Virus record (IMG/VR): IMGVR_UViG_3300047510_001668
Location: 62,001 to 126,000 of that record
DNA length: 64,000 nucleotides
Origin: a virus
Reading direction: 5' to 3' (one strand)
Shown: positions 1-64,000 of the stretch, piece after piece
How the letters are laid out: each line of letters begins with the position of its first letter
Position numbering within the stretch: the first letter of the stretch is position 1
Translations under genes and position numbers: made by a program
The notes under the pieces: model-generated
What the model saw: the letters and a program-made list of their open reading frames with translations, nothing else
Told to the model about the DNA's origin: nothing
Database searches by the model: none

Positions 1-534
1 AGGAAGTGACAGATAGTAGGCCAATTGAATTGCCTGTCCCTCCAAATCAAAAATGTCTCTTGTGGAGATGTTCACAGCAGCCAAAGCACCTTCTGCAATG
101 GTGCCTGTTGTGTCAACTTTGATGTAGTTCTTTCTGGTCCATTTTCCATCTGAGGCACGTAGAATGTTGTCACCTGGATAGGTAATAGTTGCAGTGCTGT
201 TCAGGACAATACGGAAAAACAGTTCCGTGGCATTTTCTGACCCTTTGGCTTCATAGTACTGGCTGATGTATTTAATCAGACGGCGTGTGGACAATTCCGT
301 GTCTGAAGGAAAATCATAGGCATATTGACTTTTGAACTCAGGAATGAACACATCCAATGTGTTGTCAATGTCTCGCCATTCATCACTGTTCAACAACACA
401 TCATGAACGTTGTCAGTTTGTTCCAGGAAACGATAATAGGCTTCAATGAATTCCACAAACTGTGGATATTCAGCCCGAACAAAGGAAGGAAGATGCCCTG
501 AAACTAAATGACTGAGTTTGTTTTTGATGGACAT
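1..534 (-). CDS. T4-type virion protein next to gp6 (partial, N-terminal 178 residues)
   Basis: The reading frame opens with ATG at 534 and runs off the left edge of the window, so only the N-terminus is visible. The start overlaps the gp6 stop codon by one base (TAATG), which implies translational coupling in the baseplate operon. The visible part has a motif rich in aromatic and acidic residues (FVEFIEAYYRFLEQ) followed by ELFFRIVLNS. I know this pattern from large structural proteins that follow gp6 in marine T4-like phages, where they are taken as baseplate-wedge or fibre-attachment components. The exact T4 equivalent (gp7 or gp8) cannot be decided from the fragment. Confidence 0.75.
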   Translation of the reverse strand, partial: MSIKNKLSHLVSGHLPSFVRAEYPQFVEFIEAYYRFLEQTDNVHDVLLNSDEWRDIDNTLDVFIPEFKSQYAYDFPSDTELSTRRLIKYISQYYEAKGSENATELFFRIVLNSTATITYPGDNILRASDGKWTRKNYIKVDTTGTIAEGALAAVNISTRDIFDLEGQAIQLAYYLSLP

Positions 535-2408
535 TATTCAGAGAAAGGTAATGCGGTGATGGCCAAACCTGAGCTGATGCCTGCACTTGGATCCACTTCA
601 CTGTCATCCAACACAATGATGGTGTTCTTGGCAGGTTGAGCCAGTACAGCAAATTCTGAGATATCAGATGTTCTGGTTAGTGAGCTGGAAATGTTTTGAT
701 ACAATGCCTGAGGTGTGGCATGAAGATGCAACTTGGTGGCATTGCCTGCGTAACTTTGTACAAACAGATTGTTCAATGTGATGATGCCTGTGGCATAGTT
801 CACAGTACCCACATTCACAACTGGAAGACCCGTGGATGCATTAATGAACTTCAAAGTACCTGTGCCTGTATCATTTTGCAAACTGTCATCACTGAAATCT
901 CTGATATAGCCCAGATAGTTTCTGTTGCTTACTTTGGTTGTGAAGTTGGATGAGTAGATGGTTTCTGGGTCTATGGCAGTGAGCATGTTCACTGTGGCAG
1001 AATAACTGGAATTCAATGTGATGGACAAACGTTTTTGTAAACGCATCTTGAACACAGAGCTGATGATGGCATTATTCAAATCCTTCACTCGTTCAGTCAA
1101 ACGATACAAGAAGAAGGTTTTATCCAATGTACCAAAATCATTTGTGAAGTAGGTTTCAATTTCCGTTTCCACAGCGGCTGCCATTTGTGTGGATGTTGAG
1201 CTGGTCAATTTGTTGTTGTAATTCACGATACCTTCAAACCCTAGATACAAGTATTCAGGATCCACGAATTCATGTTGAATGCTCATCACACTCTTGGGAC
1301 GAATCACAGATTCCAGAAGATATTCCTTGTCTGCGTCTGTGAACACAGCACCTGTGGTGGGATGAACTGAAATGAACACTTTGCCGTATTGTGGTGGGTC
1401 ATTTTCCTCGCCGCCCCATACAGCCACTTCCCGTGCCTTGGCAAGATTGGCTTTGATGAGTGACCGATAATCTTCTGAGGTGACCGCCCGATTTCTTGTG
1501 GCATTGTATTTGGGAGCATTGAAACGAACACTATCAATGGATTCTTTTTCCTGACCGCCGGCGGCAGGAGTCACTGTGGTCACTGTGGCTGTGGTTTCTC
1601 CATTCACAGTGCCTGACAAACTGAATGTTTGTGCACCGTTGGCATCCGGACCCTTGGAGGCATAATAAGACACCGTGACGATGTTACCCACAGTCAAGGC
1701 TTTTCCAATGATGTCATCACCGAACACAATTTGATATTTGCCATCCAGATTTTCTTCTACCCAGAAAACCTTGCTGGTTCCTGTGATGTCCACGATGGTG
1801 GATGTCTTGTTCCATGTAGTAGTTGTGACATCACCCACAGAATTTTGTACCACCACTTCAATGGTGGTGGTGTCCAACGTGTCCACAGGAATCACTAATG
1901 GACCTTGTGTCAAGTCTGCTGTGATGGTGAAGGCATTGGATAATCCCACACCTTCAATCAATTCCACATCAGTGAATGAGAATATTCCACTTGACACTGT
2001 GGCTGTTTGTTCTTCATTCACATTGAAGGTGTATACTGTGCCATTGATGCTGGCAGTGAATTTCACAGTGGAATCAATGGAAAGTTGTGAGCCCACGGTG
2101 TTCACTTTGGGGACATCAATGTTTACATAGGCTTTGGCTGATGTTCTGGAACGTGGTGTGTACCCCAACATCTTGGCTAAAGAAATTACAGATGTTCTCT
2201 TGATGGCTGTGTCAATGAACATTTCATTGGCTTGCATGTTGGCTAACACAGCATTGTAGTGTGTGTTGTATGCCAACACATCTAATAGTGTGTTTAATGC
2301 AGAGCCCGTGAAATCATAATCAGTGAATTCTGTTTGTGCTGCCAGATATGTTCGTAAACTAGTTTTGATGTCTGCAAAATCCAGTTCGGTGACAATAAGT
2401 TCTGCCAT
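534..2408 (-). CDS. 6: Baseplate wedge subunit, T4 gp6-like
   Basis: A 624-residue protein (T4 gp6 has 660). The N-terminus has the family signature of an 'F-T-D-Y-D-F-T-G-S-A-L-N-T-L-L-D-V-L-A-Y-N-T' helix (about residues 27-50), followed by a long beta-rich middle. gp6 forms the inner ring of the six baseplate wedges that rearranges when the sheath contracts. It lies between gp25 and a large virion protein, with one-base overlaps on both sides (TAATG), the same order as in other T4-like baseplate operons. Identification rests on the signature, length and synteny. Confidence 0.9.
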   Translation of the reverse strand: MAELIVTELDFADIKTSLRTYLAAQTEFTDYDFTGSALNTLLDVLAYNTHYNAVLANMQANEMFIDTAIKRTSVISLAKMLGYTPRSRTSAKAYVNIDVPKVNTVGSQLSIDSTVKFTASINGTVYTFNVNEEQTATVSSGIFSFTDVELIEGVGLSNAFTITADLTQGPLVIPVDTLDTTTIEVVVQNSVGDVTTTTWNKTSTIVDITGTSKVFWVEENLDGKYQIVFGDDIIGKALTVGNIVTVSYYASKGPDANGAQTFSLSGTVNGETTATVTTVTPAAGGQEKESIDSVRFNAPKYNATRNRAVTSEDYRSLIKANLAKAREVAVWGGEENDPPQYGKVFISVHPTTGAVFTDADKEYLLESVIRPKSVMSIQHEFVDPEYLYLGFEGIVNYNNKLTSSTSTQMAAAVETEIETYFTNDFGTLDKTFFLYRLTERVKDLNNAIISSVFKMRLQKRLSITLNSSYSATVNMLTAIDPETIYSSNFTTKVSNRNYLGYIRDFSDDSLQNDTGTGTLKFINASTGLPVVNVGTVNYATGIITLNNLFVQSYAGNATKLHLHATPQALYQNISSSLTRTSDISEFAVLAQPAKNTIIVLDDSEVDPSAGISSGLAITALPFSE

Positions 2409-2809
2409 TATCGTAATCTCTCTAAGGTGATGGACATAGATGTGGGTTGATTGATTCCAACTACTGAAAAGTATATGGACACTTCATATGAATTTGCATC
2501 TTCATCTGGCTCCACAGTAACACTGTCCAATGCAATTCTGGGTTCAAAATTTCCTAAAGTGTATTCAATGGACTTCTGAATGGTTCTGGATGTGATGTAA
2601 TCAATGGGTTCAAACAACAATGCTCTTAACGAGGACCCTAGGTCTGGATTGAATGGACGTTCACCAAAAGCTGTGTTGATGAGAGCTGTAACGCTTTGCT
2701 TGACCGCATTATTATCAATCTTCTTCAGCACATCTCCTGTTTCAGGATGAGCCTCAAAAGAAAAATCCACATCTTTGTAAAGTTTATTGGGAGTAGATAG
2801 AATGGGCAT
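2408..2809 (-). CDS. 25: Baseplate wedge subunit, T4 gp25-like (GPW/gp25 family)
   Basis: A 133-residue protein matching gp25 in size (T4: 132). It contains the conserved RPFNPDLGSSLRALLFEP segment near residues 52-69, characteristic of the GPW_gp25 fold found in every contractile tail system. gp25 sits at the centre of the wedge and primes sheath polymerisation. The ATG at 2809 has no clear Shine-Dalgarno sequence, and a TATAAATA late-promoter match ends only about ten bases upstream. The start is nevertheless supported by the family N-terminus. The downstream gp6 start overlaps its stop by one base. Confidence 0.92.
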   Translation of the reverse strand: MPILSTPNKLYKDVDFSFEAHPETGDVLKKIDNNAVKQSVTALINTAFGERPFNPDLGSSLRALLFEPIDYITSRTIQKSIEYTLGNFEPRIALDSVTVEPDEDANSYEVSIYFSVVGINQPTSMSITLERLR

Positions 2810-2818
2810 TTTTGATAA

Positions 2819-2826
2819 TATTTATA
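2819..2826 (-). promoter_or_regulatory. Late promoter candidate (TATAAATA)
   Basis: The minus strand reads TATAAATA, the T4 late -10 element. It lies just before gp25, between gp5 and gp25. The leader would be only a few bases long, so it may instead be a chance match in the short intergenic gap. Confidence 0.4.
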
Positions 2827-2830
2827 TGGG

Positions 2831-4630
2831 TTATTGGATGAAATTAACTATGATATCCTTACATCTACGTCCATTTGATACTGCATATTCATGATTCCAG
2901 AAGGTTCCGAAGGTTTTTCTACATCCCGTAGGATTGAATGACACATGGATCCAGGCAGCCACATAACCTCTACGTTGTTCATATTCCAATAGAAGCTGGT
3001 CAAACGTGAGATTATTTTTGATCCAGCTGGCAATGGCAGCGTAATCCTTAGGATTGGTAGAGGTGAATTGTAAATCTGCTGCTTGTCCAACCATGTGCTG
3101 AGAATTGGTGGCTCCGCCACGAGGTTTGAAATTTCTAAACCCAGATGAAACAATCATATCTCCATACTTGTCTTTGATGGGGTCCAACACATTTTCTGCC
3201 AATGCTTTTAGATTGCATGCAATTTCTTGCTTACTCAACACACGCTTGTCTACCGGACGTCCGAATGCCATGATACCTGTAACTTTACCTGGATGTGCTC
3301 GAGCCTTAGATGTCAAGTCCGCCACAGTGAAATGTTTAGATAGTTTATCAGATAATTGATAGTTGGCTTGTTGACCAAACACACCACATGTGGCGGTAAC
3401 TTGCACGGGACGAACAGGAACTTGTGTATCAAATTGTTCAGGAGACACGTCAGGTGGGAGAGCGTTGGCTTCTTCTTCAGTGATACGTCCTTCAGAAACC
3501 GCCTTGTTAATGGCATCTCGAACTGTTGCGCCATCACCATCATTGTCACTCAATGAGTCAAATTCTGTGGTTAAAGCATCTCTGCGACTCACACCAAAGA
3601 TGTATGGTAAATTCACTCTGGATATATCAATAGGATCAATGGTTGTTAAAGGAGCAAGAGGTGCACTAATAACAGGTCCTGACGTGATGATGGAAGTACC
3701 TGAAATGTTGGTGAATACATCAGAATGTAAAACCAAATCCAATTTAGAGGCCAGTTTCAATTCCTTACCTGCCTTGAGCTCTAAATCACCATGTGAATGT
3801 ATTTTCAAGTTGCCATCCACCTCAAAATTGCAATCATTCTTTATATACACATTGCAGGAACCTTCCACGGTGATGTTCGTGGATCCACGAATCAACACAT
3901 TGTTGTTTCGTAGGAGTATTTCATAGTTGTCACCCACAACTTTCTGTATCATGGTGCCATTATTGTCCACATCAACATAGGTACCTGCGGTGTGGTACAT
4001 GGTGATGCGTTCAGCGTTTGGTGTATCATCCACCTCAAACACATGACCTGATTCTGATTCATAGACATGGTTGTAAGGATATCTGGCAGCATATGAGGTT
4101 TCAGGTTGATTCCAACTTTCACCTCCCATGGCCACTTCCACGCCTGACACTAAATCCGCATCTTTCAATTGCACAACAGTATCATCAATGTTTTCATTTC
4201 TTGCCAATCTATTGGTGTCAGGCTCATTTTTTTCTAGATAACTAGCCCGAGGATATTCACCATTGGGATCCTTGAATCCATGTTTCGTGTCTTTTTGAAT
4301 TTTTTCTTGATATTCTTTTGAAGGAGCTCCACCCAATGTTCCCATGATGAAAGGTTCTTGACCTTCAGACCCATCTCGAAAGAATCCTATCACCCAGGTG
4401 CCAGGGACTGGTCCTGTAGGTGTGCTACCTACACCTGACATGGCAGCAGAGGTGATGGGTTGCATGGGATGAGCCCAAGGCAAATCTTCTACAGGAAGTT
4501 CTGACACATTGGGTGTATGATAGCCTACAATACGAACGCGACATCGACCCATCATCAATGGGTCATCACGGTCTTCCACCACACCTACCCACCAATAGAA
4601 TCCATTATCTCCATACACATTCTGTTGCAT
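2831..4630 (-). CDS. 5: Baseplate central spike/hub, gp5-like, with C-terminal M15 peptidase
   Basis: A 599-residue protein. Residues 1-110 match the gp5 OB-fold N-terminus (FYWWVGVVEDRDDPLMMGR, then VPGTWVIGFFRDGSEGQEP). Residues about 170-330 are a repetitive beta segment like the gp5 beta-helix. The C-terminus is not the T4 lysozyme but a zinc peptidase of the M15 (D-Ala-D-Ala carboxypeptidase/VanY) type: S-x-H-x-x-G-x-A-x-D gives H512 and D519, and W-I-H-V gives H562, the expected three zinc ligands. The enzyme should open peptidoglycan cross-links as the tail tube enters. It overlaps the upstream hub gene by one base. In T4 the muralytic domain lies between the OB fold and the helix; here it follows the helix. 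Confidence 0.88.
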   Translation of the reverse strand: MQQNVYGDNGFYWWVGVVEDRDDPLMMGRCRVRIVGYHTPNVSELPVEDLPWAHPMQPITSAAMSGVGSTPTGPVPGTWVIGFFRDGSEGQEPFIMGTLGGAPSKEYQEKIQKDTKHGFKDPNGEYPRASYLEKNEPDTNRLARNENIDDTVVQLKDADLVSGVEVAMGGESWNQPETSYAARYPYNHVYESESGHVFEVDDTPNAERITMYHTAGTYVDVDNNGTMIQKVVGDNYEILLRNNNVLIRGSTNITVEGSCNVYIKNDCNFEVDGNLKIHSHGDLELKAGKELKLASKLDLVLHSDVFTNISGTSIITSGPVISAPLAPLTTIDPIDISRVNLPYIFGVSRRDALTTEFDSLSDNDGDGATVRDAINKAVSEGRITEEEANALPPDVSPEQFDTQVPVRPVQVTATCGVFGQQANYQLSDKLSKHFTVADLTSKARAHPGKVTGIMAFGRPVDKRVLSKQEIACNLKALAENVLDPIKDKYGDMIVSSGFRNFKPRGGATNSQHMVGQAADLQFTSTNPKDYAAIASWIKNNLTFDQLLLEYEQRRGYVAAWIHVSFNPTGCRKTFGTFWNHEYAVSNGRRCKDIIVNFIQ

Positions 4631-5880
4631 TATTCTGGGCTCCTTCTATATGAATCTTTCATGATTTCCAATAGCATGATGTGTTGACCTAGAACAAATT
4701 CATGTCGAATATGTGTGATGAGATATTTTCCAGATAGTTGAGGATCCAATATATTAGACATGGATGTTCTATCATTTTTAGATATGGACTTAGGAATGTC
4801 ACACTTAATCACCTTGCCCACTTCAATGTCCGTTCTTCCATGCACTTCAATCACATACCGAGATGTTTGAGCTTCATACAACAAGCTGTTTCTCAATGGT
4901 GCCCACGTTTGATAATGTGGGTCTGTGTAATCATTCCACAGTTTCGTGTCCAAACTTTTCACTCTACGATAGTTGTTTGGGTCTTTAGGTGTGGCATCAC
5001 GAAACAATTGTGGTGTGTTTATACCTTCTAAATTGTTTTGCCCTTTGCGTGCTGTGGCATAATCAAAAGGCCATTCAATGTATTGTTTAGTGACCATGTC
5101 ATGTGTTATCAACTTGTTGGCGTAGTACCCAAAATCTTGTCCCTTCAACACATCAAAAAATCCTATTTTTGTAATATTCTTGATGAAGAAGTATTGTTCC
5201 AAGTCAGAGGAACTCAACGTAGTGGCTTTAGGTGACAACGTATAGGTTCCGTATAGCCTGTCTCGTTGATTTTTAATCAAGGCATCTATGCTCATGCAAT
5301 AGAAATTTTTATTGCTTTCAAAAAACAACGTGTTGGGAACTTCTCGATATCCCCCATTCGTCAGCCAGTTGATGGTTTTCAATGCTGTCCAGTGATTGGG
5401 AAGCACTGTGGCTTTAGTGGTGTGTTGTTCTATGTATAAATCTTTTTTCACATTCAGATGTTCATTGTAAATTTTTTCAATCAAATCACTTGTGGATCCT
5501 GAAAGGCGCGAAGTTAGATAGGTGGTGGAATCCAAGAATCCTTCCACGGCAATCAGATTGAACACATACTGTTCTTCATTATCACCTAGCTGTCGTTCTG
5601 AAATGGATGAGATGTAGAAATCTTTCTTGATGGAAGATGCCACAGGCATAGTGGGCGTTCGAAATGCCACAGTGATGAGCTCAGTTCCTATCACAGGTAG
5701 TGTGGTGATTAAACTGGCAGCATCAGTAATAACCATGTGCCCGGTCATGACATTGCTGAAAATGTCCTCATATATCACAGTTTGCAGCACAAATGCAGAA
5801 ATATCTAGTTGTTTACCTTTGGATGTCAGGATGATGGCATCTGTGACATATTCACCAACTTTATTCAGTGTTTCAGCCAT
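4630..5880 (-). CDS. Baseplate hub protein, probable gp27 equivalent
   Basis: A 416-residue protein (T4 gp27 has 391) placed immediately before the gp5-like spike with a one-base overlap, the position expected of the trimeric hub that seats gp5. The N-terminus (SAFVLQTVIYEDIFSNVMTG) and the later VEGFLDS segment resemble the gp27/late-control-D tube-like domains of contractile baseplates. The assignment is by synteny, size and general resemblance, not by a decisive motif. Confidence 0.7.
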   Translation of the reverse strand: MAETLNKVGEYVTDAIILTSKGKQLDISAFVLQTVIYEDIFSNVMTGHMVITDAASLITTLPVIGTELITVAFRTPTMPVASSIKKDFYISSISERQLGDNEEQYVFNLIAVEGFLDSTTYLTSRLSGSTSDLIEKIYNEHLNVKKDLYIEQHTTKATVLPNHWTALKTINWLTNGGYREVPNTLFFESNKNFYCMSIDALIKNQRDRLYGTYTLSPKATTLSSSDLEQYFFIKNITKIGFFDVLKGQDFGYYANKLITHDMVTKQYIEWPFDYATARKGQNNLEGINTPQLFRDATPKDPNNYRRVKSLDTKLWNDYTDPHYQTWAPLRNSLLYEAQTSRYVIEVHGRTDIEVGKVIKCDIPKSISKNDRTSMSNILDPQLSGKYLITHIRHEFVLGQHIMLLEIMKDSYRRSPE

Positions 5881-6581
5881 TATAAACCTATCAGTCTATT
5901 GAATTCTCTTTCCACCGCGGTCACATAGACAGGAGGTAGAACTTTAATGTTTCTCTTGGCATCATTCTGTTCAATTTCATGTTCCAAGTTGGTTACAGAA
6001 ATGATGTTAGGGTTGCCCGCATCATAATCCACGATGTATTCCAGGTTTGTATCATAGTAATGATGCACTCTGTTGGTGGGTAACGTCACAGAGGAAATAG
6101 TCAATCCTGTGACTTCTGTGGTCAAGTTGTTCATGGTGGCAGATGTGGTCAATGGTTGAAATCCATTTTGTGACCTGATGTAGATGGTGTTGCCGCTCTT
6201 GGATGAAACTACAAATTTCCCACCTGTGCTGGATTGCAATTCATCATCTACTGTATAAGCAGCTCCACTGGGTACCGTGATGACCGTGTCATAGTTCATG
6301 TACACACGGTCCACCACCTTGTTGTCACGAACAGGCCATTCTTCTCTAGGGTCAATGATGTTGTTCACCATGAGAATCATCCAATGATTGAATGGTGTTC
6401 CATAGAACTTTTCTGACACCAGTTCTGGAGTTTCACCATCCAACACAATGTATTTTTCCAGGTACACAGAATTTTCATTGAATTTGTCGGACAAGGTGAC
6501 GCGACTGAATATGTCCCGCACCAACAGGAACTTTTCATTTTGAGTTAAAGATAGATATGGAAACTTTTGAAAATATGACAT
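5880..6581 (-). CDS. 53: Baseplate wedge subunit, T4 gp53-like
   Basis: A 233-residue protein (T4 gp53 has 196). The N-terminal 100 residues carry the gp53 family pattern: SYFQKFPY start, then RDIFSRV, then 'E-K-F-Y-G-T-P-F-N-H-W-M-I-L-M-V-N' and a following D-P-R-E-E-W-P. gp53 is a LysM-related wedge component that joins wedges together. It overlaps the hub gene downstream by one base and the gp48 gene upstream by one base. Confidence 0.88.
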   Translation of the reverse strand: MSYFQKFPYLSLTQNEKFLLVRDIFSRVTLSDKFNENSVYLEKYIVLDGETPELVSEKFYGTPFNHWMILMVNNIIDPREEWPVRDNKVVDRVYMNYDTVITVPSGAAYTVDDELQSSTGGKFVVSSKSGNTIYIRSQNGFQPLTTSATMNNLTTEVTGLTISSVTLPTNRVHHYYDTNLEYIVDYDAGNPNIISVTNLEHEIEQNDAKRNIKVLPPVYVTAVEREFNRLIGL

Positions 6582-7750
6582 TAGTAACCTTGTTCAATAC
6601 GGTCAGCTGTAAGAATTTCCAATTCAGTGAATGAAAGTTGCAACGTCATTTCAGAAGGAGCTCCTGGGACTTCTCGGAATGTAGTGAAATCAGAACCACC
6701 ATACTCCACCTTCAAATCTGTTAGTGCGCAGTTGGAAATTTTAAACAGATGATTGTTTTCTTGGTTTCTGTAGAAGTATTGAATTTCAAATTCAGCAGGA
6801 TATCCTAGGAACACACCCCCAGTAGCTTGATTTCTAGTAGGGTGCATGTATTTCTTGAAAGTTTTAATGATTTTTTGTACTTCATTGTATTCAGCTTCAT
6901 CTTTAGGAAGAAACACATAACTGAATGTGAAGGTACGAAATCCCATGTTTTTAAACAATTGCACAGTGAATGGATTGATAGCCACGCCCAATGAAGAAGA
7001 AGCTAGTGCTTCCACATCACCTAATGCACCCAAAGGACCTTTGTTCACATTCTTCAAGAAATATCCTGCAGCTGCAGGACCTGCACCTTTAATGGCGTTC
7101 ATGGCAGAATCCATTAATCCTTCACCATTGTTGGACAGTGCAGAACGCAATCCACTAACTGCCTTTAATAAAGCATCGGATGCCAAAGCACCAATGTCAG
7201 CATCCTTCCAGAACGCTTTGTAGGATGCTGAAGGCTTATCATTCAAGTACAATGCCACAACATCTTTTAGATACACACGTTCACGATTCTCAGTGAGTGT
7301 TTCTATTCGGTCAGTTTGTGACAAGGCCAGGCCGGCGCCGCCACCTGCGACTGTTCCACCTGCTGTGACAAGTGTGGGTGCAGTTCCTCCAAAAGTCTTG
7401 GCAATTTTCTTCACAAAAGAAGAACCAGCCTGTGCACCACCAAAAACCAATCCAGTCTCAAAAGCAATTTTACCAGCTTCGACATTTCTATCAGGCCGAT
7501 GACTGTTAGACAGATTCACTTTAAAATTTCTAACAGTTTCATTTGCAGGAACATCACCTTGTCTTTTGGTGATGAAAAACATGGTGTAGTGAGGAAAGTC
7601 TAAATCTGTCTGACCAATTTCACTGGGGTAACGCATCACATTGAATGTTCTGTTTTCTTTTTGGAATGACACCCCTTGCGCTGTACGTAAATCTTGCACA
7701 GCAGCACGATTCTTAGGAACATCACTGGCGGAATTGGGAGGGTTAGGCAT
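6581..7750 (-). CDS. 48: Baseplate tail-tube cap, T4 gp48-like
   Basis: A 389-residue protein (T4 gp48 has 364). The segment LDFPHYTMFFITKRQGD near residue 50 and the C-terminal part (FTFSYVFLPKDEAEYNEVQ, then a G-[YF]-P-x-E-F-x-I-x-Y pattern) are typical of gp48, which caps the hub and starts tail-tube growth together with gp54. A Gly/Ala-rich stretch lies around residues 115-150. The gene is first in the minus-strand baseplate operon and has TATAAATA 28-35 bases upstream. Confidence 0.88.
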   Translation of the reverse strand: MPNPPNSASDVPKNRAAVQDLRTAQGVSFQKENRTFNVMRYPSEIGQTDLDFPHYTMFFITKRQGDVPANETVRNFKVNLSNSHRPDRNVEAGKIAFETGLVFGGAQAGSSFVKKIAKTFGGTAPTLVTAGGTVAGGGAGLALSQTDRIETLTENRERVYLKDVVALYLNDKPSASYKAFWKDADIGALASDALLKAVSGLRSALSNNGEGLMDSAMNAIKGAGPAAAGYFLKNVNKGPLGALGDVEALASSSLGVAINPFTVQLFKNMGFRTFTFSYVFLPKDEAEYNEVQKIIKTFKKYMHPTRNQATGGVFLGYPAEFEIQYFYRNQENNHLFKISNCALTDLKVEYGGSDFTTFREVPGAPSEMTLQLSFTELEILTADRIEQGY

Positions 7751-7755
7751 AAATA
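7748..7755 (+). promoter_or_regulatory. Variant late promoter (CATAAATA) for gp4
   Basis: The plus strand has CATAAATA 30 bases before the gp4 ATG, the usual distance for a T4-type late promoter, with one mismatch from TATAAATA. It overlaps the start codon of the divergent gp48 gene. Confidence 0.4.
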
Positions 7756-7777
7756 TTCCTGGAAAATTTTACCTGAT

Positions 7778-7785
7778 TATTTATA
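7778..7785 (-). promoter_or_regulatory. Late promoter for the baseplate operon (TATAAATA)
   Basis: A perfect TATAAATA on the minus strand lies 28-35 bases upstream of the gp48 ATG, in the 34-base gap between the divergent gp48 and gp4 genes. This is the expected T4 late-promoter position and would drive gp48 through gp6. Confidence 0.75.
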
Positions 7786-8243
7786 TGGCCTACGTGAAAG
7801 ACACCTACAAAGGAAGATTCCTCCCCACGAAACCTCAGAAATACATCGGGGACACCTCCAACATCATCTACCGAAGCAGTTATGAATTGAAATTCATGAA
7901 ATGGTGTGACATGAATGGCTCTGTTAGACGTTGGGCCAGTGAGGAAATTGTCATCCCCTATCTCAGTCCTGCCGACGGTGAAATGCACCGATATTTCGTG
8001 GACTTTTTCATAGAAGTGGTCACCAAAGATGGTGGCATAAAGAAATATCTGGTGGAGGTGAAGCCCTATAGATACACTCAACCACCTGTGATACCTAAAA
8101 GAAAAACCCAACGCTTCATCTCGGAAGTGAAGCAATGGGGTGTGAACAATGCCAAGTGGGAGGCTGCAAAACGCTTTGCCAAGCAGAACAACATGGAGTT
8201 CATGTTGATTACCGAGAAGGATTTACAAACTTCGTATAAATAG
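7785..8243 (+). CDS. 4: Head completion protein, T4 gp4-like (gp4/gp50)
   Basis: A 152-residue protein (T4 gp4 has 150). It begins MAYVKDTYKGRF and contains YRSSYELKFMKWCD, the SEE-x-V-I-P-Y segment, RYFVDFF, an E-V-K-P motif and a C-terminal ITEKDL, all typical of gp4, a nuclease-like fold that finishes packaged heads before tail joining. The ATG was chosen because it matches the family N-terminus exactly, although no Shine-Dalgarno sequence is apparent. It is the first gene of the plus-strand block. Confidence 0.9.
   Translation: MAYVKDTYKGRFLPTKPQKYIGDTSNIIYRSSYELKFMKWCDMNGSVRRWASEEIVIPYLSPADGEMHRYFVDFFIEVVTKDGGIKKYLVEVKPYRYTQPPVIPKRKTQRFISEVKQWGVNNAKWEAAKRFAKQNNMEFMLITEKDLQTSYK
8235..8242 (+). 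promoter_or_regulatory. Late promoter (TATAAATA)
   Basis: A perfect TATAAATA on the plus strand, preceded by G, overlaps the gp4 stop codon and lies 38 bases before the next ATG (8280). Its position suits a T4-type late promoter for the gp2-like, gp54, gp26 block. Confidence 0.75.
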
Positions 8244-8279
8244 TAGAGATATTTAAATCATTCCGGACATAGTGAATTT

Positions 8280-8894
8280 ATGTCCCTGTCAAGTAGTAGT
8301 CAAGCCCCTATTTCACCACTTATGCCTGCCAATCCTATCACCACATTACGAGAACGGGAAACTCCCACCAGTTCATTCCGATGGTATCAGGACATGATTC
8401 GGAAGCTGGGAGCATCCAACATCACCCCTCAGAAGGTGATGAAAAGTGATATTGGTGAACTGGTGACATCTGTGGTTTCTGGCAACATGTATCTGTTCAT
8501 GTACGACCCGAAAACAGCAGACAAATTGCCATTCTACGACACCCTGCCTGTGGTGGTGATGTTCAGAAAAGTACAAGATGGATTCTATGGGTTGAATCTT
8601 CATTATCTTCCACCCATGATGCGAATGAGATTGTTGGATAGAATGATGGAAGTGGTGAATGATGAGGCCATGGGAGAAAACACCAAAATGATGGTGACCT
8701 GGAAGTTGTTGAGTAACGTCAGTAGATATCCAGGTGCCAACGTGGCAGTGAAACGATATCTGTACAATCAAATCAGTTCCAGAATCATGAGAATCTATCC
8801 CAAAGACTGGCGGAAAACCATCATGTTGCCTATTGACAACTTTGAAAAAGCATCACGCAATCAAGTATTCAACGACTCACGGAGTAAGATGTAA
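8280..8894 (+). CDS. Putative DNA end protector (gp2-like) or related virion protein
   Basis: A 204-residue protein located directly after gp4, as gene 2 is near gene 4 in T4. Its middle carries MYDPKTADKLPFYDTLPVVV followed by DGFYGLNLHYLPP, a strongly conserved pattern in marine T4-like phages. I recall such proteins being annotated as DNA end protector, but the link to T4 gp2 is not something I can show from the sequence. The N-terminus is low-complexity and Ser/Pro-rich. The stop overlaps the next start (TAATG). Confidence 0.55.
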   Translation: MSLSSSSQAPISPLMPANPITTLRERETPTSSFRWYQDMIRKLGASNITPQKVMKSDIGELVTSVVSGNMYLFMYDPKTADKLPFYDTLPVVVMFRKVQDGFYGLNLHYLPPMMRMRLLDRMMEVVNDEAMGENTKMMVTWKLLSNVSRYPGANVAVKRYLYNQISSRIMRIYPKDWRKTIMLPIDNFEKASRNQVFNDSRSKM

Positions 8895-9784
8895 TGACCG
8901 TACAAATTCTTGGAAGAGCAGGAGTCCCATCACTGAATGATTTTCTAAGTTTTGTTAGATTGAACAATCTAGCCAGACAAGAAAGATTCTTTGCAGGCAT
9001 TGCCATGCCTGGCATCAGTGAAGGACCATATTTAAATAGTGACTTGCAAGTTTTGAACTTGTTGTGTGAACAGGCGTCATTACCTGGAAAAAACATCAAT
9101 GTCAGAACTTTGCGAGTGAATGGTATTAATGAATATCGCGCCGGTACCATTGATTACGGCGGAGAAAGCATCACACTGCAATTTCTAGTGGATGGAAATT
9201 ATCGTGTTCGAGACATTATGGAAAAATGGATGAATCGTTGTGTGAGCACAGACACCCCTTCCAGAAATGAAGTGGAGTTCTATAACAATTACATTGGCAC
9301 CATCACTCTGCATGCCTTGATGCCCGCAGGTATTCCAGGTGAAGCGTTGTTCAACTGGAGCCCCACACAAGCAGATGTTGGATTGAATTCGGCATTAAAC
9401 AACCTCAGAAGTAAAAATCGTGCATTAGGAGTTCTAGCCACTAAAGCCACACAACTAGGCATGAACAAGGTGAATGAAGCCGTCGCTCGTGCCAAGTCTG
9501 GATTAGCCAGAAATATTCCTCCTGAGGCATTGGAAGCATTTCGTGACACAGAAACCACTGTGTTTGGAGTGCAACTGCATGATTGTTGGCCTCGATCCAT
9601 GAATGTGATGCCATTAGGATATGATGCTGTGGGTGTGGCGCGACTCACCATGACATTCACTTATCGTCACTGGACTTCAGAAGTGAAAGGTGCAGACACA
9701 TTTGATGTTAATGCCACCAACGCCTTGAACAAAGGATTATCAAAGTTTATAAACAAAACCATAAAAAGAACACCCAACGAATAA
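8894..9784 (+). CDS. 54: Baseplate tail-tube initiator, T4 gp54-like
   Basis: A 296-residue protein with the fold signature of T4 tail-tube family proteins: CEQASLPGKNI near residue 55, YGGESITLQFLVDGNYRVRD, and near the C-terminus VGVARLTMTFTYRHW. gp54 binds gp48 on the baseplate and nucleates gp19 tube assembly. Length is close to T4 gp54 (320). The ATG overlaps the upstream stop codon by one base. A gp19-type tube protein is less likely because the protein is much longer than gp19 (163 residues) and lies among hub genes. Confidence 0.75.
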   Translation: MTVQILGRAGVPSLNDFLSFVRLNNLARQERFFAGIAMPGISEGPYLNSDLQVLNLLCEQASLPGKNINVRTLRVNGINEYRAGTIDYGGESITLQFLVDGNYRVRDIMEKWMNRCVSTDTPSRNEVEFYNNYIGTITLHALMPAGIPGEALFNWSPTQADVGLNSALNNLRSKNRALGVLATKATQLGMNKVNEAVARAKSGLARNIPPEALEAFRDTETTVFGVQLHDCWPRSMNVMPLGYDAVGVARLTMTFTYRHWTSEVKGADTFDVNATNALNKGLSKFINKTIKRTPNE

Positions 9785-9795
9785 GAGGTTGATAT

Positions 9796-10485
9796 ATGAT
9801 ACCACAAGTGAAAGTGCCAACTTTTTCCATTACATTGCCAGTATCCAAAGAAAAAGTTGATTTTAGACCATTTTTAGTTAAAGAAGAAAAAATTCTGTTA
9901 TTGGTGAAGGATTCCAAGGATCCCAAAGATGTGGCCAGAGCTATAGGTGATGTTGTGTCTAGCTGTACTTTTGACAAAATGAACATCCACAAATATTGTT
10001 TGGCTGATGTGCAATATGCCTTCATTCAGATTCGTGGCAAGTCCATCGGTGAGGATTTGGAGTTGAATTTGAAGTGTGGAGGATGTGATGGCGGCAACAG
10101 CTTCATTCTGTCCGTGAATGATTTTGATGTGTTGAACAAAGATGTGAACAATGACATCAACATGGGTGACATCACTGTTCGTATGAAATCTCCCACCATT
10201 GAGCATTACACCACGTTGCTGTTGAATGATGACATGGAAACTATTTTTTCTGTGATTTGTGGGTGTATTGAGAAAATCTACTCAGGTGAAGAAGTGTTCA
10301 TCAATGAACCTGGGTTTGAAAACCAAATTCAAGAATTCTTAGACAATCTTCCTTCAGAAGAATTTGATAAAATCAAACAGTATTTTAGCACCATGCCTAT
10401 GCTACACAAGAAAATAGAATTCACCTGTAAACATTGCAAAACAGGCAATGAATTTTTGATTGACGGGCTATCAAATTTTTTTTAG
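9796..10485 (+). CDS. 26: Baseplate hub assembly protein, T4 gp26-like
   Basis: A 229-residue protein of the T4_baseplate (gp26) type: N-terminal T-x-P-V-S-K/F-R-P-F-L-V-K-E-E-K segment, a central KCGGC pair and a C-terminal CKHC pair that could bind zinc, and acidic helices between. gp26 is needed for hub assembly but is not a major virion component. The frame ends at a run of eight T followed directly by TAG (10476-10485), which is a plausible -1 slippery site; see findings. An AGAGGTTGATAT ribosome site precedes the ATG. Confidence 0.8.
   Translation: MIPQVKVPTFSITLPVSKEKVDFRPFLVKEEKILLLVKDSKDPKDVARAIGDVVSSCTFDKMNIHKYCLADVQYAFIQIRGKSIGEDLELNLKCGGCDGGNSFILSVNDFDVLNKDVNNDINMGDITVRMKSPTIEHYTTLLLNDDMETIFSVICGCIEKIYSGEEVFINEPGFENQIQEFLDNLPSEEFDKIKQYFSTMPMLHKKIEFTCKHCKTGNEFLIDGLSNFF
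10476..10485 (+). promoter_or_regulatory. Candidate -1 ribosomal frameshift site
   Basis: The last sense codons of gp26 are TTT TTT preceded by T, giving the heptamer T-TTT-TTT immediately before the TAG stop. In the -1 frame no stop occurs before the ATG of the next gene at 10506, so slippage would fuse the two proteins. A GACGGG lies about ten bases upstream and could act as an internal Shine-Dalgarno stimulator. This is inference from the sequence. Confidence 0.5.
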
Positions 10486-10505
10486 TAACTCTTTCTCATG
10501 ATACC

Positions 10506-10646
10506 ATGGAGAATTTCTACAAAGTGAACTTCATTTTGATGCAGAACCATAAATATTCATTAACTGAGTTGGAAAACATGATGCCGTGGGAAAGAGAGAT
10601 ATACATTTCAATGTTGTTGAAGTATTTGGAAAAACAAAATAGCTAA
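10506..10646 (+). CDS. Small hub/tail assembly protein following gp26 (46 aa)
   Basis: A 46-residue ORF starting at the ATG in ATACCATGG. It contains HKYSLTELENMMPWEREIY, a pattern seen in the small downstream partners of tail assembly chaperones (short helix, then M-P-W-E-R-E). The position corresponds to T4 gene 51, but T4 gp51 is much longer (about 249 residues), so I do not use that name. The frame is open without stop from the T8 run at the end of gp26, so it may be expressed both alone and as a gp26 fusion. Confidence 0.65.
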   Translation: MENFYKVNFILMQNHKYSLTELENMMPWEREIYISMLLKYLEKQNS

Positions 10647-10657
10647 CAGGAACTATC

Positions 10658-11845
10658 ATGCCTTCAGGTACCGCCAAATCACGTAAACGTCCCAACGTCA
10701 GTGAAGATACTTTGCGAGAAATCAAGCGTCTCCTCACAGGAGATGCAACTGACTCCTTCAAGCCTGCCACATTTGGTGAATCCTTGAAGTATAATTTTCT
10801 TGGTGTGACACCCCAAAAGGAAGAAAAGGCTGGGGGATTTGGTAAAGCCTTGATGGCAGAGGCACAGAGTCAGTTTCGTGGATTGTTTGGCATCAAAACC
10901 ACAAAAAAAGAACGAGAAGAAGAAGCTGCCATGATGGCAGCAGAAGCTGAAAGAAAAGAAGCTGAAGCCAAAAAGAAAGAGGCCCAAGAAGCCAAAGAAA
11001 GAAAGATGCGTGAAGATGAGGTGAAAGCTGCTAAAGGTTCAGCAAAAAATATTTTTGTTGTGGCCACCACCTTACGTGCTGTTTTGAGTGAAGTGAACAC
11101 CATTCGACGTGTGGTGGAAGGCAGCATGAAACGTGAGAAAGGCGGGAGATACCGTGACGCAGATACTGGTCGTTACACCACTGCCACTTCAGGCATAGAT
11201 GTTCCCACAGCAGCAGAAATAGATTCAGGTGATGAGCTTGTGGCTGCAAAACTAGAAGAATTGTCGGAAAACCAACAGGCAGGGACAGACATTGATGTGA
11301 ATCTTGGCGGGGGCCCTGGCAGCATTTTTCCTAGACTGTTTCCACAGAAACCTATCACAACTGGACCCACGGTGAAACCAGGGGCAACAACTGCACGTAA
11401 TGCTGGTGCTAAAATTTTGGGGCGTGAAGTGGCAGAACAAGGCAGCAAAACAGCATTAAAAAGTGTATTGAAGAAAGTACCTGTTGTGGGATTACTGGCA
11501 GGAGGTGCCTTTGCAGCCGGCCGCGCCATGCGCGGTGATTTAACTGGAGCTGGTATGGAATTGGCTTCAGGTACTGCCAGCATGATGCCTGGGGCTGGGA
11601 CTGCCGCTAGCCTAGGGATTGATGCCGCTTTGATGGCTCGGGACATGTCCAGAACAGCAAGCCTGGAATCCGGCAGTCAAGCTGCAACACAACCGGTCAC
11701 TGTGAACAATGTGGATGCATCTACAAATCCTGTGATTGCACCTCAATCCGGCACACCAGCAGGAACACAGTCCACGATATCTCTCCGTGATACACACGGA
11801 AGTCATTTAAGATTCCAAGAAAATAGATTAACTCGACCCATGTAA
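10658..11845 (+). CDS. Putative tape measure/hub protein (gp29 position)
   Basis: A 395-residue protein. Residues 75-125 are a highly charged E/K/A-rich coiled coil, residues 265-335 are a Gly/Ala-rich hydrophobic segment (VPVVGLLAGGAFAAGRAM and on), and the C-terminus is Thr/Ser/Gln-rich. This composition and the place right after the hub/chaperone genes suit a tail-length ruler, as T4 gp29. It is short for that job (T4 gp29 has 590). A generic virion protein is an alternative. Start ATG follows AACAGGAACT. It is followed by a strong terminator. Confidence 0.5.
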   Translation: MPSGTAKSRKRPNVSEDTLREIKRLLTGDATDSFKPATFGESLKYNFLGVTPQKEEKAGGFGKALMAEAQSQFRGLFGIKTTKKEREEEAAMMAAEAERKEAEAKKKEAQEAKERKMREDEVKAAKGSAKNIFVVATTLRAVLSEVNTIRRVVEGSMKREKGGRYRDADTGRYTTATSGIDVPTAAEIDSGDELVAAKLEELSENQQAGTDIDVNLGGGPGSIFPRLFPQKPITTGPTVKPGATTARNAGAKILGREVAEQGSKTALKSVLKKVPVVGLLAGGAFAAGRAMRGDLTGAGMELASGTASMMPGAGTAASLGIDAALMARDMSRTASLESGSQAATQPVTVNNVDASTNPVIAPQSGTPAGTQSTISLRDTHGSHLRFQENRLTRPM

Positions 11846-11851
11846 AATAAA

Positions 11852-11874
11852 AAAGGGGCCTTTTGGGCCCCTTT
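11852..11874. terminator. Bidirectional terminator between convergent operons
   Basis: A perfect nine-base-pair stem (AAAGGGGCC and GGCCCCTTT) with a five-base loop, flanked by A and T runs. It separates the plus-strand tail operon (ending 11845) from the minus-strand gp32 gene (ending 11884) and can stop transcription both ways. Confidence 0.9.
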
Positions 11875-11883
11875 CCTATTCGA

Positions 11884-12798
11884 TTAATCTTCAGCCAATT
11901 TACTGAAGTAACTCAAAGTGTCATCATCATCCTCATCAGGACCAGATGACTTGGGAGCTGCTGGCTTGGCAGCTCGTGGCATAGGAGCCTCTGCCACAGG
12001 TTCAGCTTCCATGCGACTCTCGGAAATCTTGTCGGCTGACACAGAGCTAGGACCACCCTTCAACACCATGTCCAGCTTCCGCTTCAACTCCTCGTAGCTC
12101 TTGAAGTTCTTGGCATCTGTGAAGTCAGTCAAAGAATGTTGCTGGTTCCAGATGGCTTCAATGGCGCTATCATCCTCGGCAATGGCTGACACAGGTTCAA
12201 ACTCTGACTTGTCATAGTTTCTGTATCCTTCCACATTGCGAATCTTCAACTTGAAGTTGGCACCCTTCCAGAAATCAAATGGATTGGTGGGATCCTCATC
12301 CTCAAACTGAGGTTGCATCACATCCTTAATCTTGTCGAAAATCTTCTTGCCATACTTGTACAAGAACACCTTGCCCTCGTTCTGAGGATTGGCTGAGTCC
12401 TTGATGACCAGAATGTTGCTGATGTACTGAAGCTTACGCTTCTGCTTGCGAGCAATTTCCTTGTTGCTCTCCACACCAGAGTTCCACAACTCGTTGTTCA
12501 ATTCTGACACAGGATCTGGAAGATTCAATGTGGTCAAGCTGTTCTCAATGTACCAACGACCTGAAGGACCTTGGAATCCATGATTCCAGATGCGTACCCA
12601 AGGAAGCTCTTCTCCCTTGGTGGGAGGCAGAAAGCGAATCACGGCATAGCCGTTGCCTGCCTTGTCAACTGCCGGACTCCAGAAACGGTCATCATCACGG
12701 CGTTCAGTTGTGGGCTTTGCAATCTTTTCCACCTCTTTCATGAGGTTATCGAAGTTGCCACGATTCTTGCGTAAATCTGATAGACTACTGAATGACAT
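11884..12798 (-). CDS. 32: Single-stranded DNA-binding protein gp32
   Basis: A 304-residue protein (T4 gp32 has 301). The N-terminus has the basic B-domain (SSLSDLRKNRGNF). The OB-type core includes FWSPAVDKAGNGYAVIRFLPP and the aromatic strand WIRIWNH-like segment. The C-terminus is an acidic A-domain (DEDDDDTL) that recruits partners. The zinc Cys/His cluster of T4 gp32 is not evident. I chose the ATG at 12798, not a longer frame, because it has an AAGGAG site seven bases upstream and gives the family N-terminus. It lies downstream of gp33 and gp59, as in T4. Confidence 0.92.
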   Translation of the reverse strand: MSFSSLSDLRKNRGNFDNLMKEVEKIAKPTTERRDDDRFWSPAVDKAGNGYAVIRFLPPTKGEELPWVRIWNHGFQGPSGRWYIENSLTTLNLPDPVSELNNELWNSGVESNKEIARKQKRKLQYISNILVIKDSANPQNEGKVFLYKYGKKIFDKIKDVMQPQFEDEDPTNPFDFWKGANFKLKIRNVEGYRNYDKSEFEPVSAIAEDDSAIEAIWNQQHSLTDFTDAKNFKSYEELKRKLDMVLKGGPSSVSADKISESRMEAEPVAEAPMPRAAKPAAPKSSGPDEDDDDTLSYFSKLAED

Positions 12799-12814
12799 TG
12801 TGTTTCTCCTTGTA

Positions 12815-12838
12815 TAACGGTGTATGTAACGGTGTATG
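12815..12838 (-). repeat. Two perfect 12-bp tandem repeats in the gp32 leader
   Basis: The unit TAACGGTGTATG (plus strand) occurs twice head to tail, immediately upstream of the gp32 ribosome site. T4 gp32 represses its own translation by binding an unstructured repeated leader next to a pseudoknot, so this is a candidate autoregulatory operator. That role is inferred from position. Confidence 0.55.
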
Positions 12839-12863
12839 GAACGTGTGACCTGCCATGACAAAA

Positions 12864-13046
12864 CTACTCCTCATCAAAATCATTATCAACTACACGATTC
12901 TCTGAATAATAATCATCCTCATCTTCATCATCAAGCATGTCATAGATGGCATTACGATGCTTACCAAATTTGTCCTTGTCTATTTTCTTGGGACGTTTGA
13001 AATCACGATAATCATCCTCATTGTCCCAATCTCGCATTTTACTCAT
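12864..13046 (-). CDS. Small acidic protein between gp59 and gp32
   Basis: A 60-residue, highly charged protein with an Asp/Glu-rich C-terminal half (LDDEDEDDYYSEN) and a basic centre (FKRPKKIDKDKFGKHR). It overlaps the gp59 stop by eight bases and so is translated with the replication proteins. I recognise no domain. A DNA-mimic or gp32/gp59 accessory role is speculation. Confidence 0.6.
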   Translation of the reverse strand: MSKMRDWDNEDDYRDFKRPKKIDKDKFGKHRNAIYDMLDDEDEDDYYSENRVVDNDFDEE

Positions 13047-13620
13047 AGAAAGCCTTGTGTGTAATCATTGAAAATTTATCCTTCTCCACTTTGATGAATG
13101 GTGAGTACTTGTGTATGGTTCGTGAAATGGAATTCCAAACTGGATCCAACACCAGCTGTTCATCCACCTCTGTAGTAAATTTATATAGTTTATTTAGAAT
13201 CACAAGTGTTTCCAGCCGACATCTTTTACCACAATATTCCCTGACAATCACAGGATGTCCTCGGGAACAATCCCAGGCATCTTCCAGAATGGCAACATTC
13301 ATGGCTAGATTCTTCACATCTTGTGTGTAGGTGTAGGTCAGACTTTCCTGAATTCTTTTCCATTCCATGTAGATTTCTGGACCTGTGTTCTCAAAGATGC
13401 CCCATTCATTACCATTCAGGAAATTGGCCACCAGATAGTTGATGAACTCATCCTGATTGTAATTGTACTGCTTCATCAACACTTCCAACTTCTTCTTGAA
13501 GCTGACCTTCACCCCTGCCTTGGGAGGCCGAGGTGTGATGCCACTTCGGATGTCATAGTTGTCAGTTGTGAAGTGGAGCCGCAAAGAGGTGTAAATCTTG
13601 TAGGCGTCAGAAACATTCAT
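13039..13620 (-). CDS. 59: Helicase loader gp59
   Basis: A 193-residue protein (T4 gp59 has 217). It begins with the family pattern D-A-Y-K-I-Y-T-S-L-R-L-H-F-T-T-D-N-Y-D and continues with F-L-x-G-N-E-W-G-I. gp59 loads the gp41 helicase onto gp32-coated forks. It sits between gp33 and gp32, exactly as in T4, overlapping the gp33 stop codon by four bases. Confidence 0.88.
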   Translation of the reverse strand: MNVSDAYKIYTSLRLHFTTDNYDIRSGITPRPPKAGVKVSFKKKLEVLMKQYNYNQDEFINYLVANFLNGNEWGIFENTGPEIYMEWKRIQESLTYTYTQDVKNLAMNVAILEDAWDCSRGHPVIVREYCGKRCRLETLVILNKLYKFTTEVDEQLVLDPVWNSISRTIHKYSPFIKVEKDKFSMITHKAFYE

Positions 13621-13889
13621 ACAGGAAGTTTGGCAGTCTTTTTCAACAGGTTCATTTCTTCAGCTTCAGCCTGTATCTTGGCCTTCAAGGAACTGGTAAT
13701 CATGGTGGCCACAGCCACAGGTTCTATTCCTTTCTGTTCACAATACTCCAGCAACGCCTCGAAACATCCTATCTTACGTTTGATGGCTTCTTTTTCAATG
13801 TGTATAGAAAACTCTGTGGAACTGGTGAATTCTCGGGTGATGAGATATTCCACTGTGAGTATTTTGGAATCTTCTGGTTCAGCGGTCAT
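13617..13889 (-). CDS. 33: Late transcription coactivator gp33
   Basis: A 90-residue protein (T4 gp33 has 112). The core F-S-I-H-I-E-K-E-A then FEALLEYCEQKGIEPVAVATMI and LKAKIQAEAEEMNLL matches the gp33 family of T4-like phages. gp33 bridges RNA polymerase and the sliding clamp at late promoters. Its presence agrees with the TATAAATA promoters in this window. It overlaps gp59 downstream and the hydrolase gene upstream by four bases. Confidence 0.82.
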   Translation of the reverse strand: MTAEPEDSKILTVEYLITREFTSSTEFSIHIEKEAIKRKIGCFEALLEYCEQKGIEPVAVATMITSSLKAKIQAEAEEMNLLKKTAKLPV

Positions 13890-14374
13890 AATGGCTCATA
13901 AAAAATGTGATTGCCTATTTGTGTGATGGGCTTGGCGAATGTCCAACCAGGCTTCACAGATGTATTATGAAAATACATCGCATTCTTTAGTATAACAACA
14001 TGTGTGTTGTTTGTCAAGACCTCTTTGGCAATTTCATAGGACACTTGATACACGGTGCTGTCGAACGGAGCTTTTGGACCACAGGTCCAGGAGAATTGAC
14101 ATCCTCGGCTGTTCCGTTGATACACCACACCACAAATGGTTTTCGGGAACTGTTTATGTCGGACACGATTCATGGTCACTGTGGCAACTGCCAACTTGCC
14201 ACGGTAGGATTCCATGGGTGCCTCATAGAAAATGTTCTTGGCTAAGCATGTCAATTGCTTCTCATCCAGAACAACTTTTGAAATGGGTTTACGTTCCATC
14301 ACAGGAACTGGATGATAATCTCCCACCAACAACGCCAGCAACATCAACACAATCAAAAATGCATTTCTGAACAT
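13886..14374 (-). CDS. Cell-wall hydrolase, SleB type (endolysin candidate)
   Basis: A 162-residue protein. Residues 1-20 form a hydrophobic signal or signal-anchor segment (FLIVLMLLALLV). The rest is a Hydrolase_2/SleB domain: CLAKNIFYEA, G-K-L-A-V-A-T-V-T-M-N-R-V, FPKTICGVVYQ and CQFSWTC. The family cleaves peptidoglycan glycan strands and the first Glu (in FYEA) is the presumed catalytic acid. The ATG at 14374 follows GGGAGG at ideal spacing. It probably acts in lysis with the holin candidates. A second wall hydrolase, an amidase, is encoded at 20722. Confidence 0.85.
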   Translation of the reverse strand: MFRNAFLIVLMLLALLVGDYHPVPVMERKPISKVVLDEKQLTCLAKNIFYEAPMESYRGKLAVATVTMNRVRHKQFPKTICGVVYQRNSRGCQFSWTCGPKAPFDSTVYQVSYEIAKEVLTNNTHVVILKNAMYFHNTSVKPGWTFAKPITQIGNHIFYEPL

Positions 14375-14404
14375 AGAACCTCCCATGTGAAATGTACATA
14401 ACAA

Positions 14405-14668
14405 GGTGGGGGTTTTCTGTTCCCAGGGAACCCCCGAACCCGGCATGCTACTTAATTAAGCAGCTAATGCAAGAGGCGTATTATATGTGCCTGTTAATGT
14501 TTTTGCTCTGCTTACGGCAGTCGCCTATCGGGTAGCTCTCTCATCTAGTCCTTAACCTGTCGAAACCAGTCATCCCCGAAATGTTTGCTACTGAATGGAG
14601 ATGGAGGGAATCGAACCCTCGTCCAAGCTATGTTTCAATTTGAGCTGTTCTACTACCATCCTACAGAA
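14405..14668 (-). ncRNA. ssrA: Circularly permuted (two-piece) tmRNA
   Basis: On the minus strand the 3' tRNA half comes first: a T-arm with TTCGATT loop ends in CATCTCC plus discriminator A at 14596. After only 18 bases (14595-14578) the 5' half begins with GGGGATG at 14577 and continues ACTGGTTTCGACAGG, the hallmark tmRNA D-loop sequence. GGGGATG and CATCTCC pair as a 7-bp acceptor stem. The tag frame (14506-14456) starts at GCA and encodes AKTLTGTYNTPLALAA then TAA, ending in the classical ALAA degradation signal. The piece order (acceptor half, spacer, coding half) is that of permuted tmRNA genes. Outer boundaries are approximate. CCA is not encoded. tmRNA rescues stalled ribosomes. Confidence 0.92.
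14456..14506 (-). other. tmRNA proteolysis-tag reading frame
   Basis: Resume codon GCA, sixteen sense codons and TAA. The stop lies in a local palindrome (GCTGCTTAATTAAGTAGC) equivalent to tmRNA helix 5. The encoded peptide ends Leu-Ala-Leu-Ala-Ala, the signal read by ClpXP. Confidence 0.9.
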
Positions 14669-15397
14669 CTATTTATGAAACTCTTTGACAGTGATTTTGT
14701 TATCAGCATCAATTAATATAGCTGTCAGATTTTCCACCCAATCACCAGAATTTAAATAGTGAACACCTGCAATTTGTCTATCTTCTGGTTTGTGGATGTG
14801 ACCACAGATAACACCAGAGCAATTGTTTTGTCGTGCGAGATTTGCGGCACCTACTTCAAAGTCTGTGATGTAGTTGACTGCTGCTTTCACCCCATTCTTA
14901 ATATCTTTAGAAATGGAATAGTAAGGAAGTCCTCTCCATGCTCTCCACTTATTATACCAGGTATTCAATCGAAGTGCCAATTCATATCCACTTGCTCCAA
15001 TTTGTGCAATCCACTTCCATTTAGCAACAAATACGTCCAAGATGTCTCCGTGGAAGATGAAATACTTTTTGCCTTCACCGAGGTCAAGGATGTAATTTTC
15101 TTCCACTTGTAACTTGCCGAGATGCATATGCATGAATTCGTGTAAGAACTCATCGTGATTCCCACGTATCCACACCACAGGTATCTTTCTGGAAATGTCT
15201 AATACTTTAGATATCACCTTGGTATGCTTTGCTCTCCAACGAACGCCACGGGACAATGCCCATCCATCCACGAAGTCACCGTTGATAATCAAGATGTCGG
15301 TGTGATGTTCTTCCAGAAACTTCAAGAACTCCACTGCTTTGCAATCTTCTGTTCCTAAATGGACATCTGATACGATAATGGCTTTGTAGTGCTTCAT
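14669..15397 (-). CDS. Calcineurin-like metallophosphoesterase, LpxH-related
   Basis: A 242-residue enzyme with the complete two-metal motif set: D-x-H (SDVHLG, residues 10-15), GD-x-x-D-G (NGDFVDG), GNHD (WIRGNHDE), HGD (FIFHGD) and GHIH near the C-terminus. The layout and W-rich middle resemble UDP-2,3-diacylglucosamine hydrolases, lipid A enzymes of Gram-negative bacteria. It could alter host surface lipid or serve as another phosphodiesterase. It is downstream of a glycosyltransferase, which supports a surface-modification idea. Confidence 0.75.
   Translation of the reverse strand: MKHYKAIIVSDVHLGTEDCKAVEFLKFLEEHHTDILIINGDFVDGWALSRGVRWRAKHTKVISKVLDISRKIPVVWIRGNHDEFLHEFMHMHLGKLQVEENYILDLGEGKKYFIFHGDILDVFVAKWKWIAQIGASGYELALRLNTWYNKWRAWRGLPYYSISKDIKNGVKAAVNYITDFEVGAANLARQNNCSGVICGHIHKPEDRQIAGVHYLNSGDWVENLTAILIDADNKITVKEFHK
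14670..14677 (-). promoter_or_regulatory. Variant late promoter (CATAAATA) upstream of tmRNA
   Basis: CATAAATA on the minus strand overlaps the end of the phosphoesterase gene and sits directly before the acceptor half of the tmRNA. One mismatch from the T4 late consensus; the role is inferred. Confidence 0.35.
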
Positions 15398-15398
15398 A

Positions 15399-16106
15399 TT
15401 AATTCCAGTAATTCACTTTCGCCTTCTCAAAGTGCTTAAGGTTGTTTCTATTCAAGAAGTTGACTATCATGTACCAAATCATTCCAAGATAACCTAGTTT
15501 CTTGAACCTGCGTTCATCTTGTCCAAAGTAATGGTCCACAATCATAAACTTCTTGGCATCATACTGTTTACTCAATATGTAATCTTCGGATGTATCATAT
15601 TTGTTTGGAAATCCACCAAGCTCATCAAACTTGTCTTTTCTGGTCAAAAAGAATGCTCCGATGGCAAATGGAGTTTTCTTGGTCATGATTTTGTTGATGA
15701 GATTGAAACACCAGAAGAAGAACGAGGCACGAAGATGTTCACCGTAATTCTTAATGTTGGCTGTTATCAAGTCCAAATTATATACCACCATCTTGTTTAC
15801 CGCATCATAGATGGTGAAGGGATGAAACAACCTCACATCAGCATCCAAAAACAGAATGTATGGAGTAGTTACCAACTTGGCACCGTTGTTTCTTCCTACA
15901 GATACCGGTCCTCCTGTAATCACTTCAATATTCAACACATCATCATACAATTTCACCACCGAGATAGTATTATCGGTACTATAGGCATCTGCGACAATGA
16001 TACGAGTGTTTCCGATACCCACTTGTTGTGACAAAGAATCAAGTAGATGTCCAATATATTTTTCTTCATTCTTGCAGGGGATGATGATGGTGACTAAATC
16101 TTTCAT
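15399..16106 (-). CDS. Family 2 glycosyltransferase
   Basis: A 235-residue GT-A enzyme: N-terminal VTIIIPCKNEE nucleotide-sugar motif, D-A-Y-S-T-D-N-T, and a D-x-D-like LFLDADVRL metal site near residue 95, then the acceptor region (GAFFLTRKDKFDELGGF and E-D). A hydrophobic stretch near residues 128-140 may touch the membrane. It could glycosylate phage DNA, virion or host surface. Pairing with the phosphoesterase, one base away, points to host envelope sugars, but this is inference. Confidence 0.82.
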   Translation of the reverse strand: MKDLVTIIIPCKNEEKYIGHLLDSLSQQVGIGNTRIIVADAYSTDNTISVVKLYDDVLNIEVITGGPVSVGRNNGAKLVTTPYILFLDADVRLFHPFTIYDAVNKMVVYNLDLITANIKNYGEHLRASFFFWCFNLINKIMTKKTPFAIGAFFLTRKDKFDELGGFPNKYDTSEDYILSKQYDAKKFMIVDHYFGQDERRFKKLGYLGMIWYMIVNFLNRNNLKHFEKAKVNYWN

Positions 16107-16762
16107 TTCATGACCTCGTACACATCTCGGTAGTAAAGTAGTTGTTCCACGTGATGGTCTCTTTTACTTTGAAACACTTGCATGAATCCATCGGATACTG
16201 CAATTAAAATGGTAAGTCGGTTCACAGGTATACCAGTGCGTTCTTCAAACATGATGGCGTAGGCTGTTGCTTGCATGAAGTAGTGTTGAATATGTTCCGC
16301 ATCTTTTTCACGCCGGGCTGTCTTGAAGTCTATGATATTTAGTTTCCCATCAAATTCTGCCACACAATCCACACGGCCGGCCAATCTTAAATGATGAGAC
16401 CACAGCGCCACTTCTTGTGCTCGAATGTTGTCAATTCTATCCAACACAGGATTGGCCACTTTGAACATTTCATAATCCCAAAGTGACAAATCACCCCCTG
16501 TCAGATTGTTTTGAAGATACTTTTCCGTGATGGTGTGAAATCTAGTACCCCAATTGGCAGCTTGCCGAGACACCTTGTTTGCTTCTTCTTCACCCACACG
16601 GGCTCGCCATTCTTGAATGCCTTTCTTGGTGTGTTCAGCCAACACCGTGGTGACAGATGGATAGAGCCTACCTTCAGGTGTCTGATAGGCTCTGGTTCCA
16701 TCTTCCTGGTTCACAGCAGAAATGGTTTCTATTGTTACTGGGTCATGTAGGAATGTTTTCAT
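16103..16762 (-). CDS. PD-(D/E)XK exonuclease
   Basis: A 219-residue nuclease. The catalytic core is LAGRVDCVAEFDGKLNIIDFKTARR: G-x-x-D followed by I-I-D-F-K-T, the PD-(D/E)XK motif of RecB-type and phage exonucleases, with a later Q-x-x-x-Y-A helix (QATAYAIMFEE). An N-terminal YPSVTTVLAE segment is typical of this phage family. It probably recycles host DNA or takes part in recombination. An ATG (16762) and a GTG three bases upstream both lie within a few bases of the -10 box of the promoter, so the mRNA may be leaderless. Confidence 0.8.
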   Translation of the reverse strand: MKTFLHDPVTIETISAVNQEDGTRAYQTPEGRLYPSVTTVLAEHTKKGIQEWRARVGEEEANKVSRQAANWGTRFHTITEKYLQNNLTGGDLSLWDYEMFKVANPVLDRIDNIRAQEVALWSHHLRLAGRVDCVAEFDGKLNIIDFKTARREKDAEHIQHYFMQATAYAIMFEERTGIPVNRLTILIAVSDGFMQVFQSKRDHHVEQLLYYRDVYEVMK

Positions 16763-16768
16763 CACAAT

Positions 16769-16797
16769 AATATATCACACTGCTATAATTTTGTCAA
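16769..16797 (-). promoter_or_regulatory. Sigma-70 type early promoter
   Basis: Minus strand: TTGACA, 17-base spacer, TATATT. It reads into the exonuclease, glycosyltransferase and phosphoesterase genes. The -10 box ends only six bases before the exonuclease ATG. Confidence 0.85.
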
Positions 16798-17549
16798 GCC
16801 ACAGCCATGTCCTCACACGCCATTCTGGCCAGGATGTATTCTTTCACCAAGGGTCCACGAACAATGTCCTCCACCCCAAATTCCACATGACGGAAGGAAG
16901 GCATGTGGTTGGCGATGGCCATGAACTTCTTCAATCCTGACATATCAGAACGTTTCTGTAAATCTGTTTGACGGAAATCACCACAGAAAATGATTTTGGT
17001 GTTTTGTCCCACACGGGTCATGATGCTGTTCAGTTCCATGTCATTCATGTTCTGAGCCTCGTCCACAATCACAATACAGTTGTCCAAGGTCAACCCACGA
17101 ACATAGGAAGTGACCATGAAATGAATCAAACTTTGTTCTTTCAGTTTGTTGTAGGCGCGTTCTCCAAATCTAGGGAACAAATCTGCGCAAATTTCTTGAT
17201 AGGGTTGTGAATACACTTCCACTTTTTCTTTTTCATTGCCAGGAAGAAATCCAATATCCCGAGATGGCACTGCTGAACGAACCACCACTACTCTTTTGTA
17301 ACCTGAATTTTCCAAAATCTCTTTGAAAGCGCTGTGCATGGCGATGTAGGTTTTTCCTGTCCCTGCCACTCCATGACATAGAATGGCTTTGTGTCCTTTA
17401 CGATAGTAGTTGAAAAAATTCTCCTGGTTTTCTGTGAGAGCCCAGATTTCTTTTAAATCTGAACCACGGACTTTGTGTTTGGATTCCTGATCCTCTTGAA
17501 GAATATAAGTTTGGGACGTGACCAACTTAAGGCGCTTTTTTCTGGACAT
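16794..17549 (-). CDS. phoH: PhoH-like P-loop ATPase
   Basis: A 251-residue PhoH-family protein: Walker A GVAGTGKTY, then VVRSAVPSRDIGFLPG (the PhoH signature), Walker B CIVIVDEAQN and a sensor motif IIFCGDFRQTD. PhoH proteins are common in phages and have RNA helicase/nuclease-associated roles that are not settled. I chose the ATG at 17549 because a rho-independent terminator lies immediately upstream and would fall inside a longer frame. No good promoter is visible between that terminator and the start. Confidence 0.88.
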   Translation of the reverse strand: MSRKKRLKLVTSQTYILQEDQESKHKVRGSDLKEIWALTENQENFFNYYRKGHKAILCHGVAGTGKTYIAMHSAFKEILENSGYKRVVVVRSAVPSRDIGFLPGNEKEKVEVYSQPYQEICADLFPRFGERAYNKLKEQSLIHFMVTSYVRGLTLDNCIVIVDEAQNMNDMELNSIMTRVGQNTKIIFCGDFRQTDLQKRSDMSGLKKFMAIANHMPSFRHVEFGVEDIVRGPLVKEYILARMACEDMAVA

Positions 17550-17572
17550 AGAATGCTCGTTGGGTTGGGGGT

Positions 17573-17610
17573 AAAAAAATCCCGCCAAGGCCGAAGCCCG
17601 GACGGGATTT
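17573..17610 (-). terminator. Rho-independent terminator after the FmdB-like gene
   Basis: Minus strand: AAATCCCG, inner stem GGGC-TTCG-GCC, CGGGATTT, then a T run. It follows the stop of the 17629 gene and precedes PhoH. Confidence 0.88.
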
Positions 17611-17628
17611 GAATAGGACGGAGAGTCC

Positions 17629-17895
17629 TTAGATGTAACTACTGTTGTTTTTAAGTGTGGAGCCTGGAGTTTTATCATGAATCTTTTGTAAGACCTCTCT
17701 GAATCCATTATCGGGTCGTCTAATTCCTAGACGAACAGGGTCACCGAGGGTTGGCGCAGTCAACATCACCTTCTTGACTGCCATTTCACCACAGTTAGAA
17801 CATGGGTCACCCTCCGGTTCGTGCATGGAAGAGATACTTACATTTCTTGTGAAATAGTGCTCACACTTCTCACATTGGTATTCATATGTTGGCAT
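17629..17895 (-). CDS. FmdB-type zinc-ribbon protein
   Basis: An 88-residue protein beginning MPTYEYQCEKC and continuing to C-S-N-C-G-E, two CxxC knuckles of the FmdB/CxxC_CxxC_SSSS family. The C-terminal half is unstructured. Such small zinc ribbons are widespread in T4-like phages and are presumed transcription or nucleic-acid regulators. A GATAAATA element resembling a weak late promoter lies a few bases upstream. Confidence 0.8.
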   Translation of the reverse strand: MPTYEYQCEKCEHYFTRNVSISSMHEPEGDPCSNCGEMAVKKVMLTAPTLGDPVRLGIRRPDNGFREVLQKIHDKTPGSTLKNNSSYI

Positions 17896-17903
17896 ATTTT
17901 TAT

Positions 17904-18083
17904 TTATCTTTCGTAGTTTTCTGTGGCACGGTGAATGGCATCACGAACCCATTGTAGAAGCAAGGTGGCAGATTCATTTCCATGAACAATACGTTCAATA
18001 TTGTCCAATTCTTCATGAATGTCCACAATCAGGTATCGTATTCGGTTGTCTACTTCTTCATAATATTCTTCATGCTTTTCCAT
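17904..18083 (-). CDS. Small acidic helical protein (59 aa)
   Basis: A 59-residue ORF with a strong GGAGGAG ribosome site before its ATG. It is rich in Glu and predicted helical (EEYYEEVDNRIRYLIVDIHE). It lies in the 190-base gap between ligase and the zinc-ribbon gene, eight bases downstream of the ligase stop. Function unknown. Confidence 0.72.
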   Translation of the reverse strand: MEKHEEYYEEVDNRIRYLIVDIHEELDNIERIVHGNESATLLLQWVRDAIHRATENYER

Positions 18084-18091
18084 AACTCCTC

Positions 18092-19399
18092 CTACTTGAT
18101 ATCAATGGAAACATCTGCATCAGTTTTATCTTCACGAAGTTCAAGGAACACTGGCAGAAACAAGCTGGTTTGTCCAGTTTTTTTGTCCTGAATCTTGGCA
18201 TTGTACTTCACTGCCACCACCTTGCCCACCGTGTTCTCCTTGGTATATTTATCTCGTTGCTCGTCCGTGAAGCCAGAGCCCACGTTCACTTTCACCTCAC
18301 CATCAGCAGATGTCAGCACCAAGGCACCCAACTTGCCTACATTCTTGCCAGTTCCTTCCTGCCAACCCATACATAGCAAATCACATTCCAATTCTCCCTT
18401 GAATTTCACTTGATGCTTCACTCGCTTGTCTTCCCAAGGAGCATTGATGTCCTTCAGAATGATGCCTTCTTCACCCTTACTGAAATATTCCTGAAACAAC
18501 ACCTGGGCTTCATCTTCATTTTCCACCTTGATGTTGGCAATCAATGAGACACGATTAGGCATCTCCAGTGCCAATTCTTCAAGAACACCAAAACGTTTTT
18601 CGTAAGTTGTGGCGGAGAATCCCTTTTGAAAATCCGAAAAGGGAACAACATCCCAAATTGTGGCATGAACCATGTTGGCTTCTCGGTCCGAGATGGTGCC
18701 TTTCACTGCCTTGTTCAAGATGCCATTACCCTTCTGCCTATTCATGATTCCCATACCATCCATCACCACCAATTCACCATCAAACACCGCAGGATATGAA
18801 AGATGGTTAGCTAACGCCAAGAATTCCTGCTCCAGATGTCCAAGTAAATCAATCTGTTTACCGTTACGTGAACGAAACTCCACGCCACCATTTTTCACAA
18901 TGGCATTGAATCGCATCCCATCCAGCTTCAACTGCACATAGGCAGGATAGGACATCTTGGCCATCACCTTTTCATCAAAGCCGGATGCCAACATCACAGG
19001 ATAGGTGGGAATCAACCCAGGCCAAATCTTGTTCACCGTGGCATCAGACACTCCACAGCGTAAATCCTTTTCAATGATGCGTTCCACCACCTTGGCATCA
19101 TCGGCAGTGACACTTTCCAAAATGATTTTCAAATGACTGATGGCAGCATTACCTGTGACCACACGCTTGCTAATTTTATCTAAATTGTCTAAAGCACCCT
19201 CCAGCGCCATGGTACCTTTGGTGTGTTCTAGAGTTCTGTTGATGTAGGCAGGAATCTTTCGAATGTAAAATTGCGTGTAAGGATCCAAAGCCAGAAACAA
19301 CACACGCTGAAGCGTCAGGTTGTGTTCATTCTGCTTCAAGATGTGTTCCTTCTCCAAACGGCTTGAGGTGTTTGCTAAAGCACGAAAAATAGATTCCAT
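18092..19399 (-). CDS. 30: ATP-dependent DNA ligase, T4 gp30-like
   Basis: A 435-residue ligase (T4 gp30 has 487). The adenylation motif I is YVQLKLDGMRF with nucleophile K158, almost the same position as K159 in T4. Other motifs: FRSRNGK (III-like), FDGELVV (IIIa), EEGIILKD (IV) and HQVKFKG (V). It seals Okazaki fragments and recombination nicks using ATP. The start has an AGGAGG site five bases away. It is expressed from a TTGACA promoter whose -35 box lies in the upstream terminator loop. Confidence 0.95.
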   Translation of the reverse strand: MESIFRALANTSSRLEKEHILKQNEHNLTLQRVLFLALDPYTQFYIRKIPAYINRTLEHTKGTMALEGALDNLDKISKRVVTGNAAISHLKIILESVTADDAKVVERIIEKDLRCGVSDATVNKIWPGLIPTYPVMLASGFDEKVMAKMSYPAYVQLKLDGMRFNAIVKNGGVEFRSRNGKQIDLLGHLEQEFLALANHLSYPAVFDGELVVMDGMGIMNRQKGNGILNKAVKGTISDREANMVHATIWDVVPFSDFQKGFSATTYEKRFGVLEELALEMPNRVSLIANIKVENEDEAQVLFQEYFSKGEEGIILKDINAPWEDKRVKHQVKFKGELECDLLCMGWQEGTGKNVGKLGALVLTSADGEVKVNVGSGFTDEQRDKYTKENTVGKVVAVKYNAKIQDKKTGQTSLFLPVFLELREDKTDADVSIDIK

Positions 19400-19421
19400 G
19401 ACTTCCTCCTGGTTATGCTAT

Positions 19422-19450
19422 AATATAGCAAAATCCCTCACTTTTGTCAA
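19422..19450 (-). promoter_or_regulatory. Sigma-70 type promoter for ligase, -35 inside a terminator loop
   Basis: Minus strand: TTGACA, 17 bases, TATATT, about 23 bases before the ligase ATG. The TTGACA is the loop of the terminator at 19433-19459. Confidence 0.88.
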
Positions 19451-19459
19451 GTGAGGGAT
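19433..19459 (-). terminator. Terminator after GMP reductase
   Basis: A nine-base-pair stem (ATCCCTCAC / GTGAGGGAT) with loop TTGACAAAA, followed on the minus strand by TTTT. It lies 11 bases after the guaC stop codon and overlaps the ligase promoter. Confidence 0.85.
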
Positions 19460-19469
19460 GAAAATCACA

Positions 19470-20489
19470 TCAACGAATGGTGTAATTTTCCAAACTGGTG
19501 TTCAATTGTCTGTTCACTTGTATGAATTGTGCCTTGTGAGTCATTTCAGACACGTTGTTGGCACCAATATAGGCACAAGTGGAACGAATTCCTCCCAAAA
19601 TGTCAGAAATGGTGTGTTCCACCAGGCCCTTGTACGGGATTTGCACCACTCTACCTTCAGAAGCACGATATTTCTTCACTTGATTGTGTCGCTGTTGGGC
19701 TGCATGACTGCTCATCCCGTAAAAAGTGACTTTTCCATCACGAATTTCCTGTTCCGACTCATCATGACCGGCAAAAATACTGCCGGCCATCACCATTTTG
19801 GCTCCCACAGCTAAAGCTTTTGAGAAATCTCCGGGAAAAACACATCCTCCATCACTTTGCACCCCACCTCCCACCTCTTCAGCGGCAGGAACACACTCCA
19901 TGAGGGCGGAAAATTGAGGATATCCCACACCTGCCACACGCCGAGTGGTGCAAACAGCGCCAGTCCCGATGCCAACCCGAGCCAAATCAGCTCCAGATGT
20001 GATGCAACGTTGAACTGCTTCAGGTGTCACCACGGTTCCTGCCATGATGAAGGCATCTGGAACACATTCTCTGACCTTTTCAATGAAATCATAGAAAGAA
20101 TTCATGTATCCATTAGCCACATCAATGACAATTTTCGGTGTGAAGTTGGAAATTCTGTCCTTCCAGGTACTAATAATGGCATCTGCTTGGTTCAATTCAC
20201 CATCATTCATGCCAATGGTGATGAACGCATGGCTGACATCCTGTTGATGTACCCAATCTGCCAAGGTGTGATGCTTGGTGATGGCAGTAAATGCACCGAA
20301 TTTCTTCAAGGCATGATGCATGCTGAACGTCCCCACACCATCCATGTTGGCAGCAATCACAGGAACGCCAGTGATGGATGCTCCCCAACGACCTGAAATT
20401 GTTGTGGACACATCCACCTGGCTTCTGGAAGTGATATCCGAGAAATGTGGAACTATCAACACATCATTGAAATCCAACTTCACCGACAT
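19470..20489 (-). CDS. guaC: GMP reductase
   Basis: A 339-residue IMPDH/GMPR-family barrel. The catalytic loop is RVGIGTGAVCTTR with the active Cys; the phosphate loops are SDGGCVFPGDFSKAL and an MAGSIFAG segment; the flap motif is FYGMSSHAA, which is typical of GMP reductase. No CBS domains are present. The enzyme converts GMP to IMP with NADPH. Its place in a phage, near a PurA-family gene, suggests purine rebalancing for DNA synthesis. Start ATG follows AAGGCATAATCC. Confidence 0.9.
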   Translation of the reverse strand: MSVKLDFNDVLIVPHFSDITSRSQVDVSTTISGRWGASITGVPVIAANMDGVGTFSMHHALKKFGAFTAITKHHTLADWVHQQDVSHAFITIGMNDGELNQADAIISTWKDRISNFTPKIVIDVANGYMNSFYDFIEKVRECVPDAFIMAGTVVTPEAVQRCITSGADLARVGIGTGAVCTTRRVAGVGYPQFSALMECVPAAEEVGGGVQSDGGCVFPGDFSKALAVGAKMVMAGSIFAGHDESEQEIRDGKVTFYGMSSHAAQQRHNQVKKYRASEGRVVQIPYKGLVEHTISDILGGIRSTCAYIGANNVSEMTHKAQFIQVNRQLNTSLENYTIR

Positions 20490-20492
20490 GGA

Positions 20493-20753
20493 TTATGCCT
20501 TCTTGGCTACAGTTTCATACAAAGATTCAAAATCCTTGTGAAGCTCCACTTCCTCGCTGTAGTTACCCTTGTGATAGGTCTTAGCCAACTTGTTCAGCAC
20601 TTTGCGATTCAGTTGCAAGTCATCACATAGATCCTTCTTCACGTTCTTAATCAAGTCACGCTCTGCCTCCATGCGTGTCATGCTGGCAGAAATTTCTTTC
20701 AACCCGTCAAGCAGTTTCAGCTTATCTGCTGGGGTGGTGGGAAAGGGTGTCAT
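20493..20753 (-). CDS. dsbA: Double-stranded DNA-binding protein DsbA-like
   Basis: An 86-residue protein (T4 DsbA has 89), strongly helical and charged. The segment ISASMTRMEAERDLIKNVKKDLC and the KTYHKGNYSEEVELH region match my memory of the T4 DsbA family, which binds late-promoter DNA and enhances late transcription. The ATG at 20753 lies inside the 3' end of the amidase gene (32-base overlap). A TTGACA promoter within that gene (20861-20889) can express it. Confidence 0.72.
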   Translation of the reverse strand: MTPFPTTPADKLKLLDGLKEISASMTRMEAERDLIKNVKKDLCDDLQLNRKVLNKLAKTYHKGNYSEEVELHKDFESLYETVAKKA

Positions 20754-21237
20754 ACAATCTCCATGAATAAAAATGTTCACCTGGGTCTTTCTTTCGACTT
20801 TTCGGATAGGCCACATCTGAATGACCCAGGATGGGTTTATCTCGGCTATCCGGATACCTCATATTAATATAATTCTTCAGTAATGTCAAGGCCTGATACT
20901 GTTCTTCCGTATACGGTAAAAAATTTGTCCCTTGTAAGCAAACACCGATACTGAAAGTATTCCAATCGTTTATTCCATTCCACAAGGAACGTCCTGCGTG
21001 AAGTGCCACGTACTTCAAATCTTTCCATTGGTGTATTTCTCCATTTCGTGTAATGAAAAAATGATAGGCCAATCTTCTTCTTTGTAACACATAACGTGTG
21101 GCTTTGGCACTTAACCCAGCACCATCGTTATGTATCACAATGTAATTACGTGTGGTGTCACGTAATGTTTTACCCGGCAAGAAATTCTTTGTTACCAGTG
21201 GTGCTTGTAGTTGTAGTGCTAGTAGTAGTGTTAGCAT
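20722..21237 (-). CDS. N-acetylmuramoyl-L-alanine amidase (Amidase_2)
   Basis: A 171-residue zinc amidase: YIVIHNDGAG gives the first His, YHFFITRNGEIHQW is the core strand, YVALHAGRS carries the second conserved His, and GHSDVAYPKSRKKDPGEHF the last ligand and catalytic Lys/Asp region. It should cut the amide bond between muramic acid and the stem peptide. The N-terminus is hydrophobic (LTLLLALQLQAPLV) and may direct export. The ATG follows an AGGAGAAACTCC site and starts within the PspC gene (68-base overlap in another frame). Confidence 0.85.
   Translation of the reverse strand: MLTLLLALQLQAPLVTKNFLPGKTLRDTTRNYIVIHNDGAGLSAKATRYVLQRRRLAYHFFITRNGEIHQWKDLKYVALHAGRSLWNGINDWNTFSIGVCLQGTNFLPYTEEQYQALTLLKNYINMRYPDSRDKPILGHSDVAYPKSRKKDPGEHFYSWRLYDTLSHHPSR
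20861..20889 (-). promoter_or_regulatory. Internal sigma-70 type promoter
   Basis: Minus strand: TTGACA, 17 bases, TAATAT, inside the amidase gene about 108 bases before the dsbA start. It would express dsbA and guaC separately. Confidence 0.65.
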
Positions 21238-21427
21238 GGAGTTTCTCCTGGTCTGGTATGATGAACCATGCTATAAAATATCCCACCACAGCAGGAAACG
21301 GTGTCCAGATGGCAAGTACCCATAAGAACCGAATCAGTGTGACATCTGCATCCAACATTTCACTTAACCCAGCACAAACACCACCTAACTTACCTTCCTT
21401 GCTGATTCGATACCACCGTTTCTTCAT
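21170..21427 (-). CDS. PspC-domain membrane protein
   Basis: An 85-residue protein with an almost complete PspC domain: RISKEGKLGGVCAGLSEML, D-x-T-L-I-R-x-L-W-V-L-A, and one transmembrane helix ending FIAWFIIPD. The C-terminal tail is Thr-rich because it overlaps the start of the amidase gene. PspC is a phage-shock sensor that contacts PspB/PspF at the inner membrane. A phage copy could buffer membrane stress from holin or secretin-like proteins or block the host response. Four-base overlap with uvdE. Confidence 0.8.
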   Translation of the reverse strand: MKKRWYRISKEGKLGGVCAGLSEMLDADVTLIRFLWVLAIWTPFPAVVGYFIAWFIIPDQEKLHANTTTSTTTTSTTGNKEFLAG

Positions 21428-22320
21428 ACTACCTCCAGATATTTGAAGTATGCCAGTTCCTTGGCTTTAGTTTCCAAATCCACATCTATATTTAGACCGA
21501 AATCATCAATTTTCACAAAGGCATAATCAGAATGAGCACGGGGATTGCCATTTACATTTTCATTCAAGTTTTTGCTTTCACTGTAATGAAACAATGGCGT
21601 GGTGTCCCAAGTGGATGCTGCCAAAGCAGCAGCTTCATCAGATGCCAATCCATCAGGGTGAAAGGTGTGATGGAAATAATCAAATGTGATGGGTGTCTTG
21701 ATTCGTGAATAGATGTGTTGATACAACTGATTCACAGAGAAGGAATTGGCCTTGTCATCATTCTCCACCACCAGACGTTGTTGTGTAGCACTGTTCAGGT
21801 TCTGAAATTGTTCACAGAACTTGTCAACCACATCCTGAGAATAGTTCATACCCACATGAATGTTCAAGGGATAGTAATGGCTCACGGGAATCCCCATCAT
21901 GGAAAACAACAGATTGTGATGATGTAGATTTTTGAGGCTACGTTTCACCACCTCAGGCTTGCTGGATGCCAGTTTCACAAAGTGGTCAGGATGAAAGCTC
22001 ACACGCATGCCACTTGCCATGATGACTTCACCTGCCTCACGCAATGCCAACAGGATGTGTTGGTAATCTGGTAAATCTGTTTCCTTGTATTCCTCGAACC
22101 AGGGAAAGATGTTGCTGCCAATTCGAAACACCCGAACATCATTCTGAACATTCCATTTCAGAATCTTCACCAGGTCCTGTGCATTCTGTAAAGTAAGCAA
22201 GGACGTCCGTTCCAGTTTCGTGTCCTGACGGAACGAAGCCTGACGTAACGTCCTGCCTGTGGTGATTTTCTGTTTGCCTAGTGTCAGATTGATACAGCAG
22301 TACCCAACTTGATGTGGCAT
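21424..22320 (-). CDS. uvsE: UV damage endonuclease UvdE/UvsE
   Basis: A 298-residue TIM-barrel endonuclease of the UVDE family. The N-terminus has GYCCINLTL and TGRTLRQASF; later come RVFRIGSNIFPWF, RVSFHPDHF, NIHVGM, LVVENDD and FDYFHH, which provide the His/Glu/Asp metal ligands. The enzyme nicks DNA 5' to UV photoproducts and abasic sites. It begins the PspC-amidase-dsbA-guaC operon behind a TTGACT/CATATT promoter. Suits a phage in sunlit water. Confidence 0.9.
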   Translation of the reverse strand: MPHQVGYCCINLTLGKQKITTGRTLRQASFRQDTKLERTSLLTLQNAQDLVKILKWNVQNDVRVFRIGSNIFPWFEEYKETDLPDYQHILLALREAGEVIMASGMRVSFHPDHFVKLASSKPEVVKRSLKNLHHHNLLFSMMGIPVSHYYPLNIHVGMNYSQDVVDKFCEQFQNLNSATQQRLVVENDDKANSFSVNQLYQHIYSRIKTPITFDYFHHTFHPDGLASDEAAALAASTWDTTPLFHYSESKNLNENVNGNPRAHSDYAFVKIDDFGLNIDVDLETKAKELAYFKYLEVV

Positions 22321-22345
22321 AACACCTCACTTGAAGTCATACTGT

Positions 22346-22374
22346 AATATGACACTTGTTACCAGAAAAGTCAA
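22346..22374 (-). promoter_or_regulatory. Sigma-70 type promoter for uvsE
   Basis: Minus strand: TTGACT, 17 bases, CATATT, about 26 bases before the uvsE ATG. Confidence 0.75.
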
Positions 22375-22377
22375 GTC

Positions 22378-22470
22378 CTACCGCTTTCTCCTGTTGGAAC
22401 GCACCTTGCGTTTCTTGCTACCAATTTTTCTACGACCACGGCGCGGACGATTCTTATGCGGGTGTGGCAT
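22378..22470 (-). CDS. Thirty-residue arginine/lysine-rich peptide
   Basis: A complete ORF of 30 residues with an ideal AAGGAGTAAATT ribosome site. Its composition is extreme: about 18 of 30 residues are Arg or Lys, beginning MPHPHKNRPRRGRRK. It must bind nucleic acid or ribosomal RNA if stable. It resembles no ribosomal protein I can name. The stop codon lies at the edge of the uvsE promoter. Confidence 0.65.
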   Translation of the reverse strand: MPHPHKNRPRRGRRKIGSKKRKVRSNRRKR

Positions 22471-22508
22471 AATTTACTCCTTGACGGGTGGCTTGTTCTT
22501 TAAGTGCC

Positions 22509-22778
22509 TCAACATGCTGTCCACTCAATTGGGTTGCCATCTTCATCCACTCTGGGAAATTCTGTTGAGTTATCTTCACTTCGTTTGGGTGTATCATATA
22601 ATCCTATCTCCTGTGATAATGCAGTTAATTCATTTGCTGATTTATATGTATCTGTGTTTGGTAATCCACTATATTCACACATTTTTTCTTGTTTTCCAAA
22701 AATTTTATCCCAATTATCATCAAACTGCTGTTTCTTCACATTCATGGGTCGGGGTGCATCTCCTTTGCCGTTCATCAT
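22509..22778 (-). CDS. Conserved small phage protein (MNGKGDxPRP family)
   Basis: An 89-residue hydrophilic protein starting MMNGKGDAPRPMNVKK and containing NWDKIFG. This N-terminal pattern recurs in T4-like and other phages with no known function. Its start overlaps the stop of the DUF2061 gene (ATGA). Confidence 0.7.
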   Translation of the reverse strand: MMNGKGDAPRPMNVKKQQFDDNWDKIFGKQEKMCEYSGLPNTDTYKSANELTALSQEIGLYDTPKRSEDNSTEFPRVDEDGNPIEWTAC

Positions 22779-23017
22779 GCCCTCTTAATCATGTTGTTCC
22801 AACTGACATCAAAAATGAAATACAACAATGTCTTGCCGAAAAATTCAAATGCCGACACTCCTATACTTATACCAAGATTCTGTGTCACCACCAGGGTGAG
22901 AAGAAATGTGATGCTCACGGAATAGAAGCGATAGATTATCGCCTTGGCCAACAACACACGATTGCTCAAATAGCGTTGGCTCAGAAACAAACGAATGGTT
23001 GCCTTCAGCCTTCTCAT
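22775..23017 (-). CDS. DUF2061-like membrane protein
   Basis: An 80-residue protein with two hydrophobic helices. The pattern R-V-L-L-A-K-A-I-I-Y-R-F then SITFLLTLVVT and a C-terminal F-x-K-T-L-L-Y-F-I-F-D-V-S-W-N fits DUF2061, an inner-membrane family. I chose the ATG at 23017 because it overlaps the purA stop as ATGA; a longer frame into purA is less likely. Function unknown. Confidence 0.68.
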   Translation of the reverse strand: MRRLKATIRLFLSQRYLSNRVLLAKAIIYRFYSVSITFLLTLVVTQNLGISIGVSAFEFFGKTLLYFIFDVSWNNMIKRA

Positions 23018-24042
23018 ACCTGCTCCGGACTGGTGGACCAGGTGATGGAATGCAATTCTGGACGATAATGCCATCGAATGGTGTCTTCCACAAATCTCTT
23101 GAATTGTGTTAGGGTGTCGAACAGATGGCGTGTGCCTCGAAACACCACACCAAACTTTCCCACCTGTTCCATGACATCCACTTTGTTGATGATGAGGTCT
23201 GTGACATCATTGATGTACATGGCTTGAATCACACCATCCAGATGCATCCAACGCACCTGACGCTTTCTGCCTGTAGTGGCACCAAACTCCTGGCCTGCTT
23301 CCTGAATCTTGTCCAGCACCTCCTGGTCACCTTTGTCATTGAATGTCTTGAATCCAGAATAGGTTTCATAGGCCTTCATCACACCATACACCTTTCTCCA
23401 GGTTCTGGGAGGGATGCCATTCAACGCCACGGCACCTGAGGTGCAATGTGAGCTGGTGACATAGGGATAATCACCCCAATCAATGTCAATCTGAAATCCC
23501 TGAGCTCCTTCACACAACACCGTCATCTCACGGTTGTCACCATGAAAATAGCTGTAGGTGTCAATCATGTCATAGGGAATGTCCCAGCTGTTGTATTTCA
23601 ACACCTCTTTGATTCTGGTGCCAGTTCTGCCATACTTGTCACGATAGGTGGGCCCAATCCCTTGTCGAGTGGTGCCAATCTTGGTGTCTGTGCCATCTTC
23701 CTGAAGGTGTTTGTCCTGAGTGACATGGCATCTGGCATCCACCATCATGGGAGCTGAGAATCCCAGCTTCTCCAGCATCTCCAGTTCCTCACGAAGCTTG
23801 GGAAGATGCACCACACAGCCAATGCCAATCACGCTGGGGATGTTGTAGAACACACCCACAGGCACCTGATGAGTCACCACCTTCTGCCCTTGGTGATAGA
23901 TGGTGTGGCCAGCGTTGGCGCCGCCATTGTATCGGAGCACCGCATCATAGTTGTTGTTCTTGGCCAACCAATGAGCCACTTTACCTTTGCCAGTGTCTCC
24001 TGCCTGGAGATCCACCACAATGTCTGCATGACGAATCATCAT
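23014..24042 (-). CDS. Adenylosuccinate synthetase family enzyme (PurA or PurZ-like)
   Basis: A 342-residue member of the PurA family (E. coli PurA 432; phage PurZ about 350). Visible motifs: P-loop QAGDTGKGK near residue 14, NGGANAGHTIYHQG, IGTTRQGIGPTYRDK, VLCEGAQGFQIDIDWGDYPYVT, and the aspartate-binding GATTGRKRQVRW. The P-loop keeps the Asp that serves as base in PurA. As I recall it is Ser in the PurZ enzymes that make 2-aminoadenine, so IMP to adenylosuccinate is the safer call. The short length and phage setting leave PurZ open. Overlaps neighbours by four bases on both sides. Confidence 0.85.
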   Translation of the reverse strand: MMIRHADIVVDLQAGDTGKGKVAHWLAKNNNYDAVLRYNGGANAGHTIYHQGQKVVTHQVPVGVFYNIPSVIGIGCVVHLPKLREELEMLEKLGFSAPMMVDARCHVTQDKHLQEDGTDTKIGTTRQGIGPTYRDKYGRTGTRIKEVLKYNSWDIPYDMIDTYSYFHGDNREMTVLCEGAQGFQIDIDWGDYPYVTSSHCTSGAVALNGIPPRTWRKVYGVMKAYETYSGFKTFNDKGDQEVLDKIQEAGQEFGATTGRKRQVRWMHLDGVIQAMYINDVTDLIINKVDVMEQVGKFGVVFRGTRHLFDTLTQFKRFVEDTIRWHYRPELHSITWSTSPEQV

Positions 24043-24251
24043 CTACCTCGGTTCACGAAACGTGACAATGTATGAACAGCTTCTTTATTTTCTGGACGAA
24101 CAAACACCACTCTACCTGCCGTCTTGTGGTCATACACCATGGCACCCACATACTTCTGCACACCTGAACATGTCACACAGGTTTGTGTGTCAGGGAGCAC
24201 ATCCAAGCGAGATTGTGGGATACCAGACTTGCACCGAGCACATGTTCGCAT
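24039..24251 (-). CDS. DksA/TraR-type C4 zinc-finger protein
   Basis: A 70-residue protein with CARCKSGIPQSRLDVLPDTQ followed by C-V-T-C, the C4 finger of DksA/TraR proteins including the I-P-x-x-R-L-x-x-x-P spacer. DksA-like proteins enter the RNA polymerase secondary channel, but this one lacks the long coiled coil, so its mode may differ. It has a GGAGGATGT site and is the first gene after a TTGACA promoter. Confidence 0.78.
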   Translation of the reverse strand: MRTCARCKSGIPQSRLDVLPDTQTCVTCSGVQKYVGAMVYDHKTAGRVVFVRPENKEAVHTLSRFVNRGR

Positions 24252-24277
24252 ACATCCTCCTGAAAGGGTACAGGAGT

Positions 24278-24306
24278 AATATACTATCTGGGAGGGGCGT
24301 TGTCAA
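24278..24306 (-). promoter_or_regulatory. Sigma-70 type promoter for the purA operon
   Basis: Minus strand: TTGACA, 17 bases, TATATT. It lies 27 bases before the zinc-finger gene and overlaps the end of the upstream gene. Confidence 0.85.
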
Positions 24307-25372
24307 GTTGTTCCAGATTTTTAGCGTTACCACCTAGCAGTTTGATGGGCATGATACCCACACGAACATCTGGATAGGATTTTTCATCCACTTCAAACTT
24401 TCTACCAGAACCAAAACGAGCACCCAGAATGGCCTTGTAGCTGCCAGTTTTGAAATGTGAAATGTCTGTGGAGAAGGATGAGGCGGCCGCCGAGAAGGAC
24501 AAAGCATGCACCTTGCCACGTGGTTGAAGAATGGGATTGCCTTGGGCAATCATGTTCACGTTGTCGGTGTTTCTGTTTCTGGCACTGAATTCTGGACCAT
24601 ACACCGCCTTGCCAATCAATTCATCATCCTGAATGCTCATGAAGAAGCGTTCTCGGGCATCCAGAATTCTTCCATGCACCTGTGCCAGCATACGCAGAAA
24701 CTTCAGCACCTCGGGATGTTCACTGATGGCACCTGGCATCTTGCCATCTGCCTCACGGCTGATACCAGAATACTGTTGGAAGCCACTGGCATCTGTTCCC
24801 AGCTTGTGAGACAGGAAATACACATTCTGAAATTTCTTTTTCTGTGGGTGGAAGGTGACCAGCGCCACGTCCGCTTTGGGTGTGCCTGCCACTTTGTTGG
24901 CACCATAGATGTTCTTCAGAATCTTTCCTCCGATGCTCACATCAATGGGAGATTCCATGTGGGCAATGTATTGATTGATGTCCTGCAACACCATGAGTTC
25001 TCCCCGTTCTGTGGCAGTGGGGGCATTCAACTTGTAGCTGACATCCAGATGATGCATGCGATGCAACAAGCCATGCACCTGTTCTCCAGCTGGTGCACTG
25101 CTGATGACACCCTTCATCTTGCCACCAAACTCAGGTGTTTTCTGAAGCTGGTTGAGCTTGATGCCTTGTGCCTGGTCCGTGACCAGTATCACCTGGTTCA
25201 AGGCTTTCACATCTCGCTTCATCACCAGGTGCACCACATGTTGTTGAGGCATCAGCACCACTTGTTGATGATCCATGGTGGTGAAGGGCTGATGATTCTG
25301 ATATTTCTTCAGAAACACATCCACTCGCCAATCATACTTGAACAGCTCCGTGGGGCGTAAGTCAGATGCCAT
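24284..25372 (-). CDS. Conserved phage protein, possible PD-(D/E)XK nuclease fold
   Basis: A 362-residue protein. The middle contains GTPKADVALVTFHPQ followed by VYFLSHKLGTDASGFQQYSG. An Asp in a strand, then (S/x)-x-K about 16 residues later, with a following F-Q-Q-Y-S-G-I-S, resembles restriction-type nucleases. Catalytic activity is uncertain. The N-terminal 120 residues are rich in His and Gln. It is coupled to the next gene upstream (TGATG). Confidence 0.5.
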   Translation of the reverse strand: MASDLRPTELFKYDWRVDVFLKKYQNHQPFTTMDHQQVVLMPQQHVVHLVMKRDVKALNQVILVTDQAQGIKLNQLQKTPEFGGKMKGVISSAPAGEQVHGLLHRMHHLDVSYKLNAPTATERGELMVLQDINQYIAHMESPIDVSIGGKILKNIYGANKVAGTPKADVALVTFHPQKKKFQNVYFLSHKLGTDASGFQQYSGISREADGKMPGAISEHPEVLKFLRMLAQVHGRILDARERFFMSIQDDELIGKAVYGPEFSARNRNTDNVNMIAQGNPILQPRGKVHALSFSAAASSFSTDISHFKTGSYKAILGARFGSGRKFEVDEKSYPDVRVGIMPIKLLGGNAKNLEQLDNAPPR

Positions 25373-26004
25373 CAGCCATCACCCTGGATGATGTCATAGT
25401 AGAAACGATTGCTATCTTCCATGGTGTATTTGGGATGATTCTCCACACGATACACCTGATGATTAATCAAACGTTGCACCACCAGATCCTGTTTCACCGT
25501 GAAGCTGGGGTCAAAGAAACGCATTCTGTTGTTGGGTTGTATGGCGAAATGGCCGGAATCCAACTTCACGACATGACCACATTTATGATTGTCAGGGGTC
25601 TCGCTGTAGCCAAAACGCAGCTCGTTGTAATCTCCCTGAGCCCAATCCAGGGTGAACAGGTATTCTCCTGAATGTTTCTGATTGTCTCGGTCATAGTACA
25701 TGCAGGTCAAGCCGCTCAAGGCGGCAAACGTGGTGACAGCAATGTTGTAGCTGAAGTTGTTCCAGAGTTGCAACTGTGACAATTCTCGGTGTTCACATGG
25801 CTTCCAGCATAACGCACTCACAGGCACACCCCACCAGATGCCTCCATCTTCCATCAGGATGGTGAACAGGGTGGCTTCCCCGGGCCGGGAAATCACTCCA
25901 AAGGCAATGCAGGGGTGGAATTCCCCATGGCCATGTTCATGATTCTGAAGATATTCTGCCCGAACCAGGCAGCTTATCACGGGTATGTTGCAGTTCAGGT
26001 ACAT
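25372..26004 (-). CDS. Conserved phage protein of unknown function (210 aa)
   Basis: A 210-residue protein with an N-terminal PVISCLVRAEYLQNHEHG segment, then GEFHPCIAFGVIS, LPVSALCW-like aromatic residues, and near the C-terminus FAIQPNNRMRFFDPSFT. This set recurs in marine T4-like phages as a hypothetical protein. The ATG at 26004 was chosen because it gives the family N-terminus; it lies within the preceding small ORF. A TATAAATA element 114 bases upstream may express it late. Confidence 0.68.
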   Translation of the reverse strand: MYLNCNIPVISCLVRAEYLQNHEHGHGEFHPCIAFGVISRPGEATLFTILMEDGGIWWGVPVSALCWKPCEHRELSQLQLWNNFSYNIAVTTFAALSGLTCMYYDRDNQKHSGEYLFTLDWAQGDYNELRFGYSETPDNHKCGHVVKLDSGHFAIQPNNRMRFFDPSFTVKQDLVVQRLINHQVYRVENHPKYTMEDSNRFYYDIIQGDG

Positions 26005-26173
26005 GCAGCACCACCTCATCTCGGTGTATTCTGCCAGCAGTCCCCATGACCATCCTGGCATCATGCAATCCAAAACGTCGAGCCTCAGCCACCGTCTTGG
26101 CATACACTATCGTGGAATATTTATAGTGGGCAGTGAAGCAGGTGTAAACATAGCAGTTTCGTTGATTACGCAT
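25937..26173 (-). CDS. Hypothetical 78-residue protein overlapping the next gene
   Basis: An ORF from the ATG at 26173 (MRNQRNCYVYTCFTAHYKY) whose last 68 bases overlap the following gene in another frame. It has a plausible globular N-terminus and basic C-terminus. The large overlap and lack of known relatives keep confidence low. Confidence 0.45.
   Translation of the reverse strand: MRNQRNCYVYTCFTAHYKYSTIVYAKTVAEARRFGLHDARMVMGTAGRIHRDEVVLHVPELQHTRDKLPGSGRISSES
26118..26125 (-). promoter_or_regulatory. Late promoter candidate (CTATAAATA)
   Basis: Minus strand TATAAATA preceded by C, within the 78-residue ORF and upstream of the 210-residue gene. Confidence 0.5.
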
Positions 26174-26174
26174 A

Positions 26175-26354
26175 TCAGACCCCCAGGAAATAACGAACAG
26201 GAACAATGATAATCATGATGATGCTGACCCAGAGCATGGTGCAGATGCAGAACCAGATGATGGCGAGCATTCTGGGTGAAAGCTGAGGGACCTGAATGAA
26301 CATCATCAGAGTGAGAAACAGAACAATGATGGGCATGTGGAAAGGGGTTTTCAT
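26175..26354 (-). CDS. Small two-helix membrane protein (59 aa)
   Basis: From the ATG at 26354 the product has two hydrophobic helices (PIIVLFLTLMMFIQV and a C-terminal MLWVSIIMIIIV). It is followed directly by the next start. There is no clear ribosome site, so the start is uncertain. Could be a holin-like or phage-membrane protein; no family recognised. Confidence 0.5.
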   Translation of the reverse strand: MKTPFHMPIIVLFLTLMMFIQVPQLSPRMLAIIWFCICTMLWVSIIMIIIVPVRYFLGV

Positions 26355-26468
26355 GGAAAAATTGCGCAGAAAAAAATTTCTATTGGAGAATTTCAGAAAT
26401 GGAGCAGAATTCCATGGTTGGGATCCCAAGGGAACCAGCCTGGGAGGGGTTTATGTCGTCCTCATGAT

Positions 26469-26502
26469 GAAACCCGACTAGAGATTTCCATAGTCGGGTT
26501 TT
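26469..26502 (-). terminator. Rho-independent terminator
   Basis: Stem AAACCCGACTA / TAGTCGGGTTT with a ten-base loop, 10 bases beyond the stop of the 46-residue gene. T or A runs flank both sides. Confidence 0.85.
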
Positions 26503-26511
26503 CAGGTGTTG

Positions 26512-26652
26512 CTATGTGACAGGGTGCTGACTGGCCAACACCTGGGCCAGTTCCAGCTCCAGCATCAGCTTCTGCTTCAGTAGGTGCTGCCTCTCCACTT
26601 CCAAACGCTGATATTTCTCTAGTTCCTTCTGTAGCATCTGTAGGGGTTGCAT
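26512..26652 (-). CDS. Small coiled-coil protein (46 aa)
   Basis: A 46-residue, fully helical peptide with Leu/Glu/Lys heptads (LQKELEKYQRLEVERQHLLK). Its ATG follows GAGGTGTGTGAC and lies two bases after the stop of the AAA+ ATPase, so the two are co-translated. It may be a small partner of the ATPase. Confidence 0.62.
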   Translation of the reverse strand: MQPLQMLQKELEKYQRLEVERQHLLKQKLMLELELAQVLASQHPVT

Positions 26653-26653
26653 G

Positions 26654-27496
26654 TCACACACCTCGGAGCAGAAGCACACGACCCATACGCTCCCAGTCAC
26701 CAGGGTGTGACTTGGCAAGAGAGCAGAGCTTCATCACGGTACGCAAGCTGTACTCACGAAGGTCATCACGGTGTTGCTTCAGGAAGTGCATGATAGCCAC
26801 ACCCACTGGAGCAGTCACACCCTCACGCTGGAACATCTTGCCAGCTGTGGCCACATGCTCCACCCAGAGATGAATGGCCTGACGGTCATGCAAGCGAAGA
26901 TCCAGGTACAGACTGCGAGACATCAGAGCCTCGAAATGCTTCACGTACTTGTTGGCACCCTGATCCACGTACTTCTGGAAATCCAGATTGCTGATGAAGA
27001 TGAAACTCCCATGGAAATCATACCACTGGGGCACGTCATCCTGACGTAGTGTGGCGGAATCCTTCAACCAGGACACACGCCGGACAGGGGAGCTGTCGCA
27101 GAGAGCCTTCAGGATGTTCAGGGCATCCTCGTCGGTGAAGATGCTGTCGGCGTCATCCAACACAATCACCGACCCGGGCTTCCGCATCCGGTAGCCCAGC
27201 TTGTACAGCTCCACCGCGCTGATGGCACCGCTCACCGACTCACGGCGTTCCTCAGGGATGCGCGACAGGGTCTGGTGCACGGTGAATGTCTTGCCCACAC
27301 CCGGGGCACCCGTCACCACCATGCTACGGATGTTGCTCTGGGTGGCACCCTGGGTCAACTTGCCCAACATCTCGAACCGATCCTTCAGGTCAGTCAACAC
27401 CTCGAGGTCGGTTCTGGCCTTCTTGGTCACCAACTTGGCGCGCTCGGCAAGCATGGCCTTGGACGGACGACCGCGACGCTTAATCTGGAGAGACAT
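26654..27496 (-). CDS. AAA+ ATPase
   Basis: A 280-residue protein with Walker A VVTGAPGVGKTFT, Walker B SVIVLDDADS, sensor-1-like FIFISNLDF and an arginine-rich lid (ALMSRSLYLDLRL). The N-terminus (IKRRGRPSKAML) is an AT-hook-like basic motif suited to DNA binding. It resembles phage ATPases of unknown role and is not the T4 clamp loader. The ATG at 27496 follows AAGGTG. It has its own TTGACT/TAAATT promoter. Confidence 0.82.
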   Translation of the reverse strand: MSLQIKRRGRPSKAMLAERAKLVTKKARTDLEVLTDLKDRFEMLGKLTQGATQSNIRSMVVTGAPGVGKTFTVHQTLSRIPEERRESVSGAISAVELYKLGYRMRKPGSVIVLDDADSIFTDEDALNILKALCDSSPVRRVSWLKDSATLRQDDVPQWYDFHGSFIFISNLDFQKYVDQGANKYVKHFEALMSRSLYLDLRLHDRQAIHLWVEHVATAGKMFQREGVTAPVGVAIMHFLKQHRDDLREYSLRTVMKLCSLAKSHPGDWERMGRVLLLRGV

Positions 27497-27522
27497 ATTC
27501 ACCTTGTTTTGGAGTGTTTTGC

Positions 27523-27551
27523 AATTTAACGAAAAGTGGTCATGAAGTCAA
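27523..27551 (-). promoter_or_regulatory. Sigma-70 type promoter for the AAA+ ATPase
   Basis: Minus strand: TTGACT, 17 bases, TAAATT. A perfect 12-bp palindrome, GACACCGGTGTC (27567-27578), lies just upstream of the -35 box and could be an operator. Confidence 0.72.
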
Positions 27552-27579
27552 TAGCGACACCATCACGACACCGGTGTCA

Positions 27580-28281
27580 CTATGCCGCCCGAGTCAGCAC
27601 CGTGAACCCGGTCTGGTCTTTCTTGGCTTTTCCATTTGCCTTCAACCCCACCACCACCGCGCGGTCATCCAGGAATCGGAGATCCGTTTCTGTACCATCC
27701 ACCACCGTGACGCCGGCCCACTTCGCGGGCAGGGTGTCGAACACCACGGCCACGTTCATCACACCAGCCGACAGCACCTGCAACGCCTCCATCTCATTCA
27801 CCTCAGACCTGGAGAACGTGAGATGGTAGTTGGCTGGGATGCCTCGACGATTGGGAATCTTGGTGTAATCATAAAACTGCACCGTCGGGAACGCTTCCAT
27901 GATGTTGCTACGCCATGCACCATCGGCATACACGGCGATGGTCTCCCAGCGGATGTCGCTGGTGCCATTCAGTCGGAACACTGGCACCAACCCAGCCTTC
28001 TGGCTGGACCGAATGGCAGAGCGAATCTCCTTAAGGAGCTGATACATGAAGGCACCACGATCCTCGAAGAACCACTTGGTCTTGGCGATGCGCGCTGCCT
28101 GAACATTGCTGAACACCCCCATGCCCGACAGGTTCAGGCACGCTGAAGCGCACCCAGGTGACGCCATGGGGCAGACCTGATAGCCCGACAGAGTGGAAGG
28201 GGCCAGGTGCATGATGTAGGTCCGGTACCCCAGCTTCTCACCCTTCATGGTCTTGGTGTTGGCGATTCCCAGCAGTTTCAT
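27580..28281 (-). CDS. Conserved phage protein with Cys cluster
   Basis: A 233-residue protein with the pattern KGEKLGYRTYIMHLAPSTLSGYQVCP, then G-C-A-S-A-C-L-N-L-S-G, then FRLNGTSDIRWE and YDYTKIPNR. I know this arrangement from a phage family without assigned function. The three closely spaced Cys could bind a metal. It starts with a perfect AGGAGACGT site after a TTGACA promoter. Confidence 0.68.
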   Translation of the reverse strand: MKLLGIANTKTMKGEKLGYRTYIMHLAPSTLSGYQVCPMASPGCASACLNLSGMGVFSNVQAARIAKTKWFFEDRGAFMYQLLKEIRSAIRSSQKAGLVPVFRLNGTSDIRWETIAVYADGAWRSNIMEAFPTVQFYDYTKIPNRRGIPANYHLTFSRSEVNEMEALQVLSAGVMNVAVVFDTLPAKWAGVTVVDGTETDLRFLDDRAVVVGLKANGKAKKDQTGFTVLTRAA

Positions 28282-28307
28282 ACGTCTCCTTGAGTGTTAT
28301 GCTATGC

Positions 28308-28336
28308 AATTTAATGGTTTTTCACCACTTTGTCAA
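28308..28336 (-). promoter_or_regulatory. Sigma-70 type promoter
   Basis: Minus strand: TTGACA, 17 bases, TAAATT, 27 bases before the ATG at 28281. Confidence 0.82.
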
Positions 28337-28361
28337 GCACCGCTAAGTTGTTACGCTGCAA

Positions 28362-28526
28362 TCACTTAGCTGACAGCATTTCCATCATATGCAGCTTGGC
28401 CAGGCGCTGCGCCCGGTATTTCTCCTTGGTCCACTTGTGATCCTTCCGCTTCTGCTTCACCCAGCGGTCATACTCTTCCTTGGCTTCCTTCATGGCGATG
28501 CGATATTCCACGGTGTCCGGTTGCAT
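28362..28526 (-). CDS. Small basic helical protein (54 aa)
   Basis: A 54-residue Lys/Arg/Glu-rich protein (YDRWVKQKRKDHKWTKEKYR) with an AGGAGAGCTA ribosome site. Its ATG overlaps the stop of the next upstream gene (TAATG). Last gene of the small-early operon. Function unknown. Confidence 0.65.
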   Translation of the reverse strand: MQPDTVEYRIAMKEAKEEYDRWVKQKRKDHKWTKEKYRAQRLAKLHMMEMLSAK

Positions 28527-28702
28527 TAGCTCTCCTGAATGTTGAGGTCCTTCGCGGTTTCCAGCAACTGCTCATCCGTCAGAGTCTCGGTCCATTCCTT
28601 CTGCATATCATAGTAGGTGTTCTCCAGATCCTCCTGGCTGACCAGATCCAGCAACCGCTGCGCCACCAGCTCTTCCAGTTCCACTCGCTGGTTCTCGTCC
28701 AT
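28526..28702 (-). CDS. Small acidic helical protein (58 aa)
   Basis: A 58-residue Glu/Leu-rich protein (VELEELVAQRLLDLVSQED) with a GGAGGATTTCTAAC site. It overlaps the next gene by one base. No family recognised. Confidence 0.65.
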   Translation of the reverse strand: MDENQRVELEELVAQRLLDLVSQEDLENTYYDMQKEWTETLTDEQLLETAKDLNIQES

Positions 28703-28703
28703 G

Positions 28704-28907
28704 TTAGAAATCCTCCTGAAGGTCTTCTGGATCCACGATACCTGCCTGAATCATTTCATCCCGAAGGTCATCCACAGCACACTCCAGGTCCCACAACTTC
28801 ACATAGTAGCCATCCGGCGTGTGAGTGCCCTTGCTGGCATAGAGCGCGCGCTCAAACTTCACCCAGGCCTCCGCCACCAGATCCATTTGCGTTTTCACTT
28901 TTGCCAT
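28704..28907 (-). CDS. Hypothetical early protein (67 aa)
   Basis: A 67-residue acidic protein (MDLVAEAWVKFERALYAS; C-terminal VDPEDLQEDF), tightly packed between neighbours in the small-early operon. Function unknown. Confidence 0.62.
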   Translation of the reverse strand: MAKVKTQMDLVAEAWVKFERALYASKGTHTPDGYYVKLWDLECAVDDLRDEMIQAGIVDPEDLQEDF

Positions 28908-28909
28908 TT

Positions 28910-29224
28910 TCAGAACTCCAGGTTGATGTAATCATCCTTGCCCACAATCTGCCAGTAGCACGTTCGCAGGTCATCCTCGTTCCACACCTTCGCCGGGAGA
29001 TTGCGAGAAGGCTCCCCTAGGTTGTCATCCAGGCTATCATAGTAGTGGAACACACCCTCCACGATACACTCCAAGGCAAAGTTGTTGCCCACCAGGGTGA
29101 AATCAGCATCGCCGAAGCTCACCTTCTGGAACCCATTCAGGTCCACGTACTGGGCCAGGTCATCGCTGAAGCCCAGCTGGGCATACACCTCGGAAACATC
29201 CAGGAACGTCACGGTCTTTTGCAT
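28910..29224 (-). CDS. Hypothetical early protein (104 aa)
   Basis: A 104-residue acidic protein starting MQKTVTFLDVSEVYAQLGF, with GGAGAAGTGAA before its ATG. The longer frame upstream lacks a ribosome site. Function unknown. Confidence 0.65.
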   Translation of the reverse strand: MQKTVTFLDVSEVYAQLGFSDDLAQYVDLNGFQKVSFGDADFTLVGNNFALECIVEGVFHYYDSLDDNLGEPSRNLPAKVWNEDDLRTCYWQIVGKDDYINLEF

Positions 29225-29225
29225 T

Positions 29226-29399
29226 TCACTTCTCCAGGTTGGAAGGATCATCATTCACCCACTGCATCCACGCCACCACCGTTTGCTTCGCGGTTCGCTT
29301 GTCCAGCAGAAAGTAATCCTGAAGCCAAGGAGCCGAGCCGAACATATTCACCTCGCCGGTCCGGCGGAGTGCATTCAGGAACAGGAAGTGCTCTTGCAT
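29226..29399 (-). CDS. Conserved small phage protein (57 aa, MQEHFLFLNALRRTGEVNMFG)
   Basis: A 57-residue protein. Its N-terminus (QEHFLFLNALRRTGEVNMFG) and the following VVAWMQWVNDDP recur in cyanophages and other T4-like phages as an unassigned family. The ATG overlaps the stop of the upstream gene. Confidence 0.72.
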   Translation of the reverse strand: MQEHFLFLNALRRTGEVNMFGSAPWLQDYFLLDKRTAKQTVVAWMQWVNDDPSNLEK

Positions 29400-29830
29400 T
29401 ATGCCAACCCCGCTTCAGCTGCACGCTGGGCCAGTTCCACGATGCTCTCCACGTGATCCAGACTCTGTGGGTTGCGTCGAAGGTCATAGTGCTCCCACTC
29501 ACGGGCAGAAGCATCCCAGACATAGGCATGCTCGCATCCTGAGCCATCGGCGTGACTGAGCATATCACTCAGGAAATCAAACTGCACAGCCGGCTCCTGG
29601 AACAGCTTCCACTCGCCATCGTTGCCACCCATATCACGCCCACCCGGCGTGAGTAGCGAGCTGATGTTGCCACGACCCAACAGCACCTGCACCTCGCCAT
29701 CGTGGGAGTAGTGATCCCGAAGCATCACACCCACATATTGCGGGTAGCCATCCCAGTGGCAATAGATGCCAGTATATCGCGTGGAGTCGGGGTTGTTGCT
29801 CTTACGGATGATGAAGGAACGTGTAGCCAT
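29399..29830 (-). CDS. Conserved phage protein (YCHWDGYPxYVG family)
   Basis: A 143-residue protein with TGIYCHWDGYPQYVGVML and GRGNISSLLTPGG, a pattern found widely in phages and plasmids, function unknown. It is the first gene behind one of the three box-controlled promoters (29861-29889). Confidence 0.7.
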   Translation of the reverse strand: MATRSFIIRKSNNPDSTRYTGIYCHWDGYPQYVGVMLRDHYSHDGEVQVLLGRGNISSLLTPGGRDMGGNDGEWKLFQEPAVQFDFLSDMLSHADGSGCEHAYVWDASAREWEHYDLRRNPQSLDHVESIVELAQRAAEAGLA

Positions 29831-29860
29831 TTGTTTTTCTCTCTTGTTGAGTGTTCCAGC

Positions 29861-29889
29861 AATCTAACGTGGGACGCAGAAATGGTCAA
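29861..29889 (-). promoter_or_regulatory. Box-controlled early promoter A
   Basis: Minus strand: TTGACC, 17 bases, TAGATT. Two TGTAACGG boxes (29899-29906 and 29910-29917, plus-strand sense) lie exactly nine bases upstream of the -35 and eleven bases apart. Same design as promoters B (30662) and C (30983). Confidence 0.8.
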
Positions 29890-29898
29890 GCAGGGATT

Positions 29899-29917
29899 TG
29901 TAACGGAATTGTAACGG
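29899..29917 (-). promoter_or_regulatory. Paired TGTAACGG boxes, promoter A
   Basis: Two direct copies of TGTAACGG with starts 11 bp apart, one helical turn, so both face the same side of the DNA. Probable activator site. Confidence 0.7.
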
Positions 29918-29948
29918 ATTCATTAAGGTTGAGAATCGTTCTCATCCG

Positions 29949-30173
29949 TTACCATTCATCCCTGAGCCTTGCCTGTTCATCCTCCCATTCCCATCGCGCG
30001 TCCCAATACTCCCGAGCTGTCAAGCCCGCCTGATTGCTGGGGCCGTGATAGAAGCCGCCTGAGAGTGATTGATCCTGCTTCACGAACTCTTGAACGTGAT
30101 CCTCCTGCCACCCCTCACTGCGATAGAACTCCTCTGCCGTTACCTTCGTGTCGAAATCGTCGAACCCATTCAT
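29949..30173 (-). CDS. Hypothetical early protein (74 aa)
   Basis: A 74-residue acidic protein beginning MNGFDDFDTKVTAEEFY with a GGGAGGGGTGTGAG ribosome site; the longer frame is not needed. It is rich in Trp and Glu near the C-terminus (YWDARWEWEDEQ). Function unknown. Confidence 0.6.
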   Translation of the reverse strand: MNGFDDFDTKVTAEEFYRSEGWQEDHVQEFVKQDQSLSGGFYHGPSNQAGLTAREYWDARWEWEDEQARLRDEW

Positions 30174-30174
30174 C

Positions 30175-30438
30175 TCACACCCCTCCCGTGACATACACAC
30201 GAAGATAATGTCTCCCTGAACTGAAAAACCCTGAACCCACCCACAACCCCTTGCCATTCACCCATGACTCTGTGACCTCTATGTTCGTCATCCCACCATC
30301 ATCTATCAATATCTGTTTCGCCTCATCCACGTGAATTCCACAGTTGATGTATGTGAACCGTTTCCGTCCATCCTTCATTGTTTCTGAATAACTCATTCCC
30401 ACTCCAAGTTCCTGACTGATTCTGTTCCTGAGTGTCAT
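30175..30438 (-). CDS. Hypothetical early protein (87 aa)
   Basis: An 87-residue protein, start overlapping the stop of the upstream gene. The body (MTNIEVTESWVNGKGLW, then FFSSGRHYLRVYV) is predicted beta-rich. Function unknown. Confidence 0.6.
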   Translation of the reverse strand: MTLRNRISQELGVGMSYSETMKDGRKRFTYINCGIHVDEAKQILIDDGGMTNIEVTESWVNGKGLWVGSGFFSSGRHYLRVYVTGGV

Positions 30439-30632
30439 TATTCCATCTCCTTCCAGTTGTTGTTCAAAAAGTCTTGCCGTGTCGTGAATCCCAGAGAATC
30501 ATCCAACCACTCATTATCATCACAGTCTGTTTGATGATAGAAAGTTCCCAAGTTCGTCTCCATCACGAACCCATTGTCTGTTTCATATTCATGTTTGATG
30601 ATGTAACTCTGTCCAAAATCGTTGTCTTTCAT
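30438..30632 (-). CDS. Hypothetical early protein (64 aa)
   Basis: A 64-residue acidic protein (DNGFVMETNLGTFYHQTDCDD). It is the first gene behind promoter B. Function unknown. Confidence 0.6.
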   Translation of the reverse strand: MKDNDFGQSYIIKHEYETDNGFVMETNLGTFYHQTDCDDNEWLDDSLGFTTRQDFLNNNWKEME

Positions 30633-30661
30633 TGTTTTTCTCTGTTGTTGAATGTATCATG

Positions 30662-30690
30662 AATCTAACATAGAAACAGAGAAAACACAA
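30662..30690 (-). promoter_or_regulatory. Box-controlled early promoter B
   Basis: Minus strand: TTGTGT, 17 bases, TAGATT. TGTAAC boxes at 30700 and 30711 are nine bases upstream of the -35 and 11 bp apart. The -35 is poor, which fits dependence on an activator. Confidence 0.78.
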
Positions 30691-30699
30691 GAATGGAAA

Positions 30700-30718
30700 T
30701 GTAACGGATGTGTAACGA
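30700..30718 (-). promoter_or_regulatory. Paired TGTAACG boxes, promoter B
   Basis: TGTAACGG (30700-30707) and TGTAACGA (30711-30718), 11 bp apart, same geometry as at promoters A and C. Confidence 0.7.
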
Positions 30719-30725
30719 AAAAGTT

Positions 30726-30758
30726 TGTGATGTGCATCACAATGTGACCTGGGTCACA
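30726..30758. promoter_or_regulatory. Tandem TGTGA-N6-TCACA palindromes
   Basis: Two perfect CRP-type palindromes, TGTGATGTGCATCACA (30726-30741) and TGTGACCTGGGTCACA (30743-30758), centres 17 bp apart. They lie 78 and 95 bases upstream of the predicted start of promoter B and overlap the stop codon of the 30754 gene. On the minus strand the first also forms a hairpin followed by ACTTTTT, so a terminator role is possible instead. Confidence 0.6.
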
Positions 30759-30957
30759 GCCGAGCGCGCATCTCAGCGATACGGGCCCGGGTCACACGGC
30801 TGGGAGTCAACTGCTCCAGCAGATGTATTTGCTTCAGATAATAGGGACGCCAGGCTAAACGATCCGCCTCGGTCACCTTGTTGCCCGGCGCGTCAGGGCC
30901 ATGATCCCGTAGCCACTCACGCTGCTTACGCTGCTTCGTCGCTGCTGATGTTTTCAC
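30754..30957 (-). CDS. Small basic protein, GTG start (67 aa)
   Basis: A 67-residue Arg/Lys-rich protein (KQRKQREWLRDHGPDAP, C-terminal SRVTRARIAEMRARL). The start is GTG, with AAGGAG six bases before it. It is behind promoter C. A DNA- or RNA-binding role is likely from composition only. Confidence 0.62.
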   Translation of the reverse strand: MKTSAATKQRKQREWLRDHGPDAPGNKVTEADRLAWRPYYLKQIHLLEQLTPSRVTRARIAEMRARL

Positions 30958-30982
30958 AGGGTCTCCTTGTAGTGTGTCCTGG

Positions 30983-31011
30983 AATATACTACCATTTCAG
31001 AGAAAACACAA
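30983..31011 (-). promoter_or_regulatory. Box-controlled early promoter C
   Basis: Minus strand: TTGTGT, 17 bases, TATATT, with TGTAAC boxes at 31021 and 31032. The sequence from the boxes through the -35 is nearly identical to promoter B. Confidence 0.8.
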
Positions 31012-31020
31012 GAATGGAAA

Positions 31021-31039
31021 TGTAACGGAATTGTAACAG
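31021..31039 (-). promoter_or_regulatory. Paired TGTAAC boxes, promoter C
   Basis: TGTAACGG (31021-31028) and TGTAACAG (31032-31039), 11 bp apart and nine bases upstream of the -35. Confidence 0.7.
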
Positions 31040-31042
31040 AAA

Positions 31043-31066
31043 GTTATCAACATTTTTGTTGATAAC
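31043..31066. repeat. Perfect 10-bp inverted repeat with TTTT loop
   Basis: GTTATCAACA and TGTTGATAAC flank TTTT. It lies just beyond the promoter C boxes and has no T-run expected of a terminator in the minus direction. Could be an operator or a replication-associated hairpin. Confidence 0.6.
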
Positions 31067-31079
31067 TCAGAAATTTGAT

Positions 31080-31332
31080 ATGGAAATCGTTGGAATTCCG
31101 TGACGCGCGGGAGTCCCCAGGCCCCAGGACAGCGCACCCAATAGCAAAAAAGCGCTGAGCGCTATTAGCGCTAGCCATCACCACCTCTGAACTCACCCCA
31201 TCTCACGCAATGCGCATGCACGTCACATGGCGCATGCACACACATGACCCGCGATTTTTCTGCTGCTGGCCCGCGAAATTTCCCGCAACCCACCCGTGAA
31301 ACATCCCGCGTTTCCTCCCGCGTTCCTGCCCG
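31080..31332. repeat. Repeat-dense non-coding region (possible origin)
   Basis: About 250 GC-rich bases without a credible gene. It holds three AGCGCT palindromes (31151-31172), two GCGCATGCAC copies (31212-31221, 31230-31239) and at least six CCCGC or CCCGCG motifs between 31248 and 31333. The clustering of short iterated motifs at the border between divergently oriented gene blocks resembles replication origins or protein-binding arrays. Function is inferred only from structure. Confidence 0.5.
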
Positions 31333-31518
31333 CTAGAAATCCCGCCGTTTCATCTCCTGGAACAACTCCAGGGCAGCTTCCATGTCATCATCATTGCGCA
31401 GAGTGGTGGGATCCTGATAGCGTGCACCCATGGGCTTTTTCGGCAGCTTCTTCATCTTTTTCAGTAAAGATTGCAATTCCCGCTCTTGTTTTGATAGCTT
31501 TTTCTTTTCTTTTGTCAT
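31333..31518 (-). CDS. Small lysine-rich protein (61 aa)
   Basis: A 61-residue protein starting MTKEKKKLSKQERELQSLLK, helical and basic at the N-terminus, acidic at the C-terminus (DDDMEAALELFQEMK). The ATG at 31518 has AGGAAACAACT before it. It is the first minus-strand gene to the left of the plus island. Function unknown. Confidence 0.6.
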   Translation of the reverse strand: MTKEKKKLSKQERELQSLLKKMKKLPKKPMGARYQDPTTLRNDDDMEAALELFQEMKRRDF

Positions 31519-31534
31519 AGTTGTTTCCTGATTG

Positions 31535-31542
31535 TATAAATA
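31535..31542 (+). promoter_or_regulatory. Late promoter candidate for the plus island (TATAAATA)
   Basis: Perfect TATAAATA on the plus strand, 69 bases before the first plus ORF (31604). It is also inside the leader of the divergent gene, so it may be fortuitous. Confidence 0.4.
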
Positions 31543-31591
31543 TGGTTGTTTCCTTCTCGTTCTACCACAACTGTTGCTCCTCATCCTCTTG

Positions 31592-31620
31592 TTGACTTTC
31601 TCTATGCGACATGTTATCTT
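31592..31620 (+). promoter_or_regulatory. Sigma-70 type promoter for the plus island
   Basis: Plus strand: TTGACT, 17 bases, TATCTT. It would express the membrane protein, dCMP deaminase and NUMOD3 genes. Confidence 0.65.
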
Positions 31621-31732
31621 TTCTCTTATATATCTCCCTGTACTAGTTCTAGGCATACTGACCATATCTCTGGTGGCAGCTTGCCACACCATCGTCACCT
31701 ACATCTCCTCCATCTGGACACCTAAACCATGA
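31604..31732 (+). CDS. Small membrane peptide (42 aa)
   Basis: A 42-residue ORF with one long hydrophobic helix (FSLIYLPVLVLGILTISLV). Its stop overlaps the next ATG (ATGA). The ATG lies inside the promoter and lacks a ribosome site, so it may be expressed only from the upstream late promoter, or not at all. Confidence 0.4.
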   Translation: MRHVIFSLIYLPVLVLGILTISLVAACHTIVTYISSIWTPKP

Positions 31733-32007
31733 AATTTCTACATTTAAAGCCCATCTCCCTGACCAACACAGCTGAACACCGTATCCATCAAAGAAAATGG
31801 TTGGCCGTGGTGATTCTGGTTGTGGGCGGTCTGTTGCTAGCTTCCAAAGCCCCTGTGCCCATGGCGTTCAGCTATTTTCTGTTGTTTTTTGGACACGCGG
31901 GCATGCTGCATCAGATGTACCTGAAGCGTGATGTGCCATTGTTTCTCATCAACATCATCTGGTGTGGCATTGATGTGCTGGGCATGGTGCGTTGGTGGGG
32001 TCATTGA
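31729..32007 (+). CDS. Membrane protein, three predicted helices (92 aa)
   Basis: A 92-residue protein with hydrophobic helices around residues 23-40, 44-62 and 70-86. A small conserved-looking loop, HQMYLKRDVPLFLINIIW, links the last two. No family recognised. The stop overlaps the dCMP deaminase start (TGATG). Confidence 0.65.
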   Translation: MKFLHLKPISLTNTAEHRIHQRKWLAVVILVVGGLLLASKAPVPMAFSYFLLFFGHAGMLHQMYLKRDVPLFLINIIWCGIDVLGMVRWWGH

Positions 32008-32417
32008 TGCATCAGCTGGACATGAAACTGTGTGTGGATGTCTGCAGAATGCTGGCCAGAAGAAGTCGTGCCACGCGGGCCCAAGTGGGCTCGGTGTTGT
32101 GGCACCCTGGCAAGCGAACCATTGTGAGTCTGGGATACAATGGCACACCTGAAGGGGAGGACAACCTCATGGAAGCTGATGGCAGAACCCTGGACACCGT
32201 GGTGCATGCTGAAGAAAATGTTCTACGCAAAGTCCATTGGTGGACCGCCAGAAAATGCTATTTGTTTGTCACGCATGCGCCATGTCGCCGCTGTGCTCGG
32301 CGTATCATCAGCAAAGGTGTGAAAAAGGTGTACTATCTGGACAATTACGGGGAACCTTCGGGCGTGGCCTTGTTGAGAACCTCGGGTGTCCAGGTGATAC
32401 GATTGTTCAGCCAATGA
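32007..32417 (+). CDS. Deoxycytidylate (dCMP) deaminase-type zinc enzyme
   Basis: A 136-residue cytidine/deoxycytidylate deaminase: VVHAEENVL gives the zinc His and catalytic Glu, and APCRRCAR the two zinc Cys. GYNGTPEGEDN in the middle matches dCMP deaminases (substrate loop G-Y-N-G-x-P). It would make dUMP for the phage ThyX thymidylate synthase. The ATG at 32007 overlaps the upstream stop. Confidence 0.88.
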   Translation: MHQLDMKLCVDVCRMLARRSRATRAQVGSVLWHPGKRTIVSLGYNGTPEGEDNLMEADGRTLDTVVHAEENVLRKVHWWTARKCYLFVTHAPCRRCARRIISKGVKKVYYLDNYGEPSGVALLRTSGVQVIRLFSQ

Positions 32418-32914
32418 TATTTGTCTACTGGACACCTGCTGGGGTGATGCTGTCCGACAAAACCTTCCGGGAACTACAACGATTACACCCCAAGTTGGAG
32501 CTGTTGCGTCAGTTCCGAACCATTCAGGATGCCCGTGTGTACTGTCAGAAGATGCGTTTTCAAGTGGTTCTGGATGAACAGCCAGAATGGACAGGCATCA
32601 CACCTGAAGGAAGAGAAAGAATGCGTGAGAAGAAAAGGGGGGAGAACAATCCCAACGCAGGGGGATTGTCACCTGAACACCGAAGAAAAATCAGTGAAAA
32701 CAAACGAAGAATGTATCAGCGAGATGGCAACCCCATGTGGAACCAAAGACATCGCCCCCGAGCCAGATTGCTGATTGGCATGGCCAACATTCGTCGCCGT
32801 GGCAGACGCTGGGCTGTGGATGACCAGGGGCGTGAACATTTCCTGGTGCCAGGTAGCACGCTGCCCCCGGGGTGGGCCTGGGGGCGCGCTCGGAACGTGA
32901 ATCATCATTTCTGA
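32414..32914 (+). CDS. NUMOD3-containing protein, homing-endonuclease relative
   Basis: A 166-residue basic protein. GENNPNAGGLSPEHRRKISENK is a NUMOD3-type DNA-binding motif found in homing endonucleases. The C-terminus (GREHFLVPGSTLPPGWAWGR) resembles the short repeat that ends such proteins. I see no GIY-YIG or HNH catalytic site, so it may be a degenerate or free-standing DNA-binding derivative. Overlaps the deaminase stop by four bases and the convergent HNH gene by ten. Confidence 0.6.
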   Translation: MIFVYWTPAGVMLSDKTFRELQRLHPKLELLRQFRTIQDARVYCQKMRFQVVLDEQPEWTGITPEGRERMREKKRGENNPNAGGLSPEHRRKISENKRRMYQRDGNPMWNQRHRPRARLLIGMANIRRRGRRWAVDDQGREHFLVPGSTLPPGWAWGRARNVNHHF

Positions 32915-33363
32915 TATTTTCTGTTCACGCTGTCCTGTTCCATCACGGTTTTCACTCCATGACAGAATTTACATAATGTTTGCAGATTGTCAGGATGATT
33001 GTTTTCATGATTGCCATCCTTGTGATCCACATCCATCAAGGTGCGATAGATTTCATTCTTTCTGATGGCAGGCACCTGATGCCAATCCTCATCAGGATGT
33101 AGCATCTGGTGATGCCGTTCAGCCAGTTCTCGAACATCCTGTCCACAACATTCACAGATGTAGGCGCGATGGAAGCTGTAGGGTTTATCCAACACAGCCA
33201 ACCCACCATACTCCTTCAACATGGCACGATGGTCATCACACAACTCCTTGCCTGGACCATCCCAGAGCGTCCTGATGGCGCCACAGAAGGGTACTACACA
33301 GGTGTGTGCCTGGTCCGCCTGAATCATCACCACGGTTTTCATGGTTTCATGTAATTCACGCAT
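32905..33363 (-). CDS. HNH endonuclease
   Basis: A 152-residue protein. The C-terminal domain has V-D-H-K-D-G-N-H-E-N-N, D-N-L-Q-T-L-C and C-H-G-V-K, the HNH motif with a zinc Cys pair (ICECCG and LCKFC). N-terminal Cys-x-His residues may form another zinc site. Typical of free-standing homing or DNA-processing nucleases. The start overlaps the ParB-like gene's stop region. Confidence 0.82.
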   Translation of the reverse strand: MRELHETMKTVVMIQADQAHTCVVPFCGAIRTLWDGPGKELCDDHRAMLKEYGGLAVLDKPYSFHRAYICECCGQDVRELAERHHQMLHPDEDWHQVPAIRKNEIYRTLMDVDHKDGNHENNHPDNLQTLCKFCHGVKTVMEQDSVNRKYQK

Positions 33364-33364
33364 G

Positions 33365-34558
33365 TTACACCAGATGATGAGTGTTGGGCCAGAACCCACT
33401 GGCCTTGGTTCTGGCAAAGCTCTTCATGGTGGCAAGGCTGGGTAATGACACCTTCAGATTGGCAGCACGAAGTGACTCCGTGAACAGCACCACGCTCATC
33501 AGGTAGTAATCAGTGCTCCAGGTGGTTCTCATGTGCTCGGACACATCTTCATCCGTGTCCACCCAATCATGGACAGCATCCTTGCACTTCACATACAAAC
33601 TGTCTGGGAAACTGCTCCACTTGGTGCCATGCTTCACGAAATCATGGTTGAACACCTCGCTGGCCCAATGATACACCTTGCGAACCTCCTGTTCTGTCCA
33701 ATGTGCGGTGTTGTCAATGGCATGCAGGCGGAAGAATTCCATCAGGATGTCCTGTTCATGCACCGTGATGGCACGCTTCTTCGCCACGCCTGAATGTTTC
33801 ATGTATTCAGCAAAACGAATCAACACATCCTCGGACTCGGTTTTCCATTCCGAGAAACGAGTCAAGGCACCTGGGAGATGTCTATCCATTTTGAATTCCT
33901 GTGTGAAGAACATATCATGTGCCTCCACCACATTCTGTATCAAGGCATGCTTCTTGGCATCCGAGCTGGTGTCATGATTGATACGATGATTGATGACATA
34001 CAACCGATGCCAATCCGCCTCGGAAATCTTTTGAGCATTATTGTTGATGCTTAGAAACAGAGTGCGAACCTGGTCGCTTCCCAGGTCCTCCAGCTTGCCT
34101 GAGAACGTGGCCACAGGCACCTGTTGGGTGTCTGGCAACTGAAACACCTGTGTGTAAATCACCCACAAAGAAATCACGGTGTGCTGACCATCCACCACCA
34201 CGTACTTCTGGTGCGTGTCGCTCCAGAACACACGTGCAGGCTGCACCTGCAGGCTGTCAAAGTTCATGAGAATTCTGGAAACATGGCTGAGATCCAGCTC
34301 TCGCTGAAGATGTCCCAGAAACATCAATTCATTCAGGGAAACACTTTTCGCCTGAACCATGTTCATGCTGTTCAGGGAGGTGATGTGGTGGCCAGCGGCT
34401 TTCACAGTTTCACGGAGCCAGAGCTGGGATTGAGCGGGGGAAAATGTTTCCTGCACCGCTTCTGTCAGGCGCTCCTCACAGGTTTGAGGATGCATGGCGT
34501 CAATGTACGCCTTGGTGAGCTTCTCATTCTTTTGAGAAGCATACAACGGGTTCTTCAT
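33365..34558 (-). CDS. ParB/sulfiredoxin-like protein (DGQHT family)
   Basis: A 397-residue protein. Residues about 105-150 form a ParB-like fold: RVFWSDTHQKYVVVDGQHTVISLW, then QQVPVATFSG. This nucleotide-binding module is found in ParB and in phage DNA-modifying and DGQHR-type proteins. The C-terminal 250 residues are helical without a known domain. Paired with an HNH nuclease. It may act in partition-like DNA handling, a modification system, or host takeover; none can be chosen. Confidence 0.65.
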   Translation of the reverse strand: MKNPLYASQKNEKLTKAYIDAMHPQTCEERLTEAVQETFSPAQSQLWLRETVKAAGHHITSLNSMNMVQAKSVSLNELMFLGHLQRELDLSHVSRILMNFDSLQVQPARVFWSDTHQKYVVVDGQHTVISLWVIYTQVFQLPDTQQVPVATFSGKLEDLGSDQVRTLFLSINNNAQKISEADWHRLYVINHRINHDTSSDAKKHALIQNVVEAHDMFFTQEFKMDRHLPGALTRFSEWKTESEDVLIRFAEYMKHSGVAKKRAITVHEQDILMEFFRLHAIDNTAHWTEQEVRKVYHWASEVFNHDFVKHGTKWSSFPDSLYVKCKDAVHDWVDTDEDVSEHMRTTWSTDYYLMSVVLFTESLRAANLKVSLPSLATMKSFARTKASGFWPNTHHLV

Positions 34559-34631
34559 ATGTATTCTCCTTCTTACTCCTGATTATGGCTCAGGCGAGTG
34601 CCACACATGTTATGGTAGTCATGGTCTACTT

Positions 34632-34647
34632 GACCTCACATGAGGTC
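34632..34647. promoter_or_regulatory. Operator-like palindrome in the ParB-like gene leader
   Basis: GACCTCA-CA-TGAGGTC, a perfect seven-base-arm palindrome between the promoter at 34656 and the gene start at 34558, close to the predicted transcription start. A plausible autoregulatory site. Confidence 0.5.
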
Positions 34648-34655
34648 CATTCTGG

Positions 34656-34684
34656 AGTATACACACATCTCAACAACATGTCAA
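34656..34684 (-). promoter_or_regulatory. Sigma-70 type promoter for the ParB-like gene
   Basis: Minus strand: TTGACA, 17 bases, TATACT. The leader is about 90 bases. Confidence 0.85.
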
Positions 34685-34700
34685 GCATGTGTTTCACCAT

Positions 34701-34850
34701 TTACTTTTTCAATGATTCCTTTTGTGCTTTTCGACATTTCATGCAATAGCTGTTTTCCTTTTTCAACAGCTTCTGACACCAGAAACTCAGGCACTTGTAT
34801 TTGGAATTCATGCATCCAGGTGAACGTTCCGGCTTCCAGGCCCAGCTCAT
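34701..34850 (-). CDS. Small Cys-rich basic protein (49 aa)
   Basis: A 49-residue protein with a GGAGTACACCTC ribosome site and an ATGA overlap with the upstream stop. It has Cys residues at positions 13, 20, 25, 36 and 39 (ending C-M-K-C), suggesting a zinc knuckle, and many Lys. A longer frame on the same strand exists but lacks these signals. Confidence 0.6.
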   Translation of the reverse strand: MSWAWKPERSPGCMNSKYKCLSFWCQKLLKKENSYCMKCRKAQKESLKK

Positions 34851-35029
34851 GAGGTGTACTCCTTGATTCGGCGTTGAAATTCTCGGTCACGCTTGTGAGC
34901 ACCATTTCGATTAGGTTCCACCATTCGCAGATGGTCAGTCAAACCACCCACAGCGTCACCATTCTTTCGAATAGGCTCCCAGCTCTGAAACTCCTCGTAC
35001 TCCTCGTCCAGATAGTCCCACTTGCTCAT
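34847..35029 (-). CDS. Small charged protein (60 aa)
   Basis: A 60-residue protein: acidic N-terminus (YLDEEYEEFQSWEP), basic C-terminus (RDREFQRRIKEY). The ATG at 35029 has AAGGTG upstream and overlaps the stop of the 27-residue peptide. Function unknown. Confidence 0.6.
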   Translation of the reverse strand: MSKWDYLDEEYEEFQSWEPIRKNGDAVGGLTDHLRMVEPNRNGAHKRDREFQRRIKEYTS

Positions 35030-35109
35030 TGAATCACCTTGTCTAGGATGAATATGATAACCACAGAAATCAGAAACATCTTGGCACCAAACCATACAGG
35101 CCATGTCAT
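35026..35109 (-). CDS. Tiny membrane peptide (27 aa)
   Basis: A 27-residue ORF, MTWPVWFGAK then FLISVVIIFILD, one transmembrane helix. Start and stop overlap the neighbouring small genes by four bases (ATGA). Too small to identify. Confidence 0.5.
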   Translation of the reverse strand: MTWPVWFGAKMFLISVVIIFILDKVIQ

Positions 35110-35228
35110 GAAATGTCTCGCTCCTCATCTTTCTTGATGAGATAGTAGCTGATTTGAGCATACAATGCACTAAACAATACAAAGATTGCGCCCACACAGA
35201 CCAGAACAACACCAATCTTGAATAGCAT
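35106..35228 (-). CDS. Tiny membrane peptide (40 aa)
   Basis: A 40-residue ORF with one transmembrane helix (IGVVLVCVGAIFVLFSALY) and a charged tail (KKDEERD). Stop overlaps the next start (ATGA); its own start follows the preceding stop by one base. Confidence 0.52.
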   Translation of the reverse strand: MLFKIGVVLVCVGAIFVLFSALYAQISYYLIKKDEERDIS

Positions 35229-35229
35229 A

Positions 35230-35331
35230 TCAGACCCGCTTCCAAATCAAGTAAATCATGATGGTGAATCCAATGGCAGCGGACACCCACCCTGCGTTCC
35301 CACGGCTCAACCAAACACCAATGGCTTCCAT
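35230..35331 (-). CDS. Tiny membrane peptide (33 aa)
   Basis: A 33-residue ORF with an amphipathic start and one hydrophobic helix (VSAAIGFTIMIYLIW) ending in basic residues. ATGA overlap with the upstream gene. First of three tiny membrane peptides in a row. Confidence 0.52.
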   Translation of the reverse strand: MEAIGVWLSRGNAGWVSAAIGFTIMIYLIWKRV

Positions 35332-35585
35332 CAGAACCCCCAGGTCTTCACAGCCTGACGCATATGCTGTTGCTGTGGCGTGTGAGAAATGGTGACCCAG
35401 GCATCGGCGATGCTCGCCTCCACAATGTCATGAGCATACACACTACCCATCTCCGTGACATAGCCTTCCACTGCTGCCAGGCGAGTGTTACCACGTGCAT
35501 TGTCCACCAGAGTGGCATACCAACCGTTCGCCAGCTTCACACGCGTTCCCTTCTTCAGGTCATTGGTCTTAACCAAGCTCGACAT
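35331..35585 (-). CDS. Conserved small phage protein (84 aa)
   Basis: An 84-residue protein: LVKTNDLKKGTRVKLANGWYATLVDN, an SH3-like beta pattern I know from T4-like phages, then HTPQQQHMRQAVKTWG. The ATG at 35585 has AGGAGACTACAG upstream. Function unknown. Confidence 0.66.
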   Translation of the reverse strand: MSSLVKTNDLKKGTRVKLANGWYATLVDNARGNTRLAAVEGYVTEMGSVYAHDIVEASIADAWVTISHTPQQQHMRQAVKTWGF

Positions 35586-35775
35586 CTGTAGTCTCCTTTT
35601 GTGGATATAAAGTTTCCCAACAATCTCGACACATCTGGCCTGCACCTTCAATGTAATACAATCGTTGCTGAATGTCAAGTGTTTTTGGTGTACCAGTTAA
35701 TTCTTTACAACTAATACACCGCTCATACAACTCCTCCTTGTGTATTTGGCGTTGAATGAACATTCCATCCGTCAT
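35569..35775 (-). CDS. Small zinc-knuckle protein (68 aa)
   Basis: A 68-residue protein with CISC and CRDC pairs about 30 residues apart, a probable zinc ribbon. Overlaps the next gene by 17 bases and the upstream gene by four. Function unknown. Confidence 0.62.
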   Translation of the reverse strand: MTDGMFIQRQIHKEELYERCISCKELTGTPKTLDIQQRLYYIEGAGQMCRDCWETLYPQKETTDVELG

Positions 35776-35975
35776 ACCAAATACCCCGCGGAGTGCTTGC
35801 ACTTTCTCCGATAGGTAAACCCAGGGCAATCGCATACCACTCTCCCATTATTATGAATTTCCACAATGTATTTTCCCACATGCTTCTTCTTCACCTGCGA
35901 CTTCACTTGAACAGGACGAATCCAATCAATGTCATCCAATGTGGTACCCTCAGGAACCACGGTCCAGGTGGGCAT
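35772..35975 (-). CDS. SWIM-type zinc finger protein (67 aa)
   Basis: A 67-residue protein with VCDCPGFTYRRKCKHSAGY: the C-x-C-x(n)-C-x-H pattern of a SWIM domain. It lacks a fused enzyme. SWIM domains bind DNA or proteins in recombination factors. ATGA overlaps on both sides. Confidence 0.7.
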   Translation of the reverse strand: MPTWTVVPEGTTLDDIDWIRPVQVKSQVKKKHVGKYIVEIHNNGRVVCDCPGFTYRRKCKHSAGYLV

Positions 35976-36172
35976 CACAATGGTCTTGCCACCCAACACA
36001 GCAATGGCAGGATTGTGAATGCTGGTGATGCCATCACCTGCTGTCCTTCATAATGAGCCAGCGCCTGAACCTCATAGAAATCATTCTCACACTCAGGCGT
36101 GCAAAACTCCTGATCCTCGTCAATCCATTCACCGCAGATGCAAAGCTTGGGATCCATCAGGTCGGGATTCAT
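35975..36172 (-). CDS. Small Cys-rich protein (65 aa)
   Basis: A 65-residue protein with LCICGEW and FCTPECEN, a four-Cys zinc motif. Start preceded by GAGGATGT. First gene of the operon behind the composite terminator-promoter at 36200. Confidence 0.62.
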   Translation of the reverse strand: MNPDLMDPKLCICGEWIDEDQEFCTPECENDFYEVQALAHYEGQQVMASPAFTILPLLCWVARPL

Positions 36173-36199
36173 ACATCCTCACGTTGAAGTTATACATGA

Positions 36200-36228
36200 A
36201 ATATAACAAAAAAGGGGACCTTTGTCAA
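36200..36228 (-). promoter_or_regulatory. Sigma-70 type promoter, -35 inside a terminator loop
   Basis: Minus strand: TTGACA, 17 bases, TATATT, 28 bases before the ATG at 36172. The TTGACA forms most of the loop of the terminator at 36206-36236. Confidence 0.88.
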
Positions 36229-36236
36229 GTCCCCTT
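36206..36236 (-). terminator. Terminator after the lipase gene
   Basis: Eight-base-pair stem AAGGGGAC / GTCCCCTT with a nine-base loop, followed on the minus strand by TTTTTT. It lies 24 bases beyond the lipase stop. Confidence 0.88.
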
Positions 36237-36259
36237 CTAAGTGCTTGAAAATCAACAAC

Positions 36260-37030
36260 TTACAGTGGTATAGACGCCGCTGTCAAGAAGATGCGATAGT
36301 TATCAGAACTATGGTCTTTGGCATCACCTGTAATAGTGTTGATAAGACTCCGAGGACTTGCCAATCCCAACAACTTTAATGGATTAAAGGTGCGTTCATA
36401 ATTCAATGTGGCAACACCTTTATCATTAATATGATGCATGGTGCCGCAATGATAGAACATAGGAGCAAAAGGAATCTTGGTGACAATATCACCATCATTC
36501 ACCCAACGATGATGTTCAAATGGCAAGGTATTGAAAAAGTTCACAAACTTTCTGTTACCTACCCGAGGACTACCATAGGTGAATAATGCTGTAGGAGTAG
36601 GTGTTAAATCATACGTGGCAAACCGATAGGCCATGATGGTGGCCATGGCAGCACCTAAGCTATGTCCTGTGAACCACACATTCTTTTCTGTTTTCTTCAC
36701 ATCCACACCACGTGTCAGAATGGGAGCCCACACCTTATCCACATAATGATTGAATCCAATATGAATTTTACCTACACGTGCATCCGTCTTGGAAATACTT
36801 AAATCTGCCTTGATGTCGGCAATTTGCTTCACTTCTGTACCACGGCATGCCACAATCATGTCTGTATCATTTTCCAACACAAAGGCGTCAGATCCTTTGT
36901 ATCCATAATACATGACATCATAACCTTTCATTCCAAATACAGTGCGAACAGCTTCAGGTTTGTTGTAGACATAGTTGCTGAGTTGAGCAAAAAATGCACT
37001 TTGTTCGATTAGATTCATCTTTTTTATCAT
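36260..37030 (-). CDS. Class 3 lipase (alpha/beta hydrolase)
   Basis: A 256-residue lipase: IVACRGTE oxyanion region, nucleophile elbow WFTGHSLGAAMATIMA (Ser about 138), TYGSPRVGNRKF, catalytic Asp in WVNDGDIVTKIP and His near MHHIND. Similar to fungal class 3 lipases and phage or bacterial relatives. No signal peptide, so it acts in the cytoplasm or is released at lysis. Might degrade host membrane lipid for membrane disruption or fatty-acid release. Last gene of the 44-36 kb late operon. Confidence 0.85.
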   Translation of the reverse strand: MIKKMNLIEQSAFFAQLSNYVYNKPEAVRTVFGMKGYDVMYYGYKGSDAFVLENDTDMIVACRGTEVKQIADIKADLSISKTDARVGKIHIGFNHYVDKVWAPILTRGVDVKKTEKNVWFTGHSLGAAMATIMAYRFATYDLTPTPTALFTYGSPRVGNRKFVNFFNTLPFEHHRWVNDGDIVTKIPFAPMFYHCGTMHHINDKGVATLNYERTFNPLKLLGLASPRSLINTITGDAKDHSSDNYRIFLTAASIPL

Positions 37031-38370
37031 AGCGTCATCCTTGATCCTACGAGTAGGAAGTTTAAAGGTTTTTGATTTTGTACCATCATCACACGATGAG
37101 CAATGGTGGCGCCGAAACGTTTTGTGACTTTGTAATCTAATGAATTACCCACCATCATGCTAGTGGCTTTGTTGGTGACTAATTTGGTCATGTCACTATA
37201 TGATACAGGACTTGCCATCACAAAGAATTGTGGTGATAGCACCATGCGTTCATTCAATGTGATGGGGGGATGCATCCAGAAGCCTACCAGACTTGTGGCA
37301 TAGCTGGTGCCACCATCAGGCATGAACAAGGCAATCATACCGCCACTGATGCCTGCCACACCCCAACGAGGGCTTGGCTTTACATATGTATATCCCACCA
37401 AGGTCATCTTGGTGCCTTTCAAATAGGCTGCTGTGGCAGAATGGCTGCTGATGCTTGACAACTTACCTTTTTTGAAATTCATTTTGGTGTAACTGCCTGA
37501 TACAGCAGCTTGATCCAATGTGGTCCAGATGATGGCTGTACCACCATAACTCTTGTCGCCTGCCAAACTGCTTTGTGACACACCCACTGTGAATAATGCT
37601 GTCAAACTACCATCAGGGTTCTGTCCTGCTGTCAAGTCTGATGCCACCATGATGGGATTCACAGCCTCGGATTTCTTTTTCTCTTCCTTCTTTTCTTCTT
37701 TTTTCTCTTCGGACTTTTCTTCAGACTTGCTTTCAGACTTGCTTTCTTCTGATTTGCTTTCTGATTTAGTTTCTGAGGAAGATTCTGACTTGGCTTCGGT
37801 CTTGGTTTCTGTGGGCTTGGATTCACTACTACTGGAGCTGGCAGGTGCTGGTTCTGATGAGGAACTGCTAGGAGCAGGAGTAGAGCTGCTGCTGGATGGA
37901 GCAGGTGTTGCTGGAGCTGGGGGAGGAGGTGTGCTTGTGGCTGCTGATGTGGCAGCCGAGCCCGCAGCACTGCTTGCTGCTGAACTGGCTGCACTACTGG
38001 CTGCTGATGATGCAGCGGCACTGGCAGCTGATGATGCGGCGGCAGTAGCGGCGGCCGTGGCAGCTTGTGTTGCCACTGTGGTAGTGGTTTGTGTCACCAC
38101 AGGATTGTTCGCAACAGGACAAGGCACAGTGGCAGTAACCTGTGCCACCCATGCCTGTAGTTCTCCTGCTTGTGCCTGTTGTGCCGTGAATACTTTAGAT
38201 GCTCCACGATACATCACCATGACACCCACATTACTCAAAGGAAATGTAGCTGTTTGTACTGTATTAGTACACGGATCCACCCAAGTTTGTACCACAACTT
38301 GGGCCTTACCACAGCTTGTGGCTGTGAACAACAGAACAGCTAATGCCGTAGCAAGATATCTCATTTTCAT
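37027..38370 (-). CDS. Secreted/lipoprotein with Ala-Ser and Ser-Glu-Lys low-complexity stalk
   Basis: A 447-residue protein. Residues 1-20 are a signal peptide ending in a Cys (TATSCG), a possible lipobox. Residues 25-90 form a small Cys-containing domain. Residues about 95-150 are almost only Ala, Ser and Thr; 150-185 Pro/Ser; 185-235 Ser/Glu/Lys. Residues 240-447 are a beta-rich domain (VNPIMVASDLTAGQNPDG, then SVVGFW-like strands). It looks like a surface domain on a flexible stalk. No family recognised. Confidence 0.7.
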   Translation of the reverse strand: MKMRYLATALAVLLFTATSCGKAQVVVQTWVDPCTNTVQTATFPLSNVGVMVMYRGASKVFTAQQAQAGELQAWVAQVTATVPCPVANNPVVTQTTTTVATQAATAAATAAASSAASAAASSAASSAASSAASSAAGSAATSAATSTPPPPAPATPAPSSSSSTPAPSSSSSEPAPASSSSSESKPTETKTEAKSESSSETKSESKSEESKSESKSEEKSEEKKEEKKEEKKKSEAVNPIMVASDLTAGQNPDGSLTALFTVGVSQSSLAGDKSYGGTAIIWTTLDQAAVSGSYTKMNFKKGKLSSISSHSATAAYLKGTKMTLVGYTYVKPSPRWGVAGISGGMIALFMPDGGTSYATSLVGFWMHPPITLNERMVLSPQFFVMASPVSYSDMTKLVTNKATSMMVGNSLDYKVTKRFGATIAHRVMMVQNQKPLNFLLVGSRMTL

Positions 38371-38978
38371 GGCAACTTACGAAGTTTGTTTACACTATCC
38401 AATGGTACTTTGTGCATTTCAAATGACTTGGAACGTTCTGGAACATTGGGAAACACATAGGCTTCGGTTAGATTTTTGTAACGAATCACCTTCCAACAAT
38501 GTGTGGGAACTGCCACCCGGGTGATTTTGAATGCTTCACCGACACATCCTGCCTTTACGATGACTGAATCATTTTCTACTGCAAGAATTCTAGTCCATTC
38601 TTCCAAGTTCTTCCATTGACCACGATTCAATCCGGGATATTGTGGCGCCATGTTGGTGAAGTAGAAACTTTCTGCCATATGTTTTTCATTGCACCGTGCA
38701 TCTGCTGCAGGTGAAATGTGTCCACGGTCAAATCCTGTTTTGACATAATCATCATCCACATCACTGTCTTTTTTCACTTGTGGGTCTGGTAGGAACTTGT
38801 CTGTTCTTTTTGTTGGATTCTTACATTCCAACTTGCTACGAGTAACCACCCACTCCACAAGAACAGGATATTTCTTGCTCTTGGAAAACACAGATTCATA
38901 GTTGCCATGCTTCACACGAACGGTATCTTGTGCTTCTACAGATGTTGCCAATAGGAACAACAATAGGAATTTTTTCAT
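38367..38978 (-). CDS. Secreted DNA/RNA non-specific endonuclease (NucA type)
   Basis: A 203-residue protein: signal peptide (KKFLLLFLLATSVEAQ), then a beta-beta-alpha-metal nuclease core with TGFDRGHISPAADARC (catalytic His in DRGH) and TNMAPQYPGLNRGQWKNLE (metal-binding Asn). It should degrade DNA and RNA outside the cytoplasm, for example DNA of lysed cells or of competing phages entering the periplasm. Confidence 0.88.
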   Translation of the reverse strand: MKKFLLLFLLATSVEAQDTVRVKHGNYESVFSKSKKYPVLVEWVVTRSKLECKNPTKRTDKFLPDPQVKKDSDVDDDYVKTGFDRGHISPAADARCNEKHMAESFYFTNMAPQYPGLNRGQWKNLEEWTRILAVENDSVIVKAGCVGEAFKITRVAVPTHCWKVIRYKNLTEAYVFPNVPERSKSFEMHKVPLDSVNKLRKLP

Positions 38979-38984
38979 GATGAA

Positions 38985-39695
38985 TTAGTTTGCGAAGATT
39001 TTTTTACGAATCATTCTGGTGATGATTTTTGCTGATGCATCTTCCAATGCCTTCTTGGTGCTGGTGCCAATGGTGCTTTGATTGAATTTCACTTCTCCGA
39101 AGTTGTCATCATTCATCAATGTCAACTCACGAACAGTGGTGGCCACACCTAGTCCTGAACCTGTGAAGTATTCACCTGTTTCAGCATCCACAAACTTCAC
39201 TTGAAGTCCCAAACGGGTGACCATCTTGTTCTTCACACCATCCTTCAGATTCACTGTTTCATCTTCTGACACAGAGAAATCATAGACTTCAATGTAGGCG
39301 AAGTATCGTGCCAACTTAATCTTGCCACGACCATCCAGTTTGTTTTCTGTGATGCCTGATTGTGATGCTTGAAATTGCTTCACCATTCTGTTTTTGATTT
39401 CCGTCTTGTCTTCCGTGAAGGTGAACCGATTGGTTTCTTCCAGAAATTCCACCACGATGTTGGTGACACCCAGACCCACACGCTTGTCCTTCAGCTCTGG
39501 ATACATGGCGTACACTTCTTCACTGATACCCAAGCTTAACAATTGGATGGGAACTTTTGGTCCTTCATAATCCATCAAGGCATTGATGTCAGTTTTTTGT
39601 TCAAATGATGCACGATATTCTTCCGTCTTGGTGGTGCCAACTACTTGTGCTGAAAGTAGTGTTGGAACTAGTAGCAATGTGAGTAATTTTTTCAT
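38985..39695 (-). CDS. Exported CsgG-like protein
   Basis: A 236-residue protein with a signal peptide (KKLLTLLLVPTLLSAQ). The body has the CsgG-type order RVGLGVTNIVVEFLEETNRF, an E-D-K-T segment, Q-A-S-Q-S-G, ARYFAYIEVYDF, and a C-terminal NQSTIGTSTKKALEDA. CsgG forms the outer-membrane pore that secretes curli. Here the lipobox Cys is missing, so it may sit in the periplasm or assemble differently. CsgG homologues occur in other aquatic T4-like phages. Confidence 0.65.
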   Translation of the reverse strand: MKKLLTLLLVPTLLSAQVVGTTKTEEYRASFEQKTDINALMDYEGPKVPIQLLSLGISEEVYAMYPELKDKRVGLGVTNIVVEFLEETNRFTFTEDKTEIKNRMVKQFQASQSGITENKLDGRGKIKLARYFAYIEVYDFSVSEDETVNLKDGVKNKMVTRLGLQVKFVDAETGEYFTGSGLGVATTVRELTLMNDDNFGEVKFNQSTIGTSTKKALEDASAKIITRMIRKKIFAN

Positions 39696-39703
39696 TGGAT
39701 ATC

Positions 39704-40576
39704 CTAAAATTGAAATTGTGTTCCCACCATGAATATAACTGGATTACTTTTTTTGTATCCTACTGATTCGCCAAATTTGTCAAGTGTGGTGTTCAATCTG
39801 ATGTTGGTGTTCAATACAAATCGTTTTGTGATTTTCCAATCCACAGATGTTCCGTAATACACATCTAAATTGAAATCACTGAAATATGCAATATTGGTTA
39901 TACCATTTTTGTAAACCTTGTGTATATCGCTAAGTGCAAATATCTGTGGTGAGATGTTCACCTTGTCTGTTTTGAAGGTGTAGGTGTACATCAGCATGGC
40001 TCTGGTTACTACTTGACTGGATGCTGGATTCATGGGATAGATGTTCTTCACCCAGTTTCCTTGTTCATCCACTATATATTCCCCTTGCCATGCACCCTCA
40101 TATTCTCCCCAAAAAGTCTTGGACACATTCACAGTAGCACCAAATGTACCAAATGTTTTTGTTGGAAACAATTCTATCACGGAAAGTGTGATGTTCTTTT
40201 GAAAATCAAAATCCGTGGAAACAAATGCTTGGAGCGTGGAGGTTACATGATTGGTGTTTCTGGTAATTCCATAACCAGCACCATAATAATCCCAAGCAGG
40301 ATTTAGTGATGTTAGGAAGGATTGACTCCATGCTCCAGACAATGAAGATTTGTTGTATCCTAGATTCAAAGTTGTAGACACCTGTTCACCAACGATGCTT
40401 ACAGATAGATTGGAGGATGACAACACATCTTTTTGAAAATCCACATACGATTGCACTACACCAATACCATTCCACGCAGAACTTGCTTCAAACAATTCTT
40501 TGGGTGATAGTTTTACTGTATCAGCTTGTGCCATCAACAATGACGGAACCAAAAACAACCATAATAATTTTTTCAT
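39704..40576 (-). CDS. Exported beta-barrel candidate (outer membrane)
   Basis: A 290-residue protein: signal peptide (KKLLWLFLVPSLLMAQ), then alternating hydrophobic/polar strands (YYGAGYGITRNTNHV, LMYTYTFKTDKV, NPVIFMVGTQFQF). It ends in Phe, as outer-membrane barrels do. It is adjacent to the CsgG-like gene. Function unknown; a porin-like or superinfection-exclusion role is possible. Confidence 0.6.
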   Translation of the reverse strand: MKKLLWLFLVPSLLMAQADTVKLSPKELFEASSAWNGIGVVQSYVDFQKDVLSSSNLSVSIVGEQVSTTLNLGYNKSSLSGAWSQSFLTSLNPAWDYYGAGYGITRNTNHVTSTLQAFVSTDFDFQKNITLSVIELFPTKTFGTFGATVNVSKTFWGEYEGAWQGEYIVDEQGNWVKNIYPMNPASSQVVTRAMLMYTYTFKTDKVNISPQIFALSDIHKVYKNGITNIAYFSDFNLDVYYGTSVDWKITKRFVLNTNIRLNTTLDKFGESVGYKKSNPVIFMVGTQFQF

Positions 40577-40866
40577 TATTCTTCCCCTTCACCAGCCTTT
40601 GCTTGCTTGACTGCTGTTGGTGAGAACTTTTCCAATCCTGCGATACCGAATGAACCTAATGTGATGACCATGAATGAATTGTATACGAATTCATGAATTT
40701 CCAATGGAATACCCATAACACCTGTTACAAGGTCCACCAAAGAATACAAGGTCATCACTGCAAATGATAGGAAACCAATTACTGTCTTTTCGTTATATTC
40801 ATTGTTATCTTGGAAGATTTGTGAAAACTTTGATAACAATCCTTTTTGAATTTGTTTTGCGTCCAT
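40576..40866 (-). CDS. Small membrane protein, holin candidate
   Basis: A 96-residue protein with two hydrophobic segments (VIGFLSFAVMTLYSLVDLV and FMVITLGSFGIAGL) and a charged C-terminus. The ATG at 40866 has AGGTGG upstream, directly after the stop of the next gene. Its position next to a second holin-like protein in a late operon suits a holin or antiholin. Confidence 0.6.
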   Translation of the reverse strand: MDAKQIQKGLLSKFSQIFQDNNEYNEKTVIGFLSFAVMTLYSLVDLVTGVMGIPLEIHEFVYNSFMVITLGSFGIAGLEKFSPTAVKQAKAGEGEE

Positions 40867-40867
40867 G

Positions 40868-41275
40868 TTAGCCACCTAGTGTGTTGGAGAATGATTGACC
40901 ATCTTCTTCATCCATCTTTTGTACTAACATCTTGTCCTTGTCGGTGTCTGAGAACCAGTAGTCAATAATCTTACCGTATGAACCGATGAAGGCACCGAGC
41001 ATAAGAAGGAGAAGTTCCTTCCATTCTCCGTCAATTGCTGTTTGATTGTATACTGCCATGGTGATACCTGCCACAATCATCATGAATGTGATGAGAACAA
41101 TTGCCGTGATGTTCCAACGGCGTGTCATCATCTTGAACAACATTTCTTGGAACTTGCTTTCTTGTGCTGCTGATTTTTCTGTTGGTGTAGTCATTGGTGT
41201 TTCCTCAATAGGGAGTGCATCTAGAACCGAAACTTCAGTTTCTTCAGATGTTGTAATTTCTTCTTCATTTCGCAT
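40868..41275 (-). CDS. Holin-like membrane protein
   Basis: A 135-residue protein: acidic, Thr/Glu-rich N-terminus, two transmembrane helices (ITAIVLITFMMIVAGITMAV and LLLLMLGAFIGSYGKIIDYW) and a charged tail. The LMLGAFIGSYGKIIDYWF pattern recurs in small holin-type proteins of aquatic phages. It probably releases or regulates the wall hydrolases. Confidence 0.65.
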   Translation of the reverse strand: MRNEEEITTSEETEVSVLDALPIEETPMTTPTEKSAAQESKFQEMLFKMMTRRWNITAIVLITFMMIVAGITMAVYNQTAIDGEWKELLLLMLGAFIGSYGKIIDYWFSDTDKDKMLVQKMDEEDGQSFSNTLGG

Positions 41276-41400
41276 AATTCAATCTCCTTGTTAGTGTAAT
41301 CGGATTCATAATAAAAGAATCCCCAGCCTGGATAGACAGGTTCTTTTTTTGCCATCCGTTCTACACGTTCTCCGTAATCCTTAACTTCTTCGGGAGTCAT
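41221..41400 (-). CDS. Small hypothetical protein overlapping the holin-like gene (59 aa)
   Basis: A 59-residue ORF (PEEVKDYGERVERMAKKEP, then PGWGFFYYESD and a Lys-rich tail). Its last 55 bases overlap the holin-like gene in another frame. The ATG follows a weak GGTAAG site. Real expression is plausible because the gap would otherwise be empty. Confidence 0.5.
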   Translation of the reverse strand: MTPEEVKDYGERVERMAKKEPVYPGWGFFYYESDYTNKEIELCEMKKKLQHLKKLKFRF

Positions 41401-41406
41401 GATGGC

Positions 41407-41682
41407 TTACCAAAGAGGTTCTTTCTTCAAGTGGTCATCTTTCTTGGGAGCTGGCTTGGCAGGAGCTGCTGCGCCGCCACCTGAACCGCCACCCTTCACC
41501 GTGTTGTTGTTTTCCAGATTGATGACCACAGGTGCCACTGCGGGTGCAGGAGCTGGAGCTGCTGCTTCATCACCACCCATCAATTGCTTACCAATGACAC
41601 CTGCAATGGCTGTCACGATGATGGTTACCAACCCGATAATGGCGTTCTTCAATCCACCGCCACCTTGTGCTTCGTCTGACAT
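41407..41682 (-). CDS. Single-pass membrane protein with Ala/Pro/Gly tail (91 aa)
   Basis: A 91-residue protein: one transmembrane helix (AIIGLVTIIVTAIAGVIG), then an Ala-Pro linker, a short VVINLENNNTVKGGGSGGG and a basic Lys-rich end. Similar small membrane proteins accompany holin-like genes in marine phages. Could be a spanin-like or tethering component. Confidence 0.6.
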   Translation of the reverse strand: MSDEAQGGGGLKNAIIGLVTIIVTAIAGVIGKQLMGGDEAAAPAPAPAVAPVVINLENNNTVKGGGSGGGAAAPAKPAPKKDDHLKKEPLW

Positions 41683-41691
41683 GATTACCTC

Positions 41692-42069
41692 CTAATGTTT
41701 AATGATAACGGGCACCTTGGTCATGTTGCCATTAGTGTCCATAAGGGTTAAATCGTAGGAACCATTGGCAATCTTGGTGTAGTCCAATGTTTTCTCTACG
41801 GTGCTGCCACCTGCTGTGAAGCCATGATTATCTACCATCTCACCTTTGATGTTCACCAATTGAAGCGTGTACATGGCTCCTGGTGTGACATCCAATGTTA
41901 CTTTTACTTTATCACTTACTGTCATTGATGAAAGACTTACAATTTTTGTTGAAGCTGATTCACGACCCAGATAGGTTTCATCAATGAATTTTGGGTTGGT
42001 GATGTAATTCGTATCAAAACATCCTACACAAAGAATAACAATTACTGAGTACTGGATGAGTTTTTTCAT
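41692..42069 (-). CDS. Lipoprotein with one beta-sandwich domain (125 aa)
   Basis: A 125-residue protein with a lipobox (VILCVGC, Cys 17). The rest is a single Ig-like or sorting-type beta domain with TLDYTKIANGSYDLTLMDTNG near the end, reminiscent of C-terminal domains of exported proteins. Its start overlaps the stop of the large dockerin/cohesin-like protein, so the two are made together. Confidence 0.68.
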   Translation of the reverse strand: MKKLIQYSVIVILCVGCFDTNYITNPKFIDETYLGRESASTKIVSLSSMTVSDKVKVTLDVTPGAMYTLQLVNIKGEMVDNHGFTAGGSTVEKTLDYTKIANGSYDLTLMDTNGNMTKVPVIIKH

Positions 42070-44105
42070 GGATTCCGGAAGAAGTTTGCACCAATGAGCT
42101 TGATGACGGTGGTGTTGAGATTGACGCCTACTTGATTTCCTTTGTCATCAGCAGCATCCATGGTGGGACGAATTAGAACAGAAGTGTTCAGATCCACACC
42201 TGGTTGCAATGCTGAGAAATGTAACTTGAAAGGTACAAGGTTTTGTCCTGTCATGGTGTTTTTCAACTCACGGTCAAGAGCACCAAATCTAACAACATTA
42301 CCCATGGGATGAACAAATGACACCCAGCTTGGTGTGTTGATGTCCATTTTTTCAAACTTCACTTTTGTTGCATCATATTCCACTTCAAATTGCAATCCTG
42401 TCAACTTCAATGTCTTGGTGTCCACAGTGAATGGGATGGCAATGGTGTTGCCTGTCACCACAACATTGTTCAACTGCACATCTATGCTTTGTCCGCTAGG
42501 AACTATTAGATTACCCCATTCGTAGATAGCTGCTTGTTGTTCTGTGACCAATGAAGAATGTGATAGATTCACATCACCCTTCAATGCGTAACGAAGGTCA
42601 AGGGTTTGTTCACTTGTAGTGGTTCGTGCGTGAACGTATCCTGATGTTTTATTACTGAACTTTGCATTGATGCGAAGTGCGTAATCTACATTTTGATTAT
42701 TGACATTTCTAATATTATTATTGAATACTGATGTGCCATTTGTTACTTTGGTGAAACTTGACGCAATCTTATAGAATGCCCAACTTGCATCACTTGACAT
42801 AAAGGTGACAGGTCCGTTATACACATCAAGAATATTCATCCACTTCACAGATGAAGGTGTGACCCCTGCTGGGAATTCACGCATATCCACATAGAATCTG
42901 GATTGACCTGCACCATATCCGTTCAAATTGATGATGGCATATTCCACTTCACCTGGAATGATATCAATAGTTTTGCCTGTCATCAAATCATTCCAATTGG
43001 TCAATGGTGTGTTGTCGTAATCTGCACCGTGGAACAATGGAATACTGATACTACAATTTGCTGCACAACCTGCTGGTGGTGCCATAATGGTATCCAATCC
43101 AGTTACGGCGTTGAATAACACTTGAACATCCCCACCATCAAATACACCATCGTTATTGACATCTGCTGCCCAATACTTCATACCCTTGTTGATGTTGTTG
43201 TTCTTGAATGTCTTATCAAGATTTTGGGTAATCCATTCTTGTTGTGCTGCTGTAAAGTCAGAGATAGTGGTTGCTGCCAAACTTAGTGGTGCTAAACTAT
43301 CTGCTGGTAATACCAATCGGAACTTGTATGGTGAGTTCACTTGCAGTTGTTGTGCAAAAGCAAATTGCCCATTACCACCCACCGCTGCATTAGCAACTTC
43401 TGTGGGTTGTGCCAATGTATCGGTAATAGACAACCGCATCAAATTTTTCAATCCTGCGGTAGTATTTGCACTATGTTTTACTTCACCGACAATCAAGTTG
43501 TTTGCGTTAGGTGCTAAATCAATCCACACACCTTTTGCCCCAACATTTTCTGTATTAGTCATGGTTTGACCATTCACATCATACCCAACAGCAAAGTTCA
43601 TGTATACGGAATCGTATGGGAACCCTGCGTCCGTCTTGGTGATTCTGAAACGGAGTTTGATGTAAGTCGCGTGTTCCATGTTGGCGGCACTGGACACATT
43701 CACTTGGATACGATTGATGGCATGATACGGAACTGTAGTTTGATTACAGGTGTATTGTGCGTATTGATAGTTGGTCCAACCATTTGTTGTGGTATTTTGT
43801 GTTGTTCTGTTGAACTTACAATTTGGATAATAGTAGTTGGTGTAGGTGAAGTTTGCAGCTTGTGGAATACCTGCACCTGGCTGTACATCTAATAATGTGA
43901 TGGCATCCTTTTGATGCTGGAAATCAAAGAACACAGAACGAATGGTAGTGAAGTTGGGGTTCAACTTCACTTCCAAAGAAATTGTATCGTTTTTAGCGAT
44001 AGCACCACCATTAACATTTGTATTAATAGTATTACTGCCCCACCATAGGGCAGGTTGAGCCTGTAGTGCAATTGGCACCAACAGGAGTGCTAGAAATCTG
44101 TACAT
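42066..44105 (-). CDS. Large exported protein with dockerin-like and cohesin-like segments
   Basis: A 679-residue protein. Signal peptide YRFLALLLVPIALQAQ. Residues about 310-335 have ADVNNDGVFDGGDVQVLFNA, a dockerin/EF-hand calcium loop, and a second partial one is near LKGDVNLS. Residues about 560-670 resemble a cohesin beta-sandwich (LTGLQFEVEYDATKVKFEKM, VVRFGALD). Such modules normally mediate extracellular complex assembly. The ATG at 44105 with GGAGTAAT is preferred to a longer frame. Late operon. Confidence 0.7.
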   Translation of the reverse strand: MYRFLALLLVPIALQAQPALWWGSNTINTNVNGGAIAKNDTISLEVKLNPNFTTIRSVFFDFQHQKDAITLLDVQPGAGIPQAANFTYTNYYYPNCKFNRTTQNTTTNGWTNYQYAQYTCNQTTVPYHAINRIQVNVSSAANMEHATYIKLRFRITKTDAGFPYDSVYMNFAVGYDVNGQTMTNTENVGAKGVWIDLAPNANNLIVGEVKHSANTTAGLKNLMRLSITDTLAQPTEVANAAVGGNGQFAFAQQLQVNSPYKFRLVLPADSLAPLSLAATTISDFTAAQQEWITQNLDKTFKNNNINKGMKYWAADVNNDGVFDGGDVQVLFNAVTGLDTIMAPPAGCAANCSISIPLFHGADYDNTPLTNWNDLMTGKTIDIIPGEVEYAIINLNGYGAGQSRFYVDMREFPAGVTPSSVKWMNILDVYNGPVTFMSSDASWAFYKIASSFTKVTNGTSVFNNNIRNVNNQNVDYALRINAKFSNKTSGYVHARTTTSEQTLDLRYALKGDVNLSHSSLVTEQQAAIYEWGNLIVPSGQSIDVQLNNVVVTGNTIAIPFTVDTKTLKLTGLQFEVEYDATKVKFEKMDINTPSWVSFVHPMGNVVRFGALDRELKNTMTGQNLVPFKLHFSALQPGVDLNTSVLIRPTMDAADDKGNQVGVNLNTTVIKLIGANFFRNP

Positions 44106-44106
44106 A

Positions 44107-44589
44107 TTACTCCGTGAGTTTAGTGATGAGGGCAATGCTGGACTTCTTCAATGCATTGCTTAAGCTCGTTTGATTGAACTTGCCGCCATTATCAATGATT
44201 AATGTTGACATGGACACTTCACTGGAACTTTCCTCCACAACAACTTCCTTCACTTTTTTGCCGTTCATCATCAGAGTACCCTTCATACGAATCACCACTG
44301 CCTCATCCCGCTTCTGAATGATGGACACGTTCTTCTTGGTGGTGAGCACATCCAGAAAGATGATTTCCACCTTCAACTTCAAAGGGGCTTCTTCAGTCAA
44401 TTCATATTCTTGTTCTAATAGGGCTTCTTCCAAGATGTTCTTCACGCCGAATTCCAAATTACGATTGCCAGCTACTGGACCAATCATCACCTTGTTTTCT
44501 ACTTTTTCCACACTGATTTTCTTTTCTGCGTTCAAAGGCATGATGGTCATCATGCTGTTCATAACGATACCCAGAATCATGGATATCAT
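44107..44589 (-). CDS. Exported CsgG-related protein (160 aa)
   Basis: A 160-residue protein with a hydrophobic N-terminus and a body of the LpoB/CsgG type (VMIGPVAGNRNLEFGVKN, then LKVEIIFLDVLTTKKN and a C-terminal NQTSLSNALKKSSIALITK that parallels the other CsgG-like protein). First gene after the TATAAATA promoter at 44670. A GGAGACTAGCA site precedes the ATG. Confidence 0.55.
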   Translation of the reverse strand: MISMILGIVMNSMMTIMPLNAEKKISVEKVENKVMIGPVAGNRNLEFGVKNILEEALLEQEYELTEEAPLKLKVEIIFLDVLTTKKNVSIIQKRDEAVVIRMKGTLMMNGKKVKEVVVEESSSEVSMSTLIIDNGGKFNQTSLSNALKKSSIALITKLTE

Positions 44590-44612
44590 TGCTAGTCTCC
44601 GGAATAGGGAAA

Positions 44613-44650
44613 CCCCGTGATTTCTACGTCATAATGTAAAAATCACGGGG
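44613..44650 (-). terminator. Terminator between the RNase H-like gene and the late operon
   Basis: Stem CCCCGTGATTT / AAATCACGGGG (eleven base pairs) with a 16-base loop, followed by TTT on the minus strand. It lies between the late promoter and the 44589 start, so it may attenuate read-through. Confidence 0.65.
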
Positions 44651-44669
44651 TCGTCAGTTGTACTACAGT

Positions 44670-44677
44670 TATTTATA
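44670..44677 (-). promoter_or_regulatory. Late promoter for the exported-protein operon (TATAAATA)
   Basis: Perfect TATAAATA on the minus strand, 80 bases before the first gene, right after the stop of the 44678 gene. Confidence 0.75.
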
Positions 44678-45160
44678 TTAAATATATTGAGACACCAACA
44701 CTTCCTTCAATCTGTCTGCTGCAACTGATGCTGCGAACGCATTTGGCTTGATTTGAGGGGTCATTTGACACACACCCTTGATGTAGCCCATGGCCTGTTG
44801 AACCACAGCATTGCTGCCATGTTCTTCACCAGGATTGATGTCAAGATGAATTTCTACTTGACGATCCACCAGCACCTCTGCCAGTTTCAGATACAGCTCA
44901 GACACCTTGTACACCTCAGTCATCAGACGCACCACAGGACGATCCTGCCGTTGGTCAAAGTCCTGCTCTGTTTGCACCTCACCAAATATCTTGCAGCCGT
45001 GACACCCATCCAGGTGCACCACAACTGCCAATGTGTAATCCGCCATCCAACGCCCATTCTTCATATACCGTTCTGAGTCTGCGCCGAGATACACCCTGGT
45101 CTCTGGGCTTTGTTGGCGGATGTATTCCATCACCTTGTCATAATCAAGTGGATTTCTCAT
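44678..45160 (-). CDS. RNase H-like (DUF458) protein
   Basis: A 160-residue protein: VYLGADSERYMKNGRWM with an Asp on the first strand, LAVVVHLDG, an acidic QVEIHLDINPGEE and a C-terminal V-A-A-D. This fits the DUF458 RNase H-like nuclease fold (D...E...D). Substrate unknown. Part of the small operon downstream of the tRNA array. Confidence 0.68.
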   Translation of the reverse strand: MRNPLDYDKVMEYIRQQSPETRVYLGADSERYMKNGRWMADYTLAVVVHLDGCHGCKIFGEVQTEQDFDQRQDRPVVRLMTEVYKVSELYLKLAEVLVDRQVEIHLDINPGEEHGSNAVVQQAMGYIKGVCQMTPQIKPNAFAASVAADRLKEVLVSQYI

Positions 45161-45162
45161 AA

Positions 45163-45264
45163 TTACTGGGTTACAAGTTCACGTTCTGTCTCTCCGAACC
45201 TTCTGCGATACACTGTCTTGCCACCATCGGGTGATTCATAAATCCATACTTCCTGTTCTGTCAT
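45163..45264 (-). CDS. Conserved 33-residue phage peptide
   Basis: A 33-residue protein, EVWIYESPDGGKTVYRRRFG, with a strong GGAGGATGT site. The Y-E-S-P-D-G-G-K-T-V-Y-R-R pattern is shared by small ORFs in cyanophages. Function unknown. Confidence 0.62.
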   Translation of the reverse strand: MTEQEVWIYESPDGGKTVYRRRFGETERELVTQ

Positions 45265-45280
45265 ACATCCTCCTGAGTGA

Positions 45281-45352
45281 CGGGCCCACTAGGACTCGAA
45301 CCTAGAACGACGGTTTTGGAGACCGCTGTGTTACCAATTACACCATGAACCC
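45281..45352 (-). tRNA. tRNA-Trp (CCA)
   Basis: Cloverleaf: acceptor GGGTTCA / TGGGCCC, T-loop TTCGAGT, anticodon loop CTCCAAA giving CCA. Discriminator G. First (most distal) gene of the tRNA array. Confidence 0.92.
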
Positions 45353-45353
45353 A

Positions 45354-45428
45354 AGGGCGAGGCGGGATTCGAACCCGCGGTTTTAGAGTTTTGCAGACTC
45401 TTGCATTGGGCCACTCTGCCACCCGCCC
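45354..45428 (-). tRNA. tRNA-Cys (GCA)
   Basis: Acceptor GGGCGGG / CTCGCCC, T-loop TTCGAAT, anticodon loop CTGCAAA giving GCA. Confidence 0.92.
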
Positions 45429-45434
45429 GTATGC

Positions 45435-45587
45435 TTATCTATATTGCTCTGTGGCCATGGCTTTCTGAATGTCTCCTCCTTGTAGAGGATCCTCAGATGA
45501 TGAGCGGGTCAAGGTGAAGGCAAAAATTAAAAAAATCACCAAAGCAATAAATGAAATGATGTTAGGTAAGTTATCTTTGTTTTCCAT
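45435..45587 (-). CDS. Single-pass membrane protein inside the tRNA array (50 aa)
   Basis: A 50-residue protein with one transmembrane helix (IISFIALVIFLIFAFTL) and a polar tail. The ATG at 45587 has a GGAGGATGT site. It lies between tRNA-Cys and tRNA-Pro. Function unknown. Confidence 0.62.
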   Translation of the reverse strand: MENKDNLPNIISFIALVIFLIFAFTLTRSSSEDPLQGGDIQKAMATEQYR

Positions 45588-45604
45588 ACATCCTCCTGTA
45601 GAAG

Positions 45605-45677
45605 TCGAGGAGACAGGACTCGAACCTGCGACATCCTGCTCCCAAAGCAGGCACTCTACCAACTGAGCTACTCCTCG
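45605..45677 (-). tRNA. tRNA-Pro (TGG)
   Basis: Acceptor CGAGGAG / CTCCTCG, T-loop TTCGAGT, anticodon loop TTTGGGA giving TGG. Confidence 0.93.
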
Positions 45678-45685
45678 ATGATTGT

Positions 45686-45713
45686 AATATACAACATTTC
45701 TTTCATTTGTCAA
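45686..45713 (-). promoter_or_regulatory. Sigma-70 type promoter inside the tRNA array
   Basis: Minus strand: TTGACA, 16-base spacer, TATATT, between tRNA-Arg(ACG) and tRNA-Pro. It can express tRNA-Pro, Cys, Trp and the small genes down to 44678. Confidence 0.75.
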
Positions 45714-45716
45714 GCA

Positions 45717-45790
45717 CGCGCCTGAAAGGATTCGAACCTATAACCTTCTGATCCGTAGTCAGATGCTCTATCCAGTTGAGCTACAAGCGC
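45717..45790 (-). tRNA. tRNA-Arg (ACG)
   Basis: Acceptor GCGCTTG / CAGGCGC, anticodon loop CTACGGA giving ACG (read as ICG after editing). T-stem has one mismatch. Confidence 0.9.
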
Positions 45791-45794
45791 CTGA

Positions 45795-45867
<73 letters not shown>

Positions 45868-45869
45868 AG

Positions 45870-45944
45870 GGTGACTGACGGGATTCGAACCCGCGACCCT
45901 CGGAACCACAATCCGATGCTCTAACCAGCTGAGCTACAATCACC
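45870..45944 (-). tRNA. tRNA-His (GTG)
   Basis: Acceptor GTGATTG / CAGTCAC with the extra G(-1) opposite C73 that marks tRNA-His. Anticodon loop TTGTGGT. Confidence 0.93.
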
Positions 45945-45948
45945 ATGG

Positions 45949-46022
45949 AGTCCTTGGCGAGACTTGAACTCACAACCCGCTCCTTAGGACGGAGCCGCTC
46001 TATCCAGTTGAGCTACAAGGAC
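45949..46022 (-). tRNA. tRNA-Arg (CCT)
   Basis: Acceptor GTCCTTG / CAAGGAC, anticodon loop GTCCTAA giving CCT. Confidence 0.92.
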
Positions 46023-46023
46023 A

Positions 46024-46113
46024 CGGACAGAGAGGGATTCGAACCCTCGGTACAGCTTTTGACCGTACGGCGGTTTAGCAAACCGCTGCCTTAAGCCTCT
46101 CGGCCATCTGTCC
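46024..46113 (-). tRNA. tRNA-Ser (GCT)
   Basis: Class II tRNA with a long variable arm. Acceptor GGACAGA / TCTGTCC, anticodon loop TTGCTAA giving GCT. Confidence 0.93.
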
Positions 46114-46115
46114 AA

Positions 46116-46189
46116 CGCTCCTGGAGGGACTCGAACCCCCAACCCACTGAGTAGAAATCAGTTGCGCTATCCAATTACGCCACAAGAGC
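46116..46189 (-). tRNA. tRNA-Arg (TCT)
   Basis: Acceptor GCTCTTG / CAGGAGC, anticodon loop TTTCTAC giving TCT. Confidence 0.92.
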
Positions 46190-46192
46190 AAG

Positions 46193-46266
46193 TACACCAG
46201 GCTAGAGTTGAACTAGCGACCCCCGGTGTATCAGACCGGTGCTCTAACCAGCTGAGCTACTGGTGT
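46193..46266 (-). tRNA. tRNA-Ile (GAT)
   Basis: Acceptor ACACCAG / CTGGTGT, anticodon loop CTGATAC giving GAT. Confidence 0.92.
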
Positions 46267-46269
46267 GTA

Positions 46270-46353
46270 TGGGAGTGGAAGGATTCGAACCTACTAGGCC
46301 TATTGGCGACAGATTTACAGTCTGTTGTAGTCCTCCAGCTCTACAGCACTCCC
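46270..46353 (-). tRNA. tRNA-Tyr (GTA)
   Basis: Class II tRNA with long variable arm. Acceptor GGGAGTG / CACTCCC, anticodon loop CTGTAAA giving GTA. Confidence 0.93.
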
Positions 46354-46533
46354 CTACTTCAGTTCCTCTACTTCTATCATGATGTTGCCACGTGCACCTA
46401 CAGAAGGCCAAAAAGCAATATCAAATTTATTGAAATCCAATTTTCCTAATGCTTCTTCCACACTAGTGACGGCTTCTTTTCTTGTGGTGTACTTACCTGG
46501 GACTGGAATGCCGTTATACTTTACAATGAACAT
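46354..46533 (-). CDS. Small protein within the tRNA array (59 aa)
   Basis: A 59-residue protein, MFIVKYNGIPVPGKYTTRKE, then VEEALGKLDFNKFD. GGAGACATC precedes the ATG. The stop touches the 5' end of tRNA-Tyr. Function unknown. Confidence 0.62.
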   Translation of the reverse strand: MFIVKYNGIPVPGKYTTRKEAVTSVEEALGKLDFNKFDIAFWPSVGARGNIMIEVEELK

Positions 46534-46548
46534 GATGTCTCCTTGTGA

Positions 46549-46622
46549 TAGCTGAGGCCGGACTTGAACCGGCGACCCCGGCATTATGAGTGCCGTGCTC
46601 TAACCAGCTGAGCTACCCAGCC
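46549..46622 (-). tRNA. tRNA-Met (CAT), elongator type
   Basis: Acceptor GGCTGGG / CTCAGCT, anticodon loop CTCATAA giving CAT. The anticodon stem lacks the three G-C pairs of initiator tRNA. A lysidine-modified Ile tRNA is less likely because a separate Ile(TAT) gene is present. Confidence 0.9.
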
Positions 46623-46624
46623 AA

Positions 46625-46698
46625 CGGAATCGACGGGACTCGAACCCGCAACCCCCGCAGTGACAGTGCGGTGCGCTAACCGATTGCGCCACGACTCC
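46625..46698 (-). tRNA. tRNA-Asp (GTC)
   Basis: Acceptor GGAGTCG / CGATTCC, anticodon loop CTGTCAC giving GTC. Confidence 0.93.
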
Positions 46699-46701
46699 AA
46701 G

Positions 46702-46773
46702 CTCCTCGGGCTGGACTCGAACCAGCAACCCTTCGATTAACAGTCGAATGCTCCACCGTTGAGCTACCGAGGA
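46702..46773 (-). tRNA. tRNA-Asn (GTT)
   Basis: Acceptor TCCTCGG / CCGAGGA, anticodon loop CTGTTAA giving GTT. Confidence 0.93.
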
Positions 46774-46777
46774 ATGG

Positions 46778-46850
46778 TGCCAAGAGACAGAATCGAACTG
46801 CCGACACGTGGTTCTTCAGACCACTGCTCTACCAACTGAGCTATCTTGGC
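46778..46850 (-). tRNA. tRNA-Phe (GAA)
   Basis: Acceptor GCCAAGA / TCTTGGC, anticodon loop CTGAAGA giving GAA. The three bases after the discriminator are CCA (46777-46775), possibly encoded. Confidence 0.93.
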
Positions 46851-46856
46851 GTACAG

Positions 46857-46929
46857 AGCGAGCGATGGGGTTCGAACCCACGACATCAACGTTGGCAACG
46901 TTGCGCTCTACCAGCTGAGCTACGCTCGC
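46857..46929 (-). tRNA. tRNA-Gly (GCC)
   Basis: Acceptor GCGAGCG / CGCTCGC, anticodon loop TTGCCAA giving GCC. Confidence 0.93.
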
Positions 46930-46939
46930 AAACTACAAA

Positions 46940-47011
46940 TGCCCCGACTAGGACTCGAACCTAGAACCTGGTGATTAAGAGTCACATGCTCTACCATTGA
47001 GCTATCGAGGC
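46940..47011 (-). tRNA. tRNA-Lys (CTT), 5' end overlapped by an HNH gene
   Basis: Acceptor GCCTCGA / TCGGGGC, anticodon loop CTCTTAA giving CTT. The HNH gene upstream ends ten bases inside this tRNA. Confidence 0.92.
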
Positions 47012-47391
47012 GTTCTATAAGTTCTAGCAGATTTTCTTTTTCCTGTATTCTTAAAAGTTTTCTTTAGTGAGTGACAATTAGGACAGAGAACTCTTAAATT
47101 TTCACGTAAATTATTATAAGCATCACCATCAATATGGTCAACATCTAATGGTACAGTATTTGTATATGGATTTACATCACCCCAACCACATTCTGAACAT
47201 TGATGTTTTGCTTCTTCTAATAAAAATCTACGCATCCAGACAGGAACAGAAATACCACCTTTTCTTATAAAGTTTTTACCTTCTAACCATGTAGATATTG
47301 AACTCTTGTATTGAAATGCTTGTTGACATTTACCATCACAAAAAGTATTTCTACCTGGTATCTCTTTACTACAGTTTTTACAAGTTTTCAT
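47002..47391 (-). CDS. HNH homing-type endonuclease in the tRNA array
   Basis: A 129-residue protein: N-terminal zinc ribbon (C-K-N-C, then F-C-D-G-K-C), second Cys pair CSECG, and the HNH core LDVDHIDGDAYNNLRENLRV with C-P-N-C. Clearly more AT-rich than its surroundings. It has its own TATAAATA and GGAGGTCGT site. It ends ten bases inside tRNA-Lys, as its relative at 48767 ends in tRNA-Val. Free-standing mobile gene. Confidence 0.86.
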   Translation of the reverse strand: MKTCKNCSKEIPGRNTFCDGKCQQAFQYKSSISTWLEGKNFIRKGGISVPVWMRRFLLEEAKHQCSECGWGDVNPYTNTVPLDVDHIDGDAYNNLRENLRVLCPNCHSLKKTFKNTGKRKSARTYRTPR

Positions 47392-47408
47392 ACGACCTCC
47401 TATATATG

Positions 47409-47416
47409 TATTTATA
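47409..47416 (-). promoter_or_regulatory. Late promoter for the HNH gene (TATAAATA)
   Basis: Minus strand TATAAATA, 18 bases before the HNH ATG. Confidence 0.7.
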
Positions 47417-47431
47417 AGGTCGTGAACTTAG

Positions 47432-47504
47432 AGCTAGCAGTCGGAATCGAACCGACGACATCCTCATTACAAGTGAGGTGCTCTGCCAACTGAGCTATGC
47501 TAGC
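47432..47504 (-). tRNA. tRNA-Thr (TGT)
   Basis: Acceptor GCTAGCA / TGCTAGC, anticodon loop CTTGTAA giving TGT. Confidence 0.93.
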
Positions 47505-47517
47505 AAACATACAACAG

Positions 47518-47590
47518 AGCGAGCGATGGGACTCGAACCCACAACAACCTGCTTGGAAGGCAGGGACTCTAGCCATTGAGCTACGCTCGC
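47518..47590 (-). tRNA. tRNA-Gly (TCC)
   Basis: Acceptor GCGAGCG / CGCTCGC (same as tRNA-Gly GCC), anticodon loop CTTCCAA giving TCC. Confidence 0.93.
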
Positions 47591-47592
47591 AA

Positions 47593-47668
47593 GTCCGCCG
47601 GGAGGGACTTGAACCCCCACATCTTTCGCATATAAGGCGACTGCCTTCACCATTTGGCTACCGGCGGA
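47593..47668 (-). tRNA. tRNA-Ile (TAT)
   Basis: Acceptor TCCGCCG / CGGCGGA, anticodon loop CTTATAT giving TAT, which reads AUA directly. Anticodon stem has one mismatch at the base. UAU-anticodon Ile tRNAs are uncommon in bacteria. Confidence 0.82.
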
Positions 47669-47671
47669 TGA

Positions 47672-47745
47672 TGCACCCCCTGGGATTCGAACCCAGCCCT
47701 AAAAGATTAAAAGTCTCTTGTGCTAACCGCTGACACTAGGGGTGC
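47672..47745 (-). tRNA. tRNA-Lys (TTT)
   Basis: Acceptor GCACCCC / GGGGTGC, anticodon loop CTTTTAA giving TTT. Confidence 0.93.
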
Positions 47746-47753
47746 TTGTGACA

Positions 47754-47836
47754 TGCTCCGGGCGAGACTCGAACTCGCAAGACCTTTCGGTCGGGGGATT
47801 TTAAGTCCCCTGTGTATACCATTTCACCACCAGAGC
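47754..47836 (-). tRNA. tRNA-Leu (TAA)
   Basis: Class II. Acceptor GCTCTGG / CCGGAGC, anticodon loop CTTAAAA giving TAA, long variable arm. Confidence 0.93.
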
Positions 47837-47839
47837 TTA

Positions 47840-47922
47840 TGCATTCAGAGGGGGTCGAACCCACACGCCTTGTCGGCGCCAGATCCTAAGTCTGGTGCGT
47901 CTGCCAATTCCGCCATGAATGC
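47840..47922 (-). tRNA. tRNA-Leu (TAG)
   Basis: Class II. Acceptor GCATTCA / TGAATGC, anticodon loop CTTAGGA giving TAG. T-loop TTCGACC. Confidence 0.9.
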
Positions 47923-47932
47923 ATTTCAGTTA

Positions 47933-48310
47933 TCAATCAGCAACCTCTTCTATCTCAACAGGTCCGTAAAACACAATTTCACAATCTGAACATTCCCAGC
48001 CTGCCTCTTCCGGATAGAATGTTGCGGATTCTAGAAGTTTCTGTTCCTTCTTGGACAAATCTTCCACACCCACTCTGTCTGTCCAACACCCATCATTTAA
48101 ATTATGATCCATTCTGCTGTATTCATCTGACACCAAAGTGTCACCTTCTGTCCAGCCATTCTCACGTGGGTCTTCCTCCACCCAAACCTCACCCCAACGA
48201 TACCAGGTGTTTTCTTCAAAGTAGATGCGTTTACCATTGCCTAGCACCTTCTCCCAAACGCATTGTTCACACACATCCTTTTTATCAACATTGGAAATTT
48301 TAAATGACAT
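47933..48310 (-). CDS. Zinc-binding hypothetical protein within the tRNA array (125 aa)
   Basis: A 125-residue acidic protein with CEQC near residue 14 and CSDC near residue 110, a likely zinc site. The ATG at 48310 follows GAGGTGATT. Rich in Trp and Glu. Function unknown. Confidence 0.62.
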   Translation of the reverse strand: MSFKISNVDKKDVCEQCVWEKVLGNGKRIYFEENTWYRWGEVWVEEDPRENGWTEGDTLVSDEYSRMDHNLNDGCWTDRVGVEDLSKKEQKLLESATFYPEEAGWECSDCEIVFYGPVEIEEVAD

Positions 48311-48331
48311 AATCACCTCATGATGAAGAAG

Positions 48332-48416
48332 CGGACAGGGAGGGATTCGAACCCCCGGAACCTTTCAGTTCTTCGGTTTTCAAGACCGATGCAATAAACC
48401 GCTCTACCACCTGTCC
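48332..48416 (-). tRNA. tRNA-Ser (TGA)
   Basis: Class II. Acceptor GGACAGG / CCTGTCC, anticodon loop CTTGAAA giving TGA. Confidence 0.93.
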
Positions 48417-48561
48417 AATAACAACCTCAGGCGTCCCTGAGGTGAACACTTGTAGTCCTGCGGCAAAGTACAATAGAAGCTGTCTAGAAGATTTCTATTC
48501 ACATATAGCCTAGCGGAACCTTTCGGTAATAACTATATTTCATATACCTACAAGTATTCTA
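48417..48561 (-). other. Non-coding spacer with hairpins
   Basis: No ORF or tRNA. It holds a CCTCAG/CTGAGG hairpin (48425-48442) and an AATAGAA/TTCTATT inverted repeat (about 48473-48502). Could be processing signals or a small RNA; nothing decisive. Confidence 0.4.
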
Positions 48562-48644
48562 TGCTCCCGGTGAGACTCGAACTCACAAGCCTGTGAAGGC
48601 AGAGGTTTTTGAGACCTCCGTGTATACCATTCCACCACAAGAGC
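48562..48644 (-). tRNA. tRNA-Leu (CAA)
   Basis: Class II. Acceptor GCTCTTG / CGGGAGC, anticodon loop CTCAAAA giving CAA. Confidence 0.92.
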
Positions 48645-48703
48645 AGGTGTGATGCCAGTTAACATTATGGATTCTCGCAGACCACTGGCACCACAAGCGA
48701 GAA

Positions 48704-48776
48704 TGGGTAGTGAGGGACTCGAACCCCCGACAGCCTGCGTGTAAAGCAGGTGCTCTACCAGCTGAGCTAACCACCC
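48704..48776 (-). tRNA. tRNA-Val (TAC), 5' end overlapped by an HNH gene
   Basis: Acceptor GGGTGGT / ACTACCC, anticodon loop TTTACAC giving TAC. The HNH gene upstream ends ten bases inside it. A hairpin with arms ATTCTCGC/GCGAGAAT lies just downstream (about 48671-48704). Confidence 0.92.
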
Positions 48777-49168
48777 CTTTTATATCTACCTAAGTATCCG
48801 TTTCTTTTAGTATTTTTTGTGTTTCTTGAAACCCAGGTATCTGTTTGTGTGTGACAATTAGGACACAACAATCTTAAATTTTCTATTTTATTGTTATCTG
48901 AATTACCATCAATGTGGTCTAATTGCAGTGTCAATTCTTTCCCATTATGAAATGGCATCTGACCACATATTACACAAACATCACCTAAAGTTTCTTTCAG
49001 ATACTTTTTTAAAGCACCCACATTAGAACAAACCCCTTCTAATATTTTTGGAATTGAAATAGTTTTGTATTTAAATTCTCCTTGGCACTTATTACTGCAA
49101 TACTTGCCTGTTTTTTGTGATGGGAAAAAGTGTATCTCCTTTTCACAATTTAAACATTTACCTACCAT
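48767..49168 (-). CDS. HNH homing-type endonuclease in the tRNA array (second copy type)
   Basis: A 133-residue protein: N-terminal zinc ribbon (C-L-N-C-E-K, then YCSNKC), middle CVICG pair and HNH core LQLDHIDGNSDNNKIENLRL with C-P-N-C-H. Same architecture as the gene at 47002 but diverged. AT-rich, with its own TATAAATA and an AAGGAG site. It ends ten bases inside tRNA-Val. Confidence 0.86.
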   Translation of the reverse strand: MVGKCLNCEKEIHFFPSQKTGKYCSNKCQGEFKYKTISIPKILEGVCSNVGALKKYLKETLGDVCVICGQMPFHNGKELTLQLDHIDGNSDNNKIENLRLLCPNCHTQTDTWVSRNTKNTKRNGYLGRYKRGG

Positions 49169-49195
49169 CTTTTCTCCTTGTTAGACCTTACAATT

Positions 49196-49203
49196 TATTT
49201 ATA
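49196..49203 (-). promoter_or_regulatory. Late promoter for the second HNH gene (TATAAATA)
   Basis: Minus strand TATAAATA, 28 bases before the HNH ATG, preceded by GACCG as the other HNH promoter is by GACCT. Confidence 0.72.
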
Positions 49204-49219
49204 CGGTCTAAGTTTTTCA

Positions 49220-49292
49220 TGGACCTGAACGGGATCGAACCGATGACCTCCTGAATGCAAATCAGGCGCTCTCCCAGCTGAGCTACAGGCCC
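49220..49292 (-). tRNA. tRNA-Ala (TGC)
   Basis: Acceptor GGGCCTG / CAGGTCC, anticodon loop TTTGCAT giving TGC. Confidence 0.93.
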
Positions 49293-49296
49293 GAGG

Positions 49297-49388
49297 TGAC
49301 GTTGAAGTGGGCGGACTCACCCGCTTTCCTAGTTGAGATAGGCGACCGATTTGCTCAACATTGTCGGCCCTCTAACCACTTGAACGTC
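49297..49388 (-). ncRNA. tRNA-like structured RNA, degenerate
   Basis: Ends pair as GACGTT / AACGTC with discriminator A, and a D-loop-like AAGTGGTTAGAGG follows. The T-arm position has GCGG-GTGAGT-CCGC, lacking the TTC of a normal T-loop. The anticodon region (CCGA ... TCGG) encloses a 14-base loop. It sits in line with true tRNAs between Ala and Gln. It may be a decayed class II tRNA or another small structured RNA. Confidence 0.5.
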
Positions 49389-49395
49389 TAACTTG

Positions 49396-49578
49396 TTACT
49401 TGGCAGCTTCACCTTCTACTGCTGGCTTTACTTCTGCTGACTTGATTGAATCAGTATCAATCTTGGTTGAGTCAACAACTGCTGCACTGTCAACTGCAAC
49501 TTCACCTTGAACTGCTTCTTCCTTTGCTGCACATGCACCAAGGAACAACACACCGACCAACATGAATAACTTGCTCAT
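49396..49578 (-). CDS. Small lipoprotein (60 aa)
   Basis: A 60-residue protein with signal and lipobox MLVGVLFLGAC (Cys 16) and a polar Ala/Val/Glu/Asp-rich tail. GGAGAATGT site. Could be an outer-membrane lysis or exclusion peptide; unknown. Confidence 0.68.
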   Translation of the reverse strand: MSKLFMLVGVLFLGACAAKEEAVQGEVAVDSAAVVDSTKIDTDSIKSAEVKPAVEGEAAK

Positions 49579-49623
49579 ACATTCTCCTTATGAATTGTGG
49601 AATTGCACTGCTATCGCACTGCA

Positions 49624-49694
49624 TTGCCCCACTACGACTCGAACGTAGATTCGCGGATCCAAAGTCCGCTGTCCTGCCATTGGACGATAGGGCA
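49624..49694 (-). tRNA. tRNA-Gln (TTG)
   Basis: Acceptor TGCCCTA / TGGGGCA, anticodon loop CTTTGGA giving TTG. Confidence 0.92.
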
Positions 49695-49698
49695 ATAG

Positions 49699-49770
49699 TA
49701 CCGCGTATGGGAATCGAACCCATCTTACCAGAGTGAAAGTCTAGCGTCCTAACCGATAGACGAACGCGGC
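49699..49770 (-). tRNA. tRNA-Glu (TTC)
   Basis: Acceptor GCCGCGT / ACGCGGT, anticodon loop CTTTCAC giving TTC. First gene after the array promoter. Confidence 0.92.
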
Positions 49771-49807
49771 ATGAACACATCAGTTATCAATCAACACCTA
49801 CTCTTGA

Positions 49808-49836
49808 AATATAACACCCTGGGACTCGTTTGTCAA
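49808..49836 (-). promoter_or_regulatory. Sigma-70 type promoter of the tRNA array, -35 inside a hairpin loop
   Basis: Minus strand: TTGACA, 17 bases, TATATT, about 38 bases before tRNA-Glu. The TTGACA lies in the loop of the hairpin at 49816-49846. Confidence 0.88.
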
Positions 49837-49846
49837 GCCCCAGGGT
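49816..49846 (-). terminator. Terminator hairpin after the 49868 gene
   Basis: Stem ACCCTGGG / CCCAGGGT with a 15-base loop; the T-run is weak. It ends the RNase H operon and overlaps the tRNA promoter. Confidence 0.65.
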
Positions 49847-49867
49847 AAGTCCTTCCAAATCAACAAC

Positions 49868-50368
49868 TTACACTTTCTTGGGCTTTTTCTTTTTCTTTGT
49901 TTCTGTGACTTCAGGTAATGTAATCTTGGCACCTAATTGTGTCAATACTTCTCGCATATTTGGGTAAATCTGAAGCAGTGTTTGGTCCTTGATGTGGACC
50001 ATGACATTGGCTTCTTTCCAGTGCATGCCTTCTAACATTTGCACCCAAAGTGTTTCTTTTTTGTGGCTTGCAATCTTTTCCATGCTACCACCAGATTGAA
50101 AATTTTTAATTCTTCGAAATTCTGCTCTGACATCCGTGTTGGCAAACCCATCTGGCAAAGTGGTGTCTGGCTTGTAGGTGTCTGGCATGCCAATGGGCAA
50201 CCCATGCAACTTTTCAGCTTCCAGTACTGCCATTCGCATCAAAGGGGCAAACGTGGTGTCAATCTTGGCCACTTGTTTGGTCCTGTCCACTTGTTCTTCC
50301 AAAGTGGCACCTTGAGCAATCCAATCCAATTTTTCATTCAATAACATGTTAACGTGTAAATTCTTCAT
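49868..50368 (-). CDS. Conserved phage protein of unknown function (166 aa)
   Basis: A 166-residue protein with a Lys-rich C-terminus (TKKKKKPKK). Middle segment GLPIGMPDTYKPDTTLPDG suggests an ordered domain. Next to RNase H; a TATAAATA inside rnh could give separate late expression. No family recognised. Confidence 0.6.
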   Translation of the reverse strand: MKNLHVNMLLNEKLDWIAQGATLEEQVDRTKQVAKIDTTFAPLMRMAVLEAEKLHGLPIGMPDTYKPDTTLPDGFANTDVRAEFRRIKNFQSGGSMEKIASHKKETLWVQMLEGMHWKEANVMVHIKDQTLLQIYPNMREVLTQLGAKITLPEVTETKKKKKPKKV

Positions 50369-50369
50369 A

Positions 50370-51257
50370 TCAAAACTCCGTGATGTGCTCCATGAGATTC
50401 TTCATCTTGTGTGCGATGAAGTAGTTCAGCAGTTGAGACTTGTCTCGTACATCCTTTTGCTGAGTGTAGTTATTTATAATGTTTTCCACAATGTCCTGAG
50501 GAATCATTCGGAGATCCACCATTTGCATGTTGCGCTTGATGGCTGCCTCATGTGGTGTGCCATCCCAATGTGTGACATCCAGCTTCTTCCATTGCTCCAG
50601 ATCCTTCTTTCGAATAGGCTTCTGACGACCACCAGTCACGAACACATCATCAGGTGACATGAAGTTGGGGACACCATCTCCCTTGTCGCCCATCAAGATA
50701 TGTTCCATGACAATCTCATCAATTGTTTCTGTGGCCTTCACCCACTTCTTGTGAATGGGGCTGTACTGCTTCACATTCTTGTAACGCTGAAGTTGTGTGA
50801 AGTCATGGTCACCAGACAGAATCAACACTGGCTGAGGCTCTGCCTCCAACCCTTGTTGCACCAAATCATGTTCCTGACTCCACAACACTAACGAAGCAAT
50901 GATGTCATCAGCCTCAGCTGTGTCCACTTCCACCACGGCATACGGGAAGCTCTCAGCTATTTCTGATTTGATTTGATTCAATGCCTCGAAAATGGCATGC
51001 CAATCAAAGCCAGAATCATCACGGGCCTTCTTTCTGTTGGCCTTGTAATGGGGGAACATCTTCTTGCGCCAGTATTTCTTGTTGTCACAGGCAATCACAA
51101 GCTGACCAAACTCCTTGCCAAACTTGTTCTTGTAGGACCTGAGAGCATTCACAATCATGTGGCGAATCAATGGCGTGCTGATTTCTGCATCAGTTCTGCC
51201 ACGAAGCTCTGCCATCAGAGTGCTAATTGCCGTCTGTGAATAATCCACGATAATCAT
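50370..51257 (-). CDS. rnh: RNase H / 5'-3' exonuclease, T4 Rnh-like
   Basis: A 295-residue FEN-1-family nuclease (T4 Rnh has 305). Metal-binding acidic residues appear in MIIVDYSQTA, IACDNKKYWRKKMFPHYKANR, EVDTAEADDIIASL, LSGDHDFTQLQ and MGDKGDGVPN. It removes RNA primers and flaps during lagging-strand synthesis with gp32. Strong match in motif order and length. Confidence 0.92.
   Translation of the reverse strand: MIIVDYSQTAISTLMAELRGRTDAEISTPLIRHMIVNALRSYKNKFGKEFGQLVIACDNKKYWRKKMFPHYKANRKKARDDSGFDWHAIFEALNQIKSEIAESFPYAVVEVDTAEADDIIASLVLWSQEHDLVQQGLEAEPQPVLILSGDHDFTQLQRYKNVKQYSPIHKKWVKATETIDEIVMEHILMGDKGDGVPNFMSPDDVFVTGGRQKPIRKKDLEQWKKLDVTHWDGTPHEAAIKRNMQMVDLRMIPQDIVENIINNYTQQKDVRDKSQLLNYFIAHKMKNLMEHITEF
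50471..50478 (-). promoter_or_regulatory. Late promoter candidate inside rnh (TATAAATA)
   Basis: Minus strand TATAAATA about 103 bases before the 50368 start. May be a chance match within coding DNA. Confidence 0.35.
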
Positions 51258-51258
51258 G

Positions 51259-51534
51259 TCATACCCCTATGTATTTCTTGCAATCATCATTGGGATCCCG
51301 ATGACATAGATGCAAGATGTTTGGAATCAATTGTCCTTGACGTTCCAACTTCACACATTCATCACATAAAACATAATTGATATGTGTGTATTTGTCAATA
51401 TCTAGATATTCAGGACGACAAGTGGATGCAATGTTCTCCACACCAGCATCCACTTGTTCCTGATAGTATCTGGCACAACATTCTGGTATGTTGCTATGAA
51501 CACCAAAATGATAGTGAAAATTATGGCATTTCAT
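51259..51534 (-). CDS. Cys/His-rich small protein (91 aa)
   Basis: A 91-residue protein rich in Cys and His: CHNFHYHFGVHSNIPECC, then CDECVKL and a late C. Likely zinc-binding. The ATG at 51534 overlaps the stop region of the previous gene by 14 bases. Function unknown. Confidence 0.62.
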   Translation of the reverse strand: MKCHNFHYHFGVHSNIPECCARYYQEQVDAGVENIASTCRPEYLDIDKYTHINYVLCDECVKLERQGQLIPNILHLCHRDPNDDCKKYIGV

Positions 51535-51790
51535 CCAATCCCTGGAAGTCACCAGGATTCCATGCCATGTTCTTGAATTGTCCTTCCTGAATCATGTCCT
51601 CGAACGTCTTGAACATGGCATTGAAACGAGCATTATACAGCTCCTTCATGCCAATCAGGATGTTCATGTACTTATCCTGGTCTTCTGCTTCCATGTTGGT
51701 CTCACTAATCATCGTGGCAATCAAATCTAAATCATCAGTGATTTGCCAGCACTTCATGATGTGTTGTTCCAAATCAAATCTATCTGTCAT
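51521..51790 (-). CDS. Small acidic helical protein (89 aa)
   Basis: An 89-residue helical protein (MKCWQITDDLDLIATMISET, then MNILIGMKELYNARFNAMF) similar in style to a hypothetical family in cyanophages. Its start overlaps the preceding stop by one base. Confidence 0.65.
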   Translation of the reverse strand: MTDRFDLEQHIMKCWQITDDLDLIATMISETNMEAEDQDKYMNILIGMKELYNARFNAMFKTFEDMIQEGQFKNMAWNPGDFQGLDEMP

Positions 51791-52890
51791 CAGTCAATCC
51801 TCACAATGAGTAGGTCAGTGGATGTACGTCCCTTCAACACCTTGCACTTCGCCTTGATGCCATCAAACCAATTCACAGTTTGATTCTTTCGGAGCTTCAT
51901 CACCTCAGCCAACTGCTCTTCAGGCTTACGGAGAATCTTCTCACAGGTCACCTTGAAGCCGTAAATCTTGGGACCCTTCACATACAAGCTGTCCTTCACC
52001 TCAGCCTCGTAGTAGCCCAGCCGACGCTTCTTGGTGTCGTACACCCAGACCATGTTGGCACCAATGATGTCCACAGGATTACAGGACTTGATACCCTCAT
52101 GCTCCGCCTTGAAACGAATCTTGCTGGCCATCTTCTTCTTGTCCAAAGGCTTCTTCTTCCTGATACGGAGAGACTTCACCTTGGTTTGTTGCTGTGAAAT
52201 TCTATCCATGACAGCATCAAAGGCATCAATAATCTTTTTGAAATTTCTCTTGCCCACATAGGCATATCCTTCCACCAGCTGCTCATCCTCGCCATTATAC
52301 GCAGAATACCACTCGGCAAGATGCTTACGAAGATATTGCTGAACCAACTTGAGCTGCGGGGCCTTGAAATTCTTGGTCAAGATGAATCCTGCCATGTCAT
52401 CAGCCTCAGGCACCTCTCCATCAAAGGCTTCATCCATCTTGCCATCCAACTCAGCCAACACGGTGCTGACCTGAGCACGAATTCTGTCCTGAATGTTCGG
52501 CTTGTTGGTGTTCACATGAGTGGTAGAGGGTGCCTTCGTCTGCTTCTTCACAAGGGCAAAGCTCATCACATAATCACGAATACGCTGTGAATCATTGCTA
52601 TTCAAAGGAAATCCTTGAAGTGCCATGCGAGCCAAAGCACAGATGGTGGTGTTCATGCTTCCCAGATTGCGCCAGGCTTGAATGTCCTGTTTGGCTGTTG
52701 CAGGACGCATCTCACGAAGCCATTGCTCCATGTACTTGGAATAATCCTTGTCTGAGGCACAATAGTTATGCCAATTCAGACCACGAAGCATTTCGGAATT
52801 GTAATTCTTCACCACACCATCCCACGTAGGTTCCTCGGCAATCAAAGAGGACTCGGATGCCGGAGGAAGAACCAGATGAAGATTAGCCAT
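51790..52890 (-). CDS. Conserved phage protein of unknown function (366 aa)
   Basis: A 366-residue protein. Features: an N-terminal tryptophan-rich region (TWDGVVKNYNSEMLRGLNWH), a central helical part, a strongly basic region (RIRKKKPLDKKKMASKIRFK), and a C-terminal beta part (YGFKVTCEKI, VNWFDGIKAKCKVL). It recurs in T4-like aquatic phages. The ATG at 52890 has AGGTGTATAGCA. Nucleic-acid binding is plausible. Confidence 0.66.
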   Translation of the reverse strand: MANLHLVLPPASESSLIAEEPTWDGVVKNYNSEMLRGLNWHNYCASDKDYSKYMEQWLREMRPATAKQDIQAWRNLGSMNTTICALARMALQGFPLNSNDSQRIRDYVMSFALVKKQTKAPSTTHVNTNKPNIQDRIRAQVSTVLAELDGKMDEAFDGEVPEADDMAGFILTKNFKAPQLKLVQQYLRKHLAEWYSAYNGEDEQLVEGYAYVGKRNFKKIIDAFDAVMDRISQQQTKVKSLRIRKKKPLDKKKMASKIRFKAEHEGIKSCNPVDIIGANMVWVYDTKKRRLGYYEAEVKDSLYVKGPKIYGFKVTCEKILRKPEEQLAEVMKLRKNQTVNWFDGIKAKCKVLKGRTSTDLLIVRID

Positions 52891-53155
52891 TGCTATACAC
52901 CTCTTGGTCAAGGAGAGAAATCTTGCTGATGCTGTCCCAACGGAACGAACGCCAGGCCTGTTTCTCCATGTCCCAGACCGGGCAAGCATCAGGACTATAC
53001 TTGCGCTGAGACTCCTTGACTTCCTGAGCTGGAAGAAACTGCTCAGCCAACGTACACTTCATGTCACGAACAGTGCCATCCGCCTTGGCGAAAGTCACCG
53101 TGACCACTGACTGCCGAAGAAGATTGCGAATGCCTTCCTTGGTGATGCCATCCAT
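52883..53155 (-). CDS. WYL_2-type Sm-like protein (90 aa)
   Basis: A 90-residue protein: VVTVTFAKADGTVRDMKCTL then VWDMEKQAWRSFRWDSI. This matches the small SH3/Sm-like WYL_2 family found in phages. First gene of the RNase H operon behind a TTGACA promoter. Confidence 0.75.
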   Translation of the reverse strand: MDGITKEGIRNLLRQSVVTVTFAKADGTVRDMKCTLAEQFLPAQEVKESQRKYSPDACPVWDMEKQAWRSFRWDSISKISLLDQEVYSNG

Positions 53156-53184
53156 ACAGCCTCCATGTGTTAGAGTATGTATGA

Positions 53185-53213
53185 AATATAATGATTTTAT
53201 ATCTATTTGTCAA
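53185..53213 (-). promoter_or_regulatory. Sigma-70 type promoter for the RNase H operon
   Basis: Minus strand: TTGACA, 17 bases, TATATT, 30 bases before the WYL_2 gene. Confidence 0.87.
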
Positions 53214-53238
53214 GTCCCGCTAAGTGCTTGTATTTCAA

Positions 53239-54123
53239 TCACTTACGCTTCGGGGTTTTCACTATTTTGAACCAACTGCCAGGATTCCAATCCATTTCCA
53301 TGTCTGTGACATTTTCCACTTTTGTGGCGGGTTCAGACTTGGATAATGATTCAGCAAAGTTCTTGGTGGGAGGCATCACCATGACAGGTGTTTCTTTTTT
53401 CATGGAAAGATTGGCGGCAATCACCAACAAGATGGCCAATGGATCAAATACAAATATCAACATCAAGGTCAACAACCGAATGGCTTTGTCCAACGTGGTG
53501 GCATCATCGGTACCATACACCAGTTGTGCCACATACTTGATGGGACCCACTTCAGTTTCCAGCTTGCGTTGCCCCACGTTCAATTCTGATTTCTGTTTTT
53601 GCAATTCTTGAATTTTCTTGTTGCTTTCTGTGATGGTGGCAGTTGCAGCTGTGCGTTCACGGCGTTGGCTGTTACGAATCTGTACGGCACGTTCCACACG
53701 ATTCACATCTCCCACCAGGTTGTTCACGGCAGCATCCATCTGTTGTAATGCCTGGCGTGCAGATGCCACATTGTCACGTTCCATCACAATCTGTTCATCC
53801 AACAACGTGATTTGTTCTGTGTTGGCATCCAAGCCTTGTGTGCCTTCCACATGGGCCCGAGTCAGATAACCAAAGATGCCTACACTGGTGATGAGACTCA
53901 ACACCATCACGGCCACGATGAAATACATTCTCATCAGGATGTTGGTGTTGTTCCAGAATCGGTAGATCCAGCTGGCAGACACCAACTTGCCCATCTCCAA
54001 GGCAGCACCCATCAATCCTACTGCCACAGGGGCACCTGGGAAAATGGCAATCAACCCCGCAATGGAAAACCACGCGGCGATGGTGCTGATGAATAGTGCT
54101 GAAAAGAGAGTGATAAGGGTCAT
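53239..54123 (-). CDS. Membrane protein with coiled coil (294 aa)
   Basis: A 294-residue protein: three N-terminal transmembrane helices (to about residue 88), a long charged coiled coil (about 95-190), a fourth hydrophobic helix (LLTLMLIFVFDPLAILLVI), and a basic C-terminus (KTPKRK). The same outline is known in marine phages, function unknown. May anchor a complex at the host inner membrane. Confidence 0.68.
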   Translation of the reverse strand: MTLITLFSALFISTIAAWFSIAGLIAIFPGAPVAVGLMGAALEMGKLVSASWIYRFWNNTNILMRMYFIVAVMVLSLITSVGIFGYLTRAHVEGTQGLDANTEQITLLDEQIVMERDNVASARQALQQMDAAVNNLVGDVNRVERAVQIRNSQRRERTAATATITESNKKIQELQKQKSELNVGQRKLETEVGPIKYVAQLVYGTDDATTLDKAIRLLTLMLIFVFDPLAILLVIAANLSMKKETPVMVMPPTKNFAESLSKSEPATKVENVTDMEMDWNPGSWFKIVKTPKRK

Positions 54124-54515
54124 AGTTTCACGTGTTTTCGGTGAACTTTACACATGATCCAATCATTATAGAATTTATCTGGGTGTTCTAGCACACCATA
54201 TTGGAACTGGAGTTTTGCTTCAAGATAATTGCACTGTCCTTTGTTTCCACACAGATGAAGTATCTCACGTTGGAAAGCTCCTGGTCCATGGGTAGCAACA
54301 TCGTGAAGAAGCTCTTTGTTGCTTCCGTAGTAGTCTCGCCAGTCTGACTCCACTCGAACTCGCTTTCGTTTTCCTTTAACAGATTTTCGTCGAGCAAAGC
54401 TGAATAGTTTCTTTCCAATGTACTGGCGTCCTGTTTGAAGGTTGGTGATTCGATACACGAATCCAATGATGTTGTCAGGCACTTCAGTAAATTCTTTGTC
54501 TTGGTGCATCCACAT
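54120..54515 (-). CDS. GIY-YIG-related endonuclease (131 aa)
   Basis: A 131-residue protein: GFVYRITNLQTGRQYIGKKLF is the GIY-YIG core (Y...YIGK) and REILHLCGNKGQCNYLEAK the metal-binding Glu region. ESDWRDYYGSN lies between. Similar to T4 Seg-type or phage-specific GIY-YIG proteins. Homing or DNA-degrading role. Four-base overlap with the next gene. Confidence 0.78.
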   Translation of the reverse strand: MWMHQDKEFTEVPDNIIGFVYRITNLQTGRQYIGKKLFSFARRKSVKGKRKRVRVESDWRDYYGSNKELLHDVATHGPGAFQREILHLCGNKGQCNYLEAKLQFQYGVLEHPDKFYNDWIMCKVHRKHVKL

Positions 54516-54543
54516 AGTTAAATCCTCAATGAGACTTAACTAT

Positions 54544-54825
54544 TTATTCTCCTAGTATGAACGAGAAAGGATGATTTTTCGTGGTGTCAATGCTCATACC
54601 TACGTATTTACCTACCAGATTGCCTATAACATACACAGGAATCACCGCCCAATTGCCTTTCAACAACTCATCCAACGACCAGAACATGGATGCCAATGAA
54701 GCCAACCCCATCCACACGCTGTTCAACAGCAACTTGGGAATGTTATCTTCATAGGTGTATCGAATTTCCAATACTTTCAAAATGTTGAACACAATTTGTG
54801 AAAAGAAGATGGCCACCCAAATCAT
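54544..54825 (-). CDS. Small membrane protein (93 aa)
   Basis: A 93-residue protein with three hydrophobic stretches (WVAIFFSQIVFNILKVL, LLLNSVWMGLASLAS, AVIPVYVIGNLVGKYVG). Its start overlaps the stop of the zinc-ribbon gene (four bases). Function unknown. Confidence 0.62.
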   Translation of the reverse strand: MIWVAIFFSQIVFNILKVLEIRYTYEDNIPKLLLNSVWMGLASLASMFWSLDELLKGNWAVIPVYVIGNLVGKYVGMSIDTTKNHPFSFILGE

Positions 54826-54983
54826 TCTTCATCCTCATCATTGATTTCATATCCATAATCTTCATCATCTTCCATGGTCTCACCACAGAAGGGACAATAT
54901 TCCACCCGATAATGGTCATCATCCATGTCATGACGGATGGTGAATTCTGCTTCACAAGATGTACATACTATAATTTTATGCAT
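54822..54983 (-). CDS. Small zinc-ribbon protein with acidic tail (53 aa)
   Basis: A 53-residue protein: IIVCTSCEAEF and YCPFCGE, a C4 zinc ribbon, then an Asp/Glu-rich tail. The ATG at 54983 follows GGTGGAATACG. Probably a transcription- or protein-interaction module. Confidence 0.68.
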   Translation of the reverse strand: MHKIIVCTSCEAEFTIRHDMDDDHYRVEYCPFCGETMEDDEDYGYEINDEDEE

Positions 54984-56139
54984 CGTATTCCACCGTGAGT
55001 TTGTCAATGTCTTTACGTTCTGCCATCACGTAATAGTAATAGGGCAGACGATGATTGCCCAGCACTTGTATCGTCAATCCGTTCACATTGTTCACCACCA
55101 AGGTTTGATCCATGTTGGTGGGTGTGAGATGTACGGTTATGGTTTTTTCATCCACCAATCCTGACCAGTAATCAGGTAATGGAATAGTTCCTTCAGAAGT
55201 TTTGCCACGAACATACACACCTGCTTCAGGTCCTTCAAGACAAGCATAACGTAAACGTTTTCCTTCTTTGGTAGGATGTTTTATATCAAACGCTTTTAAT
55301 GTTGCAGTGGTAAGATATTGTCCTACCGCCAAATTTCCTGTTATAATTGCGGCACCTGTGATGGTGGTGGGTCCATTAATGGCCGTGACACCTGTGATGG
55401 TGGTGGCGCCTGTGATGGCTGTGGCGCCGGTGATGGTGGTTGGTCCAGCTGTCATCAATGCAGTTTGCATATAAGCAGAGGACACACCACCTGAGGCCAC
55501 AACATCAGGAGCTTGCACCATGTTGGTGGCAATCAATTTAGCCGCAATGTTGTTCCCTTTGGAGAAGGTACCGCCTGGTCCTGATACTGCACCTTCTTCA
55601 GGAATCAAACTCAATGTTTCCAACACGCTATACACAGAACTGGGTATGACATCTTGACCTGCTCCCGTGGCACCAAGTGCTAGTGCTGCTCGAGGAACAT
55701 CCACAGAAACTCCTGTGGTGATGTTCATGGTTCTCTCACCTAACACTGGAATGTTGACCGTGACAGGTACCACTACTGGTATTGGTACTGTGTCGGTGAT
55801 ACCATCCGCATCCAATGAGAGGTCCATCTCCTTCAGTTGCTCTAGTTGATATTGTGTTTCTGCCACCTTTTCTTTGGCTTCAGCAATGGTTTTTTGTGCT
55901 TGTGCCACAGTATTGACAGCTGAAGCCACCTCAAATTTCAATTTTCTTTCAACTTTCAATTTAGTTAAATCTAGAATAACTGAAGGTATAGCAGGTAATC
56001 TTATGGCTTCATCCAAAGCGTTTGTGGCTTTGTTCAGCAATTCTTCTGCGGCATCCACTTCACGCTGTGTTTTATCTGCACGTGCTGTGGCTTCGGCTAC
56101 CTCGCGTTTAGCATTGGCTAAATCTTGTCTGGCTGACAT
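54976..56139 (-). CDS. Tail-fibre-type virion protein with ITG repeats
   Basis: A 387-residue protein. Residues 1-110 form an Ala/Glu coiled coil. Residues 225-275 are a repeat of five or six hexads (T-T-I-T-G-A), likely a beta-helix. Residues about 285-387 match the C-terminal domain of phage structural proteins: HPTKEGKRLRYACLEGPEAG, V-R-G-K-T, LPDYWSGLVDEKTITVHLTP. A fibre or neck decoration is likely, perhaps exposed on the virion. Confidence 0.75.
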   Translation of the reverse strand: MSARQDLANAKREVAEATARADKTQREVDAAEELLNKATNALDEAIRLPAIPSVILDLTKLKVERKLKFEVASAVNTVAQAQKTIAEAKEKVAETQYQLEQLKEMDLSLDADGITDTVPIPVVVPVTVNIPVLGERTMNITTGVSVDVPRAALALGATGAGQDVIPSSVYSVLETLSLIPEEGAVSGPGGTFSKGNNIAAKLIATNMVQAPDVVASGGVSSAYMQTALMTAGPTTITGATAITGATTITGVTAINGPTTITGAAIITGNLAVGQYLTTATLKAFDIKHPTKEGKRLRYACLEGPEAGVYVRGKTSEGTIPLPDYWSGLVDEKTITVHLTPTNMDQTLVVNNVNGLTIQVLGNHRLPYYYYVMAERKDIDKLTVEYDA

Positions 56140-56140
56140 G

Positions 56141-56458
56141 TTATCCTCGTATTACTCGGTTCAACTTGCTTTCAATTTTAGATTTTTCATTCACACCGAA
56201 AGCAAATTCACGTTTCTTTCCCTGCTTATATATCAATAACATGGGAACAGCTTTTGCGCCAGTGAAGTCTTTCACTTCAGGTACTTCATCAATGTCCACC
56301 TTGTAGAAGGGGACTGGCGATGTTTCAGCCAGTTCCCCAATTACAGGTAACATCTGTTGACAAGGCACACACCATGTGGCATATAAATCCACCACCACAA
56401 CATCATGTTCTGTGATAGCCTGTTCCAATTCAGCAATGGTGTGTAGACTTTTCATCAT
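56141..56458 (-). CDS. Thioredoxin
   Basis: A 105-residue thioredoxin with active site WCVPC (C30, C33), cis-Pro in AVPMLLIY and the V-D-I-D-E strand. Its start overlaps the ribonucleotide reductase stop by four bases, so it is the likely reductant of that enzyme. Confidence 0.9.
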   Translation of the reverse strand: MMKSLHTIAELEQAITEHDVVVVDLYATWCVPCQQMLPVIGELAETSPVPFYKVDIDEVPEVKDFTGAKAVPMLLIYKQGKKREFAFGVNEKSKIESKLNRVIRG

Positions 56459-58314
56459 GACACTTCACAACCATTGGCTGAACAGGCAGCTTCACCTTGA
56501 AGGTTGGTTTCATCATTCATTTCTCGCACATCATCCAGATTGATGTTGTGTAGTGTCTTGACAGCTTCTTCATAGGTCACGGCATCAACATCTTCAAATG
56601 GTGCTTGGATGTAGGTGTGGTCGCTGTAAGGCAACACGGACAATGCTGTGAAGTTGTCACGATTCTCCCACATCCAGGCTCCCACTTCATCCCACTCACC
56701 TGGCTTGATGGTGACTGTGGTGGATACATTGTTCTTGTTGGCACCCTTACGATGTCCAGGCTTCACCCATTCCTTCCACACCTTTGATACGCGCTTCAAT
56801 AAATCAAGTGCTGTTTCTTGACGAGTGACAGCTCCTGCAGGTGCCTGTTGTGGCACTTCAATCACAGCCTGAATGTTTGGCTTGAAATATTCATCCGTGA
56901 CCAGTTCAGGATGATTGTTCACCAGATAGTTGTAGATGCTTTCATTCTTACCCACACGAATTCTACGAATGTAGAAATCATTGTGCCAGGCGTGAATGCC
57001 TGAGGAGGTTCCCAACACCAATGAACTGGTGCCTTCAGGCTTCACTGTGGTGCAACGTGCTGCTGGGTTCGTACCAATTAAAGCTGCTACACGTTGATTC
57101 TCTTCCTTCACCAGGTTGGCTGCTTCCTTCATGTCCAATTTCAATACGCCACCCGATGCAATCCCCGTCATTGAAACGCCAATCAAGGCTTCCTTCTCCG
57201 TGGTTCTCTTCCATACATCCCTCAAATAATGAAAGTTGGTGTAACTGGCTTGTAGTGTGCCAATGAATGCTGCCGCCTTGGCACGTGCATTTAAATCTTC
57301 TTGTGATTCCACATCACCCGCATGAATGGTGGTCAAGTTACAGAATTGGAAGGGACGAAGTGAAATTTCTGCACAAGGATTCATGCCCCAATCCTTATCA
57401 TTGGTGAAGAAGAAGCCAGGTTCACCTGAGCCTGAAGCCTCAATCTTCTTCCACAACTCCATGAATGTTTCTTCTTCCACCTTGGACCGAACAATCACGG
57501 CTGAGTTGTTGGCACGACCACGTTGTGAATTTTGTTCCCACCAGTTGCCGAACTTACAGGTCAGCATGTCATCATCATCAATGTCAAACAATGAAATCAT
57601 GGCTGACCGACGAATGCCACCTGCCAACACAGCATCAGCAATGTAGCACAGAATGTCATGCACTTCCAAAGAGGTGAGTTGTTCACCATTGTGCTTTCTG
57701 TCCAGAATCTTCTGAACATTGTGGAGGCAATCCTTCAATGGTTCAGGACCAGGTGCCTTGCCACCTGATGTGATGAGAGGCGCACCCTTCTCACGAACAT
57801 CAGAGAAATCATACACAGGCATGGCCTTGCCCTTCATGTATGCAGTCATCAACACCTTGACAGCATCTGCCCATCCTTCAATGCTATCTCCTACAAGATA
57901 GCGACGATTCTTCACAGGCTTGTTGATTTCAGGAAGTTTTTCCACGTGATGTTGTTGCACAGAATATCCCACACCTGTACCTGACAACAACAGGAACATT
58001 ACTTCACTGAAGGCATCCACGTGATCCACAGGTAGGAAACAACAATTATACAAACGAGCATTGTTGATGGCAATAGGCTTCCCAGCAAACTGCAAACTGC
58101 GCATGGAAGGGAGAATCTTCTTGTCATAGACAAATTGATAGGCATCAGTGATGTCTTGTGCCAGATGAGGATACTTCTCCAGATGCATCTGCTTGTTTCT
58201 GTCAACTAGTTCCTTCCAGTTTTCACGACGACCAAGCTCAGGGATGAACTTGGCATATTTCATGAACACGGTGATGTCACTTAAAATCTTGGCGGGCAAT
58301 TCCATCTTACTCAT
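56455..58314 (-). CDS. nrdJ: Class II (B12-dependent) ribonucleotide reductase
   Basis: A 619-residue enzyme. NNARLYNCCFLP, LLLSGTGVGYSVQ, MNPCAEISLRPFQFCNLTT (active-site Cys region) and TTVKPEGTSSLVLGTSSGIH are typical of monomeric adenosylcobalamin-dependent RTPR-type reductases. The C-terminal pair C611/C616 is the expected thioredoxin relay. Known monomeric forms are somewhat longer (about 700). Reduces ribonucleotides to deoxyribonucleotides without oxygen. Requires host B12. Confidence 0.88.
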   Translation of the reverse strand: MSKMELPAKILSDITVFMKYAKFIPELGRRENWKELVDRNKQMHLEKYPHLAQDITDAYQFVYDKKILPSMRSLQFAGKPIAINNARLYNCCFLPVDHVDAFSEVMFLLLSGTGVGYSVQQHHVEKLPEINKPVKNRRYLVGDSIEGWADAVKVLMTAYMKGKAMPVYDFSDVREKGAPLITSGGKAPGPEPLKDCLHNVQKILDRKHNGEQLTSLEVHDILCYIADAVLAGGIRRSAMISLFDIDDDDMLTCKFGNWWEQNSQRGRANNSAVIVRSKVEEETFMELWKKIEASGSGEPGFFFTNDKDWGMNPCAEISLRPFQFCNLTTIHAGDVESQEDLNARAKAAAFIGTLQASYTNFHYLRDVWKRTTEKEALIGVSMTGIASGGVLKLDMKEAANLVKEENQRVAALIGTNPAARCTTVKPEGTSSLVLGTSSGIHAWHNDFYIRRIRVGKNESIYNYLVNNHPELVTDEYFKPNIQAVIEVPQQAPAGAVTRQETALDLLKRVSKVWKEWVKPGHRKGANKNNVSTTVTIKPGEWDEVGAWMWENRDNFTALSVLPYSDHTYIQAPFEDVDAVTYEEAVKTLHNINLDDVREMNDETNLQGEAACSANGCEVS

Positions 58315-58694
58315 TGGGCGGGTTCCTGGAGCTGTAATGCTCGGTGAATGTTGGGTGGGAAATAGGTATCAGGCTTTAGAATCTTACCATCATCTCGACG
58401 AACAACTTTACCTTCCACAGTCTTGCTCATGTTCGAGGCGGTGATTTCTTGCCATACAGGACCCATAGGAATTCCTAATGAGTTGCATAGACCGAGAATC
58501 ACCCAAATTAAATCGCCACAAGCATCTGCTGTTTCTACTATGTCCTGGTTTTCAAATCCTTGTTCTAGTTCTTCCATCTCCTCTCGAATAAGATTCAAGT
58601 ACAGGACAGCTTGTTTGTAATTATCGGTGAAACTGGGTCTATCTTTCACTTCTTGACCACAGGCTTCCATGAAAATTCTTACGTTACTTTGCAT
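58311..58694 (-). CDS. MazG-type nucleotide pyrophosphohydrolase
   Basis: A 127-residue all-alpha NTP pyrophosphohydrolase: E-E-M-E-E-L in LIREEMEELEQGF, D-A-C-G-D-L in ETADACGDLIWV, and ASNMSKTVEGKVVRRDDGK. These are the E-x-x-E and E-x-x-D metal sites. It could dispose of ppGpp or unwanted dNTPs. The ATG at 58694 was chosen over 58709. It overlaps reductase and ThyX genes. Confidence 0.8.
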   Translation of the reverse strand: MQSNVRIFMEACGQEVKDRPSFTDNYKQAVLYLNLIREEMEELEQGFENQDIVETADACGDLIWVILGLCNSLGIPMGPVWQEITASNMSKTVEGKVVRRDDGKILKPDTYFPPNIHRALQLQEPAQ

Positions 58695-59370
58695 CGGTTT
58701 CAGTCTCATTATGTGAAAAGTTATTTATCAATGGGAAAATTTCAGAGATGACCTTGGCGCACTCCAAGGCAATAATTCGGTGTTCCTTCTGTGTTGCCTT
58801 GTCGGAACGTATATCTATATAGTGAATCCAACTTCTCAAGGTGCCGTTCATGTACATACGGGACGTGGTAAGGCCTTCAGGAAGCACAGCACGTGCCACT
58901 TCTTTGGCAATACCGTTATTGATGGCCCAACTATAGGCAAACTTGGATTGACGAATCACATCTTGTTGAATGCGAACCCATTCCTTTTGCAGTTCCAGGT
59001 CCTGGGTTTCAATGCTGTTCTGCCGATTCTTCTGGTCTTGAAGGCGGGCCTCACGATATTCAAATGACAAATCTTTCACAGGGTCAGCATATCGTTGACT
59101 GAATTCCTGAAAGCTGAAACTCCGATGCCGAAGAATCTGCCGAGCAATGTCTCGGGTGGTTTCAATCTCCAAACAAATGTTCACCATCTCGAAGGGACTC
59201 CAGTGCTTCCACTTCACAAGATAGCTGATGAGCTTGTCTGCCGTTTCGGTGTTGTACTGATTGCTGGGATTGCTGACCCGAGCACAAAATGCCACCAGGT
59301 CATTCATCTCTGCCACGTTGTCCATGTCATCGGCACACGCAATGGTGTGCGAAATCAAACGTACTTTCAT
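58684..59370 (-). CDS. thyX: Flavin-dependent thymidylate synthase
   Basis: A 228-residue ThyX. Signature RHRSFSFQEFSQR at residues 81-93, plus N-terminal ARVSNPSN and later R-x-x-L-P in ARAVLPEGL. Uses FAD and NADPH with methylene-tetrahydrofolate to make dTMP from dUMP. The ATG at 59370 overlaps the primase stop (TAATG) and has GGAGAAATTGTTA. Clustered with MazG and the reductase. Confidence 0.93.
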   Translation of the reverse strand: MKVRLISHTIACADDMDNVAEMNDLVAFCARVSNPSNQYNTETADKLISYLVKWKHWSPFEMVNICLEIETTRDIARQILRHRSFSFQEFSQRYADPVKDLSFEYREARLQDQKNRQNSIETQDLELQKEWVRIQQDVIRQSKFAYSWAINNGIAKEVARAVLPEGLTTSRMYMNGTLRSWIHYIDIRSDKATQKEHRIIALECAKVISEIFPLINNFSHNETETDAK

Positions 59371-60383
59371 TAACAATTTCTCCATTCTGTAAATTTCAAT
59401 TGCGCCATGAGTCCTTGGTATGTATGCTCACGAATGATGTGTTGAACATCCTTTCCAGCTTCCACAAACTCATTGATGTCTTTTTCATGATACCCACAAG
59501 GCCAAATGACCACTTGGTAATTAAGTTTGATGTACTTCTCGACAATTCTACACACCTCAATGTTTCGTGGTTGATTATCAAACACAATGGTGATGAGTTC
59601 TTTCGGCAGATTCAAAGTTTCAATTTTACTGAACCCTGTGCCTGCACATGCCAAAGAATTATTTAGAAATAAACTATCTATGGGCCCTTCCACAATGGTG
59701 ATGGGACGAGTCCTATCAATGGTGTTGATACCAAACATCAATGGAGCATCTTCTTGCAACTTAATCATGATGTATCGAAGTGATTCACCACGAAGACCTC
59801 GCATTGTCACTCCCGTGAGTTCACCGGCTTCATCATAAAACGGGAGCAACAACCGAGGTTCTTCAGTACGAATAGTATCATATTCAGGAGCAATCTTCTT
59901 GATGTCCTTCACTGAAGGAATATAATACAATTCTTGATATTTGTCAACTGGAATCTTTCTGGACACACAATATCTCACTGCCTCGTTGTCCACATCACAT
60001 TTGTCCAACCGAACAGCCACCTGATCCAACAGGGACTTGGGTTTAAATACAGGAGCTTCAAATGTCAGGAATTCTTCGGCATCTTTATGTGCCTTGGGTC
60101 CGTTCTCACCTTTGCTGTAGCGTTCAAACACATATTGCTGATAGGTATGAGCATCAAAGTTTTTCAGGAATGTCCCGAAATGTTGGCTGGCATCACAGTT
60201 ATGGCACTTGTAGTACATATCATTCTTCTGCCGATAGAAATAGCCACGTGCCTTTTTCTTGTTGGTCTTGGAATCACCGCAGATGATGCAACGACAATTC
60301 CACAAGTCTGCCTTTTTCTTGGCAAACAAGGGAAGTCTGTGACCAATCATGTTCAGATATTTTGTGTCAATAAAATAGGACAT
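59370..60383 (-). CDS. 61: DNA primase, T4 gp61-like
   Basis: A 337-residue primase (T4 gp61 has 342). Zinc domain: C-R-C-I-I-C-G-D then CHNCDASQHFG. TOPRIM domain: ITIVEGPIDSLF and IVFDNQPRN. It makes RNA primers with the gp41 helicase. First gene of the ThyX-MazG-NrdJ operon, behind a TTGACA/TATCTT promoter. Confidence 0.93.
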   Translation of the reverse strand: MSYFIDTKYLNMIGHRLPLFAKKKADLWNCRCIICGDSKTNKKKARGYFYRQKNDMYYKCHNCDASQHFGTFLKNFDAHTYQQYVFERYSKGENGPKAHKDAEEFLTFEAPVFKPKSLLDQVAVRLDKCDVDNEAVRYCVSRKIPVDKYQELYYIPSVKDIKKIAPEYDTIRTEEPRLLLPFYDEAGELTGVTMRGLRGESLRYIMIKLQEDAPLMFGINTIDRTRPITIVEGPIDSLFLNNSLACAGTGFSKIETLNLPKELITIVFDNQPRNIEVCRIVEKYIKLNYQVVIWPCGYHEKDINEFVEAGKDVQHIIREHTYQGLMAQLKFTEWRNC

Positions 60384-60403
60384 CGTGTTTCCTCCTGTCT
60401 TGG

Positions 60404-60432
60404 AAGATACACGATGACACCATATTTGTCAA
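60404..60432 (-). promoter_or_regulatory. Sigma-70 type promoter for the primase-ThyX-NrdJ operon
   Basis: Minus strand: TTGACA, 17 bases, TATCTT, 21 bases before the primase ATG. Confidence 0.85.
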
Positions 60433-60444
60433 GTTTTATTGGTG

Positions 60445-60933
60445 TTACTTCAGAAATTCACCCAGGATTTCATGAGAGATGGCACCCAACACCACACTAC
60501 CGCCCATGATGAGCCATTTCCATCGTTCCAGGTCCACCACTCTCTTTTCCAGTTCAGTCTGTTGTTCTGACATGGCTTTGGTTTCTTCTGTGATGCATTT
60601 CTTGATTTCAGAAGTGCCATAGGTCATGGCAGTCATCAATCGTTGTTCTGTTTCTGTCAGGTCATCGGACATCTCACGACTGACCGTGGTGATACGGGAA
60701 TGCAACTCTTTGATATCACCTTGGATTTCCTGCCGGCGTCTTTCCACCAATGAGAACAACTCCTCGTCTATGTCATCCTGTTTGGACAACCGTTCTTCAT
60801 GAACAGCCAACATCTTGGCAATGTTGTTGGACACATCACCCATTTTTTCAATGGCAGCATCCAAGCGTGAAAAGAGCGATGCCATTCTGTTGACATCACT
60901 CTTTAACACTGCCACTTCTGTTTCCAGATTCAT
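60445..60933 (-). CDS. Coiled-coil protein with C-terminal membrane helix (162 aa)
   Basis: A 162-residue protein, mostly coiled coil (to about residue 135), ending in one hydrophobic helix (WLIMGGSVVLGAISHEIL). The helix suggests membrane anchoring; similar proteins occur in phage late regions as spanin-like or structural components. Function not assigned. Confidence 0.6.
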   Translation of the reverse strand: MNLETEVAVLKSDVNRMASLFSRLDAAIEKMGDVSNNIAKMLAVHEERLSKQDDIDEELFSLVERRRQEIQGDIKELHSRITTVSREMSDDLTETEQRLMTAMTYGTSEIKKCITEETKAMSEQQTELEKRVVDLERWKWLIMGGSVVLGAISHEILGEFLK

Positions 60934-60936
60934 CTA

Positions 60937-61173
60937 TTACTTGGTCTTCTTGACCTTACCGCCATACTTCTTTTTCACCTTCTTCACTTCTTTTTGCACT
61001 TCGGCTACGGCGGCCATGGCATCTTTCATGTCCACTTTGCCATCATTGTTCACATCAGCCACATCTTTGGCCTTTTCTGTCATGGCTTTCAAGGTGATGG
61101 GAGCATCTTCTTCACGGAAGATGAACCAGTAGGCACCTACCAAAACGGCTGCGAGTAGTACAATCCAAATCAT
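60937..61173 (-). CDS. Single-pass membrane protein with EF-hand loop (78 aa)
   Basis: A 78-residue protein: N-terminal transmembrane helix (IWIVLLAAVLVGAYWFI), then one EF-hand/dockerin-type calcium loop DVNNDGKVDMKDAM, then a Lys-rich tail. The same loop type appears in the exported protein at 42066. Confidence 0.65.
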   Translation of the reverse strand: MIWIVLLAAVLVGAYWFIFREEDAPITLKAMTEKAKDVADVNNDGKVDMKDAMAAVAEVQKEVKKVKKKYGGKVKKTK

Positions 61174-61223
61174 ATGTTATCTCCTTGTTTTATCTTTTTC
61201 GCTCCCGGCGAATACTATGATGT

Positions 61224-61376
61224 TCACTTCTTTTTCTTCTTTTTCATCACCGGCTTTCTACGAAACATCTTGAACTTCATCACGGGATCATACTTGGCAA
61301 TGGCGCCACTTCCCATGTTGTTGGCTGGAACTTCTTCTTGCACTTCAGCTTCAACAAATTCTTTGAACTTTTTCAT
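61224..61376 (-). CDS. Small basic protein (50 aa)
   Basis: A 50-residue protein with PANNMGSGAIAKYDPVMKFK and a lysine-only end. A (P-x-N-N-x-G-S-G-x-I-A) pattern occurs in small proteins of T4-like phages near virion genes. Start overlaps the upstream stop by four bases. Confidence 0.6.
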   Translation of the reverse strand: MKKFKEFVEAEVQEEVPANNMGSGAIAKYDPVMKFKMFRRKPVMKKKKKK

Positions 61377-61753
61377 ATCTTTCTCAACTTGTTGATGACA
61401 TTGACATCCAACTCAATGTCAGTTTCGTTTATTTGTTTGCTTATTTGAAAACGTTCAGGTAGATAATTCAAATACACCAGAAACGTTTTGATTTCAGGCC
61501 AGAACTCCATTTCAAACTTCAAAAACAACATGGGAACCAGAGCAACACCAAACACATTGTGTAACAAAATCAAATGGTTCAACACCAAACGTTCACTCAA
61601 TGTTCCGGATTTCTTGTACCGTTTCAACAATCGTTTGATGTACTTGAAACGCTTCAAGTCTCCATCAAATTCTTTGATGCTGGTGCAAGAAGGATTGTTA
61701 TAATGTTGTGCTGCATATAATAAAAATGTATCCTGCGTCAAATCAATAGGCAT
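61373..61753 (-). CDS. Conserved phage protein (126 aa)
   Basis: A 126-residue helical protein: SCTSIKEFDGDLKRFKYIKR, then RLVLNHLILLHNVFGVALVP and a C-terminal E-L-D-V. This family is common in T4-like aquatic phages, function unknown; often next to virion genes. Confidence 0.7.
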   Translation of the reverse strand: MPIDLTQDTFLLYAAQHYNNPSCTSIKEFDGDLKRFKYIKRLLKRYKKSGTLSERLVLNHLILLHNVFGVALVPMLFLKFEMEFWPEIKTFLVYLNYLPERFQISKQINETDIELDVNVINKLRKI

Positions 61754-61756
61754 AGT

Positions 61757-62209
61757 TTAGAAATTTACGGCTGCTGAGCCTCCAATAACCCACCAGTCGC
61801 TGTTGTACCAAAGAAGAATAAGTGTTTGTCCCATTTCTGTGAATACGGCACTTGTTACACCTTTGATGTTTGATGTGATGGATGATGTGCCGCCTGCAGA
61901 TGTACACAGGATGAATTTGATTTGACCTGTGTATGTGCCATCAACAATGGATAGAGCATTCACACCACCTGTATTACTTATAAGGGTAAACAATGATGTT
62001 GCATTGATGGTGCCAGCATTGGCAATCACTTGTGGGCTTTCAACATCCAGTGCCAACAATCCTCCAAATTGTATCAAGGTGCTTGGAAGATTGGCTAATA
62101 ATGTGGACATGCTAAGTTTCTTATCTGTGTTGGATTGCACCAGATAGAGCACGTCCGCCGGATTGACGGACGCGGCTGCGGTCAAATCAGTTACTTTGCT
62201 ATCAGCCAT
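61757..62209 (-). CDS. Virion-associated beta protein (150 aa)
   Basis: A 150-residue protein starting MADSKVTDLTAAASVNPADV with YLVQSNTDKKLSMSTLL, a segment typical of the N-termini of phage fibre and structural proteins. The rest is Ser/Thr/Gly-rich beta structure (WWVIGGSAAVNF at the end). Probably an appendage or decoration protein. Confidence 0.65.
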   Translation of the reverse strand: MADSKVTDLTAAASVNPADVLYLVQSNTDKKLSMSTLLANLPSTLIQFGGLLALDVESPQVIANAGTINATSLFTLISNTGGVNALSIVDGTYTGQIKFILCTSAGGTSSITSNIKGVTSAVFTEMGQTLILLWYNSDWWVIGGSAAVNF

Positions 62210-62215
62210 GATTTA

Positions 62216-62332
62216 TTATACTGAAGGTGAAGGTGTTACTGAAGGTGTTACTGAAGGTGTCACACTGATTGAAGGTGTCACGCTAGGTGTTACTGAAGGC
62301 GTGACTGAAGGTGTGACTGAAGGTGTTGGTGA
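62216..62332. repeat. Minisatellite encoding Pro-Ser-Val-Thr repeats
   Basis: About ten imperfect 12-base units (ACTGAAGGTGTT type) encode the C-terminus of the virion protein. Such arrays change length easily. Confidence 0.75.
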
Positions 62333-63052
62333 TTCTGGGAAATAGGTGTCATCGGCAGCGTCATCTGTAATATCAGCAAGAGCCACCAATGTCTCATAAC
62401 GCTTTCTTTCCACCACACCATTCACTTGGAATGTCAAGTTGGCTGCCCCGCCACTGCCAAGAAGAGCATCTGTTACTGTGATGGTGTCATTGTCCGCATG
62501 TCCTGCACCTGTTTGCACAATTTCAATGGAAGCTGCACCAGCAGCTGATACTGTGATACGGAACATGTGTCCTGTGCCAGAACCTGATGTGGTTCCTTCC
62601 ACAAGATAGATGCCTGCCTTACGTGCTGCATCAGCAGCACCAATGGTATCCACAGCAGCAATGGCACCAGTCTTTACAGATTGACGATGTGTCCATCCTA
62701 TTTGTGCTGGACCGTCTGTGTCTAACATTTCAAACTTGTCAACACCAAACACAGTCTTAGTGTCTGTTCCATTGGAAAAGCCGTAACGTAAGAACTTTGG
62801 CTTTTCACTTAAGGTGTAGTTAGTGCCACCGCCTACTATAGAAATGCTATCACCTGCACGTGCAGCAATCACAGTACATGCTGTGTTGGATGCAATTGCT
62901 GTGATGACAAATTCTTGGCTTCCTGCTAGTAGAAAATCACCCACACGTGCTTCTGTGGTGAAAGCTGTACCTGTTCCGGTGACAGCACCACCTGTGGTGA
63001 TGGCTACAGTTCCTGTTGACGTTTTATCGTCTTTAATACCCCAACCTGACAT
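62216..63052 (-). CDS. Virion structural protein with PSVT-P repeat tail (278 aa)
   Basis: A 278-residue beta-rich protein starting MSGWGIKDDKTSTGTVAITT, of the type found in T4-like marine phage neck or tail regions. The last 40 residues are a tandem Ser-Val-Thr-Pro repeat, encoded by a short minisatellite (62216-62332). The body is Gly/Thr/Ala-rich. Confidence 0.65.
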   Translation of the reverse strand: MSGWGIKDDKTSTGTVAITTGGAVTGTGTAFTTEARVGDFLLAGSQEFVITAIASNTACTVIAARAGDSISIVGGGTNYTLSEKPKFLRYGFSNGTDTKTVFGVDKFEMLDTDGPAQIGWTHRQSVKTGAIAAVDTIGAADAARKAGIYLVEGTTSGSGTGHMFRITVSAAGAASIEIVQTGAGHADNDTITVTDALLGSGGAANLTFQVNGVVERKRYETLVALADITDDAADDTYFPESPTPSVTPSVTPSVTPSVTPSISVTPSVTPSVTPSPSV

Positions 63053-63054
63053 GG

Positions 63055-63639
63055 TTATTCTCCTGAATTATAGAGTTGTTCGACTGTATTGAAAAATTCT
63101 TTAACGTTTTCTTTGGGAAGGTCTGCGACGCTGGACACATTGAAAGTTTTCAATGTTTCTAGAAATGCCTTTTCGTATGATTCAGAAGTCACAACAGGTT
63201 GAACCTGTTCTTCCATTCTTCCCTTCAAGTTGTCACGGCGGCGACGAAGTTCCGTCTTGGCGCGTGATGCCAAACGCTTTTCAGCAGGAGAAATCTTTCC
63301 ACCGGCTTTTTTCTTTCTTTCAGCACTTCTGGCAAGGGTGTCCAACATACCTTCTGGTGTACGTTTCAAATCCATTTCTTCTTCAGCAATAGGATTGAAT
63401 TCTTCGAATTTCTTCATGGCAACTCTCTGACGTAAAAGGCGATACATTTGTGGGTCATCGAAAACTAGGTTCATGATTTTTTGTGTGAAATCATAGAACA
63501 CGCGTCGTTGATTAAGTGGTAGAAAAGCGTCTGTGTCAACACCATGTAATGCCATGTTCAACCATGGCAGATATTGCACAGGCATCATTCCCATACGAAC
63601 CAATTGTTCAATTTGTTTGCTGCGTTCGTCTGAGTGCAT
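63055..63639 (-). CDS. Conserved phage protein, helical and charged (194 aa)
   Basis: A 194-residue protein. QIEQLVRMGMMPVQYLPWLN near the start, then a long Lys/Arg/Glu-rich helix (SAERKKKAGGKISPAEKRL) and a C-terminal F-N-T-V-E-Q. The ATG at 63639 has AGGTGG upstream and a TATAAATA at the right distance; the longer upstream frame is not needed. Probably virion-related. Confidence 0.65.
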   Translation of the reverse strand: MHSDERSKQIEQLVRMGMMPVQYLPWLNMALHGVDTDAFLPLNQRRVFYDFTQKIMNLVFDDPQMYRLLRQRVAMKKFEEFNPIAEEEMDLKRTPEGMLDTLARSAERKKKAGGKISPAEKRLASRAKTELRRRRDNLKGRMEEQVQPVVTSESYEKAFLETLKTFNVSSVADLPKENVKEFFNTVEQLYNSGE

Positions 63640-63665
63640 AATCACCACCTGAAAACGTTCTATAG

Positions 63666-63673
63666 TATTTATA
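63666..63673 (-). promoter_or_regulatory. Late promoter (TATAAATA)
   Basis: Minus strand TATAAATA, 27-34 bases before the ATG at 63639, the usual late-promoter distance. Confidence 0.75.
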
Positions 63674-63736
63674 ATTACTTCAGGCTCGCTTTCAACATCC
63701 AGGCTGAATTTCAAGAGTTCCTGAGTGTTCCTTCTG

Positions 63737-64000
63737 TTAGCAGTTCCATTTTCTGAGAGCTTTATTGATACGAGAGTTCGGGTCATTAGCGGTCTTGGCT
63801 GAAGTCAACCGCTTCTTCATCCCTCCCATTCTGGCACAGAAACTCTTTCTCCGTTTGGCGGCTTTGCTTCCCTTCTTCAATTTGGAAGGCTTGGTGGTCA
63901 CAGCCATGGACAACTTGCTACCAGGGTTGGCACGACGATAGGAGGCGATACCTTTTCTGTTCAATCCACCTTCTGGGTCCTTGCCTTCCTTTCTTTGCCA
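63737..64000 (-). CDS. Conserved basic phage protein (partial, C-terminal 87 residues)
   Basis: The frame enters from beyond the right edge and ends at 63737. Visible are KEGKDPEGGLNRKGIASYRR, KPSKLKKGSKAAKRRKSFCA and RINKALRKWNC, a highly conserved small basic protein of phages (DUF6321-like). Function unknown; DNA or RNA binding is likely from the charge. Confidence 0.75.
   Translation of the reverse strand, partial: WQRKEGKDPEGGLNRKGIASYRRANPGSKLSMAVTTKPSKLKKGSKAAKRRKSFCARMGGMKKRLTSAKTANDPNSRINKALRKWNC

Follow-up and report, generated by a model that had tools for sequence, protein, structure and literature searches.

A circularly permuted two-piece tmRNA with a diverged tag in a T4-like phage and its relatives

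The window, a 64,000-nucleotide stretch of a viral record of 177,878 bases, carries on its minus strand (~14408-14664) a circularly permuted (two-piece) tmRNA. Genes for gp32, gp59, ligase, baseplate wedge, tail-tube cap, hub-lysozyme, PhoH and ribonucleotide reductase are present in the record, and its gp32, gp59, baseplate genes, PhoH and gp33-like coactivator identify it, by gene content, as a T4-like phage. By gp32, the annotated isolates that come closest (~50-57% identity) are Melnitz along with T4-like cyanophages and pelagiphages. The tmRNA gene, its parts and its neighbours are as follows.

16794-17708, minus strand: PhoH-like gene, conserved upstream neighbour
16103-16765, minus strand: exonuclease, conserved upstream neighbour
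14669-15397, minus strand: calcineurin-like metallophosphoesterase, immediately upstream
14670-14677, minus strand: T4-type late promoter motif CATAAATA, consensus match, predicted promoter
14408-14664, minus strand: permuted tmRNA gene, from the predicted late-promoter +1 to the end of the 3' hairpin (inferred ends)
14596-14657, minus strand: acceptor piece (3' half), CCA not encoded
14652-14657, minus strand: P2 strand of the acceptor piece
14604-14620, minus strand: T arm
14597-14603, minus strand: acceptor strand CATCTCC
14596, minus strand: discriminator A
14578-14595, minus strand: intervening segment, 18 nt, predicted to be cut out
14408-14577, minus strand: coding piece (5' half), including the tag ORF and the 3' hairpin
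14571-14577, minus strand: acceptor strand GGGGATG of the coding piece
14531-14536, minus strand: P2 strand of the coding piece
14456-14491, minus strand: tag frame GGC ACA TAT AAT ACG CCT CTT GCA TTA GCT GCT TAA, encoding GTYNTPLALAA and a stop
14408-14435, minus strand: hairpin/pseudoknot arm GGGGGTT-CCCTGGGAACAGAA-AACCCCC, 3' of the tag
13886-14374, minus strand: endolysin / cell wall hydrolase, next downstream (start corrected from 14446)
13620-13814, minus strand: gp33-like late transcription coactivator (42% identity to Melnitz gp33, E=3.3e-11)
13039-13620, minus strand: gp59 helicase loader
11884-12861, minus strand: gp32 ssDNA-binding protein

Is this a genuine tmRNA? ARAGORN called a permuted tmRNA (tmRNA*) at 14365-14685 on the minus strand, and two Rfam covariance models matched over their complete length: RF04321 (tmRNA_permuted, which merges the alpha, beta and cyano tmRNA models; PMC11915505) at 14456-14657 with 112.7 bits (E=3.5e-21, model positions 1-213; gathering score 47), and RF01850 (beta_tmRNA) at 14388-14726 with 97.7 bits (E=2e-28, model positions 1-331; gathering score 84). 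The scores settle the existence of the tmRNA gene and bear out the initial annotation, which had placed a permuted tmRNA here from the letters alone and had proposed an Infernal search with Rfam tmRNA models. Its description of the layout was likewise accurate: the acceptor half lies upstream of the 5' half with exactly 18 nt between them, and the acceptor stem GGGGATG/CATCTCC is paired at 7/7 positions. The T arm is paired at 5/5. Both elements form in a plain fold of the sequence; the energy of this fold is unexceptional (z=-1.26), minimum free energy being uninformative here. The acceptor stem carries a G3-U70 pair, the identity pair for alanyl-tRNA synthetase.

To which type does the RNA belong? 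The beta_tmRNA score exceeds its gathering score by a modest margin (97.7 vs 84), and for the close phage relatives L096 and L088 the alpha model, not beta, scores best. Placing the tmRNA of this phage clade in the betaproteobacterial type RF01850 is thus a weak assignment, and the clade is divergent. A search of viral contigs with the exact T-arm and acceptor DNA gave no match; a looser pattern spanning both halves found 9. Two tmRNAs (L005/L007, loci L098/L095), in which CAGGTTTCGAC replaces CTGGTTTCGAC, are missed by ARAGORN and found by RF04321, and phage tmRNAs may accordingly be undercounted.

Covarying stems in the relatives provide evidence for a real tmRNA that is independent of model scores. 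Across 32 loci the acceptor stem takes five forms (GGGGATG, GGGGGTG, GGGGCTG, GGGCCTG and GGGCCAG), all paired 7/7 with exact partners; two-sided changes occur at positions 4, 5 and 6, and G3-U70 is invariant in all distinct sequences. In shuffle tests, which ignore the relatedness of the sequences, the ten distinct acceptor-stem combinations form 70/70 pairs, against 58.4 +/- 2.8 (maximum 68) when partners were shuffled 5000 times. The P2 helix that joins the two pieces forms 59/60 pairs, against 48.9 +/- 2.3 (maximum 58), and several of its positions show double changes; its strands were chosen as best-pairing candidates, which favours pairing, a milder bias than that of the 3' hairpin, whose 105/112 pairs against 55.7 are biased upward by selection of the best-pairing stretch. 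The stem of this hairpin is variable, with the loop AACAGAA retained in most relatives, and the intervening segment ranges from 6 to 155 nt.

What does the coding piece specify? The tag is 11 residues long, GTYNTPLALAA, with GGC as resume codon; the aligned codon in relatives is GGC, GAC or GCA/GCC. The initial annotation had read a longer tag, AKTLTGTYNTPLALAA, which includes an extra AKTLT upstream of the resume codon. Such a 16-residue tag was rejected: the upstream frame is open, yet the aligned resume codon is GGC. The frame, with its hydrophobic AA degron end and stop, is kept in relatives. Within the group of GTY-type tags (five distinct sequences, a small sample), 24 of 46 codon differences fall at third positions, and the frame, the PLALAA end and the stop are all intact. 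In line with the initial suggestion of a tag that differs from the host's, it is unlike those of the sampled bacteria (ANDE/ANDD type). The LAA end is a known signal for ClpXP and alone is enough for ClpX; its retention throughout the clade argues for degradation of the tagged fragments. The E. coli adaptor SspB binds the AND.. front of the tag, and loss of this front suggests, speculatively, an altered use of adaptors. Tags of other T4-like phages vary as well: ANDNSYRMVA in L105-L107, ANDDYFSQDFKLAA in L104 and ANDDSYTVRIAA in L002/L111 end unusually (in RMVA or RIAA) or are longer.

To define the spread of the RNA, 80 viral contigs were selected by gp32. RF04321 matches 27 of them, 26 above cut-off, many of those without a match being short. 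In contigs with enough sequence, the tmRNA follows the exonuclease and precedes lysin-gp59-gp32; in the window, two extra genes (glycosyltransferase-like and phosphoesterase) separate exonuclease and tmRNA. In an RNA tree, the window is monophyletic with L085, L086, L088-L090, L093, L096, L097, L113, L114, L116 and L119 (support 1.00), and this derived clade forms a long, phage-only branch. Those members that were recovered through gp32 are the records with at least 76% identity to the window, and records at 69% or below carry the other kind of tmRNA; that the gp32 split matches clade membership fits vertical inheritance. The clade's tags are GTYNTPLALAA, GTYNAPLALAA, GAYNAPLALAA, GTNNMPLALAA, DNNYMSFATSYALAA, DNSYMSYANSYALAA, DNSYMSNANSYALAA and GNQYGSYMSSGYALAA, rather than ANDE..ALAA; in all, the AND(E/D) start is gone and LAA is kept, and the clade's genes encode no CCA. 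The tree places the viral contig L118 with a bacterial tmRNA.

The idea that close relatives lack the gene had to be rejected in part: L008-like contigs end before the locus, and L030-L032 (gp32 73-75%) are truly without it. In these three the exonuclease adjoins the lysin with no tmRNA between them, and two of the records (65 and 119 kb) have no tmRNA anywhere. The gene is therefore dispensable or replaceable.

The predicted promoter directly upstream, CATAAATA, is one base off the T4-type late consensus TATAAATA (C, not T, at the first base). With T4 geometry, +1 would fall on G14664, the conserved G of GUAGGAUGG. In every tabulated record of the derived clade, [T/G/C]ATAAATA lies 54-57 nt before the T arm, the relatives carrying TATAAATA or GATAAATA at this near-fixed spacing; L086, outside the motif table, has the one-base variant ACTAAATAA. 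By chance, ATAAATA would turn up in any one 15-nt stretch with probability 0.002. The window holds 17 occurrences on both strands together, 9 of them lying no more than 70 nt ahead of an ATG-initiated frame that is 50 codons or longer. Since the upstream genes differ among relatives, motif and RNA travel together. Most tmRNA records of the other kind are without the motif; ATAAATA is found upstream in Melnitz, L094 and L103. The gp33-like gene lies two genes downstream of the tmRNA, and the late box together with this coactivator suggests late expression. For Melnitz, an early promoter and early action were proposed from a sigma-70 prediction (PMC9004378). Despite this assignment, the Melnitz locus (L110, 5985-6437) has the late-type motif TATAAATA just before the tmRNA.

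How much of this is new? A survey of 18,146 genomes reported 133 unique phage tmRNAs, 53 of them predicted to be two-piece, and 50 of these from marine or aquatic phages (PMC9004378). A permuted tmRNA in a T4-type phage, which the initial annotation expected to be notable, is already on record for Melnitz and other aquatic phages (PMC9004378) and for Mendera and Marzo. Melnitz, a Methylophilales phage, and Pelagibacter myophages are likewise T4-like aquatic phages with two-piece tmRNA (PMC9004378). The annotated order in Melnitz, PhoH-exonuclease-tmRNA-gp33-gp59-thyX-gp32, places the tmRNA as in the window, and the upstream motif is shared. Unlike the window, which scores best with the beta model, Melnitz matches the alpha model best (106.7 bits); it also has the tag ANDNYVPVDYALAA, an encoded CCA and a glutamine riboswitch on the 3' side. 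The Stenotrophomonas phages Mendera and Marzo (Menderavirus) are T4-like isolates with a permuted RNA that matches beta_tmRNA, but their gene occupies another locus, inside a tRNA cluster near nrdA, with an encoded CCA and a tag ending in ANDDSYTVRIAA. Betaproteobacterial ssrA (RF01850; L120-L124) shares the permuted order, P2 and the T arm, and bacterial L120 even has the same acceptor stem; however, the bacterial tags are ANDEQFAIAA, ANDERFALAA and similar, and L120 has no ATAAATA upstream and reaches 298 bits with the beta model, far above the 97.7 of the window. The two-piece tmRNA itself is thus mostly known, and the interest lies in the divergent tags and in the late motif. New here is a monophyletic phage clade with non-ANDE tags, no encoded CCA and a late promoter motif at near-fixed spacing; neither the derived tag clade nor its late promoter motif is reported in the open-licence papers that we searched, which falls short of proving novelty.

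Does the phage supply its own trans-translation machinery? Searches of the 177,878-base record, possibly incomplete, turned up neither SmpB nor SspB, so host partners would be needed. The 'self-supplied rescue and degradation system' suggested at the outset finds no support in this record, and the tag keeps LAA, the signal for host ClpXP. Nor does the tmRNA sit with the 29 tRNA genes, as had been stated: these lie ~30 kb away at 45279-49770 on the minus strand. They cover all 20 amino acids, and with their 3' ends read, no encoded CCA was seen after the discriminator in any of them; this nearly self-sufficient tRNA set would depend on a CCA-adding enzyme. An order-wide search for a host through bacterial relatives, centred on one MAG match (Rhodocyclaceae), named none and returned mostly standard tmRNAs, only four being clearly permuted.

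Other cargo on the minus strand includes an adenylosuccinate synthetase-like gene (23014-24042; PF00709; PHROG '2-aminooxy adenylosuccinate synthetase', 2.8e-67) and an IMP dehydrogenase/GMP reductase gene (19470-20489; PF00478), together a possible purine-modification (2-aminoadenine, PurZ-like) pathway. A class 3 lipase domain protein (36260-37030; PF01764, 2.6e-24) is unusual for a T4-like phage, and two large ORFs, 42066-44135 (689 aa) and 37027-38370 (447 aa), have no PHROG or Pfam match.

Building on the gene, its pairing and conservation, the tag frame, the motif and the synteny, all of which are seen directly, we consider it likely that this is a working permuted two-piece tmRNA of a T4-like aquatic phage, inherited within the phage lineage and serving late, host-assisted ribosome rescue and tagging for ClpXP. 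That it is functional is very probable. Transcription, cutting, charging, tagging, timing and proteolysis we infer by analogy with the established biology of bacterial two-piece tmRNA. The precursor would start at the late promoter, and host tRNA-processing enzymes would cleave it into acceptor and coding pieces, which the acceptor stem and P2 would hold together. Host enzymes would then add CCA and charge the RNA with alanine, guided by G3-U70. The charged RNA, together with host SmpB, would go into ribosomes that have stalled on cut or stopless mRNA, extend the nascent chain by Ala and GTYNTPLALAA and release the ribosome, and the LAA end would route the tagged fragment to host ClpXP. Such an RNA would help most in the late phase of infection, with a large share of mRNA cut and host tmRNA limiting.

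Could the gene instead be a captured bacterial ssrA or a relic of an integration site, without function in the phage? Its patchy occurrence, in 26 of 80 gp32-related records above cut-off (many others being short fragments), and the clustering of viral contig L118 with bacterial tmRNA would fit such a passenger; but the compensated stem changes, the constant genome position, the phage-type promoter motif and the intact folding and coding of the RNAs on a long phage-only branch make this the most improbable of the readings considered. A prophage-site fragment is likewise not favoured, given the synteny and the promoter motif. Another reading is that the RNA blocks host trans-translation by occupying SmpB, AlaRS or ribosomes. 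The endogenous tmRNA of E. coli is inhibited by a phage DS6A tmRNA that has no tag (summarised in PMC11915505), and the clade tags have departed from the host form; a decoy, however, needs neither tag frame nor stop nor C-terminal LAA, all of which selection has kept, and we regard this role as very unlikely.

A related question is whether tagged proteins are destroyed quickly at all. The tag might mainly free ribosomes, with loss of the SspB-recognised AND.. front slowing host degradation: all clade tags are without the AND(E/D) start, and no phage SspB was found. Against this, LAA by itself suffices for ClpX, and what is known of SspB contacts comes from E. coli, from which the host adaptor here may differ; slow destruction seems very unlikely, if marginally less so than a decoy. 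We also put forward, tentatively and as a possibility we ourselves rather doubt, that the clade turned a captured host tmRNA into a late phage version whose new tags (GTYNTPLALAA, GAYNAPLALAA, DNNYMSFATSYALAA, GNQYGSYMSSGYALAA) escape SspB-like host adaptors.

If so, ribosome rescue late in infection would be uncoupled from the way the host normally controls turnover of tagged proteins. The literature offers a range of proposed roles for phage tmRNA, from the upkeep of hijacked translation to an early-infection recycling of host proteins; from the late promoter motif, action late in infection is expected, contrary to the early-action idea for Melnitz. Because the clade tag can be distinguished from bacterial tags by mass spectrometry, tagged proteins and their timing would be readable, and the differing tags of this single lineage offer natural variants for testing residues besides LAA. 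Diverged tags and a late motif thus make the role of a phage tmRNA testable.
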